This document shows, piece by piece, positions 1 through 45,880 of a DNA stretch of 45,880 bases. A model generated the notes under the pieces. The model was given only the letters and a program-made list of their open reading frames with translations, had not been told where the DNA came from and ran no database searches. Origin of the DNA: Fibrobacter sp. (GTDB taxonomy: Bacteria > Fibrobacterota > Chitinivibrionia > Chitinivibrionales > Chitinispirillaceae); assembly GCA_012523595.1 (NCBI GenBank), contig JAAYIG010000103.1, positions 1 to 45,880 of the forward strand, read 5' to 3'. The first letter of the stretch is position 1, and every line of letters begins with the position of its first letter. The position numbers and the translations under genes were made by a program.

Positions 1-2
1 CG

Positions 3-2534
3 TCGTATTTCAGCAGGGTCTGGGGTTTAAGCATTACATCCTGCACTCAGCAAAGCGATGGAATCATGTGTACATGCAATACGGGGGTCATGAAAGTAAA
101 GATCTGTCGTGAGGATATTGTGCATGTCGCTTATTCGACATCCTCGGCAATTCCGCCCAGACCGCTGAAAGTGGTGACTGCTGAATGGGGGACTCCGCAG
201 TTCAGTAAAACCGAAGCGGGAGATACGATTATTCTGCAGACAAGTAAGATCAGAGTAAAAGTCAGTAAATCTACGGCGAATATTACGTATACGGACCTGG
301 GTGGTAAGGTAATTCTTTCCGAGTATGGAAAGTCAATGACTCCTGCAACGGTTGAGGGTGTGCAGACCCATACTGTCCGTGGTGAATTCTATTCCCCTGC
401 TGATGAAGGTCTGTATGGGCTGGGGCAGTTTCAGAGGGGGCAGGTGAGCTACAAGGGAAGAACTGAAGTATTGGATCAGGCTTATGGTCCTCATACAACC
501 GCTGTTCCGGTGCTTGTTTCAACCAGGGGGTATGGAGTTTTCTGGGACAGTTATGCAAAAATCAATTTTAGCGGCAATATTGCGGGAAATACCAGGTATG
601 CGTTTTCGTCTGAATGCGGTGATGCTCTGAATTATTACTTTTTCTATGGTCCTGAAATCGATCAGGTTATTTCCGGATATCGTGCGACAACCGGCAAAGT
701 ACCTCTTTTCCCGAAATGGGCCTATGGTCTTATTCAGTCCAAAGATCGTTACTATTCCCAGAGTGAGATATTTTCTGTCAAAGACGGCTACCGCAATAAT
801 AAAATTCCGCTCGACTGCATTGTTCAGGATTGGCACTACTGGGATGGAGCTGGCAAGCAGGGCTGCTACTGTTTCAATTCCTCTTACGGGGATGTAAAGA
901 AGACAATTACAGAACTGCATAACGCAAACATTCACACACTGATTTCTATCTGGAGTCAACTGGAAGAGGGTTCGCCGCCGTTTAATAATTTCAATTCCAA
1001 AGGATGGCTATGGCCTTCTGATGGAGCAACCCATTTTATTGATGCATACAATGCAGATGCGCGGGAGGAGTTCTGGAGACTTATCCGCAATGCGTTTTTT
1101 GATCCTGCGGTACAGGGATGGGATGGCTGGTGGCTTGACAACGATGAACCATTTCCATATCCCAACGGCTTCAACAGACGAACTCTCACGACTGCAATGG
1201 GAAAGGGTGTGCTGTTCTATAATACATACACTTTTCCGCTGACTGAAATGGCATATAAAAACTGGCGCATGGACATTCCCGGCAAACGTGCTGTCATTCT
1301 TCACCGGGCAAATTTTCCCGGTCAGCAATCACACTCCTGCATGCAGTGGAACAATGATATAGACTGCAGTTGGCCTGCATTGAAAAATTCAGTCCCTTGC
1401 GGTCTTAATTCCACCCTTACCGGTATCCCTTACTGGTGTACGGATATCGGAGGCTACTGGGGGGTAAATGTCGATTACTCTACGCCGTCAATGCAGGAAC
1501 TTTTTACCCGATGGTTTCAGTATGGTGCATTCCAGCCGGTATTCCGGATTCATGGAAATATGAAGCCTGGTCAGGGTAAAGAGCTTTATAATAAAATGTG
1601 GTCGGAAACTACCAGGCAAAACCTTATTCTGATTGATAAATTGCGTTACAGGCTTATGCCCTACATCTATTCTCTTGCCTGGATGACGACAAACGAAGAT
1701 TATACTCCCATGCGTCATCTTGTTTTTGACTTCAGAAATGATCCACAGGTAAAAACCATTGGTGACCAGTTCATGTTTGGCCCTGCATTCATGGTGAGTC
1801 CGGTTACCACAGAGGGTGCTACATCGCGTTCGGTATATTTCCCATCCGGTATGTGGTATGATTTCTGGACAGGTTCAATAGTCAACGGTGGAATCACAAA
1901 TAACATATCTGCGCCGCTGTCAAAGATTCCACTTCACATAAGAGCAGGTTCCATAGTGCCTATGGGTCCGGAAATTCAGTATGCTACAGAAAGGGCGGAT
2001 ACAATCGAGTTGCGTATCTATCCCGGAAAAGACGGATCATTTACAATTTATGAGGATGAAGGTGATAATTACAATTACGAAACCGGCAGTTATGCCACAA
2101 TCCCTATTACTTATATCGATGCCACCCGTAACGTCATTATCGGCAGTCGTGAAGGCAGTTTTAAGGGCATGGAAGAGAAAAAGGTATTCAATATTGTATT
2201 TGTCACGTTTGATCACGGGGTAGGTGGCACGATAACCGCAGAACCTGACCACAGGCTTGAATATACCGGCGAGCAGGTTTCGATTTTTCCTGTCAGGGCT
2301 CTGCCGTCGCAGTCAAAAGCCGCTGCAAAATTACCCTCGATAACTATGAGAACTACCGGTGGCCGTATCGCTTTTCCCGGAAAATTCTCGGGGAGATTGA
2401 AAAGTATAACTGTTTATGACTGCTCTGGAAAGCTGTTATTGAAAACAGATGTTACGAAGAATGTCCTTGATGTAAAAAGGGACCTGGGACTTCCCACCGG
2501 TGTTTATGTGGTAAAGGCGAATGTAATCCGGTAA
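3..2534 (+). CDS. GH31 family alpha-glycosidase (alpha-xylosidase/alpha-glucosidase type), 5' end outside window
   Basis: Retaining alpha-glycosidase expected to act on alpha-linked xylose or glucose at non-reducing ends. The frame is open to the left edge. The first ATG (66) lies inside the usual GH31 N-terminal beta-sandwich and no signal peptide is visible, so the true start is upstream of the window. Counting from that ATG, the nucleophile is Asp358 in WWLDNDEP and the acid/base is Asp431 in the WNNDIDCSW block. Both sit in typical GH31 surroundings (GIPYWCTDIGGYWG follows). The catalytic barrel is followed by the distal beta domains (FYEDEGD-type block near residues 660-670). The last 65 residues look like a T9SS sorting tail (ITVYDCSGKLLL, then LPTGVYVVKA), so the enzyme is probably extracellular or surface-attached. 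WWLDNDEP is slightly divergent from other GH31 enzymes, so substrate is uncertain; alpha-xylosidase is a guess from the hemicellulose context. Confidence 0.88.
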   Translation, partial: SYFSRVWGLSITSCTQQSDGIMCTCNTGVMKVKICREDIVHVAYSTSSAIPPRPLKVVTAEWGTPQFSKTEAGDTIILQTSKIRVKVSKSTANITYTDLGGKVILSEYGKSMTPATVEGVQTHTVRGEFYSPADEGLYGLGQFQRGQVSYKGRTEVLDQAYGPHTTAVPVLVSTRGYGVFWDSYAKINFSGNIAGNTRYAFSSECGDALNYYFFYGPEIDQVISGYRATTGKVPLFPKWAYGLIQSKDRYYSQSEIFSVKDGYRNNKIPLDCIVQDWHYWDGAGKQGCYCFNSSYGDVKKTITELHNANIHTLISIWSQLEEGSPPFNNFNSKGWLWPSDGATHFIDAYNADAREEFWRLIRNAFFDPAVQGWDGWWLDNDEPFPYPNGFNRRTLTTAMGKGVLFYNTYTFPLTEMAYKNWRMDIPGKRAVILHRANFPGQQSHSCMQWNNDIDCSWPALKNSVPCGLNSTLTGIPYWCTDIGGYWGVNVDYSTPSMQELFTRWFQYGAFQPVFRIHGNMKPGQGKELYNKMWSETTRQNLILIDKLRYRLMPYIYSLAWMTTNEDYTPMRHLVFDFRNDPQVKTIGDQFMFGPAFMVSPVTTEGATSRSVYFPSGMWYDFWTGSIVNGGITNNISAPLSKIPLHIRAGSIVPMGPEIQYATERADTIELRIYPGKDGSFTIYEDEGDNYNYETGSYATIPITYIDATRNVIIGSREGSFKGMEEKKVFNIVFVTFDHGVGGTITAEPDHRLEYTGEQVSIFPVRALPSQSKAAAKLPSITMRTTGGRIAFPGKFSGRLKSITVYDCSGKLLLKTDVTKNVLDVKRDLGLPTGVYVVKANVIR

Positions 2535-2558
2535 AAACCCATTAAAATGTGTATAAAT

Positions 2559-2585
2559 ACCGGCGCATATTGATTGTGCGCCGGT
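2559..2585 (+). terminator. GC-rich hairpin after the GH31 gene
   Basis: A perfect 9-bp inverted repeat (ACCGGCGCA / TGCGCCGGT) with a 9-base loop starts 25 bases after the GH31 stop. It is not followed by a clear T run, so it may be a weak or Rho-assisted terminator or a 3'-end-stabilising hairpin. The rest of the 2535-2864 gap holds the palindrome at 2723 and the leader of the next gene. Confidence 0.5.
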
Positions 2586-2722
2586 TGCAACTATGAGCCT
2601 GCAGCATCTTCAAGAGCTTAATTTGCTTAATCGTTTAAGTGTGGGGCTATGGGTATTTGGGAGTAAGGACTGGATTCCTGAAGGAATATCGTGATGTTGA
2701 GAGTGCTTTTGTATATGCCACA

Positions 2723-2748
2723 TGTTCCGCTTTCTGGAACACTTTTTT
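2723..2748 (+). promoter_or_regulatory. Conserved palindrome TGTTCC-N7-GGAACA + CTTTTTT, copy 1
   Basis: TGTTCC (2723-2728) and GGAACA (2736-2741) form a perfect inverted repeat with a 7-base spacer, followed directly by CTTTTTT. The palindrome ends 124 bases before the CE1 start at 2865. The same element recurs at 9289 and 18299, each time before the first gene of a plus-strand gene run. Best read as an operator or activator site. It could also fold as a 6-bp hairpin plus T run, i.e. a small intrinsic terminator or attenuator. Confidence 0.6.
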
Positions 2749-2864
2749 GTGCTGTCCGTTGCAAATCCCCGCCACTAAAATCAAGTGTAGCTATATTAGA
2801 GAATATATGATCTGCTGATCTGCTACTGGGGGGAATGTCATCAAGGTTATTCGGGGGGCATTTT

Positions 2865-4694
2865 ATGGGTAAGTTATCAAGGTTATTTGTTTTTTCGCTG
2901 CTTCTTCCTGGAAGTATTCTTTCCCAGCAGGTCAATCAGACGTGGACCTTCAATGTAGGTGGCCTCACCCGGAAATCTATCGTGTATGTCCCGTCTGGAA
3001 TAAATAACCCGCCTTTACTGATTTCCATGCACGGAATGGGTATTCCTGCCAGTATGAACCAGGGAATGATGAAGTTTGAGCCGATCGCAGACAGGGAAAA
3101 GTTCATTGTGACATATCCTGAATCAGCTCCTGGCAGCGATCTGAGGTGGGATCTTGGAGGAGACAAAGATATCAAATTTATAGAGGCAATAATCGATTCG
3201 ATGGATAAACGGTTCAGCATCGATCGCAACCGGGTTTACGCATCCGGGTTTTCCATGGGCGGCATGATGAGTTACTATCTGGCCTGCAAGATCCCGGAGA
3301 AGATCGCGGCGATAGCTCCTGGATGCGGATACCCTCTTGGAGGCCAATCAGGATGCACAAAAACCCGTCCGGTGCCCATTTTTCACATCCATGGTACTGC
3401 TGATGATTTTGTTGCTTACAGCAATCTTCACAATTTTCTGAACAATAAAATCAGAGAGTACGGCTGTCCGCAGACAGCACAGAGAACAGAACCTTACCCT
3501 GTTTCAAACCCCAACTCAAAGTCTTTCAAGGAGTACTGGGGACCCTGTACCGATAATAACGGCATGACAAGTGAGATCACACTTATCTCTGTCACGGGTA
3601 TGATCCATGACTGGGCTACTCCCGGAAAGGCAAATGCCAATGATGATCCGGCTTTTAAGGGAAAACCCTTTGATGTGAACGGGAGTGAAGAAGCCTGGGC
3701 GTATTTAAAAACCCAGTCTCTGACAGGGGCAGGTTACCGTCTTGCAGTAAGTACAAGAGGACGGGGAGAGGTGACCAGGAGTCCTGATGAGAGCTATTAT
3801 AAAAAGGACACACAGGTGACACTCAAGGCCGAGCCCTCCGAGGGATGGGTTTTTGAAGGCTGGAGCGGTGATGCCAACGGGAATCAGAATCCATTGACTG
3901 TTACTATGAATTCGTCTAAATCGATTACAGCCAGTTTTGTCACTGAGGACGGAAAGAGGGATCTTGTCCTGAACGGCAATTTTTCATCCGGAACCGATCA
4001 CTGGACATTCAATAACTGGAGCGGAAAAGGTACAGGGAGTGTTGTTGATGGAGAGTACAGGCTAACAATCAGTGAAACCGGAAACAATTATTATGATATT
4101 CAGGTGGTTCAGCCGGGAATACTTCTTGAACAGGGTAAAGCCTACCGTCTGGTGTATGATGCTTATGCATCAGCAAACCGGGTTCTGAATATTAATGTAG
4201 GGATGCCGGTTGAGCCTTGGACAACATTTCTTACCAATGTTACCGATGGAGAGATAGCGGTCAACCTGACTGCATCAAAACAGACTTTCACACTTGATTT
4301 TATTATGGAAGAACCCACTTATGAGGATTCCAGAGTTGAGTTCAGTGCGGCAACTGCAACTCCATCTGTATACATAGACAATGTTTCACTCTATGAAATA
4401 CAACCGGTGGAAGTCTCTTTGAAGAGATCCAAAGGTGGAGTAAACAGCTTAAAAATCCGGAAAAACGGTTCTGTAATCAATTTTACATTCAATACTTCCG
4501 GAGCCGGCAGTGCAACTCTTGGCATTTATGATCTGAAAGGTAAAGTGGTGCATACTGAACATTTCAAGGCACATTCAGGATCGGTTCAGAGATTAAACCT
4601 TGAAACATCAGTAATACCTGAGGGTTACTACATTGCAAAAATCAGCCGCGGGAATACTGCTTTTGCAAAAGGGTTTGTGGTAACAGGCAGGTAA
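2865..4694 (+). CDS. Secreted CE1-type acetylxylan/feruloyl esterase with InlB-like repeat, CBM4_9-like domain and T9SS tail
   Basis: Serine esterase of the CE1/PHB-depolymerase-like alpha/beta-hydrolase group, expected to remove acetyl or feruloyl groups from xylan. I chose ATG 2865 (MGKLSRLF...) because it has a GGGGGG ribosome-binding stretch six bases upstream and begins a clean signal peptide; the in-frame ATG at 2835 adds ten residues and spoils it. Domains from 2865: esterase about 23-286 with nucleophile Ser130 in GFSMGG, HGTADD as likely acid loop and a GMIHDW histidine; InlB-type repeat about 292-362 (GWVFEGWSGD, NPLTVTMNSSKSITASF); CBM4_9-like sandwich about 366-512; sorting tail about 525-609. 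The repeat and CBM are very similar to those of the next gene. First gene of a three-gene run. Acetyl versus feruloyl specificity cannot be decided from sequence. Confidence 0.85.
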   Translation: MGKLSRLFVFSLLLPGSILSQQVNQTWTFNVGGLTRKSIVYVPSGINNPPLLISMHGMGIPASMNQGMMKFEPIADREKFIVTYPESAPGSDLRWDLGGDKDIKFIEAIIDSMDKRFSIDRNRVYASGFSMGGMMSYYLACKIPEKIAAIAPGCGYPLGGQSGCTKTRPVPIFHIHGTADDFVAYSNLHNFLNNKIREYGCPQTAQRTEPYPVSNPNSKSFKEYWGPCTDNNGMTSEITLISVTGMIHDWATPGKANANDDPAFKGKPFDVNGSEEAWAYLKTQSLTGAGYRLAVSTRGRGEVTRSPDESYYKKDTQVTLKAEPSEGWVFEGWSGDANGNQNPLTVTMNSSKSITASFVTEDGKRDLVLNGNFSSGTDHWTFNNWSGKGTGSVVDGEYRLTISETGNNYYDIQVVQPGILLEQGKAYRLVYDAYASANRVLNINVGMPVEPWTTFLTNVTDGEIAVNLTASKQTFTLDFIMEEPTYEDSRVEFSAATATPSVYIDNVSLYEIQPVEVSLKRSKGGVNSLKIRKNGSVINFTFNTSGAGSATLGIYDLKGKVVHTEHFKAHSGSVQRLNLETSVIPEGYYIAKISRGNTAFAKGFVVTGR

Positions 4695-4767
4695 TGCATC
4701 TGTGAAATAACCTGACTATATGAATAAACGAAATAAAGAACCTGAACAGAGAAATCAAAGGGTGACC

Positions 4768-7323
4768 ATGATGACTCCAAAAGTTTTCAAGAGATTTGTA
4801 TCTGCAGTGCTGTTAAGTGTCTTTACACTGTCCGCGGAAACAGTTCAAAACCCTGTGATCTGGGCTGATATCCCCGACCCATCTATTGTCAAGGTAGGCA
4901 GTGAGTACTATATGAGCTTCACGACCATGCATTTCGCTCCGGGTGTCCCGATCTTGAAATCCACAGATCTGGTCAACTGGCGCACTGTCGGATATGCCTA
5001 CAATACTCTTGTCAACAATGATCAGATGAATCTCAACAATGGTAAAGACGCCTACAGCAAGGGTTCCTGGGCAAGCAGTATCAGGTATAAGGACGGAACT
5101 TTTTATGTGCTGACTTTTTCTTACACTTCAAACAAAACCCATCTGTACTCGACAAAAGATGTGGAAAACGGTCCATGGAAAGAGGTTCAGATTTCTTCTG
5201 TATACCATGACCCATCCCTTTTCATGGACAGTGACGGGCGAAACTACATTGTTTACGGGGGCGGTGATATCCGCATAGTCGAGCTTAATTCAGATATGAC
5301 AGGACTTAAACAGGGCGGCCTCAACAAGATTCTTATCCCGAATGCTCATGGTCTGGTCGGAAATATAATTGTCAATGCTGAAGGTGCGCACATAGAGAAG
5401 ATAAATGACTGGTATTATGTTTTTCTGATTTGCTGGCCAAGTTCCGGCTACGATGGGCGAACGGTTCTGGTATACCGCAGCCGGACAATTGATGGTAAAT
5501 ATGAAGGAAAAGTTGCACACAGCAGCAAGGGTGTGGCACAGGGGAGCGTTATTCAGACAGAAGATGGTTCATGGTGGGGATATCTTTTCCAGGATAATGG
5601 TTCAGTTGGCCGGTGTCCATGGTTGATGCCTGTAACGTGGCAGAATGACTGGCCGGTTTTTAACGGTGGCGTTTCACCAACCTCATTTAATATACCTACT
5701 AATACTACGCCCGGAACAACAGGGGTTGTGACAAGTGATGATTTCAGTTCTTCGAAAATGAAGCTTGAATGGCAATGGAACCACAATCCCGACAATGCAA
5801 ACTGGTCATTGACGGAACGTCCGGGCTTTTACCGCATAAAAACCAGCCGGGTCGATGCAGGGGTGCTGAGAGCTAAAAACACCCTTACTCAGCGCAGCTT
5901 CGGACCTAAATGCTCAGGCCGCATTGCAATGGATGTATCCGGGATGAAGGATGGGGATGTCGCGGGTTTGTTAGCGCTTCAATACGAGTACGGATATGTG
6001 GGTGTCAAGAAATCAGGAACAAATCTTTCTGTTGTAATGGTCAACGCCAAATCAAGTAATCCCTCGGAGATTGCAAGTACGCCGATCAGTCAGAACCGTA
6101 TCTACCTGCGGATAGATATGGACTTTACCAACCGCAATGATAAAGCGACATTTTTCTACAGTCTTGACAGCCTGAACTGGAAGCAGATTGGAAATACTTT
6201 GCAGATGACTTATGATCTCAAGCACTTTGTCGGATACAGGTTTGGCCTGTTCAATTATGCCACAAAGAGCGTCGGCGGGTATGTGGACTTTGACTGGTTT
6301 CAAATCGGAAAAAATTACAACGATATAATGACCATTGATGAGTCATCAGGCTTGAAACTTTCCATAGGAAATGTTGGCCGGGGGACAGTGAACTGTTCAC
6401 CTGACAGTTCAAGCTATGAAAAGGGTACGCAGGTGACATTGACAGCAACTCCTGAAGCAGGGTGGGTTTTTGACAAGTGGACCGGTGATGCATCAGGTAA
6501 CCAGAATCCTCTGACTGTGACAATGAACTCGTCGAAATCGATCACAGCCAATTTCGTTACAGAGGATGGCAAACCGGATCTTATTGTAAACGGCAGCTTT
6601 TCATCAGGATCCAGTAACTGGACATTCAACAACTGGAGCGGAAGCGGCACGGGAAGTGTTGTAAACGGAGAGTACAGGCTCGATGTCAGTGAAGTGGCAA
6701 ACAATTACTATGATCTGCAGGTAGTGCAGCCTGGAATACTTCTTGAACAGGGCAAGACCTACCGTCTGATCTATGATGCCTATGCGTCAGCAAACAGAAC
6801 TCTTTTTGTAAATGTCGGCATGCCGGTCAGTCCCTATACTTCATTTTTGGGAGCAGATGGTGAGTCTATTGTAAATGGATCGCGTGAGGTTAATCTCACA
6901 ACATCAAAACAGACCTTTACACTTGAATTTACCATGGGAGAGCCAACTTACGAGGATTCCAGGGTAGAATTCAGCGTAGGAACCGCTACTCCTTCGGTAT
7001 TTATCGACAATGTGTCACTCTTTGAAATCATACCGGTAAAGATATCAGGACCTTATCTGAGCAGGGAAGCGAATCAGATGAGTGTACGTAAAAACGGATC
7101 TTTGATAAGTGTTTCTATTGCTGCCGAAGGACATGGTATTGTAACTGCAGATCTTTATGATCTCAGGGGCAATGTTGTGCGGAGTGCCGGTTTCAGAAAA
7201 GTTCCCGGTTCAGTCCAGAGGTTCAGTCTCAGTACTGCAGGGGTTCCCGGTGGTTACTATATATTGAAGGTCAATAACGGCAAAACAGTTTATAAATCAG
7301 GGATTGTACTGACCGGCAGATGA
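4768..7323 (+). CDS. Secreted GH43 beta-xylosidase/arabinofuranosidase-type enzyme with C2 domain, repeat, CBM and T9SS tail
   Basis: Five-bladed beta-propeller glycosidase that likely releases xylose or arabinose from (arabino)xylan. The start at 4768 has AAAGGG five bases upstream and opens a signal peptide; the ATG at 4720 has no ribosome-binding site and adds a polar 16-residue extension. ATG 4771 is equally possible. Catalytic residues fit GH43: base Asp in ADIPDPSIVKV, pKa-modulating Asp in YHDPSLFMD, acid Glu in NAEGAHIEK. Domains: GH43 about 22-320; concanavalin-like GH43 C2 domain about 321-510 (starts DDFSSSK, ends DFDWFQIG); InlB-type repeat about 531-598; CBM4_9-like about 603-754; sorting tail about 762-851. 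Follows the esterase after a short gap, probably one transcript. GH43 subfamily and exact specificity are not certain. Confidence 0.88.
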   Translation: MMTPKVFKRFVSAVLLSVFTLSAETVQNPVIWADIPDPSIVKVGSEYYMSFTTMHFAPGVPILKSTDLVNWRTVGYAYNTLVNNDQMNLNNGKDAYSKGSWASSIRYKDGTFYVLTFSYTSNKTHLYSTKDVENGPWKEVQISSVYHDPSLFMDSDGRNYIVYGGGDIRIVELNSDMTGLKQGGLNKILIPNAHGLVGNIIVNAEGAHIEKINDWYYVFLICWPSSGYDGRTVLVYRSRTIDGKYEGKVAHSSKGVAQGSVIQTEDGSWWGYLFQDNGSVGRCPWLMPVTWQNDWPVFNGGVSPTSFNIPTNTTPGTTGVVTSDDFSSSKMKLEWQWNHNPDNANWSLTERPGFYRIKTSRVDAGVLRAKNTLTQRSFGPKCSGRIAMDVSGMKDGDVAGLLALQYEYGYVGVKKSGTNLSVVMVNAKSSNPSEIASTPISQNRIYLRIDMDFTNRNDKATFFYSLDSLNWKQIGNTLQMTYDLKHFVGYRFGLFNYATKSVGGYVDFDWFQIGKNYNDIMTIDESSGLKLSIGNVGRGTVNCSPDSSSYEKGTQVTLTATPEAGWVFDKWTGDASGNQNPLTVTMNSSKSITANFVTEDGKPDLIVNGSFSSGSSNWTFNNWSGSGTGSVVNGEYRLDVSEVANNYYDLQVVQPGILLEQGKTYRLIYDAYASANRTLFVNVGMPVSPYTSFLGADGESIVNGSREVNLTTSKQTFTLEFTMGEPTYEDSRVEFSVGTATPSVFIDNVSLFEIIPVKISGPYLSREANQMSVRKNGSLISVSIAAEGHGIVTADLYDLRGNVVRSAGFRKVPGSVQRFSLSTAGVPGGYYILKVNNGKTVYKSGIVLTGR

Positions 7324-7349
7324 TTCTGAAAGGGAAAGAGACTGATAAT

Positions 7350-9125
7350 ATGAAAACAGGGAAATTTATTGGTTGTAAAAGGGTTTTATTTGCAGGACTA
7401 ATCTGTTTGTTAGTCCCTGCGGGTGATGCACAGACTCTTATCGACTATTTTCTTCCGATGCCGATTGTAAAGCCTCTCAGATCAGACAAATGGGGTTGTG
7501 CAATGACAGGGAAGAGGGACATTGGTAATGGCCTTGAAGATACAACCAACAGGTCATTCAGTTACTGGGATGGACCGATAATAAAGGGGCCGGATGGGAA
7601 GTATCACATGTTTGCGAGTCGCTGGAACCAGAATGGTGGTCACTGGGCATGGCTGTCTTCTGTAGGGATCCATGCAGTAAGTGAATCCATAATGGGTCCA
7701 TACGTTGATAAGGGGTTGACATGGCCTCACAATGACGGTGGAAAGGGCCACAATATGACCATCTTACAGCTTAAAGACGGAACCTATGCATCAGTTGTCA
7801 GTGATACCCGCCCCGGAGATTTCTTTACGGCTCCGTCGCTTGATGGGCCGTGGAGTTTTGCCGGTTCAATCAGTATAGACGCCAATGGGTTCAGCCGTCC
7901 AAGGGAAATCGCAAACCTCAGCATCATAATCCGCCCAGATGACGGTAAGTTTATGATTATAGAGCGCCACGGACAGATCATGACCAGTGATAAGCTTACC
8001 GGGCCCTACAAGGTCCAGTGTAATTCCATTTACAGCGGGCTTGCGCCAAATCTGGAAGATCCGGTTTTGTGGTACAGTGGCGGGTATTATCATGTGGTTG
8101 TTAATTCATGGAGTGATAAAAAAGCTTATCACCTCAGGTCAAAGGACGGTATAAGAAACTGGACAAATGAAGGCCTGGCATTTGATCCGAGATCAAATTT
8201 TCTGCGTTACACCGATGGAACTGTCAACAGGTGGACAAAGATAGAACGTCCCGGAGTTTACATCGAAAACGGGCATATCACACACTGGACGTTTTCTGTG
8301 ATTGATTCTGAAAAAGAGCAGGATCAGGGTAATGATGATCATAACAGCAAGGTTATCGTTGTGCCTTTTGATGGTGTGTCTTTTGACGGAGTCACTATCC
8401 CTGAGCACAGGGATACGGTATATAATGGTAAATTTGATGCCGGGAAAATTGGATGGACTCTCAATGTCTGGGGAGGAAGTGCCACAGGTGATGTGATAAA
8501 TGGTGAATACAGGACTATAATTTCAAGTCTTGGAAACAACAATTACGATATTCAGCTTGTGCAGTCAGGACTTATTCTCCAGCAGGGCAAAAACTACCAG
8601 GTGTCATTTGATGCTTATGCAGCATCAGAGAGAATCCTGGAGGTAAATGTGGAGATGGAGAAAGATCCCTGGACAAGTTATCTTGAAGAACTGGAAACGT
8701 TCAATCTGACTACTGTCAAAAAAACCTGTTCCTTTACTTTCAAGATGGAGCATCCTACCGATTCAAGCGGACGGCTCGGGTTTAATTTTGGCGCGTCGAC
8801 AGGGACGGTGTACCTTGACAATATCTCAATCCAGCAAGCTACCGGAAATATGATTGCTTCAGGGAACCGCAGGATCAGATTAAAACCGAGAGTCGCTTAT
8901 GCAAACGGCTCACTTGGAATCAAGTATGGCCCGGTTCCCGGTGTCCGCTTGTCTGTTGATTTATTTGATTTGAAGGGAAATGTTGTTAAAAGCGGAAATC
9001 TGCAATCCGTTTCAGAAAATACCTGGACTTATGACCTCTCCTCGGTACCTTCTGGAATCTATGTTGCCGGAATAAGAGCAGAGGGGAAAATACTCAGCAG
9101 TACCAGATTCCTGCATCGGAATTGA
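7350..9125 (+). CDS. Secreted GH43-like beta-propeller glycosidase with CBM4_9-like domain and T9SS tail
   Basis: The catalytic part (about residues 30-350) has the blade pattern of GH43/clan-F-type five-bladed propellers: SYWDGPIIKGPDGKYHMF, RHGQIMTSDKLTGPYK and NLEDPVLWYSGGYYHVV. It is distant from classical GH43, so the reaction is uncertain; arabinosidase or galactosidase activity on hemicellulose or pectin side chains is the best guess. A CBM4_9-like domain follows (about 357-495), then a sorting tail (about 510-591, VDLFDLKGNVV then VPSGIYVAGI). Unlike its two upstream neighbours it has no InlB-type repeat. ATG 7320 overlaps the previous stop (ATGA), which suggests translational coupling, but ATG 7350 gives a normal signal peptide (MKTGKFIGCKRVLFAG) and has a purine-rich stretch upstream. 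Confidence 0.72.
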   Translation: MKTGKFIGCKRVLFAGLICLLVPAGDAQTLIDYFLPMPIVKPLRSDKWGCAMTGKRDIGNGLEDTTNRSFSYWDGPIIKGPDGKYHMFASRWNQNGGHWAWLSSVGIHAVSESIMGPYVDKGLTWPHNDGGKGHNMTILQLKDGTYASVVSDTRPGDFFTAPSLDGPWSFAGSISIDANGFSRPREIANLSIIIRPDDGKFMIIERHGQIMTSDKLTGPYKVQCNSIYSGLAPNLEDPVLWYSGGYYHVVVNSWSDKKAYHLRSKDGIRNWTNEGLAFDPRSNFLRYTDGTVNRWTKIERPGVYIENGHITHWTFSVIDSEKEQDQGNDDHNSKVIVVPFDGVSFDGVTIPEHRDTVYNGKFDAGKIGWTLNVWGGSATGDVINGEYRTIISSLGNNNYDIQLVQSGLILQQGKNYQVSFDAYAASERILEVNVEMEKDPWTSYLEELETFNLTTVKKTCSFTFKMEHPTDSSGRLGFNFGASTGTVYLDNISIQQATGNMIASGNRRIRLKPRVAYANGSLGIKYGPVPGVRLSVDLFDLKGNVVKSGNLQSVSENTWTYDLSSVPSGIYVAGIRAEGKILSSTRFLHRN

Positions 9126-9161
9126 TTGGGTTTACGGTATACCCTTATTGTATGCATTTTT

Positions 9162-9181
9162 CCGGGATCTTCGGATCCCGG
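9162..9181 (+). terminator. Perfect UUCG-capped hairpin after the first enzyme run
   Basis: CCGGGATC-TTCG-GATCCCGG is an 8-bp perfect stem closed by a C(UUCG)G tetraloop, 36 bases after the stop of the propeller enzyme. A T run lies before it rather than after it, so it may mark or protect an mRNA 3' end more than act as a classical intrinsic terminator. It supports ending the first transcript here. Confidence 0.55.
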
Positions 9182-9288
9182 AATAGTTCCCGACAGCCCA
9201 AATTTAAAAGTCACTTCTGAAATTCTCTCCTTTTCACATACCCGGGCCTTTAATCCTGGTTACCAAATATCACCCCTTCAGGGCTCAC

Positions 9289-9313
9289 TGTTCCAGTTTA
9301 TAGAACACTTTTT
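9289..9313 (+). promoter_or_regulatory. Conserved palindrome TGTTCC-N7-AGAACA + CTTTTT, copy 2
   Basis: Same element as at 2723 with one mismatch in the right arm (AGAACA), spacer AGTTTAT, followed by CTTTTT. It ends 89 bases before the GH30 start at 9396. The spacer keeps the central TTT of the other copies. A -10-like TATAAC lies near 9370, about 60 bases downstream, which would suit an activator or operator upstream of a promoter. Confidence 0.58.
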
Positions 9314-9395
9314 ATCCTCCATCCTCGGTTATTCACCGCATCTGGGCTGTTTATCCTTAAATTATTAAAATATAACACTATAAACAGGGATTCTT

Positions 9396-11630
9396 ATGGG
9401 AACAAAGTCGATGTTTAAACGCTTGATTTTCGTTGGGTTGACGGTTTTTTCCACTGGATTGGCATCTCAATTATCTGCAGGTGATTGTACCGTGCAGTTC
9501 GAGGATGTCCAGCAGAAGATGACCGGTTTCGGGGGATCGACGGCATGGGCCGGGGGATTGGCCGATAATCTGATAAACGATCTTTTCTCACCCACAGATG
9601 GGTGCGGGTTGACACTGATGCGGATGAGGATAGCTCCCAACGGGACAACCGGGCAGGGTGAGATAAATATTGCCAAAAAAGCCCAGGCACTGGGTGCCTC
9701 TATCTGGGCTGCTCCCTGGTCTCCACCGGCTGAGTGGAAGGATAATAACAACGTAAATAATGGCGGAAGTCTTCTGCCGTCACGTTATCAGGACTGGGCA
9801 GACCGGCTTGTAAACTATGTAAAAAATCTTCAATCTCAGGGAGTTGATCTGAAATGGATTTCAGCGCAGAATGAGCCTAACTGGACGGCTGATTATGAAT
9901 CCTGCAGGTATACCCCTGAACAGCTTGCAACCTTTGTAGGGGATTACCTTGGGCCATCACTTGAAAGAGCAGGATTAAAAACCAGGATAATAGCGCCTGA
10001 AGTCATTAACTGGGGATCGCTCAAGCCCTACGGTGATGCCTTGTTAAACAGTCCAAATGCAATGAAATACTGTGATGTAATTGCAACACACTCTTACGGT
10101 GATGAACCAACTGCTTCAAGGGGTTTCCCCTATAATCTGGTAAGAGAAAAAGGTAAAGAACTCTGGCAGACAGAGTATGGCTTCGATCAGTTTGCCGGTG
10201 ATGAATCGATGACTCCCGGTATTGCAATTGCAAAACAGATGCATGGTCAGATTGTAAATGGTCCTGTCAGCGCTTACCACACATGGTGGATTATTCCGGC
10301 GGATGGGGTAAACGGAACTGCATCAAACGGGCTGGTGATGAGGGGGCATGTGATACAGCGCGGTTATGTGATGGGCAACTACAGCCGGTTTGTGAGACCG
10401 GGCTCCTACCGGGTTACAGCAAATCACAACCCATCAAATGGAGTATATGTCACTGCATATCGCAATGATTCTCTCGGACAATTGACAATTGTGGCAATAA
10501 ATGAGAATACTTCTGCAACAGAACAGAGATTTGTACTTAACGGCGTATCTGTTCCTTCTGTGACTCCGTGGGAGACATCGGATGCTGTCAAACTGACAGC
10601 CCGCAGCCAGGTTACAGCGGGAACGAGCTTTTCCTGGAGACTTCCGGCAAAGAGTGTGGTAACGTTTGTCGGGTACTATGCTTCGGGTATACGCCTCAGC
10701 ATTCAGACTGTCGGCAATGGAACTGTAAGCCGAAATCCTGATAAGTTTGCTTTTGAAGAGGGAGAAACCGTTACCCTTACGGCTCAGCCGCAGACCGGAT
10801 ATGTTTTTGCCGGCTGGAGCGGTTCCGGATTGAGCGGGAATGAAAATCCGATAACTATAACGATGAATGAGGATAAAGCGATTACTGCGTTATTTGTACG
10901 CGGTACTGCAGACGGCAATCTGGTGCTTAATGGTGATTTCAGTTCCGGTTCAGAAGAATGGACTCTCAATACCTGGGGCGGAAGTGCATCCGGGAGTGTA
11001 GTGGATGGGGAATATCGGATAAACATTGAGAGTACAGGAACAAATTCTCATGATATTCAGCTTGTTCAGCCGGGTCTTTACCTTGAAAAGGGCAAGACCT
11101 ATGTGGTAAAATTTGATGCGTATGCCGCATCAGAGAGGTCGCTGGAAGTGAATGTAGAGATGAAGGATGAGCCGTGGACAAGCTATCTGCCGCAATTGCA
11201 GCATTTTGATCTGACGACGACAAAGCAGACTTTTACCTTTAAATTCACAATGGAGCATCCGACGGATATCGCCGGCCGTATTGGATTTAATGTCAGTACC
11301 TCCACTGCGACTGTTTTTATCGATAATGTGTCAGTTAAGGAATTTGATCCCACATCGCTCTATTATGTCAGCCGCATCAGGAACTCTTCTATTAATGTAA
11401 ACTGTAGAAATTCTCTGTTGAGAATAGATATGGGAGATTTCAGAAACGAAAAAGCCTCGTTGGATATCTTTGACCTGAAGGGGAAAGTTGTAAAGTCCAC
11501 AGTGCTACGGACAAGAACAGGTGAATCAGGCAGTTTAGATCTGTCTGCTCTGCCATGCGGATTTTACGTTGTCAAAGTCGGAGTTGAAGGAAGCATAGTA
11601 CATGCTTCGAAAATATTACTGACGAGATAG
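9396..11630 (+). CDS. Secreted GH30 (subfamily 8-like) glucuronoxylanase with InlB-like repeat, CBM4_9-like domain and T9SS tail
   Basis: Endo-acting retaining xylanase expected to cut beta-1,4-xylan near glucuronic acid branches. The start (VQFEDVQQKMTGFGGSTAW), APWSPPAEWKDN and QNEPNW blocks resemble GH30_8 enzymes. Acid/base Glu160 lies in SAQNEPNW and nucleophile Glu260 in LWQTEYGF. The catalytic barrel plus its side beta domain run from about 25 to 428. Then come an InlB-type repeat (about 431-503), a CBM4_9-like domain (about 508-650) and a sorting tail (about 665-744). The signal peptide is MGTKSMFKRLIFVGLTVFSTG with cleavage after SQLSA or nearby. First gene of the second run, preceded by the shared palindrome. 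Whether it strictly needs glucuronate (the arginine pocket of GH30_8) I cannot confirm by eye. Confidence 0.87.
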   Translation: MGTKSMFKRLIFVGLTVFSTGLASQLSAGDCTVQFEDVQQKMTGFGGSTAWAGGLADNLINDLFSPTDGCGLTLMRMRIAPNGTTGQGEINIAKKAQALGASIWAAPWSPPAEWKDNNNVNNGGSLLPSRYQDWADRLVNYVKNLQSQGVDLKWISAQNEPNWTADYESCRYTPEQLATFVGDYLGPSLERAGLKTRIIAPEVINWGSLKPYGDALLNSPNAMKYCDVIATHSYGDEPTASRGFPYNLVREKGKELWQTEYGFDQFAGDESMTPGIAIAKQMHGQIVNGPVSAYHTWWIIPADGVNGTASNGLVMRGHVIQRGYVMGNYSRFVRPGSYRVTANHNPSNGVYVTAYRNDSLGQLTIVAINENTSATEQRFVLNGVSVPSVTPWETSDAVKLTARSQVTAGTSFSWRLPAKSVVTFVGYYASGIRLSIQTVGNGTVSRNPDKFAFEEGETVTLTAQPQTGYVFAGWSGSGLSGNENPITITMNEDKAITALFVRGTADGNLVLNGDFSSGSEEWTLNTWGGSASGSVVDGEYRINIESTGTNSHDIQLVQPGLYLEKGKTYVVKFDAYAASERSLEVNVEMKDEPWTSYLPQLQHFDLTTTKQTFTFKFTMEHPTDIAGRIGFNVSTSTATVFIDNVSVKEFDPTSLYYVSRIRNSSINVNCRNSLLRIDMGDFRNEKASLDIFDLKGKVVKSTVLRTRTGESGSLDLSALPCGFYVVKVGVEGSIVHASKILLTR

Positions 11631-11704
11631 GTTCGTACAGGTTGTATTTAAGCGTAAATTGATCACAGGAATAATACATCAGTAACCGTAAAAGGGAGTA
11701 TCAA

Positions 11705-14014
11705 ATGATCTCAAAGCGTTCAATCAATCCGGGATTGCTTTTACTAGTAATAGTGGCAATACAGACAGCAACGGCAGACAATTCGATTATCACTCATAAG
11801 TACACAGCCGACCCCAATGCCATGGTATGGAATGACAGGGTTTATGTGTTCTGTTCCCGTGATGACAATAACGGGGAGGGTTACGATATCATTGATTACA
11901 CCCTTATTTCATCGGATGACATGGTGAACTGGACTGATCATGGAGAAGTTTTCAGAGTACCAAGGGACGCTTCATGGGCAAACCGCGCTTACGCACCGGG
12001 AGCTGCCCACAAGAATGGTAAGTTTTACCTTTACTTTCCTGATGGCGGTTCATCGATAGGTGTCGCAGTTGCAGACAAAATAGAGGGTCCTTATAAAGAT
12101 GCAATAGGCAGAGCTCTTGTAAATAAAAGCATGCCAAACTGTAATGTGGAGTGGCTTTTTGATCCTGCCGCTTTTATCGATGACGACGGGCAGGCTTATC
12201 TCTATTTTGGAGGAGGCGGATCGACTCCTGGAACAAACCTGCGGGTAATAAAACTGGGCGATAACATGATTTCCACGGATGGAACCGCTGTGACTATCAG
12301 TGCCCCGCGTTCCTTTGAGGCTGCCTTCATGCATAAAAGGAATGGTATTTACTACTTCTCGTACTCTACCGATTTCAATGGCAGTTCAGCCAGAATCGAT
12401 TACATGACAAGTAACAATCCCATGACCGGTTTTCAGTATAAGGGGATTATTCTGGATAATCCCTCTGTGAACGGTAAAAACATTAATATGGGTAACAACA
12501 ATCACGCCTCTGTTGTAGAATTCAAGGATAAGTGGTATGTGTTTTACCATGAACGAAGGGTATCGAATCAGGTTTACAAAAGAAGCGTAAGTGTTGATCT
12601 GGCTGACTATAATGCTGATGGCACAATGAAGAAGTCTGCCTGCACCGATAATGGTCCTCCCCAGATTAAATATCTTAATCCCTATGACACTGTACAGGCT
12701 GAAACTATTAATCGGCAATCAGGTATAAAAACTGATGTGTGCAGCGAGGGCGGGATAATGGTTACCTCCATTTCCAATAACGATTATATTCGTGTCAAGG
12801 GAGTGGATTTTGGTGATGGTGCGGAGAAGTTTGAAGTGCGGGCCGCAAGCGGTTCATCGGGCGGTTCAATCGAACTGCGGCTTGGCAGCCAGACAGGGAC
12901 TCTTGTTGGAACCTGTAATATCACGGGAACAGGTGGCTGGAGCACCTGGAAAACCTTTGAATGTGAGGTCACCAACTGCAGCGGTGTAAAGGATCTCTAT
13001 CTGGTTTTCAAAGGATCTGGTGAGCCTTTCAGACTCAACTGGTACCGTTTCAGTGGGCCTTCAGGGTATTTGCTTTCAATCCAGATTGCTGGGAAGGGTA
13101 CAGTGAGTCGTTCTCCGAACAGATCCAGCTTTCCGGAAGGTACATCAGTGACACTCACTGCAGAGCCCAATGATGGATGGGTGTTTGATAGTTGGAGTGG
13201 TGATGGGGTAAGTGGTAACCAGAATCCACTTACTATAACCATGAATGGTGACAAGGCTGTCACTGCAGTTTTTAAACGCAATACTATTGATGGTAACATT
13301 GTGTTTAATGGAGATTTTGCATCAGACGCAGATGACTGGACGTTTAATACCTGGAGCGGCTCTGCTACAGGGGGGGTTGTAAATGGAGAGTATAGAATAG
13401 GGATCAGCAGTGTAGCTGAAAACAGCCATGATATCCAGCTTGTGCAGTCTGGGCTTTATCTGGAAAACGGGAAGACCTACCAGGTGGCTTTTGAGGCCTA
13501 TGCTGCTTCCAGCAGGTCTCTTGAGATAAATGTAGAGATGGATGAAAGTCCGTGGACAAGTTATCTGCCTGAACGGAAGAATTTCAGCCTTACTACGACA
13601 AAACAGGAATTCTCCTTTGTGTTCACGATGGAGCATCCGACAGATGCAAATGGCCGTATAGGATTCAATGCAGGGCTTGAAACTCCGGCAGTTTTTATCG
13701 ACAATGTAAAGGTAAAAGAATTCAGTGTGGCAACTGTTTCTTCCCCTGCAGTGGTACAATCATCAGGTGTGAAAGTAAACTGCAGTAATTCGGTTCTGCA
13801 CCTGGAATTTACATTACCGGAAAACGGACCGGTTTCTCTGAACCTTTATGATTTGAAGGGAAAGATGGTAAAGAGTATTGCGGTTCAGAAAAGATCAGGC
13901 ACAGTGTATTCCAACAGTTTCGATCTGTCGGGTATAAGTGAAGGATCTTATGTTCTGAAAATCAGAAGTCAGGGGAAGACAATCGGCAGCTCAAAAGTAT
14001 TGCTGGTAAAGTAA
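11705..14014 (+). CDS. Secreted GH43 arabinoxylan arabinofuranohydrolase-like enzyme with CBM6, repeat, CBM4_9-like domain and T9SS tail
   Basis: Probably removes arabinose branches from arabinoxylan or acts as a xylosidase. GH43 propeller about residues 25-315: base Asp in KYTADPNAMVW, second Asp in LFDPAAFIDDDG, acid Glu in RSFEAAFMHK. It is followed by a CBM6 (about 328-449, starting VQAETINRQSG and ending RLNWYRF), an InlB-type repeat (about 455-525), a CBM4_9-like domain (about 528-672) and a sorting tail (about 685-769, LNLYDLKGKMVK). The GH43-CBM6 order is that of XynD-type arabinoxylan arabinofuranohydrolases. AAAGGGAG lies just upstream of the start. The gap from the GH30 gene is 74 bases with no evident terminator, so co-transcription is likely. 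Two different binding domains plus a repeat make this the most modular enzyme here. Confidence 0.86.
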   Translation: MISKRSINPGLLLLVIVAIQTATADNSIITHKYTADPNAMVWNDRVYVFCSRDDNNGEGYDIIDYTLISSDDMVNWTDHGEVFRVPRDASWANRAYAPGAAHKNGKFYLYFPDGGSSIGVAVADKIEGPYKDAIGRALVNKSMPNCNVEWLFDPAAFIDDDGQAYLYFGGGGSTPGTNLRVIKLGDNMISTDGTAVTISAPRSFEAAFMHKRNGIYYFSYSTDFNGSSARIDYMTSNNPMTGFQYKGIILDNPSVNGKNINMGNNNHASVVEFKDKWYVFYHERRVSNQVYKRSVSVDLADYNADGTMKKSACTDNGPPQIKYLNPYDTVQAETINRQSGIKTDVCSEGGIMVTSISNNDYIRVKGVDFGDGAEKFEVRAASGSSGGSIELRLGSQTGTLVGTCNITGTGGWSTWKTFECEVTNCSGVKDLYLVFKGSGEPFRLNWYRFSGPSGYLLSIQIAGKGTVSRSPNRSSFPEGTSVTLTAEPNDGWVFDSWSGDGVSGNQNPLTITMNGDKAVTAVFKRNTIDGNIVFNGDFASDADDWTFNTWSGSATGGVVNGEYRIGISSVAENSHDIQLVQSGLYLENGKTYQVAFEAYAASSRSLEINVEMDESPWTSYLPERKNFSLTTTKQEFSFVFTMEHPTDANGRIGFNAGLETPAVFIDNVKVKEFSVATVSSPAVVQSSGVKVNCSNSVLHLEFTLPENGPVSLNLYDLKGKMVKSIAVQKRSGTVYSNSFDLSGISEGSYVLKIRSQGKTIGSSKVLLVK

Positions 14015-14053
14015 ACCGTTTTTATACAGAGAAAAACTACCGTGATCTTATTT

Positions 14054-14095
14054 GTATCTGAATATCTGCGTTGATAACGCAGGTAATTCAGATAC
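14054..14095 (+). promoter_or_regulatory. Long two-part hairpin in the leader of the GH30 galactanase-like gene
   Basis: Outer arms GTATCTGAAT (14054-14063) and ATTCAGATAC (14086-14095) are perfectly complementary. Inner arms CTGCGTT (14066-14072) and AACGCAG (14076-14082) close on a GAT loop, separated by a small AT/GTA internal bulge. It lies 21 bases before the start codon, just ahead of the AGGAG ribosome-binding site. No T run follows, so it looks more like a leader regulator, an mRNA processing or stabilising hairpin, or an operator than a terminator. Confidence 0.55.
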
Positions 14096-14116
14096 ATCTA
14101 TTTAGGAGTAAAAAAA

Positions 14117-16306
14117 ATGAAAAATATGCAGAATAGAAGAGAAGCAGTGTATGTTTGTTCAATGCTTCTTTTTCTACTGTTGTTCGGTAATGCCGAAGCT
14201 GTAACAGTTACAGTGAATCCAGGGGTGCGGTATCAGGAATTCGAGGGTTGGGGTACTTCGATCTGCTGGTGGGGGAATATTATTGGTAAATATCCTGATC
14301 AGGCCCGGGATTCCATTATGGATTTGTTGTTCGATACCTCAAATGGTCTGGGACTTTCCATAATCCGCTACAATATTGGCGGCGGTGACAATCCATCACA
14401 TAACCACATGGGAGTGGGAAAGATGATGGATGGGTTCAAGGCAGGTGAAAATGCCCAGTATGACTGGACAAAAGATGCAGGGCAAAGGTGGGTTGTCAAT
14501 GCGGCAAAGCAGCGTATTCCATCGGATTGGTTTATTGCCGAAGCTTTCTCAAATTCTCCTCCGTACTGGATGACCGTAAGCGGATGCGCATCAGGCGGAT
14601 CCGGAGGGAGCAATAACCTTAAAAGCGGGTATTATTCACAGTTTGTGGATTATCTAACTACGGTTGTAAAGCATTTCAACGATGAATGGGGAATTTTTTT
14701 TCGTACACTTGAACCAATGAATGAACCGGATAATGGATGGACGGTGAACGGTGCGCAGGAAGGGTGTTCTTTTTCGCATGAGAATCAGGCCAAGCTGATA
14801 CTGGAGGTGAAAAAACAGTTGGATGAGAAGCAGTTGTTAACAAAAATATCCGCACCGGACGGAGCATCGTATGGGTCTACGATCGCTGCTTACAACTCAT
14901 ACAATGCGAATGTCAAATCCTGCATTTACCAGATCAATACACATGGGTATTTCGGGGGCAGCCGGACGGATTTGCTGGCTCTGGCACAGAGGGACGGCAA
15001 GAAGCTCTGGGCATCTGAAATAGACGGCAGTGGAGCCGAGTATCCTTTTGACCAGTGGACACATAATCATAACGACATAGTTCCGGGTCTTGATATTGCA
15101 AATCGCATAATCAGGGATCTGAGGGATTTAAAGGCAGAGGCCTGGATTACCTGGCAGGTTGTCGAGAGCGAACAGGCTCAGACCAGTGTTAACAAAAATT
15201 GGGGCTGTATTCATGCAGACTTTACCGGGGGAAACAGGTACTATATCACTAAAAAATACCATGCGATCCGTCAGTTCACTTCCATTATCCGTCCATTCTC
15301 CAGGATGATCCGTATTGATAATAATGATGCAGTTGCCTTTCTCTCTCCTGAGCAGGACCGGCTTGTCATCGTTCAGAGAAATGCTGGTAACAGTGCTGTT
15401 ACTTTTGACTACAATTTGTCAAATTTTCAGCAGGTCGGACCAAAAGTGTCTGTGTGGAGAACTTCTGCGACGGAAAATTTCCAGAAATTAGATGACTTGA
15501 CTGTTGTGAACGGAACGCTGTCAACCTCATCATCGCCAAAATCTATTACAACTTATGTGATACCCATACAGCGTGGAGCAGCCGGTAACCTCGTGACTAA
15601 CGGTGATTTCAGTTCAGGATCTGCCGGTTGGACTTTTAATGCCTGGAGCGGTTCCGGAACCGGAAGTGTTGTCAATGGAGAGTATAATATCAGTATTGGA
15701 AGTCCTGCTTCAAGAAGCCATGATATCCAGCTTGTTCAAAACAGCCTTTATCTGGAAAAAGGAATGAGTTACCGGGTTTCATTCGATGCATACTCTTCTG
15801 TAAACAGAACTCTTGAGGTCAATGTGCAGATGGGGAGTGATCCCTGGACAAGCTACCTGTCCCAATTACAGCAATTTGATCTTTCTACAGAAAAACAGAA
15901 ATTCTCCTTTACATTTAAAATGGAGGGTCAGACAACCGACAGAGGACAGATTAGCTTCAATGCCGGTTTGTCTGCCGGTACAGTTTTCCTTGACAATGTA
16001 TCGGTGGAGGAGATTGATCCCACAGGGATACAGTGCGTGAGGAATACTGTAATGCGTTCTCCTGTGAATGTCAGAATTAACAATTCGATGTTGGAAATAG
16101 AGTTCACAGGATCTGAAAAAGACGCGTCTTTGAAGTTATTTGATATTAAGGGTACTTTGGTGAAAACCTTCGCTATTAAGTCCGGGAATGGCAGATATTA
16201 TTCAGAGAGCTACAATTTATCAAATATGCCGGCTGGATATTATTTGGCAAAGATTAGTTCCGGAAAAAGCGTTCTCCATACATCAAGGATAATGCTGGTA
16301 AAGTAA
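14117..16306 (+). CDS. Secreted GH30 endo-beta-1,6-galactanase-like enzyme with CBM4_9-like domain and T9SS tail
   Basis: Retaining GH30 hydrolase of the group with FEGWGTSICWW and RYNIGGGD blocks, which contains endo-beta-1,6-galactanases; likely acts on beta-1,6-galactan side chains of arabinogalactan or pectin. Acid/base Glu203 is in EPMNEPDNGW and nucleophile Glu301 in KLWASEIDG. Catalytic plus side beta domain about 30-487, CBM4_9-like about 491-634, sorting tail about 650-729 (LKLFDIKGTLVK then MPAGYYLAKI). No InlB-type repeat, unlike the two genes before it. AGGAG lies 10 bases before the ATG. A second enzyme of this family is encoded at 39694 on the other strand with different accessory domains. 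In a xylan setting another GH30 activity is possible. Confidence 0.82.
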   Translation: MKNMQNRREAVYVCSMLLFLLLFGNAEAVTVTVNPGVRYQEFEGWGTSICWWGNIIGKYPDQARDSIMDLLFDTSNGLGLSIIRYNIGGGDNPSHNHMGVGKMMDGFKAGENAQYDWTKDAGQRWVVNAAKQRIPSDWFIAEAFSNSPPYWMTVSGCASGGSGGSNNLKSGYYSQFVDYLTTVVKHFNDEWGIFFRTLEPMNEPDNGWTVNGAQEGCSFSHENQAKLILEVKKQLDEKQLLTKISAPDGASYGSTIAAYNSYNANVKSCIYQINTHGYFGGSRTDLLALAQRDGKKLWASEIDGSGAEYPFDQWTHNHNDIVPGLDIANRIIRDLRDLKAEAWITWQVVESEQAQTSVNKNWGCIHADFTGGNRYYITKKYHAIRQFTSIIRPFSRMIRIDNNDAVAFLSPEQDRLVIVQRNAGNSAVTFDYNLSNFQQVGPKVSVWRTSATENFQKLDDLTVVNGTLSTSSSPKSITTYVIPIQRGAAGNLVTNGDFSSGSAGWTFNAWSGSGTGSVVNGEYNISIGSPASRSHDIQLVQNSLYLEKGMSYRVSFDAYSSVNRTLEVNVQMGSDPWTSYLSQLQQFDLSTEKQKFSFTFKMEGQTTDRGQISFNAGLSAGTVFLDNVSVEEIDPTGIQCVRNTVMRSPVNVRINNSMLEIEFTGSEKDASLKLFDIKGTLVKTFAIKSGNGRYYSESYNLSNMPAGYYLAKISSGKSVLHTSRIMLVK

Positions 16307-16343
16307 ACAGGGTTGTACCCATGTTCATCAGGAAATAGGCAAA

Positions 16344-18164
16344 GTGAGAAAAGTCAATATATGTCTCTGCTGTATTCTCTTTATGCTCTGTACTGCAGCA
16401 TACTCCCAGGATCCCGATTTTCACATCTATCTCTGTTTCGGGCAGTCTAACATGGCAGGTGCTGGGACGATAGAGGCTCAGGACAGGACTGTTGACAGCC
16501 GCTTTCAGATGATGGAACCGATTGGATGTACGAATCTAAGCAGGACTTTCGGGAAATGGTATCCTGCTGTCCCACCACTCTGGGGATGCAATGGCGGTCT
16601 TGGACCGGCTGATTATTTCGGCAGAACGATGGTGGAAAACCTGCCTGCCAACATAAGAGTGGGTGTAATAGTCGTCGCAATACCGGGTTGTGACATAGCA
16701 CTGTTTTTTGAGAGCGGATATGAAGGGTACGATACCTATAATTATGTTCCGCAAAGGTATGGAGGGAGTGCGTACGCCTGGTTGCTTGATCTGGCTAAGC
16801 TTGCACAAAAGGATGGCGTGATAAAGGGAATTTTACTGCACCAGGGAGAAACAAATAACACCCAGAAGGACTGGCCTCAGAAGGTTAAGAGAGTATATGA
16901 TAACTTTATAAGAGATCTGGGATTGACTGCAGCGGAAACACCGCTTCTTGTAGGTGAACTGCTCTACCAGAATAAGGGAGGTGTATGCTGGGGGCACAAC
17001 AGTGTCATCGAAACCGTTCCCAGTGTAATACCGAACTCGCATGTCATTTCTGCTGAGGGGCTTCCCGGAAAGGATCAGTTTCATTTCAATACGGAAGGCA
17101 ACCGTCTGTTTGGAATTCGTTATGCACAGAAGATGCTGACATTGCTTGTTTTAGATAATAATGATCCTCCAGAAGTCAGCATTAGTTCACCTTATGATAA
17201 CAGCAGTTTTTCTTCACTTGAGACAGTTACAATTGAAGCCAGTGCTTCAGATCCTGACGGAAGTGTTGAATGTGTGAAATTTTATGACGGTTCGGTTTTT
17301 CTGGGAAGTGACAGTGCTGCCCCGTACAGTTATCAATGGTCTGGCATGAATGCAGGGACACACAGTATTACTGCCGAAGCGATAGATGACAAGGGGCGAA
17401 AGGGTGTTTCAGATCCGGTTTCTGTCATTATCGAGGCAGTTCAGGGGCCTTACAAGGGTACGGCTCACGCTATACCCGGGCGTATAGAAGCAGAGGAGTA
17501 TGATCTGGGTGGTGAGGGTATTGCTTATCATGAGGCAAATGCAAATGGCAATGAGGGCAATGCTGCTTTCAGAAATGATCAGGTTGATATAGAGGCAACT
17601 GCCGATGAATCGGGTGAATACAATATCTGCTATATTTTACAGGGTGAATGGCTTGAGTATACAGTCGATATAGCATTGACAGGGAAATATGACATTGCTT
17701 TGCGTGTGGCTGCTGATGGTGATGGGAAAAGGATGCATATTGAGATCGATGGAGTGAATATCACTGGTTCAATAGAAGTGCCCAATACCGGGGGATGGCA
17801 GACCTGGACTACTGTTACTGTAAAGGATATCGATCTTGTACAGGGGCAGCATGTAATGCGTGTCGCTTTTGATGCCAACTATATGAATCTGAATTATATG
17901 GAATTTACGAATACATCGACGGCGTTAAGGAAAAAGGACAGATCGCCAGTTAAGCTCTCTCCGGTTGTTTTTTCAGATGAGGGGTTTCAAATCAGGACAA
18001 ATGGTCAATTTGACTACCGGATTACATCAATAAATGGCACCTTATTGGAAAGTGGAAGCGGGAATAGAATAAAGAATACAGGGATTGGGCTTTCTCAGGG
18101 TATTTATATACTCCATATCAGAAATTCAGGGGGTATTTATACCCGGAAAATTCTCAAGAAATAG
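16344..18164 (+). CDS. Secreted CE6-type acetylxylan esterase with Ig-like domain, CBM6 and T9SS tail
   Basis: SGNH-type serine esterase that removes O-acetyl groups from xylan. Starts with GTG (16344); AGGAAA lies just upstream and the reading gives a clean signal peptide (MRKVNICLCCILFMLCTAAYS). Nucleophile Ser35 is in CFGQSNMAG; the GILLHQGETN block and the DQFHFN Asp/His end of the catalytic domain fit CE6/sialate-esterase-like proteins (about 26-270). A bacterial Ig domain (about 274-365, PPEVSISSPYDNS), a CBM6 (about 372-524, ending NLNYMEF) and a sorting tail (about 540-606) follow. The CE6-CBM6 pairing is known from Fibrobacter acetylxylan esterases. Last gene of the second run: the next 255 bases contain the third copy of the palindrome. 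Confidence 0.85.
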   Translation: MRKVNICLCCILFMLCTAAYSQDPDFHIYLCFGQSNMAGAGTIEAQDRTVDSRFQMMEPIGCTNLSRTFGKWYPAVPPLWGCNGGLGPADYFGRTMVENLPANIRVGVIVVAIPGCDIALFFESGYEGYDTYNYVPQRYGGSAYAWLLDLAKLAQKDGVIKGILLHQGETNNTQKDWPQKVKRVYDNFIRDLGLTAAETPLLVGELLYQNKGGVCWGHNSVIETVPSVIPNSHVISAEGLPGKDQFHFNTEGNRLFGIRYAQKMLTLLVLDNNDPPEVSISSPYDNSSFSSLETVTIEASASDPDGSVECVKFYDGSVFLGSDSAAPYSYQWSGMNAGTHSITAEAIDDKGRKGVSDPVSVIIEAVQGPYKGTAHAIPGRIEAEEYDLGGEGIAYHEANANGNEGNAAFRNDQVDIEATADESGEYNICYILQGEWLEYTVDIALTGKYDIALRVAADGDGKRMHIEIDGVNITGSIEVPNTGGWQTWTTVTVKDIDLVQGQHVMRVAFDANYMNLNYMEFTNTSTALRKKDRSPVKLSPVVFSDEGFQIRTNGQFDYRITSINGTLLESGSGNRIKNTGIGLSQGIYILHIRNSGGIYTRKILKK

Positions 18165-18298
18165 TTAGTGTGAAGTAGTTTTGCCAATACCCGTTTTAAT
18201 TGTGGTTCTGCGGGTGAATGAAGAGTACTGTCCATGCAGGATGCTCAGATAATCCCAGGAAAAACCCCATCTTTACATCTAATACTAAATTTTTGCTC

Positions 18299-18325
18299 TG
18301 TTCCGGTTTACGGAACACTTTTTTT
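18299..18325 (+). promoter_or_regulatory. Conserved palindrome TGTTCC-N7-GGAACA + CTTTTTTT, copy 3
   Basis: Perfect TGTTCC/GGAACA arms, extended here by an inner G:C pair (spacer GGTTTAC), followed by CTTTTTTT. The palindrome ends 103 bases before the start of the beta-helix protein at 18420. AT-rich -10-like stretches lie at about 18358 and 18376. The only other content I see in the 255-base gap is AT-rich leader sequence; no convincing separate terminator is visible. Confidence 0.6.
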
Positions 18326-18416
18326 GCCGCATTTACTGAAATTTACTGTTATTGATCTAATATTCGTTAAATTAATAGATTAGACATTCTGATTTTCCGG
18401 AAATCCAAGGGGCATA

Positions 18417-18434
18417 TTTATGCATATGCATAAA
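18417..18434. other. 18-bp perfect palindrome over the GH141-like start codon
   Basis: TTTATGCATATGCATAAA reads identically on both strands and covers the ATG at 18420 and the in-frame ATG at 18426. It could be a protein-binding site or a start-codon-masking hairpin. About 0.2 such palindromes would be expected in 46 kb by chance at even base composition, so it may be coincidental. Confidence 0.35.
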
Positions 18435-21332
18435 ATCTGGTGTTATGGCGGGAATAAACGTGAGAAAATTCTATTCAAGTCAGTATTTGTCATTGTTGCT
18501 TTCTTCCTTTTTCTGTCATCGGCCATTGCGGGAACCCAGGCGACATTTTATGTGTCACCGGATGGCAGCGATGATAATCCCGGAACAATAAGTGCGCCTT
18601 TTAAAACAATCACAGCGGCCCGGGATGCTGTGCGCAAGATAAACAGCAGCATGTCCGGAGACATAATTGTTTACCTCAGAGGCGGCACTTACAATGTAAC
18701 AAGTCCAATAGCATTGAAGCCGCAGGATTCCGGGAAAAACGGATACAGGATTTACTACCGTGCCTATCCGGGTGAAACACCGGTTGTAAGCGGAGCCGTA
18801 AAAGTCACCGGGTGGACTCAGCACAGTGGAAACATCTACAAGGCTCCCCTGGACCGCTCCACTAAGCTGAGAAATTTGTATGTAAACGATATGAGAGCCT
18901 CTATGACCAGTAAAAGAGTCACGGCAAGAGGGGGGCAGGGTACTTATTCTGTAAGCTCTGGACAGGCCTCGTGGGCATGGGCAAGTGGCAGCAAGAGTGA
19001 TGGTGTAAAGTATAATATATCGGATGTGCCGGCGATTGCCAGTAACAAGGATGATCTCGAAATTGTAAATGGTACTACCTGGAATGAAAATATTGCCTGT
19101 GTAAGGGATGTCATTACTACAAATGATAATTACAGGGCGCTGATGCTGCAGCAGCCTTATGGAGCGATAACACAGACTCCCGGCTGGGGTGCGGCATTTA
19201 CAACAACTGGAAATCACACGATTTTCAATGCTTACGAGTTTCTGAATTCTCCCGGACAGTTCTACTTTGATAAAACCGCAAAAATGCTCTATTATTACCC
19301 TCGTCAGGGTGAAAATATGGCAACAGCGGATGTTCAGGCTCCTGTTGTTGAAATTCTGTTTGAAATTGCAGGTAACTCCACTACTGAACGGGTCGAGAAT
19401 ATAACCTTTGAAGGCATTACATTCGCACACACCGATTTCAATCTTTACCAGGTTGGCAATTCAAGGGGTAAGACAACTTGTCAGGGTGCAAATGGATACA
19501 TTGCTTTTTATGGTGATCTTAACTGGCACACTACCAGATATGAAATTCTCGATGTAAATCCGGGAATGTTAACAGTGAGAAATGCCAAATCTATTGACTT
19601 TATCGGCAATGTGATAAAGCATGCAGGTGCTGATGGAATCAATATGGCTAATGATGTTGTAAGCTGCAATATTATCGGGAACTATATAACAGATATCACA
19701 TCAAGTGGTATTACCATAGGTCATCCTCAGCATATAGATATCGGAGATGGTGGAACTTATGCAAAATACCCCCGGGGTGTAGAGGGCGTATGTAAAGACA
19801 TTACAATAAACAACAACCTTCTTTATGATATCAGTATGATTCCGGGATTTGGAGGATGTGCTGCCATAACAGCATACTTTACAGAATCACTCGCAATAAC
19901 CCATAACCATATCGAGCAAACAGCTTATAATGGTGTCAATCTGGGATGGGGATGGAGAGAGTTTAAATCATCGACAACCGCCAAGAACAACACAGTCAGT
20001 TATAATCGGATAATAAACACTCTGAGAAGACTTCATGACAGTGGTGCTATCTATACGATAGGGCAGAATCCGGGAACAAACATCAATGAGAATTATGTCA
20101 GGGGAATTCCTGCTGCGACCAATGGCCCTACTTATGGGCTGCATAACGATGAGGGTAGCGCGTGGATAGTTGAAAATGATAATGTTCTGGACATCGATCC
20201 CAATGTCAAATATACCATCAACTGTGAGGATTTCGGCGAGAAACATCACCTGACAATCCTGCGAACATTCGCGACTGTAAACAAAATGGGTGTTAACCCT
20301 CCAAACAGCACAATAGATCCGATCCAGGTGCGTTCAGATGCTGTCTGGCCGGCAACCCAGTATACTTTTTGTGTCAATTCAGGGATTCAGGATCAATACA
20401 GGCATGTTTATCCGGCCAATTTTATAAAGACAGAAAACTATGTGTTCCCTGCAAGCTGTGAAGCGCCTGCTGGAAGTACCATAAAAATCCGCAGTACTGG
20501 AGATTCTTCGGCAACAGTCTGGTTTGCTCCCTCAGGAACATCGAATTTCGCAGAGGGTCCCTCGATGACAAAGGCAGCGGGATATGACACGCTGATCAAG
20601 GTTCCGGATAGAAATGGGATTTATAAACTGTATGTTGTCAACAGCCAGGGAAAATCAGCCGAGTCGAGTGCATTGTTGAGAGTAAGCGGATCGTTATCAC
20701 AGATTGAAGCAGAAAATTATACCTCACAATCAGGAATTCAGACCGAAACCTGCTCTGAGGGCGGGCTGAATATAGGGTATATCGAAAACGGAGATTATGC
20801 TGTTTACAGTAATGTCAATTTTGGCACAGGTTCCGAGGAATTTCAGGCCAGGGTAGCCAGCGGCGGCAGTGGCGGAAAAATTGAAATCAGGATTGACGGC
20901 AGCAATGGGACACTTATAGGAACCTGTCAGGTCAGTGGAACAGGTGGATGGCAGACATGGACAACAGTCTCTTGCAATATAAGCAAAGTGACAGGTAAGC
21001 ATGATGTGTATCTGAAGTTCACAGGGGGGGATGGTTACCTTTTTAATCTAAACTGGTTCGAGTTTATCACAGGCTCAACTGCGATTGAAATGAGAAATAT
21101 CAGTGAAATCAGCAGCTTCAGGACATTCTTATCAAAAGAAAAAATCGTTATCAGGCAGAAGGGAAAAGAAGCAGCATACAGTGTTTCGGTTTTGATGCCG
21201 GATGGGCGACTGGTAAAGAAAATTGATAAAGCATCCGGGACCTGCATTGTTCCGGTGAGGAACAGGGGACCTTATATCGTCATGATCAAATGCGAAGGAC
21301 GTGTCAGAAAAAGCATTGTTTCGGGCTTTTAG
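18420..21332 (+). CDS. Secreted right-handed beta-helix glycosidase, GH141-like, with CBM6 and a weak T9SS-like tail
   Basis: Large parallel beta-helix enzyme. The beginning (TFYVSPDGSDDNPGT, FKTITAARDAV, VYLRGGTYNV, YRAYPGETPVVSG, RNLYVNDMRAS) follows the pattern of GH141, a family with xylanase and fucosidase members, so cutting of a xylan or pectin backbone or side chain is plausible. The helix region spans about residues 40-660 with asparagine-rich turns. An Ig-like segment (about 680-758), a CBM6 (about 760-883, similar to the CBM6 at 12688) and a divergent tail (about 903-970, PYIVMIKCEGRVRKS) follow. Signal peptide: IVAFFLFLSSAIAG near residues 23-38. AAGGGG lies eight bases before the ATG. 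A GH120-like or pectate-lyase-like beta-helix is the main alternative. Confidence 0.7.
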   Translation: MHMHKIWCYGGNKREKILFKSVFVIVAFFLFLSSAIAGTQATFYVSPDGSDDNPGTISAPFKTITAARDAVRKINSSMSGDIIVYLRGGTYNVTSPIALKPQDSGKNGYRIYYRAYPGETPVVSGAVKVTGWTQHSGNIYKAPLDRSTKLRNLYVNDMRASMTSKRVTARGGQGTYSVSSGQASWAWASGSKSDGVKYNISDVPAIASNKDDLEIVNGTTWNENIACVRDVITTNDNYRALMLQQPYGAITQTPGWGAAFTTTGNHTIFNAYEFLNSPGQFYFDKTAKMLYYYPRQGENMATADVQAPVVEILFEIAGNSTTERVENITFEGITFAHTDFNLYQVGNSRGKTTCQGANGYIAFYGDLNWHTTRYEILDVNPGMLTVRNAKSIDFIGNVIKHAGADGINMANDVVSCNIIGNYITDITSSGITIGHPQHIDIGDGGTYAKYPRGVEGVCKDITINNNLLYDISMIPGFGGCAAITAYFTESLAITHNHIEQTAYNGVNLGWGWREFKSSTTAKNNTVSYNRIINTLRRLHDSGAIYTIGQNPGTNINENYVRGIPAATNGPTYGLHNDEGSAWIVENDNVLDIDPNVKYTINCEDFGEKHHLTILRTFATVNKMGVNPPNSTIDPIQVRSDAVWPATQYTFCVNSGIQDQYRHVYPANFIKTENYVFPASCEAPAGSTIKIRSTGDSSATVWFAPSGTSNFAEGPSMTKAAGYDTLIKVPDRNGIYKLYVVNSQGKSAESSALLRVSGSLSQIEAENYTSQSGIQTETCSEGGLNIGYIENGDYAVYSNVNFGTGSEEFQARVASGGSGGKIEIRIDGSNGTLIGTCQVSGTGGWQTWTTVSCNISKVTGKHDVYLKFTGGDGYLFNLNWFEFITGSTAIEMRNISEISSFRTFLSKEKIVIRQKGKEAAYSVSVLMPDGRLVKKIDKASGTCIVPVRNRGPYIVMIKCEGRVRKSIVSGF

Positions 21333-21335
21333 GAC

Positions 21336-21364
21336 GTGAATAATGATTGGCATTGAGTTATAAT
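21336..21364 (+). promoter_or_regulatory. Possible internal promoter before the cytochrome module
   Basis: TATAAT at 21359-21364 is a consensus -10 hexamer, with a poor -35 (GTGAAT) 17 bases upstream. It lies in the 66-base gap between the beta-helix gene and the HzsA-related gene. If active, the cytochrome module would have a start site of its own in addition to read-through from 18420. Confidence 0.3.
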
Positions 21365-21398
21365 TTGAACTATAGAGGAAAAAAAAGGGAGAAAGAAG

Positions 21399-24131
21399 AT
21401 GGGAGACAATTTATTCAAATTCAGTATTGCTGTATTACTGATGCTCTGTTTTTCGTACGGTTCTGCTTATTCCTCAGTTGACGGAAGTGTCGCAGAATTC
21501 TGGGAGCAGCAGTACCGTGAGATGCAGCAGGAAATAAATTTGTATAAAACTGCGGCAAAAAAAGCTTACAGAGAGAATGACCTTCTGGATGATAATGCTC
21601 AGATCCTGCCGGAAGATAAAACTCCAACCGATGTTGTAATGCGCCGTACCAGACTCCTTCTTCAGGACCTTAAGCGCCGGAGTAAATCGTCAAAATTTAA
21701 TGAATATGAGAAAGAATTGAATGCGCTTCAGAGAGAACTCAGTTCCGCAGCGCTGGCGAAAACATCTGACAGTAACACAGATACAAAAGATCAGTTCATG
21801 AAAGTCAGTGCGCTGGCCAGAAAGATCGCTCTTGATAACCCGCTGCTTGATTTCGAAGATCTGCTCTTTATCGGATATGTGTTCCCCAATAATGAAGTAC
21901 ACATGTGTGATCAATACAACCCATGGAATATCAACATGGGTGGAGGCTTGTTTATTCTGAAAAACTTTAAATCAAATCCGAATCTGGTAAATGTTCTACA
22001 GAATTCCAGGGTACAAGGCGGTCCTTTCAACGGATCAAATCTTTCAGGGGGGGCTTTTCTCTCTCCTGATCTCTCTTATGATGGAAAGACAATCCTTTTT
22101 GCCTGGTCGCCACCGAACAACAAATGTTACCACATTTTCAAAGTCAATATTGACGGATCGAATCTGGTGCAGCTTACCGATGGATCATCATCTGAGTTCA
22201 ATTTCCTGCAAAATTCCAATCATAATGATTTTGATCCTATATGGCTTCCAAACGGCCGCATTGTTTTTATTTCCGACCGTCGTGGAGGGTACGGAAGGTG
22301 TCATACCAAAGGCAAACCAACCTTTACACTTCATTCGATGAAGGATGATGGTTCGGATATTATCTGTATCAGCTACCACGAAACCAATGAGTGGCATCCA
22401 AGTGTCGACAATGACGGGAAAATCGTTTACACACGCTGGGACTATGTTGATCGTGATGACTGCATAGCGCATCATATGTGGACTTGTTACCCTGATGGAA
22501 GGGATCCGCGGTCTTATCATGGGAACTATCCTCTCCCTTTACAGACAATTACAGGTTCGAACTGGAGAGACGGGAGGTGGGACAGGCCCTATGCGGAATA
22601 CAATATCAGGGCGATACCGAATTCTTATAAGTACATCGCAACCGCATCGGGACATCACAGCTACACTTTCGGTGAACTTATCATGATTGATCCTTCAATC
22701 GAGGATGATGGAAAAGTTTCACAGGTGAGAAGAATAACAACAGCCTGGAACAACTGGCCTGATTTTGCCACAGGTCCCTATGGTACTGCATGGCCATTGA
22801 GCGAAGATTATTACCTTTGTAACAAAAACAACAGCATTATTCTGCGTGACAGGTGGGGTGGAGAACAGCTCATTTACTCAACAAATTCATGGCGGCCTAT
22901 TGATCCCATACCTGTCAAGGCAAGGCAAAAACCTCCTGCTCTTGCAACTGCTACCTGGCAGGGAGAACGTAAAAACAGAGACGATCATTATCGGGCTACA
23001 ATAAAGGTAAACGACGTTTATAACAGCGATATACCGCTTCCGGCCAATACGGTGATAAAGAAAATGAGAATCGTCCAGGTGTTCCCGAAGGAAACCAGGT
23101 TGATAAATGATCCAAGGAACGGTTATCCTGCCGAAGCGCTGGCCAGAATGTCACTGGGAACGGTTCCGGTTGAATCTGACGGCAGTGTTTATTGTGAAGC
23201 ACCTGTAGGAAAGATTATTTATTTCCAGTTAATTGACGACAAGGGACTTGCGGTACATTCGATGCGCAGTGCTACATATGTTCATGAAGGTGAACAGATG
23301 GCATGTGTGGGATGTCATGAAAACAAATGGCAAGCGCCTCCCGGAGGTGCCAACAAGATAGCCTTTTTACGGCCTCCATCAAAACTGAACCCTGAAGCAG
23401 GAGGGGTTGAGCCGGTTAACTTTGCCCGTCTTGTAAAGCCGGTTTTTAACAACAAATGTGCACCTTGTCACAGGAGCAGAGGCAGAGGGCCGGATATGAG
23501 CTTTGGCAGCCTCAAGAACTATGCGTTCTATTTCTGCGGTGATGGAAATCCGTATATCAATGGGGATATAGTTACTCCAGTAAAAGGTGGCTCACGAACC
23601 ACTCCCGGCAAATTCGGAGCTGCTTTTTCCAGGCTTATCAATAACCTGAACCCGTCACATCACGATGTTTCTTTGACAGAAGAAGAATATCAGCGGATAA
23701 CTCTCTGGCTTGATTTGAATTCAATGGAACTGGGAGCAGATTACAGGGTCAATGATCAGAAGAATGGGACTCTGGTCTGGCCGAGGATAGATCTGGATCC
23801 CTCAAATCCCCAGGGTGTTGAATTTGACCGTCCCTTACCGGGTACTGTGAGTGTACTGCGTGATAAGGAGATAAAGAGGATCAAGTTATTCAGAGATGGT
23901 TCAAGTTTGTCACTGACAGATCCTGAAAGGGCGTTCTGTGCTTTGTCATTGTTTGATATTTCAGGACGACTGGTTAATAAGTGGAACTTCAAAGATGAGG
24001 TGAACTCGATTCGACTTGACATGAAGACGAACAATATCACAAAAGGTGTTTATATATTCAAACCGGAATATTCCGGGAGCTCAGTATCCGGAAATGCAGT
24101 AAACACATCGGTGAAATTTATAGTTCATTGA
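21399..24131 (+). CDS. Secreted HzsA-related beta-propeller protein with two c-type haem motifs and a T9SS tail
   Basis: Resembles the hydrazine-synthase-alpha-related proteins widespread in Planctomycetes and other bacteria; those outside anammox bacteria have no established reaction, and hydrazine synthesis is not implied here. Signal peptide (MGDNLFKFSIAVLLMLCFSYGSAYS), a charged helical region (about 28-130), then the signature stretch NPLLDFEDLLFIGYVFP and GGGLFIL, PD40-type propeller blades (LSPDLSYDGKTILFAW, LPNGRIVFISDR), then haem sites C636-VGC-H640 and C687-APC-H691. Residues about 830-910 form a sorting tail (LSLFDISGRLVNK then ITKGVYIF). A haem protein with such a tail should get haem in the periplasm and then be exported. 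GGGAG precedes the ATG. It opens the cytochrome module ending with ResB/CcsA. Oxidation of a sugar or aromatic compound, or electron transfer, are both possible. Confidence 0.75.
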   Translation: MGDNLFKFSIAVLLMLCFSYGSAYSSVDGSVAEFWEQQYREMQQEINLYKTAAKKAYRENDLLDDNAQILPEDKTPTDVVMRRTRLLLQDLKRRSKSSKFNEYEKELNALQRELSSAALAKTSDSNTDTKDQFMKVSALARKIALDNPLLDFEDLLFIGYVFPNNEVHMCDQYNPWNINMGGGLFILKNFKSNPNLVNVLQNSRVQGGPFNGSNLSGGAFLSPDLSYDGKTILFAWSPPNNKCYHIFKVNIDGSNLVQLTDGSSSEFNFLQNSNHNDFDPIWLPNGRIVFISDRRGGYGRCHTKGKPTFTLHSMKDDGSDIICISYHETNEWHPSVDNDGKIVYTRWDYVDRDDCIAHHMWTCYPDGRDPRSYHGNYPLPLQTITGSNWRDGRWDRPYAEYNIRAIPNSYKYIATASGHHSYTFGELIMIDPSIEDDGKVSQVRRITTAWNNWPDFATGPYGTAWPLSEDYYLCNKNNSIILRDRWGGEQLIYSTNSWRPIDPIPVKARQKPPALATATWQGERKNRDDHYRATIKVNDVYNSDIPLPANTVIKKMRIVQVFPKETRLINDPRNGYPAEALARMSLGTVPVESDGSVYCEAPVGKIIYFQLIDDKGLAVHSMRSATYVHEGEQMACVGCHENKWQAPPGGANKIAFLRPPSKLNPEAGGVEPVNFARLVKPVFNNKCAPCHRSRGRGPDMSFGSLKNYAFYFCGDGNPYINGDIVTPVKGGSRTTPGKFGAAFSRLINNLNPSHHDVSLTEEEYQRITLWLDLNSMELGADYRVNDQKNGTLVWPRIDLDPSNPQGVEFDRPLPGTVSVLRDKEIKRIKLFRDGSSLSLTDPERAFCALSLFDISGRLVNKWNFKDEVNSIRLDMKTNNITKGVYIFKPEYSGSSVSGNAVNTSVKFIVH

Positions 24132-24162
24132 TAACAGAAAAAGCGGCAAGCCAGGGTGTAAA

Positions 24163-24999
24163 ATGACGAAAATACGAAGCGGGCAGACAGTTTCCTTCTT
24201 ATCGGCTGTTTTTCTGCTGGCTGTTTCAATTTCAGCCAGGATAGACCGTGTCGATATCTTTGACAGAGCCGGAAACAGTCTGCTTTTTGTGGAGTTTGAG
24301 TATGATGCAGATGGGAAAAATACCGGGCGTTCTGTATATGCTTCAGACAGCACTTTCCTGAGAAGGACAGTTTTTGTAAACGATAATACAGGAAAAAGAA
24401 TCAGAGAGGTATCGTTTGATTTCAACAACGATACAATAGGCAGGACTGAATTTTCCACAATCGGTAATAAACCAGGTATTTCGGTATTTGATCAGTTTAA
24501 ACTTGATCAATTCGGGGCGCCTGTCAGCTATTCGGCCAATGGTGAAAATTCATATGATATCTACCATAATGGCTCGGTCGTTTACAAAATGAGATACAGC
24601 TCCAATGCCGGCGGAGACCTCAGCCGCATTGAGGTATTAAGCCCGCAAAATGAGCTTTTGTATTATGCTTCTGTTTCTACACCTTCAAGTTCGGTGAAGG
24701 GGTATACAGGGGGCGCGACTGTAGTCCCGAAGATCACATTCTCCGCAAACCATTTTCATCTTTCGGCAGATTTCAACAGTGTTACAGATGTGAAGCTGTG
24801 TATATATGATTTATCCGGCAGGCTTGTGTCTGTTCCCTTCTCAAAGAGATTGAAACCCGGCCTGTTCAAGGGACAATTCAGTATTGATGAACCTGGAAGG
24901 CGATTACCCGGGGGAGTGTATATTGCCCGGCTCTATATCAATGATAAGGCATCAGCATCCACTCACAGGTTTATAAATAAAGCCGGGAGTCTGAGATGA
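24163..24999 (+). CDS. Small secreted protein of unknown function with a T9SS tail
   Basis: 278 residues with a signal peptide (VSFLSAVFLLAVSISA). The middle has several short strand repeats of the form DRAGN, YDADGK and FDFNNDTIGR, reminiscent of YD/RHS-type antiparallel strands, but I do not recognise a family. The last 80 residues are a sorting tail (VKLCIYDLSGRLV, LPGGVYIARL). It lies 31 bases after the HzsA-related gene and overlaps the next start by four bases (ATGA), so it is translationally coupled to the di-haem protein. A partner or surface anchor for the cytochromes is a guess from position only. No cysteine haem motifs are present. Confidence 0.6.
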   Translation: MTKIRSGQTVSFLSAVFLLAVSISARIDRVDIFDRAGNSLLFVEFEYDADGKNTGRSVYASDSTFLRRTVFVNDNTGKRIREVSFDFNNDTIGRTEFSTIGNKPGISVFDQFKLDQFGAPVSYSANGENSYDIYHNGSVVYKMRYSSNAGGDLSRIEVLSPQNELLYYASVSTPSSSVKGYTGGATVVPKITFSANHFHLSADFNSVTDVKLCIYDLSGRLVSVPFSKRLKPGLFKGQFSIDEPGRRLPGGVYIARLYINDKASASTHRFINKAGSLR

Positions 25000-26867
25000 G
25001 AAAAACATTTTACTCTATAATATGCCTGCTTTTGATGCAGCAGATTTGTTTTGCAGAGGATCCAAAGGAGATTGTGCCTCCCAGCCTGATATTTGAGCTT
25101 CTTGCACTCAATGGTGACCTTGAAACAGTTCAGAGACCACGATATCTTTCTCCTTCCTCGATGGAGGTTTCACCTGATGGCAAGTTCATATACATCGGGG
25201 CACGGACAGCCAAACAGGTGCTTGTTTTTTCTGTAAGTTCAAATTCCGTCACAAAATCTTTTCCTATGCCCAATGAACCTACAGGCATAGCTGTTTCTGG
25301 TGATGGTTCAAGGTTATATGTAACCTGTTCATCGGAGCGCTGGCCCAATGGCATGGTCTGTGTTGTAAATGTATCATCCGGAACGATTGAACAGCGGATT
25401 TCAGCAGGTCACATGGCACGGTCTCCGGTTTTAAGTCCTGATGGGGATATGCTTTACGTCTGCAACTGGATGGAAAATTCCATATCATTTATCAATGTCG
25501 TTTCAGCAAGGGAAGAGAAACGGGTACCGGCGATCAAGGAACCTTACTCAATGGCATTGTCTGGTGATGGAGCTTTTCTGCTGGTGGCAAATATGATTCC
25601 GGATGGAATTGCCACTGATACGGCGATGACCTGCAAAGTCTGTTTTATTGATACTAAGACAGGGTCCATTAAAAAGACATTGAGGCTGCCAACCGGAAGC
25701 CACTCCACAATGAACATCTGTCTGACACCTGACAAGAAGTATGCATTTATCCCGCATCTGATCGGCCGTGTCAGCCTTCCTGCTGTCACACTTGATCAGG
25801 GATGGGTGCATTCGAACAACCTCGCTATTATCGACATGGAAAAACAGGATCTGTACAATGATGTCGAACTTGATGACAACCGGCTGGGGTTTGCAAATCC
25901 ATGGGATGTGGCTTGTACAGATGATGGAAAATGGTTGTGTGTTGCGCATGCAGGCTACGATGTGCTGACTGTTGTTGACATGCCTGCAATGTTTGAAAAG
26001 CTGAAAGGAAAGGGAGATGTTTCACATGAATTTACATTTATACGGGATTTGAAAAGAACGCTGGTATTAAGAGTTCGCAGTCCGCGTTCTGTCGCTGTAA
26101 TCGGATCAAAGGCATATACGGTTGGTTACTTTTCGAATAGTATTGAATCTGTTGATCTGAATGCGGCAAGTCTCCTGCCGCAACTCCACGAGCTTGCTCC
26201 TGAGAAGGCTTTGACTGCAGAGCGAAAAGGTGAGAGCTATTTCTATGATGCCAATCTCTGTGTCGGACATTGGCAATCCTGTCATTCCTGTCATCCATTT
26301 ACCCGTCCCGACGGACTCAACTGGATACTTTCCGACTCCTACCTGAATTCACCTAAAAATGCAAAAAGCATGCTTCATACATTCCAGACTCCTCCAACCA
26401 ACTGGACCGGCAGGCGCAACGATGCTTTTGAATCTGTCCGTGCCGGAATTCGCCTTGAGCTGCAGGTGGAACCTTCAGCGGAAGTAGCGGTGGCGCTGGA
26501 TACTTTTCTTTTACGTCTTAAACCTGTTCCAAGTCCAAAGCTTGTGAAAGGGAGACTGAGTGAATCTGCACAAAGGGGCAGAGAGATTTATTATGATAGC
26601 AAAAAACTCGATTGTATCCATTGTCATCCCGCACCTCTGTTTACCAATCTTAAAAATGCAAATGCGGGTGTTGTAGACATCTATGACCCGCGAACAGAAT
26701 GGGACACTCCATCCATAATAGAATGCTGGCGAACGGGACCCTATAATCACCTTGGATCCCATGAAACAATAGAGGAAATAGTCCTGCAGCCGGGTCATTC
26801 CAAAAATGTCAAAGCACTGACCTCTGAAGAGTTCAGGGATCTGATCGAATACATACTTTCACTGTAA
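24996..26867 (+). CDS. Periplasmic YVTN-type beta-propeller fused to a di-haem peroxidase-like (MauG/CcpA) domain
   Basis: The N-terminal part (about residues 45-390) has propeller blades of the YVTN type (MEVSPDGKFIYIGAR, IAVSGDGSRLYVTC, PVLSPDGDMLYVCNW, SMALSGDGAFLLVAN). The C-terminal part (about 410-623) has two c-type haem motifs, C429-HSC-H433 and C540-IHC-H544, in a context (RGREIYYDSKKLDCIHCHPAPLFTN, then TPSIIECWRTGPYNHLGS) like di-haem cytochrome c peroxidase/MauG proteins. Such proteins use two haems to oxidise a protein or small molecule or to reduce peroxide. Signal peptide: MRKTFYSIICLLLMQQICFA. It has no sorting tail, unlike its two upstream neighbours, so it probably stays in the periplasm. 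Start overlaps the previous stop by four bases. Confidence 0.78.
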   Translation: MRKTFYSIICLLLMQQICFAEDPKEIVPPSLIFELLALNGDLETVQRPRYLSPSSMEVSPDGKFIYIGARTAKQVLVFSVSSNSVTKSFPMPNEPTGIAVSGDGSRLYVTCSSERWPNGMVCVVNVSSGTIEQRISAGHMARSPVLSPDGDMLYVCNWMENSISFINVVSAREEKRVPAIKEPYSMALSGDGAFLLVANMIPDGIATDTAMTCKVCFIDTKTGSIKKTLRLPTGSHSTMNICLTPDKKYAFIPHLIGRVSLPAVTLDQGWVHSNNLAIIDMEKQDLYNDVELDDNRLGFANPWDVACTDDGKWLCVAHAGYDVLTVVDMPAMFEKLKGKGDVSHEFTFIRDLKRTLVLRVRSPRSVAVIGSKAYTVGYFSNSIESVDLNAASLLPQLHELAPEKALTAERKGESYFYDANLCVGHWQSCHSCHPFTRPDGLNWILSDSYLNSPKNAKSMLHTFQTPPTNWTGRRNDAFESVRAGIRLELQVEPSAEVAVALDTFLLRLKPVPSPKLVKGRLSESAQRGREIYYDSKKLDCIHCHPAPLFTNLKNANAGVVDIYDPRTEWDTPSIIECWRTGPYNHLGSHETIEEIVLQPGHSKNVKALTSEEFRDLIEYILSL

Positions 26868-26884
26868 TAGAATCGGAGAGCCCA

Positions 26885-28210
26885 ATGGCGCAGCTAAAAA
26901 GGTTTGCGGTTATTTTTTTTCTGAGTTTTTCAATGTTATTTGCTGAGGAAAAATCTGGGGTCAGTATTTCCGGATGGGGCTGGCTCACTATGGGTCAGGT
27001 GAAAGGATCGGAATATGTAAATATAATGGGGAATGTTGATTTCAGTGAAAAACCGCTTGGCGATTTTCAGGCTGGTGTGAAATTCACATCTCCTATGTTT
27101 TCGAGAACTGTCTGCAGACTTCATCTGATGAGTTCATTTATGTTCCCTGTGGTAAATATCTCCATGGGTGTAGACAACGCAGAACCGCTTCAGAAATCCT
27201 TTGCACTCTCTCTTCTTGAGGCATCTTTACAAACAAATTGGAGTGTCTCTGACAATGATACAGTGTCGGTAGAATTCGGATATTTTCCTGTTAAATATAA
27301 TCCGGAAGCGATGAATCTGGGGGAGTATCTTTTCCGCAGCAATGCTTATCCCGCTCTTCTGGTAAGCGGATTTGAACAGGCTGACAAAGTAAAACTGGCT
27401 GGTGTCAGGACAGGCTATCTCAACCATGCATCATCGGGAACCTATAAGGTCGATCTTTATCTGAATACCGAAACCGACCTGTTCCCCACAATGGATTTAT
27501 CTCTCTCAGGTATTCTCAGCTATAAGTGCCCGAAATCATTTATCGACCTCTCCGCAGGTATCTCATTTTTCCATCTTATACCGTTTGACGAAAAGAGAAT
27601 TACACCTGCAAAAGACAAATCGTATACTACACAATCAGCATCTTTTATTGACTCCCTGACAGGGGACACCACCCATTACACATTCAGGGGTACAAAGGTC
27701 GCTGCACGTATAACCATCGATCCCAAGGTGTTTTTCAAAAGGGGAATTCTGGGGGAGAATGATCTTAAATTATATGCTGAATCTGCTGTTCTGGGGGTAA
27801 AAAATTATCCCGGATGGTATAATAACATAAGGGAGCGGATTCCGGTAATGTTCGGGTTCAATCTGCCGGCTTTTAAATTGCTTGATGTACTTGCTGTTGA
27901 GGTTGAATATTTTCCTTCACCATACCAGAACTCATTTCAGTTTATGTGGAAATCTAATTCACCTGTTCCTTATTTCAATACCTATGCGGGTATCGAGTAT
28001 TATTCAGACTGGGAGCGAAAAACTGATGATGACTGGAAATGGTCTGTTTATGCATCGAAATCGATAGGGAAATTCCGGATCAGCGGGCAGATCGCAAGTG
28101 ATCATATCTCAAGAGCACCTTACATGGTGGCAGGCAAAAAGGTCTACTCTGAAATCTGTCCGAGAACTGAAGACTGGTATTATATGCTTCGCTGTGGATT
28201 TTTCTTTTAA
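26885..28210 (+). CDS. Predicted outer-membrane beta-barrel protein of unknown family
   Basis: 441 residues with a signal peptide (MAQLKRFAVIFFLSFSMLFA) and then alternating polar/hydrophobic strands rich in Tyr, Phe and Gly to the end. The final residues LRCGFFF end in phenylalanine, as outer-membrane barrels do. It starts 17 bases after the di-haem peroxidase-like gene, with GGAGAG upstream, and its stop overlaps the next start (TAATG). A porin or conduit barrel for the cytochromes, by analogy with porin-cytochrome systems, is a hypothesis; no homologous family is recognisable by eye. Confidence 0.65.
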   Translation: MAQLKRFAVIFFLSFSMLFAEEKSGVSISGWGWLTMGQVKGSEYVNIMGNVDFSEKPLGDFQAGVKFTSPMFSRTVCRLHLMSSFMFPVVNISMGVDNAEPLQKSFALSLLEASLQTNWSVSDNDTVSVEFGYFPVKYNPEAMNLGEYLFRSNAYPALLVSGFEQADKVKLAGVRTGYLNHASSGTYKVDLYLNTETDLFPTMDLSLSGILSYKCPKSFIDLSAGISFFHLIPFDEKRITPAKDKSYTTQSASFIDSLTGDTTHYTFRGTKVAARITIDPKVFFKRGILGENDLKLYAESAVLGVKNYPGWYNNIRERIPVMFGFNLPAFKLLDVLAVEVEYFPSPYQNSFQFMWKSNSPVPYFNTYAGIEYYSDWERKTDDDWKWSVYASKSIGKFRISGQIASDHISRAPYMVAGKKVYSEICPRTEDWYYMLRCGFFF

Positions 28211-29403
28211 TGGCAGAGGATTTAAGCATGCATACACTTGTCCAGAATGAGACCAGATTCTCCTGCAGCAGGTTTTCATCACCTGCAGGTTTGACGGAAA
28301 TCTTTATCACTGTGAACAGCAGGGATGATATTTCCTTTGATGAAGCGCTTGAGGAACTGAGAGATGTGTATGCTTCTTTGTCGGATGATTTAAAGCTGGA
28401 CAAAAACACTCTTCAGTTCACTCGTGTATATTTGAGTGATTACGCCAATGAATATCTACCTTTACTGAATTCTGATTTATACAGGATACTGCAGTCAGGA
28501 GTTGTTTCTGTAATTGAACAGAGGCCGATCTATGGTCCGGTATCACTTTTTTCCTACCATATCAAAGATGAAACCGGTTACCTTCGTAAATACAATGTAA
28601 TTGCAGATCCGGAAAAAGAATTTCAGAAGATGTTAACAAATGGAAATTCCTACAGCCTTCTCTGGACAGCTAACAGCACAGGTGACGGGGCTGACAGTAA
28701 AACCCAGACAGAGAATCTATTTTCTGAGCTTTCAGCCAATGTCAGCAAATACAGGATGAGCCTGCGGGAAAACACTGTCCGTACCTGGATATATGTAAGA
28801 GATATTGATAATAACTACAAAGGGATGGTTGTTGCCCGCCGTGAATTATTCGATTCGATCGGATTAACGGACAAGACCAGGTACATTGCAAGCACCGGTA
28901 TTGAAGGAAAGTCGGTAAACAGGAAAGCTCTTGTCACTCTTGATTCACTATCAATAGGTAATCTTAAAGAAGAGCAGATTATAAGAATGGAGGCTCTGGA
29001 TAATCTGTCATCGACAATAGATTACGGGGTGACATTCGAGCGGGGTCTGCGGATCAGATTTGGCGACAGGTCTCATATGTATATTTCCGGAACGGCAAGT
29101 ATTGACAACAGGGGTGAAATCCTTTATCCCGGAGATATAAGGGGACAGACAGAACGTACTATAGACAATATCGAAGCTCTGCTCAGGCCTCATGGGGCAA
29201 CGATTGACGATATGCGTTATATAATTCTGTATGTCAGAAACAGAAAACATTATCAGTTCATACAGGATATACTACTGTCAAGGCTGCCGTCTGATATTCC
29301 TCTTATTTCCGTTGAAGGAGCAGTATGCCGTCCGGGATGGCTTATCGAAATGGAAGGTGTGGCCATAATAGATGATTCAAATGATTATCCTCCCTTTTTC
29401 TGA
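28210..29403 (+). CDS. Chorismatase-like / double YjgF-RidA-fold protein, probably cytoplasmic
   Basis: 397 residues without a signal peptide. The C-terminal half matches the RidA-like domain of FkbO/Hyg5/XanB2 chorismatases: YISGTASIDNRGE, YPGDIRGQTERTIDNI, a VEGAVCRPGWLIEMEG end corresponding to the CR...LVEIEG active-site region. The N-terminal half (FTRVYLSDYANEY, VSVIEQRPIYG) fits the degenerate first RidA-like domain of those proteins. Chorismatases hydrolyse or rearrange chorismate to dihydroxy-dihydrobenzoate or hydroxybenzoates. Here, between an outer-membrane barrel and cytochrome maturation genes, it might make an aromatic precursor, but a plain Rid-type deaminase role is also possible. 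ATG 28210 overlaps the previous stop; ATG 28234, preceded by AGAGG, is an alternative start. Confidence 0.62.
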   Translation: MAEDLSMHTLVQNETRFSCSRFSSPAGLTEIFITVNSRDDISFDEALEELRDVYASLSDDLKLDKNTLQFTRVYLSDYANEYLPLLNSDLYRILQSGVVSVIEQRPIYGPVSLFSYHIKDETGYLRKYNVIADPEKEFQKMLTNGNSYSLLWTANSTGDGADSKTQTENLFSELSANVSKYRMSLRENTVRTWIYVRDIDNNYKGMVVARRELFDSIGLTDKTRYIASTGIEGKSVNRKALVTLDSLSIGNLKEEQIIRMEALDNLSSTIDYGVTFERGLRIRFGDRSHMYISGTASIDNRGEILYPGDIRGQTERTIDNIEALLRPHGATIDDMRYIILYVRNRKHYQFIQDILLSRLPSDIPLISVEGAVCRPGWLIEMEGVAIIDDSNDYPPFF

Positions 29404-29427
29404 TCTCCCGTTGTATGATGTAACTGT

Positions 29428-30501
29428 ATGACCAATCTCCTCAAAAAAACAACGGGGTATATTGCTTCTGCAAAACTGAGTGTTACATGTCTTTTACTGA
29501 TGGCTGTTATTGTTTTCTGGGGAACTCTTTACCAGTCATCGGAGGGACTCTTTGCGGCAAGGGAGCGGTTTTTTCAATCATGGTTTGTACTGACACGATT
29601 CAGTATACCTTTCCCAGGGATGAAGCTGATCTCACTGGCTCTTTTACTCAACGTGATATTCAGCTCTCTGAGGTTTTTTAAAAAGCCTTTAAAGTATTCC
29701 GGCCTTATACTTATTCATTCCGGTTTAGCATTGTTTCTAGCTGGAATCCTTTTTTCATCCAGATTTACACAGGAATACTATTTGCCGCTCCGGGAGGGTC
29801 AGGAAGTATCAAGTGCATATAGTACTGAACAATTTGAAATCGCCTCATTCAGGACAATATTTTCGCAGTCATCGTTTGTAATAGATTCAATTCCAGTGGC
29901 CAGCTTGAAAAAGGATCAGGAAATAGTATTTCCAAATACAGGTATGAAATTTAAAGTGAGAAGTGTCGGCAGAATAAAGGAATCTCACGATGGGCAGGAA
30001 AACATTCAGGGTTGTCAGGCTGCACTTATAATCGATGAATTATGTAATTTCAGGTTTGAAAAGGAAGTAGTGCTTAAGAGCAATGAACAGCCGTTTTCTT
30101 ATATTTGTGGATTTGACACTGTGTTAGTTTCAATGCGTCATTCCGCGGTTCCATTACCTGTCAATTTGAAACTGATCGATTTCCATGGTAAGTTCTATCC
30201 AGGCACAAAAACACTCAAAAAGGTGGAGAGCCAGATTCTGGTCAGCAGTGATAAACTGGTCAGAGAAGTGAAAGTGTCGATGAACAAGCCATTCAGGCAT
30301 GGATCGTATACTTTTTATCAGGCGTCATTTTCAAATGACGGAGGCAATGAGGCTGTCAATATTTCGGTTGTGTATAATCCATACCGCCTCTTCCCCTATA
30401 CAGCAAGCATCCTCATGATCGCGGGGTTCATTATTCATCTTCTGCTTCTTGTCATCTGGAGAAGCAAATCTGAACCGGGGCATATCTCTGATGGAAAATA
30501 G
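29428..30501 (+). CDS. resB: ResB/CcsB-like cytochrome c biogenesis protein (System II)
   Basis: Membrane subunit of the System II haem-export and ligation complex. Three N-terminal membrane segments (SVTCLLLMAVIVFWGTLYQ, LISLALLLNVIF, GLILIHSGLALFLAGILF) are followed by a periplasmic domain with REGQEV and a final membrane segment (TASILMIAGFIIHLLLLVIW). The 'LI..G..L.L.G' and 'YTFYQASF' blocks are typical of ResB. 357 residues is short for ResB but usual for the compact version found beside large CcsA proteins in Bacteroidetes-like phyla. It sits directly before ccsA and after genes for two di-haem proteins, giving those proteins a dedicated maturation system. Confidence 0.82.
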   Translation: MTNLLKKTTGYIASAKLSVTCLLLMAVIVFWGTLYQSSEGLFAARERFFQSWFVLTRFSIPFPGMKLISLALLLNVIFSSLRFFKKPLKYSGLILIHSGLALFLAGILFSSRFTQEYYLPLREGQEVSSAYSTEQFEIASFRTIFSQSSFVIDSIPVASLKKDQEIVFPNTGMKFKVRSVGRIKESHDGQENIQGCQAALIIDELCNFRFEKEVVLKSNEQPFSYICGFDTVLVSMRHSAVPLPVNLKLIDFHGKFYPGTKTLKKVESQILVSSDKLVREVKVSMNKPFRHGSYTFYQASFSNDGGNEAVNISVVYNPYRLFPYTASILMIAGFIIHLLLLVIWRSKSEPGHISDGK

Positions 30502-32365
30502 ACCTCTCTGCAGCAATCAATCTCTGCTGAAAACCGCTTTTATAATATTCCTGCTTTTTGCATGCGTTTTCTCAGAGGATGATTCGAAAATTGATTTCAG
30601 CAGGGCAGGCAGAATTATTGTTCTGGATGAGGGGCGGAAAATGCCTCTTCATTCGTATGCCCGGAAAAAGCTCATTCAGATATCCGGGCGCGGAAAAATT
30701 GGCGGTATGAGTGCACTGGAGTGGCTTCTGGAGCTCATGTTCAATCCCGGGAAAATTGACACCTTACAGTGTTTCAGAATCATTAATCCGGAAACAGTGG
30801 ATGCTCTTGGCATCGAGGGGCCGTATAAACGGCGTTATCGCTATACAGAACTGTACAATGCGCTTGGAAAATGCGAGCAGATTGCAATCTCCCTTTCAAA
30901 AAGAGAATTTTCTGAAATTCAGCCTTTTGAACGGGAAATTATGCAACTGTGGCATAATGTACAGGAATATAACGCACTGGGTTCAATGTTCAGTGCATTT
31001 GATCCTTTTGAAGCATTTACCATTTCAGACAGCGCACTGGCTTCATCGCTGCGGCTTCGGTTAAATCATCCCTATTCCTACAGCGAAATGATCCGGTTGT
31101 CTCATGTTTTTTCTGCTGCTATGGAGAATCTAAACAGTAAACAACTTGATTCATTGACAAGCGGTGAATCGGAACTGCTGAGGCTTGTCCGTACAATGCA
31201 CGCACTGAGTTCACAGATGCAGAATGCTCCGCCGCCTATCATACATGTAAATGAAAATGGAAATGAGGAATGGTACAGTATCTGGGGATACCTTGGTAAA
31301 TCTGGAAACAAGGCACTGAAAGACAATCAGGTCAGGTTACTTCTTCATATGAGAGCCGCATATCTGAACCGGGATGTCGCTTCTTTCGCTGACGCAGTCG
31401 ATCATTTAACATCTGTAAAATACAAGGATTATCCTTTCCCTGGACTTGAAATTCTATATAACAGATTAAATCTGTTTTTCTGGGCCAGAATTCTTCTTGT
31501 ACTGGCAATATTTGCTACTCTCTTTGGGATGTTTTATGGCCATAAATGGGCGGGGGTTGCCAGTCTCTTTTTAATCGGGTGTGGATGGCTGCTGCAGACT
31601 ACAGGCTTAATTTTAAGGATATTCATACAGTTGCGCCCGCCGCTGGCAAGTCTGTATGAAACGTTTGTTTTTGTATCGTGGATAATTGTGATACTGGGCA
31701 CAGGACTCGATCTGATTCAAAAACGTAACCTTGGTAAATTGATTGCATCGTGCGGAGGATTTTTATTTCTGGTAATATCAGGCAGGTATGCGGTTAATGG
31801 CGATACTTTCGGGGTTATTACCGCAGTATTGAATTCCAGCTTCTGGCTTACGATTCATATTGTGACGATTTCAACCGGATATGCAGGATTCCTTGCCTCC
31901 GGGCTGCTGGGACATATACATCTGATTCAGAGAGCATTGAAAACAGATAAAAAGGTTACACAATCAACATCTGAAGCAGTGTACATCTTTATGCTCCTCG
32001 GGCTTGCTTTTACGGTTGCTGGAACCATGTTAGGGGGAATGTGGGCGGATCAGGCCTGGGGAAGGTTCTGGGGGTGGGATCCAAAAGAAAACGGAGCCTT
32101 ACTGATAATACTATGGGGTTCTGCAGTGGTTCATGCAAAAAGAGGAAAGATTATCGGGTCGGCTTTAACATCTGCATGCGCAGTAATCAGTATTCTTATG
32201 GTGATGCTTGCATGGATCGGTGTAAACCTTCTGGGTGTTGGCCTTCATTCCTATGGATTCACTTACTCAGGAATTGGTTTACTTGCCGGTGTTTTTGTTT
32301 TAGAATTCCTGTTTCTCGTATCGATGGGTTTTTTAAACAGGTCTTCTGAAAAGGAACCGGCCTGA
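30491..32365 (+). CDS. ccsA: CcsA/ResC-like cytochrome c haem lyase with periplasmic N-terminal domain (System II)
   Basis: Catalyses haem handling and attachment with ResB. The start at 30491 (MENRPLCSNQ) overlaps the resB stop by 11 bases, with GGGG upstream. A signal anchor is followed by a periplasmic domain (about residues 35-330; RIIVLDEGRKMPLHSYARKK resembles the 'GR.kPldT.A' start of long CcsA proteins), then about eight membrane segments. The tryptophan-rich haem-binding WWD motif is AWGRFWGWDPKEN, and conserved histidines are in TIHIVTIS and VVHAKRG. Length (625) fits long CcsA proteins of Bacteroidetes/Chlorobi type. Last gene of the long plus-strand run; a hairpin follows at 32469. 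Confidence 0.87.
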   Translation: MENRPLCSNQSLLKTAFIIFLLFACVFSEDDSKIDFSRAGRIIVLDEGRKMPLHSYARKKLIQISGRGKIGGMSALEWLLELMFNPGKIDTLQCFRIINPETVDALGIEGPYKRRYRYTELYNALGKCEQIAISLSKREFSEIQPFEREIMQLWHNVQEYNALGSMFSAFDPFEAFTISDSALASSLRLRLNHPYSYSEMIRLSHVFSAAMENLNSKQLDSLTSGESELLRLVRTMHALSSQMQNAPPPIIHVNENGNEEWYSIWGYLGKSGNKALKDNQVRLLLHMRAAYLNRDVASFADAVDHLTSVKYKDYPFPGLEILYNRLNLFFWARILLVLAIFATLFGMFYGHKWAGVASLFLIGCGWLLQTTGLILRIFIQLRPPLASLYETFVFVSWIIVILGTGLDLIQKRNLGKLIASCGGFLFLVISGRYAVNGDTFGVITAVLNSSFWLTIHIVTISTGYAGFLASGLLGHIHLIQRALKTDKKVTQSTSEAVYIFMLLGLAFTVAGTMLGGMWADQAWGRFWGWDPKENGALLIILWGSAVVHAKRGKIIGSALTSACAVISILMVMLAWIGVNLLGVGLHSYGFTYSGIGLLAGVFVLEFLFLVSMGFLNRSSEKEPA

Positions 32366-32468
32366 GGTCCCATACCGGTGATTCTGAGCCCACTGATTTC
32401 AACAATCCTTCGGGAAGAAAATCATCTTAATTCGTAAAGAATAGGCTGCCGGTTTCCAAATCAATATG

Positions 32469-32495
32469 CGGCAAAGCATGAAAAATGCTTTGCCG
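32469..32495. terminator. Bidirectional hairpin terminator between ccsA and the PL11 gene
   Basis: Perfect 11-bp stem (CGGCAAAGCAT / ATGCTTTGCCG) with a GAAAA loop, placed between two convergent genes. There is no long T run on either side, but the stem strength and position fit a shared transcription stop. Confidence 0.7.
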
Positions 32496-32519
32496 TGAAA
32501 TTGTAATCCGGATATTTCA

Positions 32520-34619
32520 TTAATTGAAGACGCATATTCTGTACAGTTCTGAAACTCCATCCAATGTTATTTTTAACAGATAATAACCATTATGCAGACT
32601 CTTCTTTGGCAAACTGACCGATACTGCACCGGATGTGCTGTTTACTTTTCTGCTGAATACCCTTTGCCCGTCGATTGAAAAAAGATCAATTCTGACGTTT
32701 TTATTATGTTTATTAATAATAAAGGAAAGGGTGGATGGACTAAACTGAATGTCGCGTACCAGTTTTGTGCCTGAGTTATGCGGTACTGTAGATCTGGCTT
32801 CAATTTTCACTGTGCCCGGATAGGTGATATCCGGTTTGGGTTGCGGAAGTTTCATGCCATCACCCAGATAAAAACCTGTGAATGGCGGCTGATTATAGGC
32901 GACATTCTGCCAGGCAATGCTTACACGGTAGTGTGTATCATGCATCAGAGTATAGAGACGATGGGTTGTGGGAATTGTTGTAGTGTAGATCCGCAGCTCA
33001 CTTCCTGTGGTGAAAATGACCTCTTCTCGCCAGTCGCCAAAGAGGTCTGCCTGGAGATTCGGGACCGCTTTGGTTCCATTGATTGTGGATACTCCTGATG
33101 TGCTTAGAAGTGTACCTCCGCCGAATTTTGTAACATTTGTACCTGAGAGAAATTCGCGCAAGAGATCTCCATCCCACCATATTACAAATGCCATCGATCC
33201 CGGTGAACCGGATATAGGCTGTCCCTTGCAATTGTAAAGACCTACGCCTGTAGAGGCCCAGCATTCCATGCCTTTGTGAGCGGCTGTAATATCTGCTGCT
33301 GTTGCGCGTCCCACGTCACCGGTGCCTGGCTTTGACCACAGGACACCGCCATCTGCCTTGGATGGATCGCGCAGATCAGCACATCGGCCACTCTCGTGGC
33401 ATGACCAGTACTCCAGACCAGGGCGGTCGGGATCGATATCAGACAAGGCGGCGGCATCTCCGTGTCCTACTCTTGATGTTCCGATAAACCTGCCATCATC
33501 GTCAATGGTGCAGGCCCCATACACTATTTCCTGTCGCCCATCGCCATCTACATCACCCACACTGAGATTATGGTTGCCCTGCCCCACAGCTCTGCTGTTT
33601 CCTGATGCATTGGAGTCAAAGAACCATCGCTCGGTCAGTTTGCCATTGCGCCAGTCAAGAGCCCAGAGACAGGTGCGTGTGTAATACCCCCGGCATGCCA
33701 CTACGCTTGGATTAACGCCGTCAAGGTAAGCGACACAGGCTAGAAAACGGTCCACACGGTTGCCATAATTGTCCCCCCAGCTGGATACGCTCCCCCTTGG
33801 AGGTTTGTAATTGATAGTTGCGAGTTCAGCACCGGTTTTTCCGCTGAATATTGTAAAGTATTCCGGACCATTGAGAACATAACCCCCTGAATTACGGTAA
33901 TTGGCATTATCATTATCGGAAGCAGCAGGACCGGTCTTTAAAAATGATCCGGTCCCGTCTTTGGTACCCGGAGCGGTTTTGCATGCAATTTCAGCACTTC
34001 CGTCACCATCAAGGTCGTACACCATGAACTGTGTGTAATGTTCACCCTCCCGGATATTAACCCCCAGATCGATCCTCCACATAAGGGTACCATCCAGTTT
34101 GTATGCAGTCAGTTTGACCTCTCCGGTTGTCCCGCTTTGTGAATTGTCTCTGGGAGACCTTTCCTCTTTGACCACAAGCTCGTACTGTCCATCACCGTCA
34201 AGATCACCGCAACTGGCATCACCGGCCCTGTACCCTGAAACATTTCTCAGTGGAATTCTGAGATAATTGGATGAAAGCACATGCTCGGCAGTGCTTGCTG
34301 CCTGCTCCTGCCCCCCGATAACTGCCCGTACTGAATACTCTCCGCTGCCGCTGCTGTTATCCTGGTAGCAGGTTGCATTTGTAATAGGAGTGGAATTGAG
34401 TCTGGTTGATCCTTTGTATACGTTAAATGCAATGTCGGTTCCCTGTTCGGTGCCGAACAACCGCCAACTGAGGAAATACCCGTTTCCTGCTTTTACAGCA
34501 ACAAGTCCCCGGGACAGTTTCTCCACAACCTGTGTTCCGGATGACGCACTAACTGTTGCTGCCAACACACTTAGAGTAGTGGTGACAGCAAGAGATCTGA
34601 GCTTTTTAAAGTAAAGCAT
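32520..34619 (-). CDS. Secreted PL11 rhamnogalacturonan lyase with T9SS tail
   Basis: Cuts the rhamnogalacturonan I backbone by beta-elimination; PL11 enzymes are calcium-dependent eight-bladed propellers. Signal peptide MLYFKKLRSLAVTTTLSVLAATVSA; an N-terminal Fn3-like part (about 30-125, VEKLSRGLVAVKAGNGYFLSW), then propeller blades with calcium-type loops (GDLDGDGQYELVVKE, YDLDGDGSAEIACKT, VGDVDGDGRQEIVYGA) to about 620, ending DIQFSP. The last 70 residues are a sorting tail (VRIDLFSIDGQRVFSRK then LHNGYYLLKI). No separate binding domain, unlike its paralogue at 42000. AAAGGAAA precedes the ATG and a G9 run lies just upstream of that. Transcribed toward ccsA; likely regulated apart from the left half. 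Confidence 0.9.
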   Translation of the reverse strand: MLYFKKLRSLAVTTTLSVLAATVSASSGTQVVEKLSRGLVAVKAGNGYFLSWRLFGTEQGTDIAFNVYKGSTRLNSTPITNATCYQDNSSGSGEYSVRAVIGGQEQAASTAEHVLSSNYLRIPLRNVSGYRAGDASCGDLDGDGQYELVVKEERSPRDNSQSGTTGEVKLTAYKLDGTLMWRIDLGVNIREGEHYTQFMVYDLDGDGSAEIACKTAPGTKDGTGSFLKTGPAASDNDNANYRNSGGYVLNGPEYFTIFSGKTGAELATINYKPPRGSVSSWGDNYGNRVDRFLACVAYLDGVNPSVVACRGYYTRTCLWALDWRNGKLTERWFFDSNASGNSRAVGQGNHNLSVGDVDGDGRQEIVYGACTIDDDGRFIGTSRVGHGDAAALSDIDPDRPGLEYWSCHESGRCADLRDPSKADGGVLWSKPGTGDVGRATAADITAAHKGMECWASTGVGLYNCKGQPISGSPGSMAFVIWWDGDLLREFLSGTNVTKFGGGTLLSTSGVSTINGTKAVPNLQADLFGDWREEVIFTTGSELRIYTTTIPTTHRLYTLMHDTHYRVSIAWQNVAYNQPPFTGFYLGDGMKLPQPKPDITYPGTVKIEARSTVPHNSGTKLVRDIQFSPSTLSFIINKHNKNVRIDLFSIDGQRVFSRKVNSTSGAVSVSLPKKSLHNGYYLLKITLDGVSELYRICVFN

Positions 34620-34978
34620 TTTCCTTTACCCCCCCCCTGGATTAAATGCAGTGAAAAAAATTAATTACCAGTAATATTAAGCAATAAATGGATGTTTGGC
34701 AGAAAAAGGTGGATCTTCGGAAGAAATTTTATAGTACAGATGGACTACATTGATAGTTTACTGTTTTACTCGTTATTAACTGATAAGAATCTGTGCCATT
34801 TGTGTTTGTCCGGGATAAAGGCCCGGGTAAAAAGAACAGGTCATTTTTCCGGAAGCCCTGAAAAGATATGCTGAATTAAGCACATGGCAACGATATATTG
34901 CCTGTAAAAATAAGTATAATTGTCTATTCTCATTGCGCCAGTAAAGGCTACCTGGGCCTTCGACCGCTGGTACTCATT
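34620..34978. other. Intergenic region upstream of the PL11 gene
   Basis: 359 bases without a convincing gene. On the minus strand it holds the PL11 ribosome-binding site, a G9 run (C9 at 34629-34637) and an inverted repeat ATTAC-CA-GTAAT near 34664. The 60-codon reading frame at 34692 on the plus strand has no ribosome-binding site and no recognisable features. Confidence 0.4.
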
Positions 34979-36733
34979 CTATGGAAAAACGATATGCCTG
35001 GTAACAGAACTGTTTCCGTGTCTGAGTGTAAAGAAAAATGATCCTGGTTCAAGAGATGTCTTATTAAGTGTCACGATATTTTGTCCTGCAATTCCCCGGC
35101 CGCTCCATAGAATACCGGCTTTTCGTCCGGAGAGATCATACGCGATTATTCTGGCCTCACCTGCATGTTCAAGAAAAAACGTTGCCTTTTCATTTCTGAT
35201 TGTAAGGTATGGAGCCAAATGACGCTCATAAGTGGTGGAATTTATTATGTTGACTACTGCGTCCAGCCGGCTCATCCAGATTGAGTTTCCTTTGGAGACA
35301 GACATAACGCTTACGGCCATCACTTCCCGTCCCAGACCGCTGTCCCATTGACGCAATGCTACACCATTGTAAACTGTTCCTCCGACAGTCATCCGGATCC
35401 TGTAATCATCCCTCTTCTCCCATGTACCTGTAACAGCACCGCTGATTGTACCATCACGGTTGAGAGTTACTTTCTGGGAGTTTTTTATCGTTCCGGAGAT
35501 ATCGCGGCCATGGTCGACATATGCATAGGTCCCAGGGATAGATTCAGCATTGATGGGACCGGCATTCTCTCCCGCATACCTGTGTGGTGCCATTACAAAC
35601 CACTCATCTTCATTCAGAAGCATCTGATGAACCCTGACCTGGTGGAACTCGCCTCTGCCGGGAAAACGGGTATGCATGATATTGAAATACCTGTTGCTTA
35701 CCGAATCATAAATGGTGGAATTATGGCCTGGTGAGGCGTATCCAACGCCTGTAGCTTTCCCATTTTCATCCATAAACTGGAAATTTCCCACCAGTTTATG
35801 GCCGTAAGGTGCAAGGCTTCCCCGGGTATCGCCTCCGGTAGCTTTGCAATTAATCATATCGTTTCCCATTGGATCAAGATAGGGACCATCGGGATTTTTC
35901 GAACGCGCTACTCTGAGATTATATCCATCGTTTGCACCCAATCCGCCGAAGGAAATAAACAAATAGTAGTATTTCGTGTGTGGACTGTATTGGATGAATG
36001 CTCCCTCGAGCTGGCCATGATTGCCGCCCATGAGTTTTTTACCATATCCCTGATTTGGTAACTGATATCCGGTAGAAGGATCCATCTTTATGATATAGAT
36101 TCCACCGGAATATGAACCGTACACCATCCAGAGTGTATGCTGCGCGTCAAAAAAGGTATGGGGATCGATGGCATTAGGGTGGACATTGGCGTTATATCTT
36201 GTACCGTCCTCGCCAGTACCATTCATTCCGGACCGTAACAGTATTTTCAGATTTGTATAGGGTCCGCCAATGTTATTGGATACTGCAATGCCAAGAGCTG
36301 AGAGCGGTGAGCTACCTTCACATGAGCAGTAATACATGTAAAATTTACCATTATCAAGCCGCGTAAAACATCCAGCCCACAAACCTGTCACTTTAGACCA
36401 GGCAAAGGTCTCACTGAGCTCTTCTGTGACATTTGGTATAAGCTTGTTTCCGTTTCTTACACCGTCATTTGTGTATTGAGTCCACTTGATAAGATCGGTA
36501 GAGTATGCTGATGCCAGATGGGATCCGATAACCCAGAATGTATCATTAACACGTAATATTGATGGGTCATGCACTGAAACATCTCTGAATACAGGCGGTT
36601 CAATTGCGGACTGACCACTGTGAGCAGATCCGGCAAAAGTGATTATAAGGAGAAAAGTAACAGTGTACAAAGATATGAGCGGCCAGAATGACCGGAATAT
36701 TTCTTTATGCAATGAAATAGTCACTGAGTGCAT
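34979..36733 (-). CDS. Secreted GH43 endo-alpha-1,5-L-arabinanase with C-terminal beta domain and T9SS tail
   Basis: Cuts alpha-1,5-linked arabinan side chains of pectin. Propeller about residues 45-360: base Asp in VSVHDPSILRV, second Asp in NAIDPHTFFD, acid Glu in GQLEGAFIQYSP, and a metal-site-like YASPGHNS block. The extra beta-barrel domain after it (about 365-510, with GTYAYVDHGRDISG and RDGTISGAVTGTW) matches the lipocalin-like C-terminal domain of Bacillus Abn2-type arabinanases. The last 60 residues are a sorting tail (RIIAYDLSGRKAG then LEPGSFFFTL). AGGAG lies six bases before the ATG. The signal peptide has a long N-region (MHSVTISLHKEIFRSFW) before the hydrophobic core. It lies just upstream of the PL11 lyase on the same strand; arabinan and RG-I backbone are attached in the same polymer. 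Confidence 0.88.
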   Translation of the reverse strand: MHSVTISLHKEIFRSFWPLISLYTVTFLLIITFAGSAHSGQSAIEPPVFRDVSVHDPSILRVNDTFWVIGSHLASAYSTDLIKWTQYTNDGVRNGNKLIPNVTEELSETFAWSKVTGLWAGCFTRLDNGKFYMYYCSCEGSSPLSALGIAVSNNIGGPYTNLKILLRSGMNGTGEDGTRYNANVHPNAIDPHTFFDAQHTLWMVYGSYSGGIYIIKMDPSTGYQLPNQGYGKKLMGGNHGQLEGAFIQYSPHTKYYYLFISFGGLGANDGYNLRVARSKNPDGPYLDPMGNDMINCKATGGDTRGSLAPYGHKLVGNFQFMDENGKATGVGYASPGHNSTIYDSVSNRYFNIMHTRFPGRGEFHQVRVHQMLLNEDEWFVMAPHRYAGENAGPINAESIPGTYAYVDHGRDISGTIKNSQKVTLNRDGTISGAVTGTWEKRDDYRIRMTVGGTVYNGVALRQWDSGLGREVMAVSVMSVSKGNSIWMSRLDAVVNIINSTTYERHLAPYLTIRNEKATFFLEHAGEARIIAYDLSGRKAGILWSGRGIAGQNIVTLNKTSLEPGSFFFTLRHGNSSVTRHIVFP

Positions 36734-37042
36734 GACTGCTCCTGGTTGAATGGATTTTTGAAATAATTACCTGATAATATAACGGGAATCATCGGTTGCA
36801 GAGTCCATATATAAATATAGCCCTTTAAGGGATGAAAACAGTGAATCAGTCTGGTTTGAAGGTAAGATTCTGGTGGCTAAAATGCCCACACTCCGGCTAT
36901 ACTTTGGATGTTCTCAATGTACACTGAGCGAAGCCGAAGCGTACATTGAGATTAGTAGCGGCAGGTTTGATTACGAAGACAGTTCGACAGATACTGATTC
37001 CTACTCCAGATTAGGAGTGAGGGATGAAAAAACTGCAGTTTA
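36734..37042. other. Intergenic region between the arabinanase and PIN genes
   Basis: 309 bases without a gene. The left part should hold the arabinanase promoter (minus-strand AT-rich TATATT near 36776). The middle contains the REP-like hairpin at 36912. Nothing else is recognised. Confidence 0.4.
36912..36951. repeat. REP-like hairpin element
   Basis: Perfect 11-bp inverted repeat (TCTCAATGTAC / GTACATTGAGA) around an 18-base centre. On the minus strand the centre reads GCTTCGGCTTCGCTCAGT, close to the 'CTTCG-ctc-CGCTCAGTG' REP elements dispersed in many bacterial genomes. A REP-associated transposase fragment lies 8.5 kb to the right, which supports the reading. A terminator for either neighbour is less likely, since no T run follows. 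Confidence 0.6.
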
Positions 37043-37513
37043 TCAGTTCATCTCTCCAAGAATCATCCTTGTGATCTCTTTTCCAAACAGTAATACTTTC
37101 TCACTGTACCGTGCAATACCTGTCAATTGTTTCAAAAAAACCATGAACTTCCCGGTACCGATACTCTTATTGTAAAGCAGGAAATTAAGTATCATAAGTG
37201 AATTATAGAAAGTGATCCCGTTTCTAGAAGCGCTCATCAGTATCTTCCTGTCCTCTGAAATGACCGGCAGATGTAAACTTTGCGCCAGGTCGAGAAGCTG
37301 CTTATCGGCAGTAGTATCGCGGATATCGATGCAGTGTACGACAACAGACAGTTCTGAAAACCCGGTCTCTTTCAGGCAGCTTTCAGGTGTATGGAGTTGA
37401 ATACACCGGGCAGCGACATCGAAAAAACCGGATTTCTTCATGTAAATGACAGATGAAGCATCGATTACAGCAGCTTTCAGTGATTGGAATCCTGAAAGAA
37501 TTTTGTTTTTCAT
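37043..37513 (-). CDS. PIN-domain protein, orphan
   Basis: 156 residues with the outline of a PIN-type nuclease: AAVIDASSVIYMKKSGFFD at the start (first acidic residue), PESCLKETGF (glutamate), TADKQLLDLAQSLHLPVISEDRKIL (two more acidic residues, Asp after 'TA' and 'SED'). PIN proteins cut RNA, often as toxins, with Mg2+. No antitoxin-like gene is visible on either side, so it may be a stand-alone nuclease or a degenerate toxin. It has no signal peptide and no link to the polysaccharide genes. The C-terminal third (IGTGKFMVFLKQLTGIARYSEKV) is not typical of the domain. Confidence 0.6.
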   Translation of the reverse strand: MKNKILSGFQSLKAAVIDASSVIYMKKSGFFDVAARCIQLHTPESCLKETGFSELSVVVHCIDIRDTTADKQLLDLAQSLHLPVISEDRKILMSASRNGITFYNSLMILNFLLYNKSIGTGKFMVFLKQLTGIARYSEKVLLFGKEITRMILGEMN

Positions 37514-37603
37514 TGTTGTTGTTCAGGAAAAAATCCCGTAATTAAATTAAAAGTCATTACAAATCCGGAAAATGCATGAAGAATGCATCTCCCGTAAGGA
37601 GAC

Positions 37604-37715
37604 TTTTAGTATAAATGATGTCACCGCTGCCTGTGGTAAGCAATTCTTTGCATACCATAAGGATTTTCCATCAATACTTGTTCCTTTTACTTAGAGAAAT
37701 TAGTTTTAGTATAAA
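37604..37715 (+). promoter_or_regulatory. Two identical promoter-like blocks 100 bases apart before the NSS transporter
   Basis: TTTTAGTATAAA occurs at 37604-37615 and again at 37704-37715. The second has a -35-like TTTACT 18 bases upstream of TATAAA and lies 38 bases before the ATG, with AGGAG at 37738. The first may be a second start site. A small TCTCC-CGTAA-GGAGA hairpin lies just before the first copy. Confidence 0.5.
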
Positions 37716-37753
37716 AATGGCACTGAAATAGAATATCAGGAGACAAGCAAAAA

Positions 37754-39343
37754 ATGGCACAGCGGGAGTACTGGGGTTCGAAACTCGGAGTAATTCTGGC
37801 AGTTGCAGGAAGCGCGATCGGGTTGGGGAATTTTTTGCGTTTTCCGGTAAAGGCAGCAACCTATGGTGGCGGGGCATTTCTGATCCCTTACCTGATAGCC
37901 TTTGTACTTCTGGGGATACCACTTGCCTGGGTAGAGTGGACTATGGGAAGATACGGAGGCAGGTATTCACATGGGAGTGCACCCGGTATTCTCGATGTTG
38001 TAGTCAGGAAACCGTGGGCAAAATATGTTGGATCGCTGGGCATCCTGGGTCCGCTCCTGATCTATTTTTACTATGTCTACATTGAATCGTGGCTTTTGGG
38101 ATTTGCCTTCTATGCTCTTAACGGTGAGCTGCTTAATGCAGTAGAAACAAATACTATCACCGTTTTTTTCGGCAACTATATAACTCTCCAGACTACACTT
38201 TTCGCAAATATCCCTGCTGCACTTGTCTTTTTTCTGGTGACATTTATTCTGAATTTCGCCATAATCGGATTCGGTATACGGCGTGGCATTGAAGTGGCCA
38301 ATAAATTTGCTTTACCACTTATTTTTATTCTTGGAATAGTGCTTCTGATTCGTGTCCTTACCATTCCAGACATTGACCGTGGATTGGCTTTTATGTGGAA
38401 TCCTGATTTCAGTTCACTGCTGAAACCCAAAGTATGGCTGGAAGCATCAGGGCAGATCTTCTTTACTCTCAGTGTAGGTATCGGAGTAATACTTACTTAT
38501 GCATCATATGTCCACCGTAATCAGGATGTCGCGTTATCTTCTCTGTCATCTTGTGCTGCAAACGGGTTTGCTGAAGTAATAATCGGGGGGACAATAGTAA
38601 TTCCGATGGCAATTGTGCTTTTCGGTGTAGACAATGTAGAACAGGTGGCAAAAGTGGGGACATTCGGGCTGGGGTTCAATACCATGCCAATGCTGCTGGG
38701 GAAGATACCGTTGTCTTCACTACTGCAGTTTATCTGGTTCATGCTGCTGTTTTTTGCCGGAATTACCTCATCGATGTCCATTATACAGCCCTCTATCAGT
38801 TTTCTTGAGGATGAGCTCTCATGGAAACGATCCAGGGCGGTTGCGGTAACAGCCCTGCTGTCTTTTATTATGTGTCTTATCGGAGTGTTCGGGTTGTCGG
38901 GCGGTGCAATCGATGAGCTTGATTTCTGGGGAGGAACATTTGCGCTTGTCATCTTTGGAACCATCGAGGCAGTTCTGTTCGCATGGGTACTGGGAATTGA
39001 TAAAGGTTGGGATGAACTGAACAGGGGTGCTCATATCAGGCTTCCGGTCATATTCAAATACATCCTCAAATACGTGACTCCTGTTTACCTTCTGGTAATC
39101 CTGACAGCCTGGTTTATTACTGACGGATGGGGATTTATTACCCTGAAGGGAATAGATCCATCGGAACAGGTGAATTTTCTGGGTGTAACACTGTCTAAAA
39201 CAGTATTTATTGCAGCGTTCAGAATTCTCCTTCTAATGCTTCTTTTCGGGATCAATCTGGTCATTTATCTGGCATGGAAAAAGAATAAAAACGAGAATAA
39301 ATCTACAGTTAACAATCTTGAGAAGGAAACGGTTCATGCGTGA
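37754..39343 (+). CDS. Neurotransmitter:sodium symporter (NSS/SNF) family amino-acid transporter
   Basis: Inner-membrane sodium-coupled symporter, probably for a neutral amino acid such as alanine or methionine. The first membrane segment has the family's unwound sodium/substrate site, GSAIGLGNFLRFPVKAATYGGGAF, and the next, LIAFVLLGIPLAWVEWTMGRYGG, matches TM2. About 12 membrane segments follow; FTLSVGIGVILTYASYV corresponds to TM6 and FAGITSSMSIIQP to TM8. The ATG has AGGAG 11 bases upstream. It overlaps a small MetS-like protein by eight bases. It appears unrelated to the neighbouring secreted enzymes, though peptides or amino acids could come from cell-wall proteins. Confidence 0.93.
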   Translation: MAQREYWGSKLGVILAVAGSAIGLGNFLRFPVKAATYGGGAFLIPYLIAFVLLGIPLAWVEWTMGRYGGRYSHGSAPGILDVVVRKPWAKYVGSLGILGPLLIYFYYVYIESWLLGFAFYALNGELLNAVETNTITVFFGNYITLQTTLFANIPAALVFFLVTFILNFAIIGFGIRRGIEVANKFALPLIFILGIVLLIRVLTIPDIDRGLAFMWNPDFSSLLKPKVWLEASGQIFFTLSVGIGVILTYASYVHRNQDVALSSLSSCAANGFAEVIIGGTIVIPMAIVLFGVDNVEQVAKVGTFGLGFNTMPMLLGKIPLSSLLQFIWFMLLFFAGITSSMSIIQPSISFLEDELSWKRSRAVAVTALLSFIMCLIGVFGLSGGAIDELDFWGGTFALVIFGTIEAVLFAWVLGIDKGWDELNRGAHIRLPVIFKYILKYVTPVYLLVILTAWFITDGWGFITLKGIDPSEQVNFLGVTLSKTVFIAAFRILLLMLLFGINLVIYLAWKKNKNENKSTVNNLEKETVHA

Positions 39344-39506
39344 ACAAATGATGCCTTTAGGGTGGATCTTTATGGCGCTTATCTGGACTGTGATTATCGG
39401 ACTTAATGTGTATTGTTTTGTAAATATTTTCAGGGACAGAAAAGAGGAAATCCCCGATCCTCTTCCTGCAATGGATGAGGACTGTCATGTGTCTGATTCT
39501 GAATAG
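39336..39506 (+). CDS. MetS-like small single-span membrane subunit of the NSS transporter
   Basis: 56 residues with one membrane segment (MPLGWIFMALIWTVIIGLNVYCFVNIF) and an acidic end. It matches the small MetS subunit that follows MetP, the Corynebacterium methionine/alanine importer of this family. The start at 39336 overlaps the transporter stop (ATGCGTGA), so the two are translationally coupled; AAGGAAA lies upstream. A start at 39318 would add six basic residues and lacks its own ribosome-binding site. No terminator is clear in the 187 bases after it; only a weak GAGGCA/TGCCTC inverted repeat is seen. Confidence 0.8.
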   Translation: MREQMMPLGWIFMALIWTVIIGLNVYCFVNIFRDRKEEIPDPLPAMDEDCHVSDSE

Positions 39507-39693
39507 TTAAGAAGTCTGAAGGAGATATTGAGGCACAGGAAATTTTAAATGCTGCTGCCTCTGATCACAGGCATCGTGCCTTGGCAACAGATATTAATTG
39601 CAAGAGACACTTTTTACTCTGAGCTATTTATGCCAAGCATGAATTCCGGAAAAATGATGCAGTCGATCCTGAAATGCCTTTGAAAGCAACAAA

Positions 39694-41640
39694 CTAAATA
39701 CCATTTATTCTGCTTATATACAGTACTTCACCGGAATTCCCCATCGCTTTTACAATGTAGCTTCCCCTGCCTGCAATCGAGGAGACAGGGATGCTGGATG
39801 GTTTCAGCACTTTTTTTCTATAAATAACAGAACCTCTTAGATTGTACAGTTCAAGAAAAATAGGCCTGTTTTCGCTTCCGTTAACTGTTATTATGCTTCC
39901 TTTAACTCCAACCGGCCGGAATGTGAATTTTTGAAACTGATTAACAAGAGAAACAACTGGTATTATATTTACCTTGATAATTACACTGCTTGTGCAGCCG
40001 TAACTGTTTGTGTAAAGTGCTTTGTAATTTCCGGCCTGGCCGGGTCTGATGTTTTCAAATTTCACTTCTCTTGAATTTGAACTGAAATTCTGCGGGCCGG
40101 ACCAGGTCCAGTCACCTGTCAGGGGCTGCGGGCCCAGTATCAGAGAGTCCCCTTCATCCACAGTTACTTCATCTGTTTCCTGCCAGGGATCATTATTAAC
40201 TTTCGCATATGGGGTAAGGACCGGTGGATCGCATTCAGCAGGAATCACTCCCGGAATTACACAGGTGGTAACAGTCTGACCTGGAACACTGATAGAGAAA
40301 GATTTGCCGGAAACAGGAATATCAGGCAAGGAGGTCAGACTGCCGGGGAGAGAGAACCTGTGAATCTTTACTGTCTCTCCCAGTTCGGAGAATTTTGATA
40401 AATCAAAAGTGTAATCAACGCTGCTGCCGGTACCATTTCTTATTACAACCACAAGGCTTCCAGTTGATGGTACAAGTGCGGCAACAGTATTGTCATTGTT
40501 GCTTGCAATTATCTGTGAACCTGGACGGATAAACCTTGAGAAAGCCGAGTGCATATAGAATCTTGATGTATATGTGAATCTTTGATTGGTGAGATCAGCA
40601 TTGATAGTCATCCAGTTACCACTGGGATCGCAGATCTGCCAGTCAAGCCAGGCTTCAGCCTTCATCTCGCGTAAATCACGTATGATCACATCCGCCATCC
40701 ATAGTGCAATATTACTGTTGTCATCTTTATGCAGAGGACCCGTCTCAGACTGCCAGAGTCTTTTGCCCTTTGATGCCGCAGCCTGCGCAAGCTGAGTTCT
40801 GAAATTGTACCCGGAGTAGCTGTGAGTGTTGATTTGAGAAATGTAGTCAAGTGCGGATTGACTGTATGCGTTAAGGGTTTTAAGTGCCTGTTCAATGGAT
40901 GTTTCATCTGAGGCACTGACTGTTGTTGCAGGGAAAAGGTTTTTGGCTGCAAGTGCTTTACCAAGCTCCACTATCATAAGGGACTGATTGTTTTTGAAAC
41001 CACACCCTTCCTGGGTTCCGTTTGAATTCCACCAGCCAGCGCTTGGTTCGTTGAATGGTTCAACGGTTCTGAAAAGAATATTATAGGTTTCCTTATAGTG
41101 CTTTACGACTTCGGTAAGGTAGTCAGCAAAGTCATCAAAATAGTCGCTCTTAAGGTTGTCAGATCCATCACTGCTGCCGGCAGCACAACCGCTCTTTGTC
41201 ATCCACCAGGGCGGAGAATTGGAGAATGCCTCGAAGATAAGATCTTTTCCCTGAGCAGCAATCTCAAGGAGAATGTTGCGCTGACAGGAGTCGGCACTCC
41301 AGTCGTATGGACCGTTTTCAGTGGGCTTGAAACCGGGAATGGCTGCACCTCCGTTACCTTTGGTCAAATGATTATGCCCCGGTCTGTCACCTCCTCCGAT
41401 GTTATACCTAAAGATATTGTAACCCAGTCCGGTATCTGGATTGACTATTGCACCAACCAGTCTGGCTCTGTTCGCCGCACTCCAGCGTCCAGTATTGTTT
41501 GCCCACCAGCAAAGACTGCTTCCCCATCCCTCAAAACGCTGATATTTTACTGATGGGTCGATTATTACTGTTGCACCTTCTGCTTCTGACAATGCAAGAA
41601 ATGCAACTGCCATGAAAGAGATTAATTTCAACTGTTTCAT
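39694..41640 (-). CDS. Secreted GH30 endo-beta-1,6-galactanase-like enzyme with Ig-like domain and T9SS tail
   Basis: Same family as the protein at 14117: FEGWGSSLCWW and RYNIGGGDRPGHNHL at the start, acid/base Glu198 in EPFNEPSAGWW, nucleophile Glu299 in LWQSETGP. Probably cuts beta-1,6-galactan of arabinogalactan or pectin side chains, which fits the pectin lyase next to it. Catalytic and side domains about 22-480, Ig-like domain about 485-580 (with a GNYKALYTNSYGC end) in place of the CBM4_9-like domain of its paralogue, and a sorting tail about 590-648 (LELYNLRGSVIYRK). I chose ATG 41640 (MKQLKLISFMAVAFLAL) because it gives a normal signal peptide and has GGGAT upstream; the ATG at 41688 adds 16 residues that do not. 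Confidence 0.82.
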   Translation of the reverse strand: MKQLKLISFMAVAFLALSEAEGATVIIDPSVKYQRFEGWGSSLCWWANNTGRWSAANRARLVGAIVNPDTGLGYNIFRYNIGGGDRPGHNHLTKGNGGAAIPGFKPTENGPYDWSADSCQRNILLEIAAQGKDLIFEAFSNSPPWWMTKSGCAAGSSDGSDNLKSDYFDDFADYLTEVVKHYKETYNILFRTVEPFNEPSAGWWNSNGTQEGCGFKNNQSLMIVELGKALAAKNLFPATTVSASDETSIEQALKTLNAYSQSALDYISQINTHSYSGYNFRTQLAQAAASKGKRLWQSETGPLHKDDNSNIALWMADVIIRDLREMKAEAWLDWQICDPSGNWMTINADLTNQRFTYTSRFYMHSAFSRFIRPGSQIIASNNDNTVAALVPSTGSLVVVIRNGTGSSVDYTFDLSKFSELGETVKIHRFSLPGSLTSLPDIPVSGKSFSISVPGQTVTTCVIPGVIPAECDPPVLTPYAKVNNDPWQETDEVTVDEGDSLILGPQPLTGDWTWSGPQNFSSNSREVKFENIRPGQAGNYKALYTNSYGCTSSVIIKVNIIPVVSLVNQFQKFTFRPVGVKGSIITVNGSENRPIFLELYNLRGSVIYRKKVLKPSSIPVSSIAGRGSYIVKAMGNSGEVLYISRINGI

Positions 41641-41703
41641 ATGTAATCCCGGGTTAAAAAATTTCCTTTGACCGGTATGAATATACAAGGCCAGAGGCGT
41701 TTG

Positions 41704-41721
41704 ATAAAATATACATTTTAT
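41704..41721. promoter_or_regulatory. AT-rich inverted repeat upstream of the GH30 gene
   Basis: ATAAAAT-ATAC-ATTTTAT forms 7-bp arms in the promoter zone, 64 bases upstream of the minus-strand GH30 start. It may be an operator overlapping a -10 box (TATATT on the minus strand). AT-rich palindromes arise easily by chance. Confidence 0.3.
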
Positions 41722-41944
41722 AAACAGTTTTCAGGCATTTGAGGTTCCACAGTAGGTTTCTCTATCAACAATTACTATACAGGATTTTAAAAAAGAATAT
41801 CAGTTTTTAGGCTGAACATCCAGAACAGCTTGTAGAGGAACCGATTCAGGCGTTTATTTAAATACCATTTTTAAGATTTGAGAAGAAGTAAATCAGTTTT
41901 TGCAGTATTTGTTACAATCATCCCTGTTTTTGAATGATTTCCTT

Positions 41945-41969
41945 AAAAAACTCTATAACAAAGTTTTTT
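41945..41969. terminator. AT-rich hairpin with T runs after the second PL11 gene
   Basis: AAAAAACT and AGTTTTTT pair around a 9-base loop about 30 bases beyond the PL11 stop (minus strand), giving a T run on the transcribed side. The remaining 41722-41944 stretch holds no recognised feature apart from leader sequence of the GH30 gene. Confidence 0.45.
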
Positions 41970-41999
41970 TCGTCTTTTACGGATAAGGATACAATAATG

Positions 42000-44708
42000 T
42001 CATTTTTGGATTATAAACTGGCTTTTTATAACTTCGTTTCTGTCTGGAATCCTTATTGTCATCACGTAAAAACCCGCAGGTAATCTGTTGTTAATAGCTA
42101 TTCTGTGGATTCCATGCGGCAGGTTGCCACTGTAAAAATCTGACACAATTCTTCCCTGAGCATTGTAAAGCTTAATATCAATTTTCTCCTTACCGGGAGA
42201 CCTTACAATGAGACCGGAACCATTGATATCGAACGACCACTTCTCTATTTTGCCGGGAACTGTTCCTGTATTCACAGCAGCATCTTTTCCCCAAACTTCC
42301 GCTTCAATGATGCTCAGCCAGTTGTTATTATCAGAGTTGACACCTGAAGCGCTGATTTTCACATATCGGCCGGTTTTTTCAGTGGTAATAATTGTTTGAA
42401 GTGAAGGGTTCAACATTGTGGTACCGCTCCATACCTGCACCATCTGCTCATCACCCACTTCAATCTTCAACTCATAAGTTCTGCTTACTCCATTCTGAGC
42501 CATAATCCTGAGAGCATTTATAGCCTTTGTGGAACCAAGATCAAAAGTTATCCAGGCATTCTCAATAGTATTATCGTTTGCCCATCTGGTGGCAGTATTT
42601 CCGTCAAAGGAGTTCTCTTTGGGATTACCTGTCTGCTCCGCACCTGCCGTAGCGGATATGATAGCCAGTTTTTTGGTACCTGAGGGAACAGATGGAGTAA
42701 AGTGGGCAACAGCAGAGATATCACTGTTAATTGTTATTTTGACGGATTTTTCGGTACCGCTCAGAGCTCCGCTCCACCCGCTGAACTCCCAGCCCTCTGC
42801 AGGAGATGCTGTAAGTGTTACCTCAACACCGGACTTATAGCTGTCGGAATCGGGTGATTTGCTCACCGAACCGGATCCGATTACTTTTGTTGTCAGAGAA
42901 TAGGAGGCATTTTGACCAATTATTGATATGTTGGGTTTAGGAGGAGTATTCATCCCGTTGCCCAGGTAAAAGTCAACCATATTTGACTGGTAATACCCTT
43001 TGAATGTCATACAGTTCCTGTATGCGGGATTGTGGGGAAGAGTGTAGATTCTGTCTGGTGAAGGATCTGTGGCGGTGAACACAAGCAGACTGTTCTGATC
43101 ATCAGCAACATATACCACCTCTTCGCGCCAGTCACCAAGTATATCGCCGTAAAATCCGGGTACATTCCGCGCCCATTGAATATTGTTTTTAAAAGTAAAC
43201 AGGCGGCTTTCACTGCTGTTCTGGTAATTCCACTTAGTCATTTTATTGTTGTCCAGGTTCTCACTGAGCAGATCCCCATCCCACCAGATTCGCAGATTCG
43301 GATACGAGGCCGGAAGTGCATTTGAGACTCTTGAGCCATTAACATTGTAAATGCCATCTGTAAAAGTCCAGAATTCATATCCCGGTGTACGGGGGTCGAA
43401 ATCCCCGGCAGTTCCCCGGGCAAGATCAGCTACCTGATCGAGAATCTGCTTTTGTAAAATGGATCCTGTTTTTGCATCGTAAAGAGCCCATGCAAGTCTC
43501 GAAGGGTTATCCTGCTGTATTGCATAGCCCTCCAGTCCGGGACGTGAGGGATCAAGATCTCCCACATGAAAGCGATCACCGTGAACCAGCCCGCCGGTCC
43601 GTCCCAGACTGTAAAGAAGTGTACCATCAGGCTTGAGACAGTATCCAAATGGAATGATCTCATCTTTCCCATCCCCATCGACATCTATTGTCCTCACATT
43701 ATGACCATCAGGACAGTCCTGGTTTCCGCGGAGCCATTTCCAGTGCATCCTGAATTCACTGCCGGCATAACCGTATGTAGTTACCATCATATTAAAGCCG
43801 CCGGAACCTACTCTGTTTTTGGCAGAGAAAACTACACTGGGATTCACCCCGTCAAGATAAGCTATTCCCATGTGTCCACTCATCGGTCCGTCAGAGATGT
43901 AATCTGTAGGAATTGACGCACGTGCAATCTCTTTTCCTGTCATCCCTTCCATTACCGATATGAAAAGACGGTTGTCATTTGCATCTGTGAGAACGGAACC
44001 ATCGCCAAATTTCACTCCGTTTGCCGTTCTCATGATCACTTCCGCTTTTCCGTCATTATTGATATCGTAGACGGTGAGGCAGTCATTGTGTCCTATACCG
44101 ACTGAAGAAGAACCGGGTTCGATATTGTTTCTGTTCAGACTGTTTGGTCCGCAGTCAAGCTGCCATAGAAATGTACCATCACGTTTGTATGCCTCTACTA
44201 CCTGGGTCTTTGCAGCGTCTGAGGGAGTTTTCATGATAACAAAATCATACTCCCCATCACCGTCCAGGTCTCCTACCCAGATTAGCCCTGGTGTATATCC
44301 AGCCTGTTTTCTGATGGGAACCCGCAGACAGGGTATGGTGTTTGATCCATGAACATAAGTCACGACAGAAACTGCAGCGGATCTGGACTGTTCAACTCCA
44401 CCAACAACTGCAGCCACACTGTAGTTCCCGTTTGAGTTGGTGTTATCGACGTAGTTGGAGACCTCAAGGTCTGCGGCAATCCGGGTATCTCCTCTGTAGA
44501 GGTTGTATTTTGTGCCATTGTAAAACTCGGGAACCGGTATTCTCCAGCTTACAAGAACCTGGCTTGAGGATCGTCTGACGGCTACCAGACCTCTTCCAAG
44601 GTTTTCCATCTTTCTTTGTGCTTCTGAATTAAAGGCGAAAACAGAAATCAGGAAAATTCCGGCAATGAGTTTTGGGACATTTCTGGTGAAAGGAGCACTC
44701 GTAAGCAT
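42000..44708 (-). CDS. Secreted PL11 rhamnogalacturonan lyase with InlB-like repeat, CBM32-type domain and T9SS tail
   Basis: Paralogue of the PL11 enzyme at 32520, with the same start (RKMENLGRGLVAVRR, SWRIP) and calcium-type loops (GDLDGDGEYDFVIMKT, YDINNDGKAEVIMRT, DVDGDGKDEIIPFG). The propeller runs to about residue 600. Then an InlB-type repeat (about 603-673, KVIGSGSVSKSPDSDSY), an F5/8-C discoidin-like CBM32 (about 677-807, ENSFDGNTATRWAND and WITFDLGSTKAI) and a sorting tail (about 825-902, IKLYNAQGRIVSD). CBM32 domains often bind galactose-type sugars, which suits RG-I. Signal peptide: MLTSAPFTRNVPKLIAGIFLISVFAFNSEA. AAAGGAGA precedes the ATG. A TTGTATAC palindrome lies about 110 bases upstream. 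Confidence 0.9.
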   Translation of the reverse strand: MLTSAPFTRNVPKLIAGIFLISVFAFNSEAQRKMENLGRGLVAVRRSSSQVLVSWRIPVPEFYNGTKYNLYRGDTRIAADLEVSNYVDNTNSNGNYSVAAVVGGVEQSRSAAVSVVTYVHGSNTIPCLRVPIRKQAGYTPGLIWVGDLDGDGEYDFVIMKTPSDAAKTQVVEAYKRDGTFLWQLDCGPNSLNRNNIEPGSSSVGIGHNDCLTVYDINNDGKAEVIMRTANGVKFGDGSVLTDANDNRLFISVMEGMTGKEIARASIPTDYISDGPMSGHMGIAYLDGVNPSVVFSAKNRVGSGGFNMMVTTYGYAGSEFRMHWKWLRGNQDCPDGHNVRTIDVDGDGKDEIIPFGYCLKPDGTLLYSLGRTGGLVHGDRFHVGDLDPSRPGLEGYAIQQDNPSRLAWALYDAKTGSILQKQILDQVADLARGTAGDFDPRTPGYEFWTFTDGIYNVNGSRVSNALPASYPNLRIWWDGDLLSENLDNNKMTKWNYQNSSESRLFTFKNNIQWARNVPGFYGDILGDWREEVVYVADDQNSLLVFTATDPSPDRIYTLPHNPAYRNCMTFKGYYQSNMVDFYLGNGMNTPPKPNISIIGQNASYSLTTKVIGSGSVSKSPDSDSYKSGVEVTLTASPAEGWEFSGWSGALSGTEKSVKITINSDISAVAHFTPSVPSGTKKLAIISATAGAEQTGNPKENSFDGNTATRWANDNTIENAWITFDLGSTKAINALRIMAQNGVSRTYELKIEVGDEQMVQVWSGTTMLNPSLQTIITTEKTGRYVKISASGVNSDNNNWLSIIEAEVWGKDAAVNTGTVPGKIEKWSFDINGSGLIVRSPGKEKIDIKLYNAQGRIVSDFYSGNLPHGIHRIAINNRLPAGFYVMTIRIPDRNEVIKSQFIIQK

Positions 44709-44818
44709 TTTATCATCTCCTTTTAAAGGCAGGTTTCATGATTATTAAAGGTACAATGAATAATATATGAGTTTAAAGGAGCAAAATCCGGGGAATTTAG
44801 GGGGTTCTTTAACAATGT

Positions 44819-44835
44819 GTATACAAATTGTATAC
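44819..44835. promoter_or_regulatory. GTATACAA-A-TTGTATAC operator-like palindrome upstream of PL11
   Basis: A perfect 17-bp palindrome, 110 bases upstream of the minus-strand PL11 start. A further TTGTATAC half-site lies at 44903-44910. The core resembles sites bound by GntR-family regulators of sugar-acid genes, which would suit a pectin enzyme. This is pattern recognition only; no regulator gene is in the window. Confidence 0.45.
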
Positions 44836-44925
44836 AATACACTGCGTAATTGATTGAAATATAAGAGGTTAGATTTAATTAAGGATGATATAAGAGATAG
44901 TTTTGTATACAGGTGTTCAGTTGCA

Positions 44926-45224
44926 AAAGGGACGGACTATTTTGGTTAGAATAAGTGTAGTTACAGGTCATAATAAATGATCTCATTTGCTTGTTTCTGG
45001 GTTGATATTTCAGCAGGTTATCTTTCTTACAAGCAGAGGGTACAATAGCCCTATTATCAGGGGATATAACTCAATCCACAGGTAGGTTTTCGGGTTAGGC
45101 TTTTAAGAAGTTTTTCGTTGGGAATCTATGATTAGTAACTCTTTATCGTTTCAAGAGAAAGGGACGGACCAATTTTATTATGTTTGAGTGTTACGTTTTC
45201 GTTTTCAGGGACGGACTAATTAGT
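44926..45224 (+). repeat. Three direct copies of AGGGACGGACyA beside the transposase fragment
   Basis: AAAGGGACGGACTA (44926-44939), AAAGGGACGGACCA (45158-45171) and CAGGGACGGACTA (from 45206) lie in the same orientation in otherwise gene-free DNA on the 3' side of the transposase. The last runs into the palindrome ACTAATTAGT (45215-45224). GGGACgGAC-type repeats commonly flank Y1/REP-associated transposases. The rest of 44836-45404 is AT-rich; one A/T hairpin (AATAAAAA...TTTTTATT near 45250-45270) may end the transposase transcript. Confidence 0.6.
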
Positions 45225-45404
45225 TATGTGTAATTGCTTATCGCGCAAAATAAAAAGGCTTTTTTTTATTCTAAAGATATCTGATTTGGGGATTGATATT
45301 ACTGGAGACTATCCTCTTCAGGCAAGTGTATAAAAACCTTCCACTTCCTGGACCAGGCAGGCTCTTCAAGCAGCTTTTAAGAAGGTGTTTAATTCAATCT
45401 GGCC

Positions 45405-45880
45405 CTATGCAGAGCAGTATTCCTCCACCTCAGAAGCACCTTGCTTCACAAGAACAGCAATTGGAGGAATAGTCATTTTTAGAAACCTGGCAATGACAGA
45501 TAAAGGTATGAGCTCCTGCTCATGGGATTGATAACAGAATTCAGCTCGTGCCTTCGACCGCTTGTCCTTCCTTCCCCGCTTCATCAGTTCTTCAAGGGAA
45601 ATGCTGTAAGTCTCACATACCCTCCTGGCAACTTCCTCAAGCACAACATTATATTCAGCCTTCCGATGCTTCCTGTTCAGATAATCTTTGTAGTTCTCCA
45701 ATGCTTTTTTTGCAAATTCAGGATCGCCGATTACCGCCGGCCATCCTTTGCATGAACCGGAGATCTCTGTTGCCTCGATAAATGACAACTCTCCAGCTTG
45801 CTCATTGTTACCGGTCTGACAACTCTCCAAGAGAAACTTCAAATATGAAGAGATAGCACTTGATTCAGTCTCTCCAAAGA
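45405..45880 (-). CDS. C-terminal part of a REP-associated (Y1-type) transposase, cut by the right window edge
   Basis: The minus-strand frame is open to the window edge, so the catalytic HUH/Y1 domain, if intact, lies outside. The first visible residues (FGETESSAISSYLKFLLES) fit the 'Fg...A...Y..Fl' stretch after that domain. The rest (VIGDPEFAKKAL, EEVARRVCETYSISLEELMKRGRK, ARAEFCYQSHEQELIPLSVIARFLKMTIPPIAVLVKQG) is the DnaA-C-like helix-turn-helix domain common at the end of REP-associated tyrosine transposases. Such proteins recognise REP hairpins, and one REP-like hairpin is at 36912. The TTG at 45842 is not a real start. I cannot tell whether the full gene is intact. Confidence 0.72.
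   Translation of the reverse strand, partial: FGETESSAISSYLKFLLESCQTGNNEQAGELSFIEATEISGSCKGWPAVIGDPEFAKKALENYKDYLNRKHRKAEYNVVLEEVARRVCETYSISLEELMKRGRKDKRSKARAEFCYQSHEQELIPLSVIARFLKMTIPPIAVLVKQGASEVEEYCSA

Follow-up and report, generated by a model that had tools for sequence, protein, structure and literature searches.

Palindromes before fibre-degradation gene runs of a Fibrobacter sp. as probable operators of a TIGR02147/DUF4423 regulator

Three palindromes in a 45,880-nucleotide stretch of a Fibrobacter sp. genome (contig JAAYIG010000103.1, hereafter the window) are very probably operators of a TIGR02147/DUF4423 protein, most likely the one encoded at C241:25050 on another contig of the same genome, which would activate the three gene runs behind them by a class-I mechanism from a position near -71. 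What we observe are the sites themselves, their restriction to certain genes, their phase relative to a -10-like word, their conservation before orthologues of the candidate regulator, and the co-variation of half-site and recognition helix across the family.

The initial annotation of the window described TGTTCC-N7-GGAACA at three positions, followed by CTTTTT and with TTT at the centre of the spacer. The palindrome is exact at 2723 and 18299, but the copy at 9289 has AGAACA as its right arm. CTTTTT is seen directly 3' of all three, and a fourth copy is indeed absent (none at up to one mismatch in a search of the whole window). The spacer TTT is present in all three window copies but is not a general rule, as spacers elsewhere are GAATA, TAAAA or N8. 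The distances from palindrome to start codon, given earlier as 124, 89 and 103 nt, are 93, 88 and 102 nt in our analysis; 124 nt is the distance to an internal ATG at 2866 in run 1, and the earlier figures hold with that later ATG. The pattern TGTTCCNNTTTNNNGAACA has four matches in the 4.1-Mb genome, three of them inside the window, and none in the reversed control.

Table 1 Features of the window and of related sites and genes elsewhere in the genome (E values are from the site+promoter model)
Feature	Position	Strand	Remarks
Operator 1	2723-2741	+	TGTTCCGCTTTCTGGAACA (TGTTCC-GCTTTCT-GGAACA), then CTTTTTT; E 9e-13
-10-like TATATT	2792-2797	+	Inferred promoter element; starts 50 nt after operator 1
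Run 1	2835-9125	+	3 genes
Esterase-like CBM4_9 protein	2835-4694	+	Run 1
GH43 + GH43_C2 beta-xylosidase-like	4720-7323	+	Run 1
CBM4_9 protein	7320-9125	+	Run 1; catalytic part without family assignment
Operator 2	9289-9307	+	TGTTCCAGTTTATAGAACA (TGTTCC-AGTTTAT-AGAACA), then CTTTTT; E 3e-14
-10-like TAAATT	9358-9363	+	Starts 50 nt after operator 2
Run 2	9396-18164	+	GH30, GH43-CBM6, GH30_2, SASA acetylesterase-CBM6
Operator 3	18299-18317	+	TGTTCCGGTTTACGGAACA (TGTTCC-GGTTTAC-GGAACA), then CTTTTTTT; E 1.8e-15
-10-like TAAATT	18368-18373	+	Starts 50 nt after operator 3
Run 3	18420-32365	+	Co-transcription inferred from short gaps and overlaps
GH141-like/CBM6 protein	18420-21332	+	Run 3
HZS_alpha-domain cytochrome c	21399-24131	+	Run 3
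Secretion-tail protein	24163-24999	+	Run 3
YncE-like/CCP_MauG protein	24996-26867	+	Run 3
Protein without family assignment	26885-28210	+	Run 3
RidA-like	28210-29403	+	Run 3
ResB	29428-30501	+	Run 3
CcsA-type cytochrome c assembly protein	30449-32365	+	Run 3
Operator TGTATAC-AATTT-GTATACA	44818-44836	-	TGTATACAATTTGTATACA; -10-like word 50 nt downstream
Candidate regulator gene	C241:25050-25910		TIGR02147/DUF4423
Palindrome copy	C241:24793		Left arm CGTTCC
Palindrome copy	C241:27815		
Palindrome copy	C241:33439		N8 spacer
Palindrome copy	C241:35768		
Palindrome copy	C241:37762		N8 spacer
Palindrome copy	C139:39230		
Phased palindrome	L054:4862	-	Before GH10
Phased palindrome	L055:1754	-	Before GH43
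Phased palindrome	L348:2578	-	Before GH43
Phased palindrome	L058:2809	-	Before 911-aa ORF
Phased palindrome	L055:4116	-	Before GH30

A genome-wide motif scan, which had been proposed as the check between operator and terminator, favours an operator. Using a model of the palindrome plus 60 nt downstream (the site+promoter model), 8 full-length sites were found in 4.1 Mb at E<=6e-10, all preceding CAZyme runs or TIGR02147 genes. Beyond these there are partial or weak matches, one of which (C55:1110, E 0.009) lies directly 5' of a GH43 gene. Outside the window there are six recognisable copies (contig C241 has five, C139 one), in uniform orientation relative to the next gene. The genes that follow them encode GH43, GH44 and an esterase-like CarboxypepD_reg protein, as well as the TIGR02147/DUF4423 proteins at C241:25050 and C241:37870.

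The main reason for reading the palindromes as activator sites, and not as terminators or repressor sites, is the fixed phasing of the -10-like word. Of 61 family sites, 47 have the word beginning 39-41 or 49-51 nt downstream and none has it at 44-46 nt, against a mean of 4.7 and a maximum of 13 phased sites under a rotation null. This set is biased to the spacing, as the sites of relatives were partly found with a model that includes the -10. A set selected on the palindrome alone is free of this bias; among its 39 TIGR02147 upstream regions, 14 have the word at 39-41 nt, 16 at 49-51 nt and 0 at 44-46 nt. Unlike this spacing, the distance from operator to start codon is variable, ranging from some 64 to 342 nt. 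Counting the first T of the -10 as -12 (no start site has been mapped) would place the operator centres near -61 and -71. The arrangement meets the class-I criterion of a site upstream of the -35 on a fixed helical face, in steps of about 10 bp; here the -10 served to infer where the start lies. Class-I CRP promoters of E. coli are alike in having a two-fold symmetric site of about 20 bp near -61.5 or -71.5 and in not using the off-phase position, with strong activation at -61.5 and -71.5 and none at -66.5 (PMC6301791).

Two other readings of the region were set aside. A sigma-54 reading of GGAACACTTTTTTTGC was rejected by eye, as the GG-to-GC spacing is not N10 and varies among copies. As to an RNA element, the window has no match to 4227 Rfam families at gathering thresholds, and the palindrome precedes the inferred promoter, so that it would not form part of the RNA.

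The genes behind the three operators include esterases, xylanases and a cytochrome module, and their link through a shared regulator, as first proposed from the window alone, is supported by the genome scan, the fixed -10 and the conservation in two relatives. In G001 the palindrome, the GH141-like gene, the cytochrome, RidA-like and ResB genes occur in the same order, with extra genes inserted; in G008 a site (C117:61696) precedes a GH141-like gene whose end adjoins the cytochrome gene. Since the arrangement of palindrome, GH141-like gene and cytochrome is kept in both genomes, the cytochrome link is no accident of the window. It is unexpected that a c-type cytochrome operon should apparently share its control with xylanases. 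Relatives of the cytochrome of this operon (21399-32365) are found in 10 of 25 other genomes searched.

Both proteins on C241 clearly belong to TIGR02147: they score 270.8 and 269.2 bits, where the curated cut-off is 50, over positions 3-271 of 272. The same palindrome is present upstream of the orthologue of the 25050 gene in the Fibrobacter-like genomes G001 (locus L087, 86% identity), G008 (L088, 78-79%), G010 (L089, 77-78%) and G025 (64%), and in G001, G008 and G010 it also precedes GH10, GH27, GH30, GH43-like and GH141-like genes. When 60 genomes were searched with the model, full-length matches were obtained in the own genome, G001, G008 and G010, while G005 and G025 gave one match each, that of G025 directly before the orthologue. 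The own genome has two TIGR02147 paralogues with TGTTCC sites, one N7 and one N8. The second (37870) and its orthologues have the N8 version of the palindrome, and the 25050 protein is the better candidate because the three window sites are N7. Spacer length and the relatives are the grounds for assigning it to the window.

The N-terminus of the regulator is predicted to adopt a Cro/C1 (XRE) helix-turn-helix fold, a resemblance of fold only. Because the full-length AF2 model was poor (pLDDT 54), the fold search was limited to the N-terminal domain, for which the first 110 residues were modelled at pLDDT 86.5 (from five sequences). The leading Foldseek matches were HigA, GraA, C proteins, SinR and DdrO, with probabilities up to 1.00 and E >= 0.1, and in VIA-align most rows were Cro/C1-type DNA-binding proteins, with Z up to 8.4. 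Given these E and Z values, the fold call rests also on the co-variation described below and on weak Pfam matches (HTH_3, E 5.6e-4; HTH_26, E 6.5e-3; single members, below the curated cut-offs). A sequence search of solved structures yielded designed helical proteins and further chains unrelated to the regulator, but no relative.

Across the family, half-site and recognition helix vary together, consistent with the helix determining the half-site; this support is statistical and not biochemical. In the 31 genomes where the family was matched, it has 2 to 46 copies each. The set analysed comprised 176 distinct TIGR02147 genes for which upstream DNA was available, drawn from the own genome and some 30 relatives. 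A perfect TGTnnn-N4..8-nnnACA palindrome occurs within 300 bp upstream of 40 of the 176 (degenerate palindromes were not counted), compared with a mean of 1.3 and a maximum of 6 after shuffling and 2 in the reversed control. That most of the genes are without a perfect copy weighs against the reading. Of the 64 triplets, TGT ranks first. Identity in the HTH is correlated with the half-site (Mantel r=0.48, 0 of 2000 permutations), whereas r is 0.05 for the spacer and 0.16 for the flanks. The half-site is shared by 13 of 13 pairs at HTH identity >=75% and by 65% of pairs at 60-75%. The top co-varying residues (S47, D53, Q59, Y51, G49 and I48) lie in or beside predicted helix 3. Relatedness inflates the Mantel test, and phylogeny was handled only by simple weighting (effective n 31), so the counts are strong support and not proof.

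The half-site TGTTCC is found with the helix GIRSIGLYKDVVDGKQSL, TGTTCT with SSGLYKE, TGTTCG with NSSGLYKDIVDGRTGI, TGTTTT with SAGFFSNILQGKRNIS and relatives, TGTATC with SPVFLKLVIDGKRNLG, TGTACT with SPSLYQEVVEGRRNLT and TGTTGT with KARDHIMRVMNG. The helix INSPSFLK and near variants go with TGTATA, TGTGTA and TGTACA. At one locus (L085:2388-2406) the palindrome TGTATTC-N5-GAATACA is located between divergent genes, one for a TIGR02147 protein and the other a 168-aa ORF, with a phased -10 on both sides (50 and 41 nt).

Operators of other types occur in the same genome. The minus-strand site at the far end of the window (Table 1) is 109 nt before the ORF of a PL11 rhamnogalacturonan lyase (42000-44708), and its arms are identical to those of a palindrome upstream of the TIGR02147 gene C213:4183 (L066). 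Stretches of the own genome totalling 318 kb were scanned for TGTnnn palindromes of any kind (up to one mismatch) with a phased -10, which gave 21 listed sites versus 3 in the reversed control, where perfect-arm sites numbered 0. Apart from TGTTCC sites and sites upstream of TIGR02147 genes, the list contains the PL11 site of the window and several others: TGTTGAAC...GTTCAACA precedes a GH10 gene and a similar palindrome a GH43 gene, TGTTGAG...CTCAACA is found before GH43 and before a 911-aa ORF, and TGTACA...TGTACA before GH30. As palindromes of other types precede PL11, GH10, GH43 and GH30 genes, the data suggest that different TIGR02147 paralogues serve different polymers.

The regulator genes also have a recurrent neighbour. 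Downstream sequence was sufficient for 75 TIGR02147 genes, and in 68 cases a same-strand ORF comes next within 150 nt, usually with a 4-nt overlap. Nearly all of these 68 partners look secreted, with a signal-like N-terminus, a cysteine, GG.ET.N and a CarboxypepD_reg-like start; the strict lipobox pattern fits 28 (an example of a partner gene is L055:5917-7578). Pfam gave DUF2341 in both C241 partners scanned, together with LamG in one; the other is truncated at the end of the locus. CarboxypepD_reg is also seen among the C241 examples. That the partner acts as a sensor is a guess.

Binding, activation and inducer are inferred, without binding, expression or transcript-start data. A dimer of the regulator would bind the palindrome through its N-terminal Cro/C1-type helix-turn-helix. 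With the end of the operator 50 bp before the -10 and its centre near -71, the bound protein would sit where a class-I activator does, on the same face of the helix, and would most likely recruit RNA polymerase. Its targets would be the three operons of the window, at least six other promoters, mostly of xylan/arabinoxylan CAZymes, and its own gene (autoregulation).

The same operator and regulator could instead serve repression, for example through a DNA loop or by hindering an activator bound upstream, with relief by xylo-oligosaccharides. Cro/C1-type proteins are often repressors, and autoregulation is compatible with either sign. We nevertheless consider this unlikely: the sites keep to two discrete helical positions ahead of the promoter, without overlapping the -35/-10 or the start, and the second copy that a loop would call for is not seen at the window promoters. 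Far harder to sustain is the idea, raised in the initial annotation, that the palindromes are intrinsic terminators of the preceding runs, to which we give almost no weight. Each is followed by a T run, and copies 1 and 3 score as terminator-like. However, the folds are weak (-6.8, -2.2 at 9289, and -10.1 kcal/mol), whereas stronger hairpins of -20.4 and -18.1 kcal/mol are present nearer two of the preceding stop codons, as that annotation had stated, and the sites are 134-188 nt past the stop. The criterion of a stable GC-rich hairpin with a U run is not met, and the T run is often absent at paralogues. A phased -10-like word downstream and co-variation with a DNA-binding protein would not be expected of a terminator; conservation extends to the sequence of the palindrome, and not just to a stem, and this sequence differs according to the HTH of the regulator encoded next to it.

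An unlinked transcription factor could instead control both the CAZyme and the TIGR02147 genes; direct binding data are absent. Two genomes fit such a factor and count against the regulator proposed here. In G005 a complete TGTTCC-N7 site, together with a phased promoter word, precedes a gene for a 201-aa secreted protein (G005:C327:17214, L115), but a close orthologue of the 25050 protein was not found there. G017 is the reverse: its 76% orthologue (G017:C245:50090; L140, L090) has the same recognition helix, but there is no palindrome in the 900 bp upstream, and the genome has no convincing site, only one-mismatch near-matches without a phased -10 word. We regard this reading as improbable, as it leaves unexplained why the half-sites of paralogues track their own recognition helix.

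The reading preferred here, class-I activation by the TIGR02147 protein, has only partial parallels in known systems. The regulator differs from CRP in its predicted fold, which is Cro/C1 and not winged helix, and in its paralogue-specific half-sites, and no match to a cyclic-nucleotide domain was found in it. It resembles the Cro/C1 (XRE) proteins HigA, GraA, DdrO and SinR in the predicted fold of residues 12-97, with the HTH in helices 2-3, and in its short palindromic operators. In contrast to these proteins, its C-terminal half is DUF4423, without a solved relative by sequence, and its site is upstream of the promoter and not over it; where HigA and GraA have a toxin partner, TIGR02147 has a signal-peptide protein. 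In Bacteroidetes, polysaccharide utilisation is regulated by SusR, hybrid two-component systems and ECF sigma/anti-sigma pairs. As with TIGR02147, there are numerous paralogues there, each of which seems to go with one set of polysaccharide genes, and a surface or secreted partner is encoded alongside; no match to sigma factor or histidine kinase domains was found in the TIGR02147 proteins scanned.

The family (NCBIfam TIGR02147, Fsuc_second; Pfam DUF4423) was previously without an assigned function. In the open-access literature we found no publication on TIGR02147 and one on DUF4423, a Bdellovibrio proteome table that gives no role; titles and abstracts there yielded no paper on a regulator of fibre-degrading genes in this lineage. 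Our contribution is a named protein with an exact operator, a promoter geometry and target genes; the candidate regulator and the family-wide code are new beyond the earlier annotation. On balance, we lean towards the wider view that the many TIGR02147/DUF4423 proteins of Fibrobacterota and relatives are sequence-specific activators, each with its own TGTnnn-N4..8-nnnACA operator read by a helix-3 code, with autoregulation and with a dedicated secreted or surface lipoprotein that senses a polysaccharide, forming a many-channel network for the control of plant-fibre degradation. With the table of half-sites and recognition helices, the operators, and thereby the target polysaccharides, of many paralogues would become predictable. 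If true, this many-channel network would follow another logic than the SusR, hybrid two-component and ECF systems of Bacteroidetes.

Follow-up and report, generated by a model that had tools for sequence, protein, structure and literature searches.

A hydrazine-synthase-like haem protein operon in Fibrobacterota and its recurrent chorismatase-family partner

What does a tight run of exported haem protein genes, accompanied by its own haem maturation genes, do in the midst of polysaccharide-degrading enzymes? The question is raised by a 45,880-nucleotide stretch of Fibrobacter sp. DNA (hereafter the window), an entire contig of a 4.1 Mb genome that is 99.5% complete. A first-pass annotation had described seven closely spaced genes with several overlapping starts, the run beginning 66 bases past a GH141-like enzyme, and each of these points of layout held. 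Seven tightly packed plus-strand reading frames occupy positions 21399–32365, separated by gaps of 31, 17 and 24 bases and otherwise by short overlaps, among them an ATGA at 24996, a TAATG at 28210 and an 11-base overlap between the ResB and CcsA genes at 30491. The upstream GH141-like/CBM6 enzyme (18420–21332, plus strand) ends 66 bases before the first of them; at one relative locus (L032), the end of a homologous GH141-like gene likewise precedes the operon. The named relatives of the window are metagenome-assembled genomes of Chitinispirillaceae and other Fibrobacterota. Since the same gene set recurs in the same order across many other Fibrobacterota contigs, the locus is more than a chance arrangement.

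The first gene (21399–24131, plus strand) encodes a 910-residue di-haem protein resembling the alpha subunit of hydrazine synthase (HZS; PF18582, 5.3e-18), with a signal peptide, a PD40 propeller, an HZS_alpha middle domain, haem motifs CVGCH (residue 636) and CAPCH (residue 687), and a weak T9SS-type tail. It is present as a single copy in the genome, and a 14-member alpha profile matched chain A of the HZS structure 5C2V (1.6e-40) across the propeller, the middle domain and the C-terminal haem domain. The third gene (24996–26867, plus strand) encodes a 623-residue protein with a signal peptide, a YVTN-type propeller, a di-haem CCP/MauG-like domain (CHSCH at 429, CIHCH at 540) and no T9SS tail. 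Its earlier description as a YVTN-propeller/di-haem peroxidase-like protein captured the propeller and the haems, in keeping with its Lactonase, YNCE and CCP_MauG matches in Pfam-type searches, but missed homology to a fusion of HZS beta and gamma: residues 53–384 match 5C2V chain B (3.9e-22) and residues 409–622 match chain C (1.5e-8), with profile-level values of 2e-41 (beta) and 2e-22 (gamma). A gamma-only profile scored HZS gamma at 1.8e-31 (112 bits) and any peroxidase at 51 bits or less, and the NCBIfam model for the HZS beta-gamma fusion was also matched, far below its cut-off. All three HZS subunits thus have homologues here and, as far as sequence can tell, the alpha-like and beta-gamma-like proteins are homologues of HZS subunits that have been inherited together.

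The last two genes encode the core of system II cytochrome c haem attachment. ResB/Ccs1 (29428–30501, plus strand, 357 residues; PF05140, 1.6e-12) is the sole copy in the genome, and it is followed by a CcsA-type haem lyase with a long N-terminal part (30491–32365, plus strand; PF01578, 4.4e-21; TIGR03144, 120 bits against a cut-off of 187.6), which carries a WGRFWGWD motif and may start at TTG 30449 (638 residues) or ATG 30491 (624 residues). That the genome's only ResB sits here supports the earlier suggestion of a c-type cytochrome module that brings along its own maturation system. In the rest of the genome, we found no other CCP/MauG or CBB3-type cytochrome, in searches where PF13442 also missed the haem domain of the alpha-like protein itself, and no NrfA or member of the haem-copper oxidase/NO reductase family. 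The latter family is absent from 13 of the 15 Fibrobacterota genomes that carry beta-gamma, the window's genome among them, which makes the first-pass alternative of an unrelated respiratory unit unlikely in any aerobic sense. The organism appears to be anaerobic and lacks a haem-copper oxidase, and little O2 or H2O2 would therefore be available to it.

Two further products point to the cell surface. The second gene (24163–24999, plus strand) encodes a small secreted beta-rich protein of 278 residues with a putative T9SS-type C-terminal domain; TIGR04183 scored it at 19.1 bits and the alpha-like protein at 18.5 bits, against a cut-off of 23. In predicted structures, its C-terminal part forms an Ig-like domain (Z 8.5 to the PorU C-terminal domain, tied with other Ig folds) and its N-terminal part is weakly like DUF3836/YmcC-like secreted proteins. 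The T9SS-like tail recurs in alignments of relatives and the genome encodes the T9SS translocon SprA, which together lend support to the sorting tails and surface-directed proteins proposed at first pass, albeit with tails below the family cut-off. The fourth gene (26885–28210, plus strand) encodes a 441-residue putative porin-like outer-membrane beta-barrel that matched no Pfam or NCBIfam family and was recognized with AlphaFold2 and Foldseek: the model is beta-rich at moderate confidence (pLDDT 72) and its matches are OmpM1/OmpF-type, nearest to 16-strand porins (best E 7.6e-12, TM 0.46). Within Fibrobacterota the presence of this barrel family is correlated with that of ResB; it also occurs in genomes without beta-gamma as tandem copies with no haem genes alongside, which indicates a general, large porin family.

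The remaining gene (28210–29403, plus strand) encodes a 397-residue chorismatase-family protein of the FkbO/Hyg5 type (TIGR04444, 1.6e-12; PF01042), in which no signal peptide was seen and which is predicted to be cytoplasmic. Profile searches matched Hyg5 (9e-21) and FkbO (1.9e-20), while the TIGR04444 score of 47 bits, against a cut-off of 325, marks it as a relative that falls outside the curated family itself. The equivalents of Hyg5 Glu334 and Cys327, whose catalytic roles have been described (PMC7170507), are E380 and C373 and are kept in 23 of 24 relatives, the remaining one being gapped; G294, equivalent to the Gly of the active-site SGTAS motif, is kept in all 24. The predicted reaction of the protein is the conversion of chorismate into 3-hydroxybenzoate or something closely related. 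Three genomes without beta-gamma have the chorismatase next to a PD40/TPR protein with one CxxCH motif.

Co-inheritance of these genes is evident across Fibrobacterota, where beta-gamma is present in 15 of 168 genomes. Fourteen of the 15 carriers also encode the chorismatase (5 of 153 other genomes; p 2e-15), the barrel (16 of 153; p 2e-11) and ResB (27 of 153; p 5e-9), and although these p-values overstate independence because the genomes are related, each association is still significant within the order. The recurrent arrangement is alpha, small protein, beta-gamma, barrel, ResB and CcsA, with the chorismatase in one of two alternative positions, after alpha or after the barrel, and some members missing in some loci. 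Neighbour clustering over 105 loci, in which some contigs are counted twice under two names, placed the barrel near Fibrobacterota beta-gamma in 29 loci, the small protein in 25, the chorismatase in 17 and ResB/CcsA in 12–13, while three Fibrobacterota loci (L041, L043 and L045) contain beta-gamma with no barrel, chorismatase or maturation genes nearby. The alpha subfamily varies between operons with similar beta-gamma proteins, which indicates that partners have been exchanged. In the beta-gamma tree all Fibrobacterota copies group together (99% SH-aLRT) and the window's copy is nearest to two Fibrobacterota metagenome bins; anammox is represented there by 5C2V alone, whose very long branch means that it cannot be placed. 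The first-pass claim of a single unit is supported at the level of co-inheritance, as the families clearly co-occur in other genomes.

The core of the system extends well beyond this phylum, and the family is present in hundreds more genomes. In a scan of GTDB species genomes, relatives of beta-gamma were encoded on at least 555 stretches, and the 80 retained belong to Fibrobacterota, Planctomycetota, Verrucomicrobiota, Kiritimatiellota, Lentisphaerota, Hydrogenedentota, Armatimonadota and Acidobacteriota, with single bins named Nitrospirota and Pseudomonadota. At the 64 loci from other phyla, the gene directly upstream on the same strand is alpha in 23 of 56 and the gene directly downstream is the chorismatase in 15 of 63; about half of the loci lack alpha within the stretch examined. 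Alpha-like genes can be very numerous, with 41 and 52 matches in two large genomes (Planctomycetota and Verrucomicrobiota), an estimated half a percent of genes. At that frequency chance would give well under one adjacent case, and the adjacency of alpha to beta-gamma is far above its base rate. Outside Fibrobacterota, just two neighbours recur beyond a handful of loci, alpha in 33 and the chorismatase in 18, the latter in bins from Planctomycetota, Verrucomicrobiota, Hydrogenedentota, Lentisphaerota, Armatimonadota, Acidobacteriota and Nitrospirota. What appears to be a new observation is that, alpha apart, the sole partner recurring over seven or more phyla is a chorismatase whose catalytic residues are conserved.

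We consider it probable, if far from certain, that the operon makes an HZS-like exported redox complex that works with its neighbours. This would be a tetra-haem complex of the hydrazine-synthase-like superfamily but, with the HZS-specific catalytic residues missing, not a hydrazine synthase. The apo-proteins would cross the inner membrane via Sec, ResB and CcsA would attach haem in the periplasm, and the T9SS would carry the alpha-like and small proteins to the surface. Alpha and beta-gamma may assemble as in HZS, with the gamma-I-type and alpha-I-type haems forming two catalytic sites and gamma-II serving as an electron relay. The product made from chorismate in the cytoplasm, 3-hydroxybenzoate or a close compound, would be released from the cell, with the porin as a possible route, and could act as a substrate, mediator or ligand of the complex. 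The repeated linkage of the chorismatase to exported haem proteins suggests that they use its aromatic product outside the cell, which is the least certain step of the scheme. An aromatic acid serving the complex is the most economical reading of that conserved linkage; a role for it specifically as substrate or mediator is advanced as a rather doubtful proposal.

Whether the complex might instead be a true hydrazine synthase, or an enzyme taking NO to hydroxylamine or hydrazine in a hidden nitrogen-cycle bacterium, turns on a few residues. The homology of alpha, beta and gamma to the solved 5C2V and the existence of a fused beta-gamma in Scalindua (PMC10732223) favour such an enzyme, but the position of Tyr591, the proximal ligand of the alpha-I haem (CxxCH +4; PMC12607021), is Trp in the window and N, T, R, K, W, S, L, D, G or A across 52 alphas, never Tyr. 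Among 82 beta-gamma proteins, the gamma His144 position is Trp in the window and Trp, Ser, Ala, Ile or Val in the rest, never His; Cys165, the third thioether, is missing in 81 and Met in one; and the Asp168 position is never Asp. The residue roles were taken from PMC12607021 and PMC12758564, and the gamma numbering was checked against the haem ligands Cys102, Cys105 and His106, all of which are kept. NCBIfam HZS models scored 44, 100, 36 and 98 bits against cut-offs of 800, 560, 625 and 1250, the genome lacks NrfA and the haem-copper oxidase/NO reductase family, and a 2025 study reached the same negative conclusion for other homologues (PMC12758564). A functional hydrazine synthase was accordingly rejected on its unconserved alpha and gamma residues, and we regard any such nitrogen-cycle enzyme here as extremely improbable. 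An ordinary di-haem CCP/MauG enzyme accompanied by a PD40 cytochrome, forming no HZS-like complex and leaving the chorismatase and porin as bystanders, would account for the match of the gamma domain to CCP/MauG structures, for the Trp at the gamma His144 position, which is the CCP/MauG residue (PMC12758564), and for the sheer number of alpha-like genes in some genomes. We nevertheless find this quite unlikely, given that the gamma profile favours HZS gamma over peroxidases, the propeller is fused to gamma as in HZS beta-gamma, alpha lies next to beta-gamma far more often than its base rate would predict and the chorismatase tracks beta-gamma genome by genome.

The genomic setting suggests other functions. 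As the first-pass annotation had it, the operon does lie inside a polysaccharide-degradation run: upstream are xylan/arabinan-type enzymes (GH31, GH43, GH30 and GH141), many with CBM4_9/CBM6 modules and T9SS tails resembling those of the operon's own proteins, and downstream are rhamnogalacturonan lyases (RGL11), GH43 and an SNF-type symporter. These neighbours would fit a secreted oxidative arm, peroxidase-like or like an LPMO partner, that aids cell-wall breakdown and is co-regulated with xylanases and pectinases. In several relatives the operon comes after a gene for a CBM6 or CBM4_9 enzyme, for a glucuronyl esterase or for a GDSL esterase, and by lower-bound counts carbohydrate enzymes make up at least 11 of 46 Fibrobacterota flanking genes, against 2 of 47 random genes of the same genomes (p ~0.006). 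Several other copies, however, adjoin kinases, glycosyltransferases or sensors; outside Fibrobacterota no CAZyme recurs near beta-gamma except sulfatase and acetyl xylan esterase families (5–6 loci); no Glu stands opposite the distal catalytic Glu of CCP in the alignment, which is uncertain in that loop; and oxidants would be scarce in this apparent anaerobe. CAZyme linkage as a defining feature was itself rejected after the random-gene controls, being enriched in Fibrobacterota but mixed. Because such neighbours are enriched but not universal, the operon is likely to be associated with a polysaccharide life style; direct participation in oxidizing the cell wall is only a possibility. The neighbourhood on which the earlier suggestion of an oxidative arm rested therefore stands, whereas mixed flanks and the sparse linkage elsewhere count against the function, and as an account of the operon we think the oxidative arm unlikely. 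An extracellular electron-transfer or anaerobic respiratory conduit, in which the haem proteins and porin pass electrons outward, draws on the grouping of haem proteins, outer-membrane barrel and maturation genes and on the correlation of barrel with ResB. We give it a slim chance: alpha and beta-gamma have two haem motifs each and the operon encodes no multihaem cytochrome, and the porin–cytochrome form of the conduit was rejected in view of the tandem, haem-free occurrence of this large barrel family in genomes lacking beta-gamma.

The reading that we favour, an HZS-like exported redox complex, bears on the wider family. Our data point to a widespread redox system in many phyla. It is possible, and we put it forward tentatively, that hundreds of bacteria from seven or more phyla share an unnamed extracytoplasmic redox system that combines an HZS-like tetra-haem complex with a chorismatase-made aromatic, that Fibrobacterota have a surface version of it equipped with dedicated haem-attachment genes, and that the HZS of anammox bacteria is a specialised offshoot of this older family. 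How hydrazine synthase arose is still unsettled in anammox biology, and we know of no function assigned to the wider HZS family. The chorismatase, as a conserved partner in the cytoplasm whose reaction (chorismate to 3-hydroxybenzoate) can be predicted and assayed, offers a first tangible lead on HZS-like function, and with the haem proteins bundled with their own maturation genes, heterologous expression should be practical. The same distribution cautions that hzs homology is unsafe as an anammox marker.

Compared with anammox HzsABC (Kuenenia, 5C2V), the operon shares a di-haem alpha, a propeller beta and a di-haem gamma encoded by adjacent genes, and its beta-gamma fusion resembles the fused HzsBC known from Scalindua (PMC10732223); it differs in having alpha upstream of beta-gamma, in its extra genes and in scores far below the family cut-offs. 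With di-haem cytochrome c peroxidase, MauG and MbnH it shares the gamma-domain fold, two CxxCH motifs, a TPY.H.G-type motif and, as in CCP/MauG, Trp at the HZS His144 position, whereas the propeller fusion and the invariant WR and R.D..NW motifs are its own. The chorismatase-like protein retains the RTW, TGI, SGTAS and CR...E motifs and the catalytic Glu and Cys of Hyg5, FkbO and XanB2, with an alignment that spans its second half only, yet it lies outside any natural-product cluster and is linked to exported haem proteins. Both core proteins and the WWD-type motif of system II maturation (ResB/Ccs1–CcsA) are present, with the difference that the maturation genes here sit inside the operon they would serve.

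The closest parallels are HZS-like loci already in the literature, so the first-pass statement that no system of this composition had been described does not hold for the core. Phycisphaerae were reported in 2023 to carry neighbouring HzsA-like and fused HzsBC-like genes, in a study remarking that the HZS-like enzymes might belong to a wider family that acts on different substrates (PMC10732223), and co-located alpha and beta-gamma genes without the key residues were reported from Planctomycetota, Desulfobacterota and others in 2025 (PMC12758564). As in the loci of Phycisphaerae and KSB1 (PMC10732223) and in clades I–IV (PMC12758564), an alpha-like gene here adjoins a fused beta-gamma-like gene, the beta-gamma protein has two C-terminal haem motifs and key HZS residues are missing; the operon lacks an FG-GAP neighbour, as does clade IV, and the eight extra haem motifs of clade I homologues (PMC12758564). 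Our literature search on Chitinispirillaceae and cytochromes found nothing relevant, and the text of PMC12758564 contains no mention of Fibrobacter, Verrucomicrobi-, chorismat-, ResB or maturation. Set against this published core, what appears to be new is the Fibrobacterota operon, with its haem maturation, barrel and surface-sorting genes, together with the chorismatase partner and the wider spread of the system.

The HZS alpha-like di-haem protein of the operon (21399-24131) was set against its counterparts at eight other loci (L034, L035, L037-L039, L042, L045 and L123). It shares 22-28% identity with the alphas of other Fibrobacterota operons, the fused HZS beta-gamma-like proteins of which are 41-48% identical, and 44% with the alpha of a Hydrogenedentota bin (L123). 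By this identity pattern, which differs from that of beta-gamma, alpha partners have been exchanged between operons. HZS-alpha-like genes have also undergone expansion, with 41 and 52 matches in single Planctomycetota/Verrucomicrobiota genomes (G168 and G173, the sources of L073 and L072).

Two unusual arrangements of beta-gamma were found. At L036/L059 (G021:C93), two tandem beta-gamma genes, ~45% identical to the window protein, flank a gene for a small tailed protein. At L054 (G038:C542), several stops break up the beta-gamma copy, beside which chorismatase, ResB and a CcsA remnant persist; this is either a decaying copy or an assembly error.

Relatives of the operon's porin-like barrel number 10-13 per genome in G158, G162, G163 and G154, where they form tandem pairs or triplets (L155, L156, L157 and L161) with no haem genes nearby; a single Fibrobacterota family thus holds a large group of related porins that is still uncharacterised. 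Elsewhere in the window, a 291-aa open frame (18555-19430, reverse strand) lies antisense inside the GH141-like gene and is probably a shadow frame, and an SNF-family sodium symporter gene (37754-39343) lies within the carbohydrate-degradation cluster.

In three Fibrobacterota genomes lacking a beta-gamma gene, the chorismatase-family gene adjoins one encoding a PD40/TPR protein with one CxxCH (L162:4891-8627, L164:7359-10467 and L165:5219-8928); the chorismatase link to exported haem proteins is therefore wider than the HZS-like pair.
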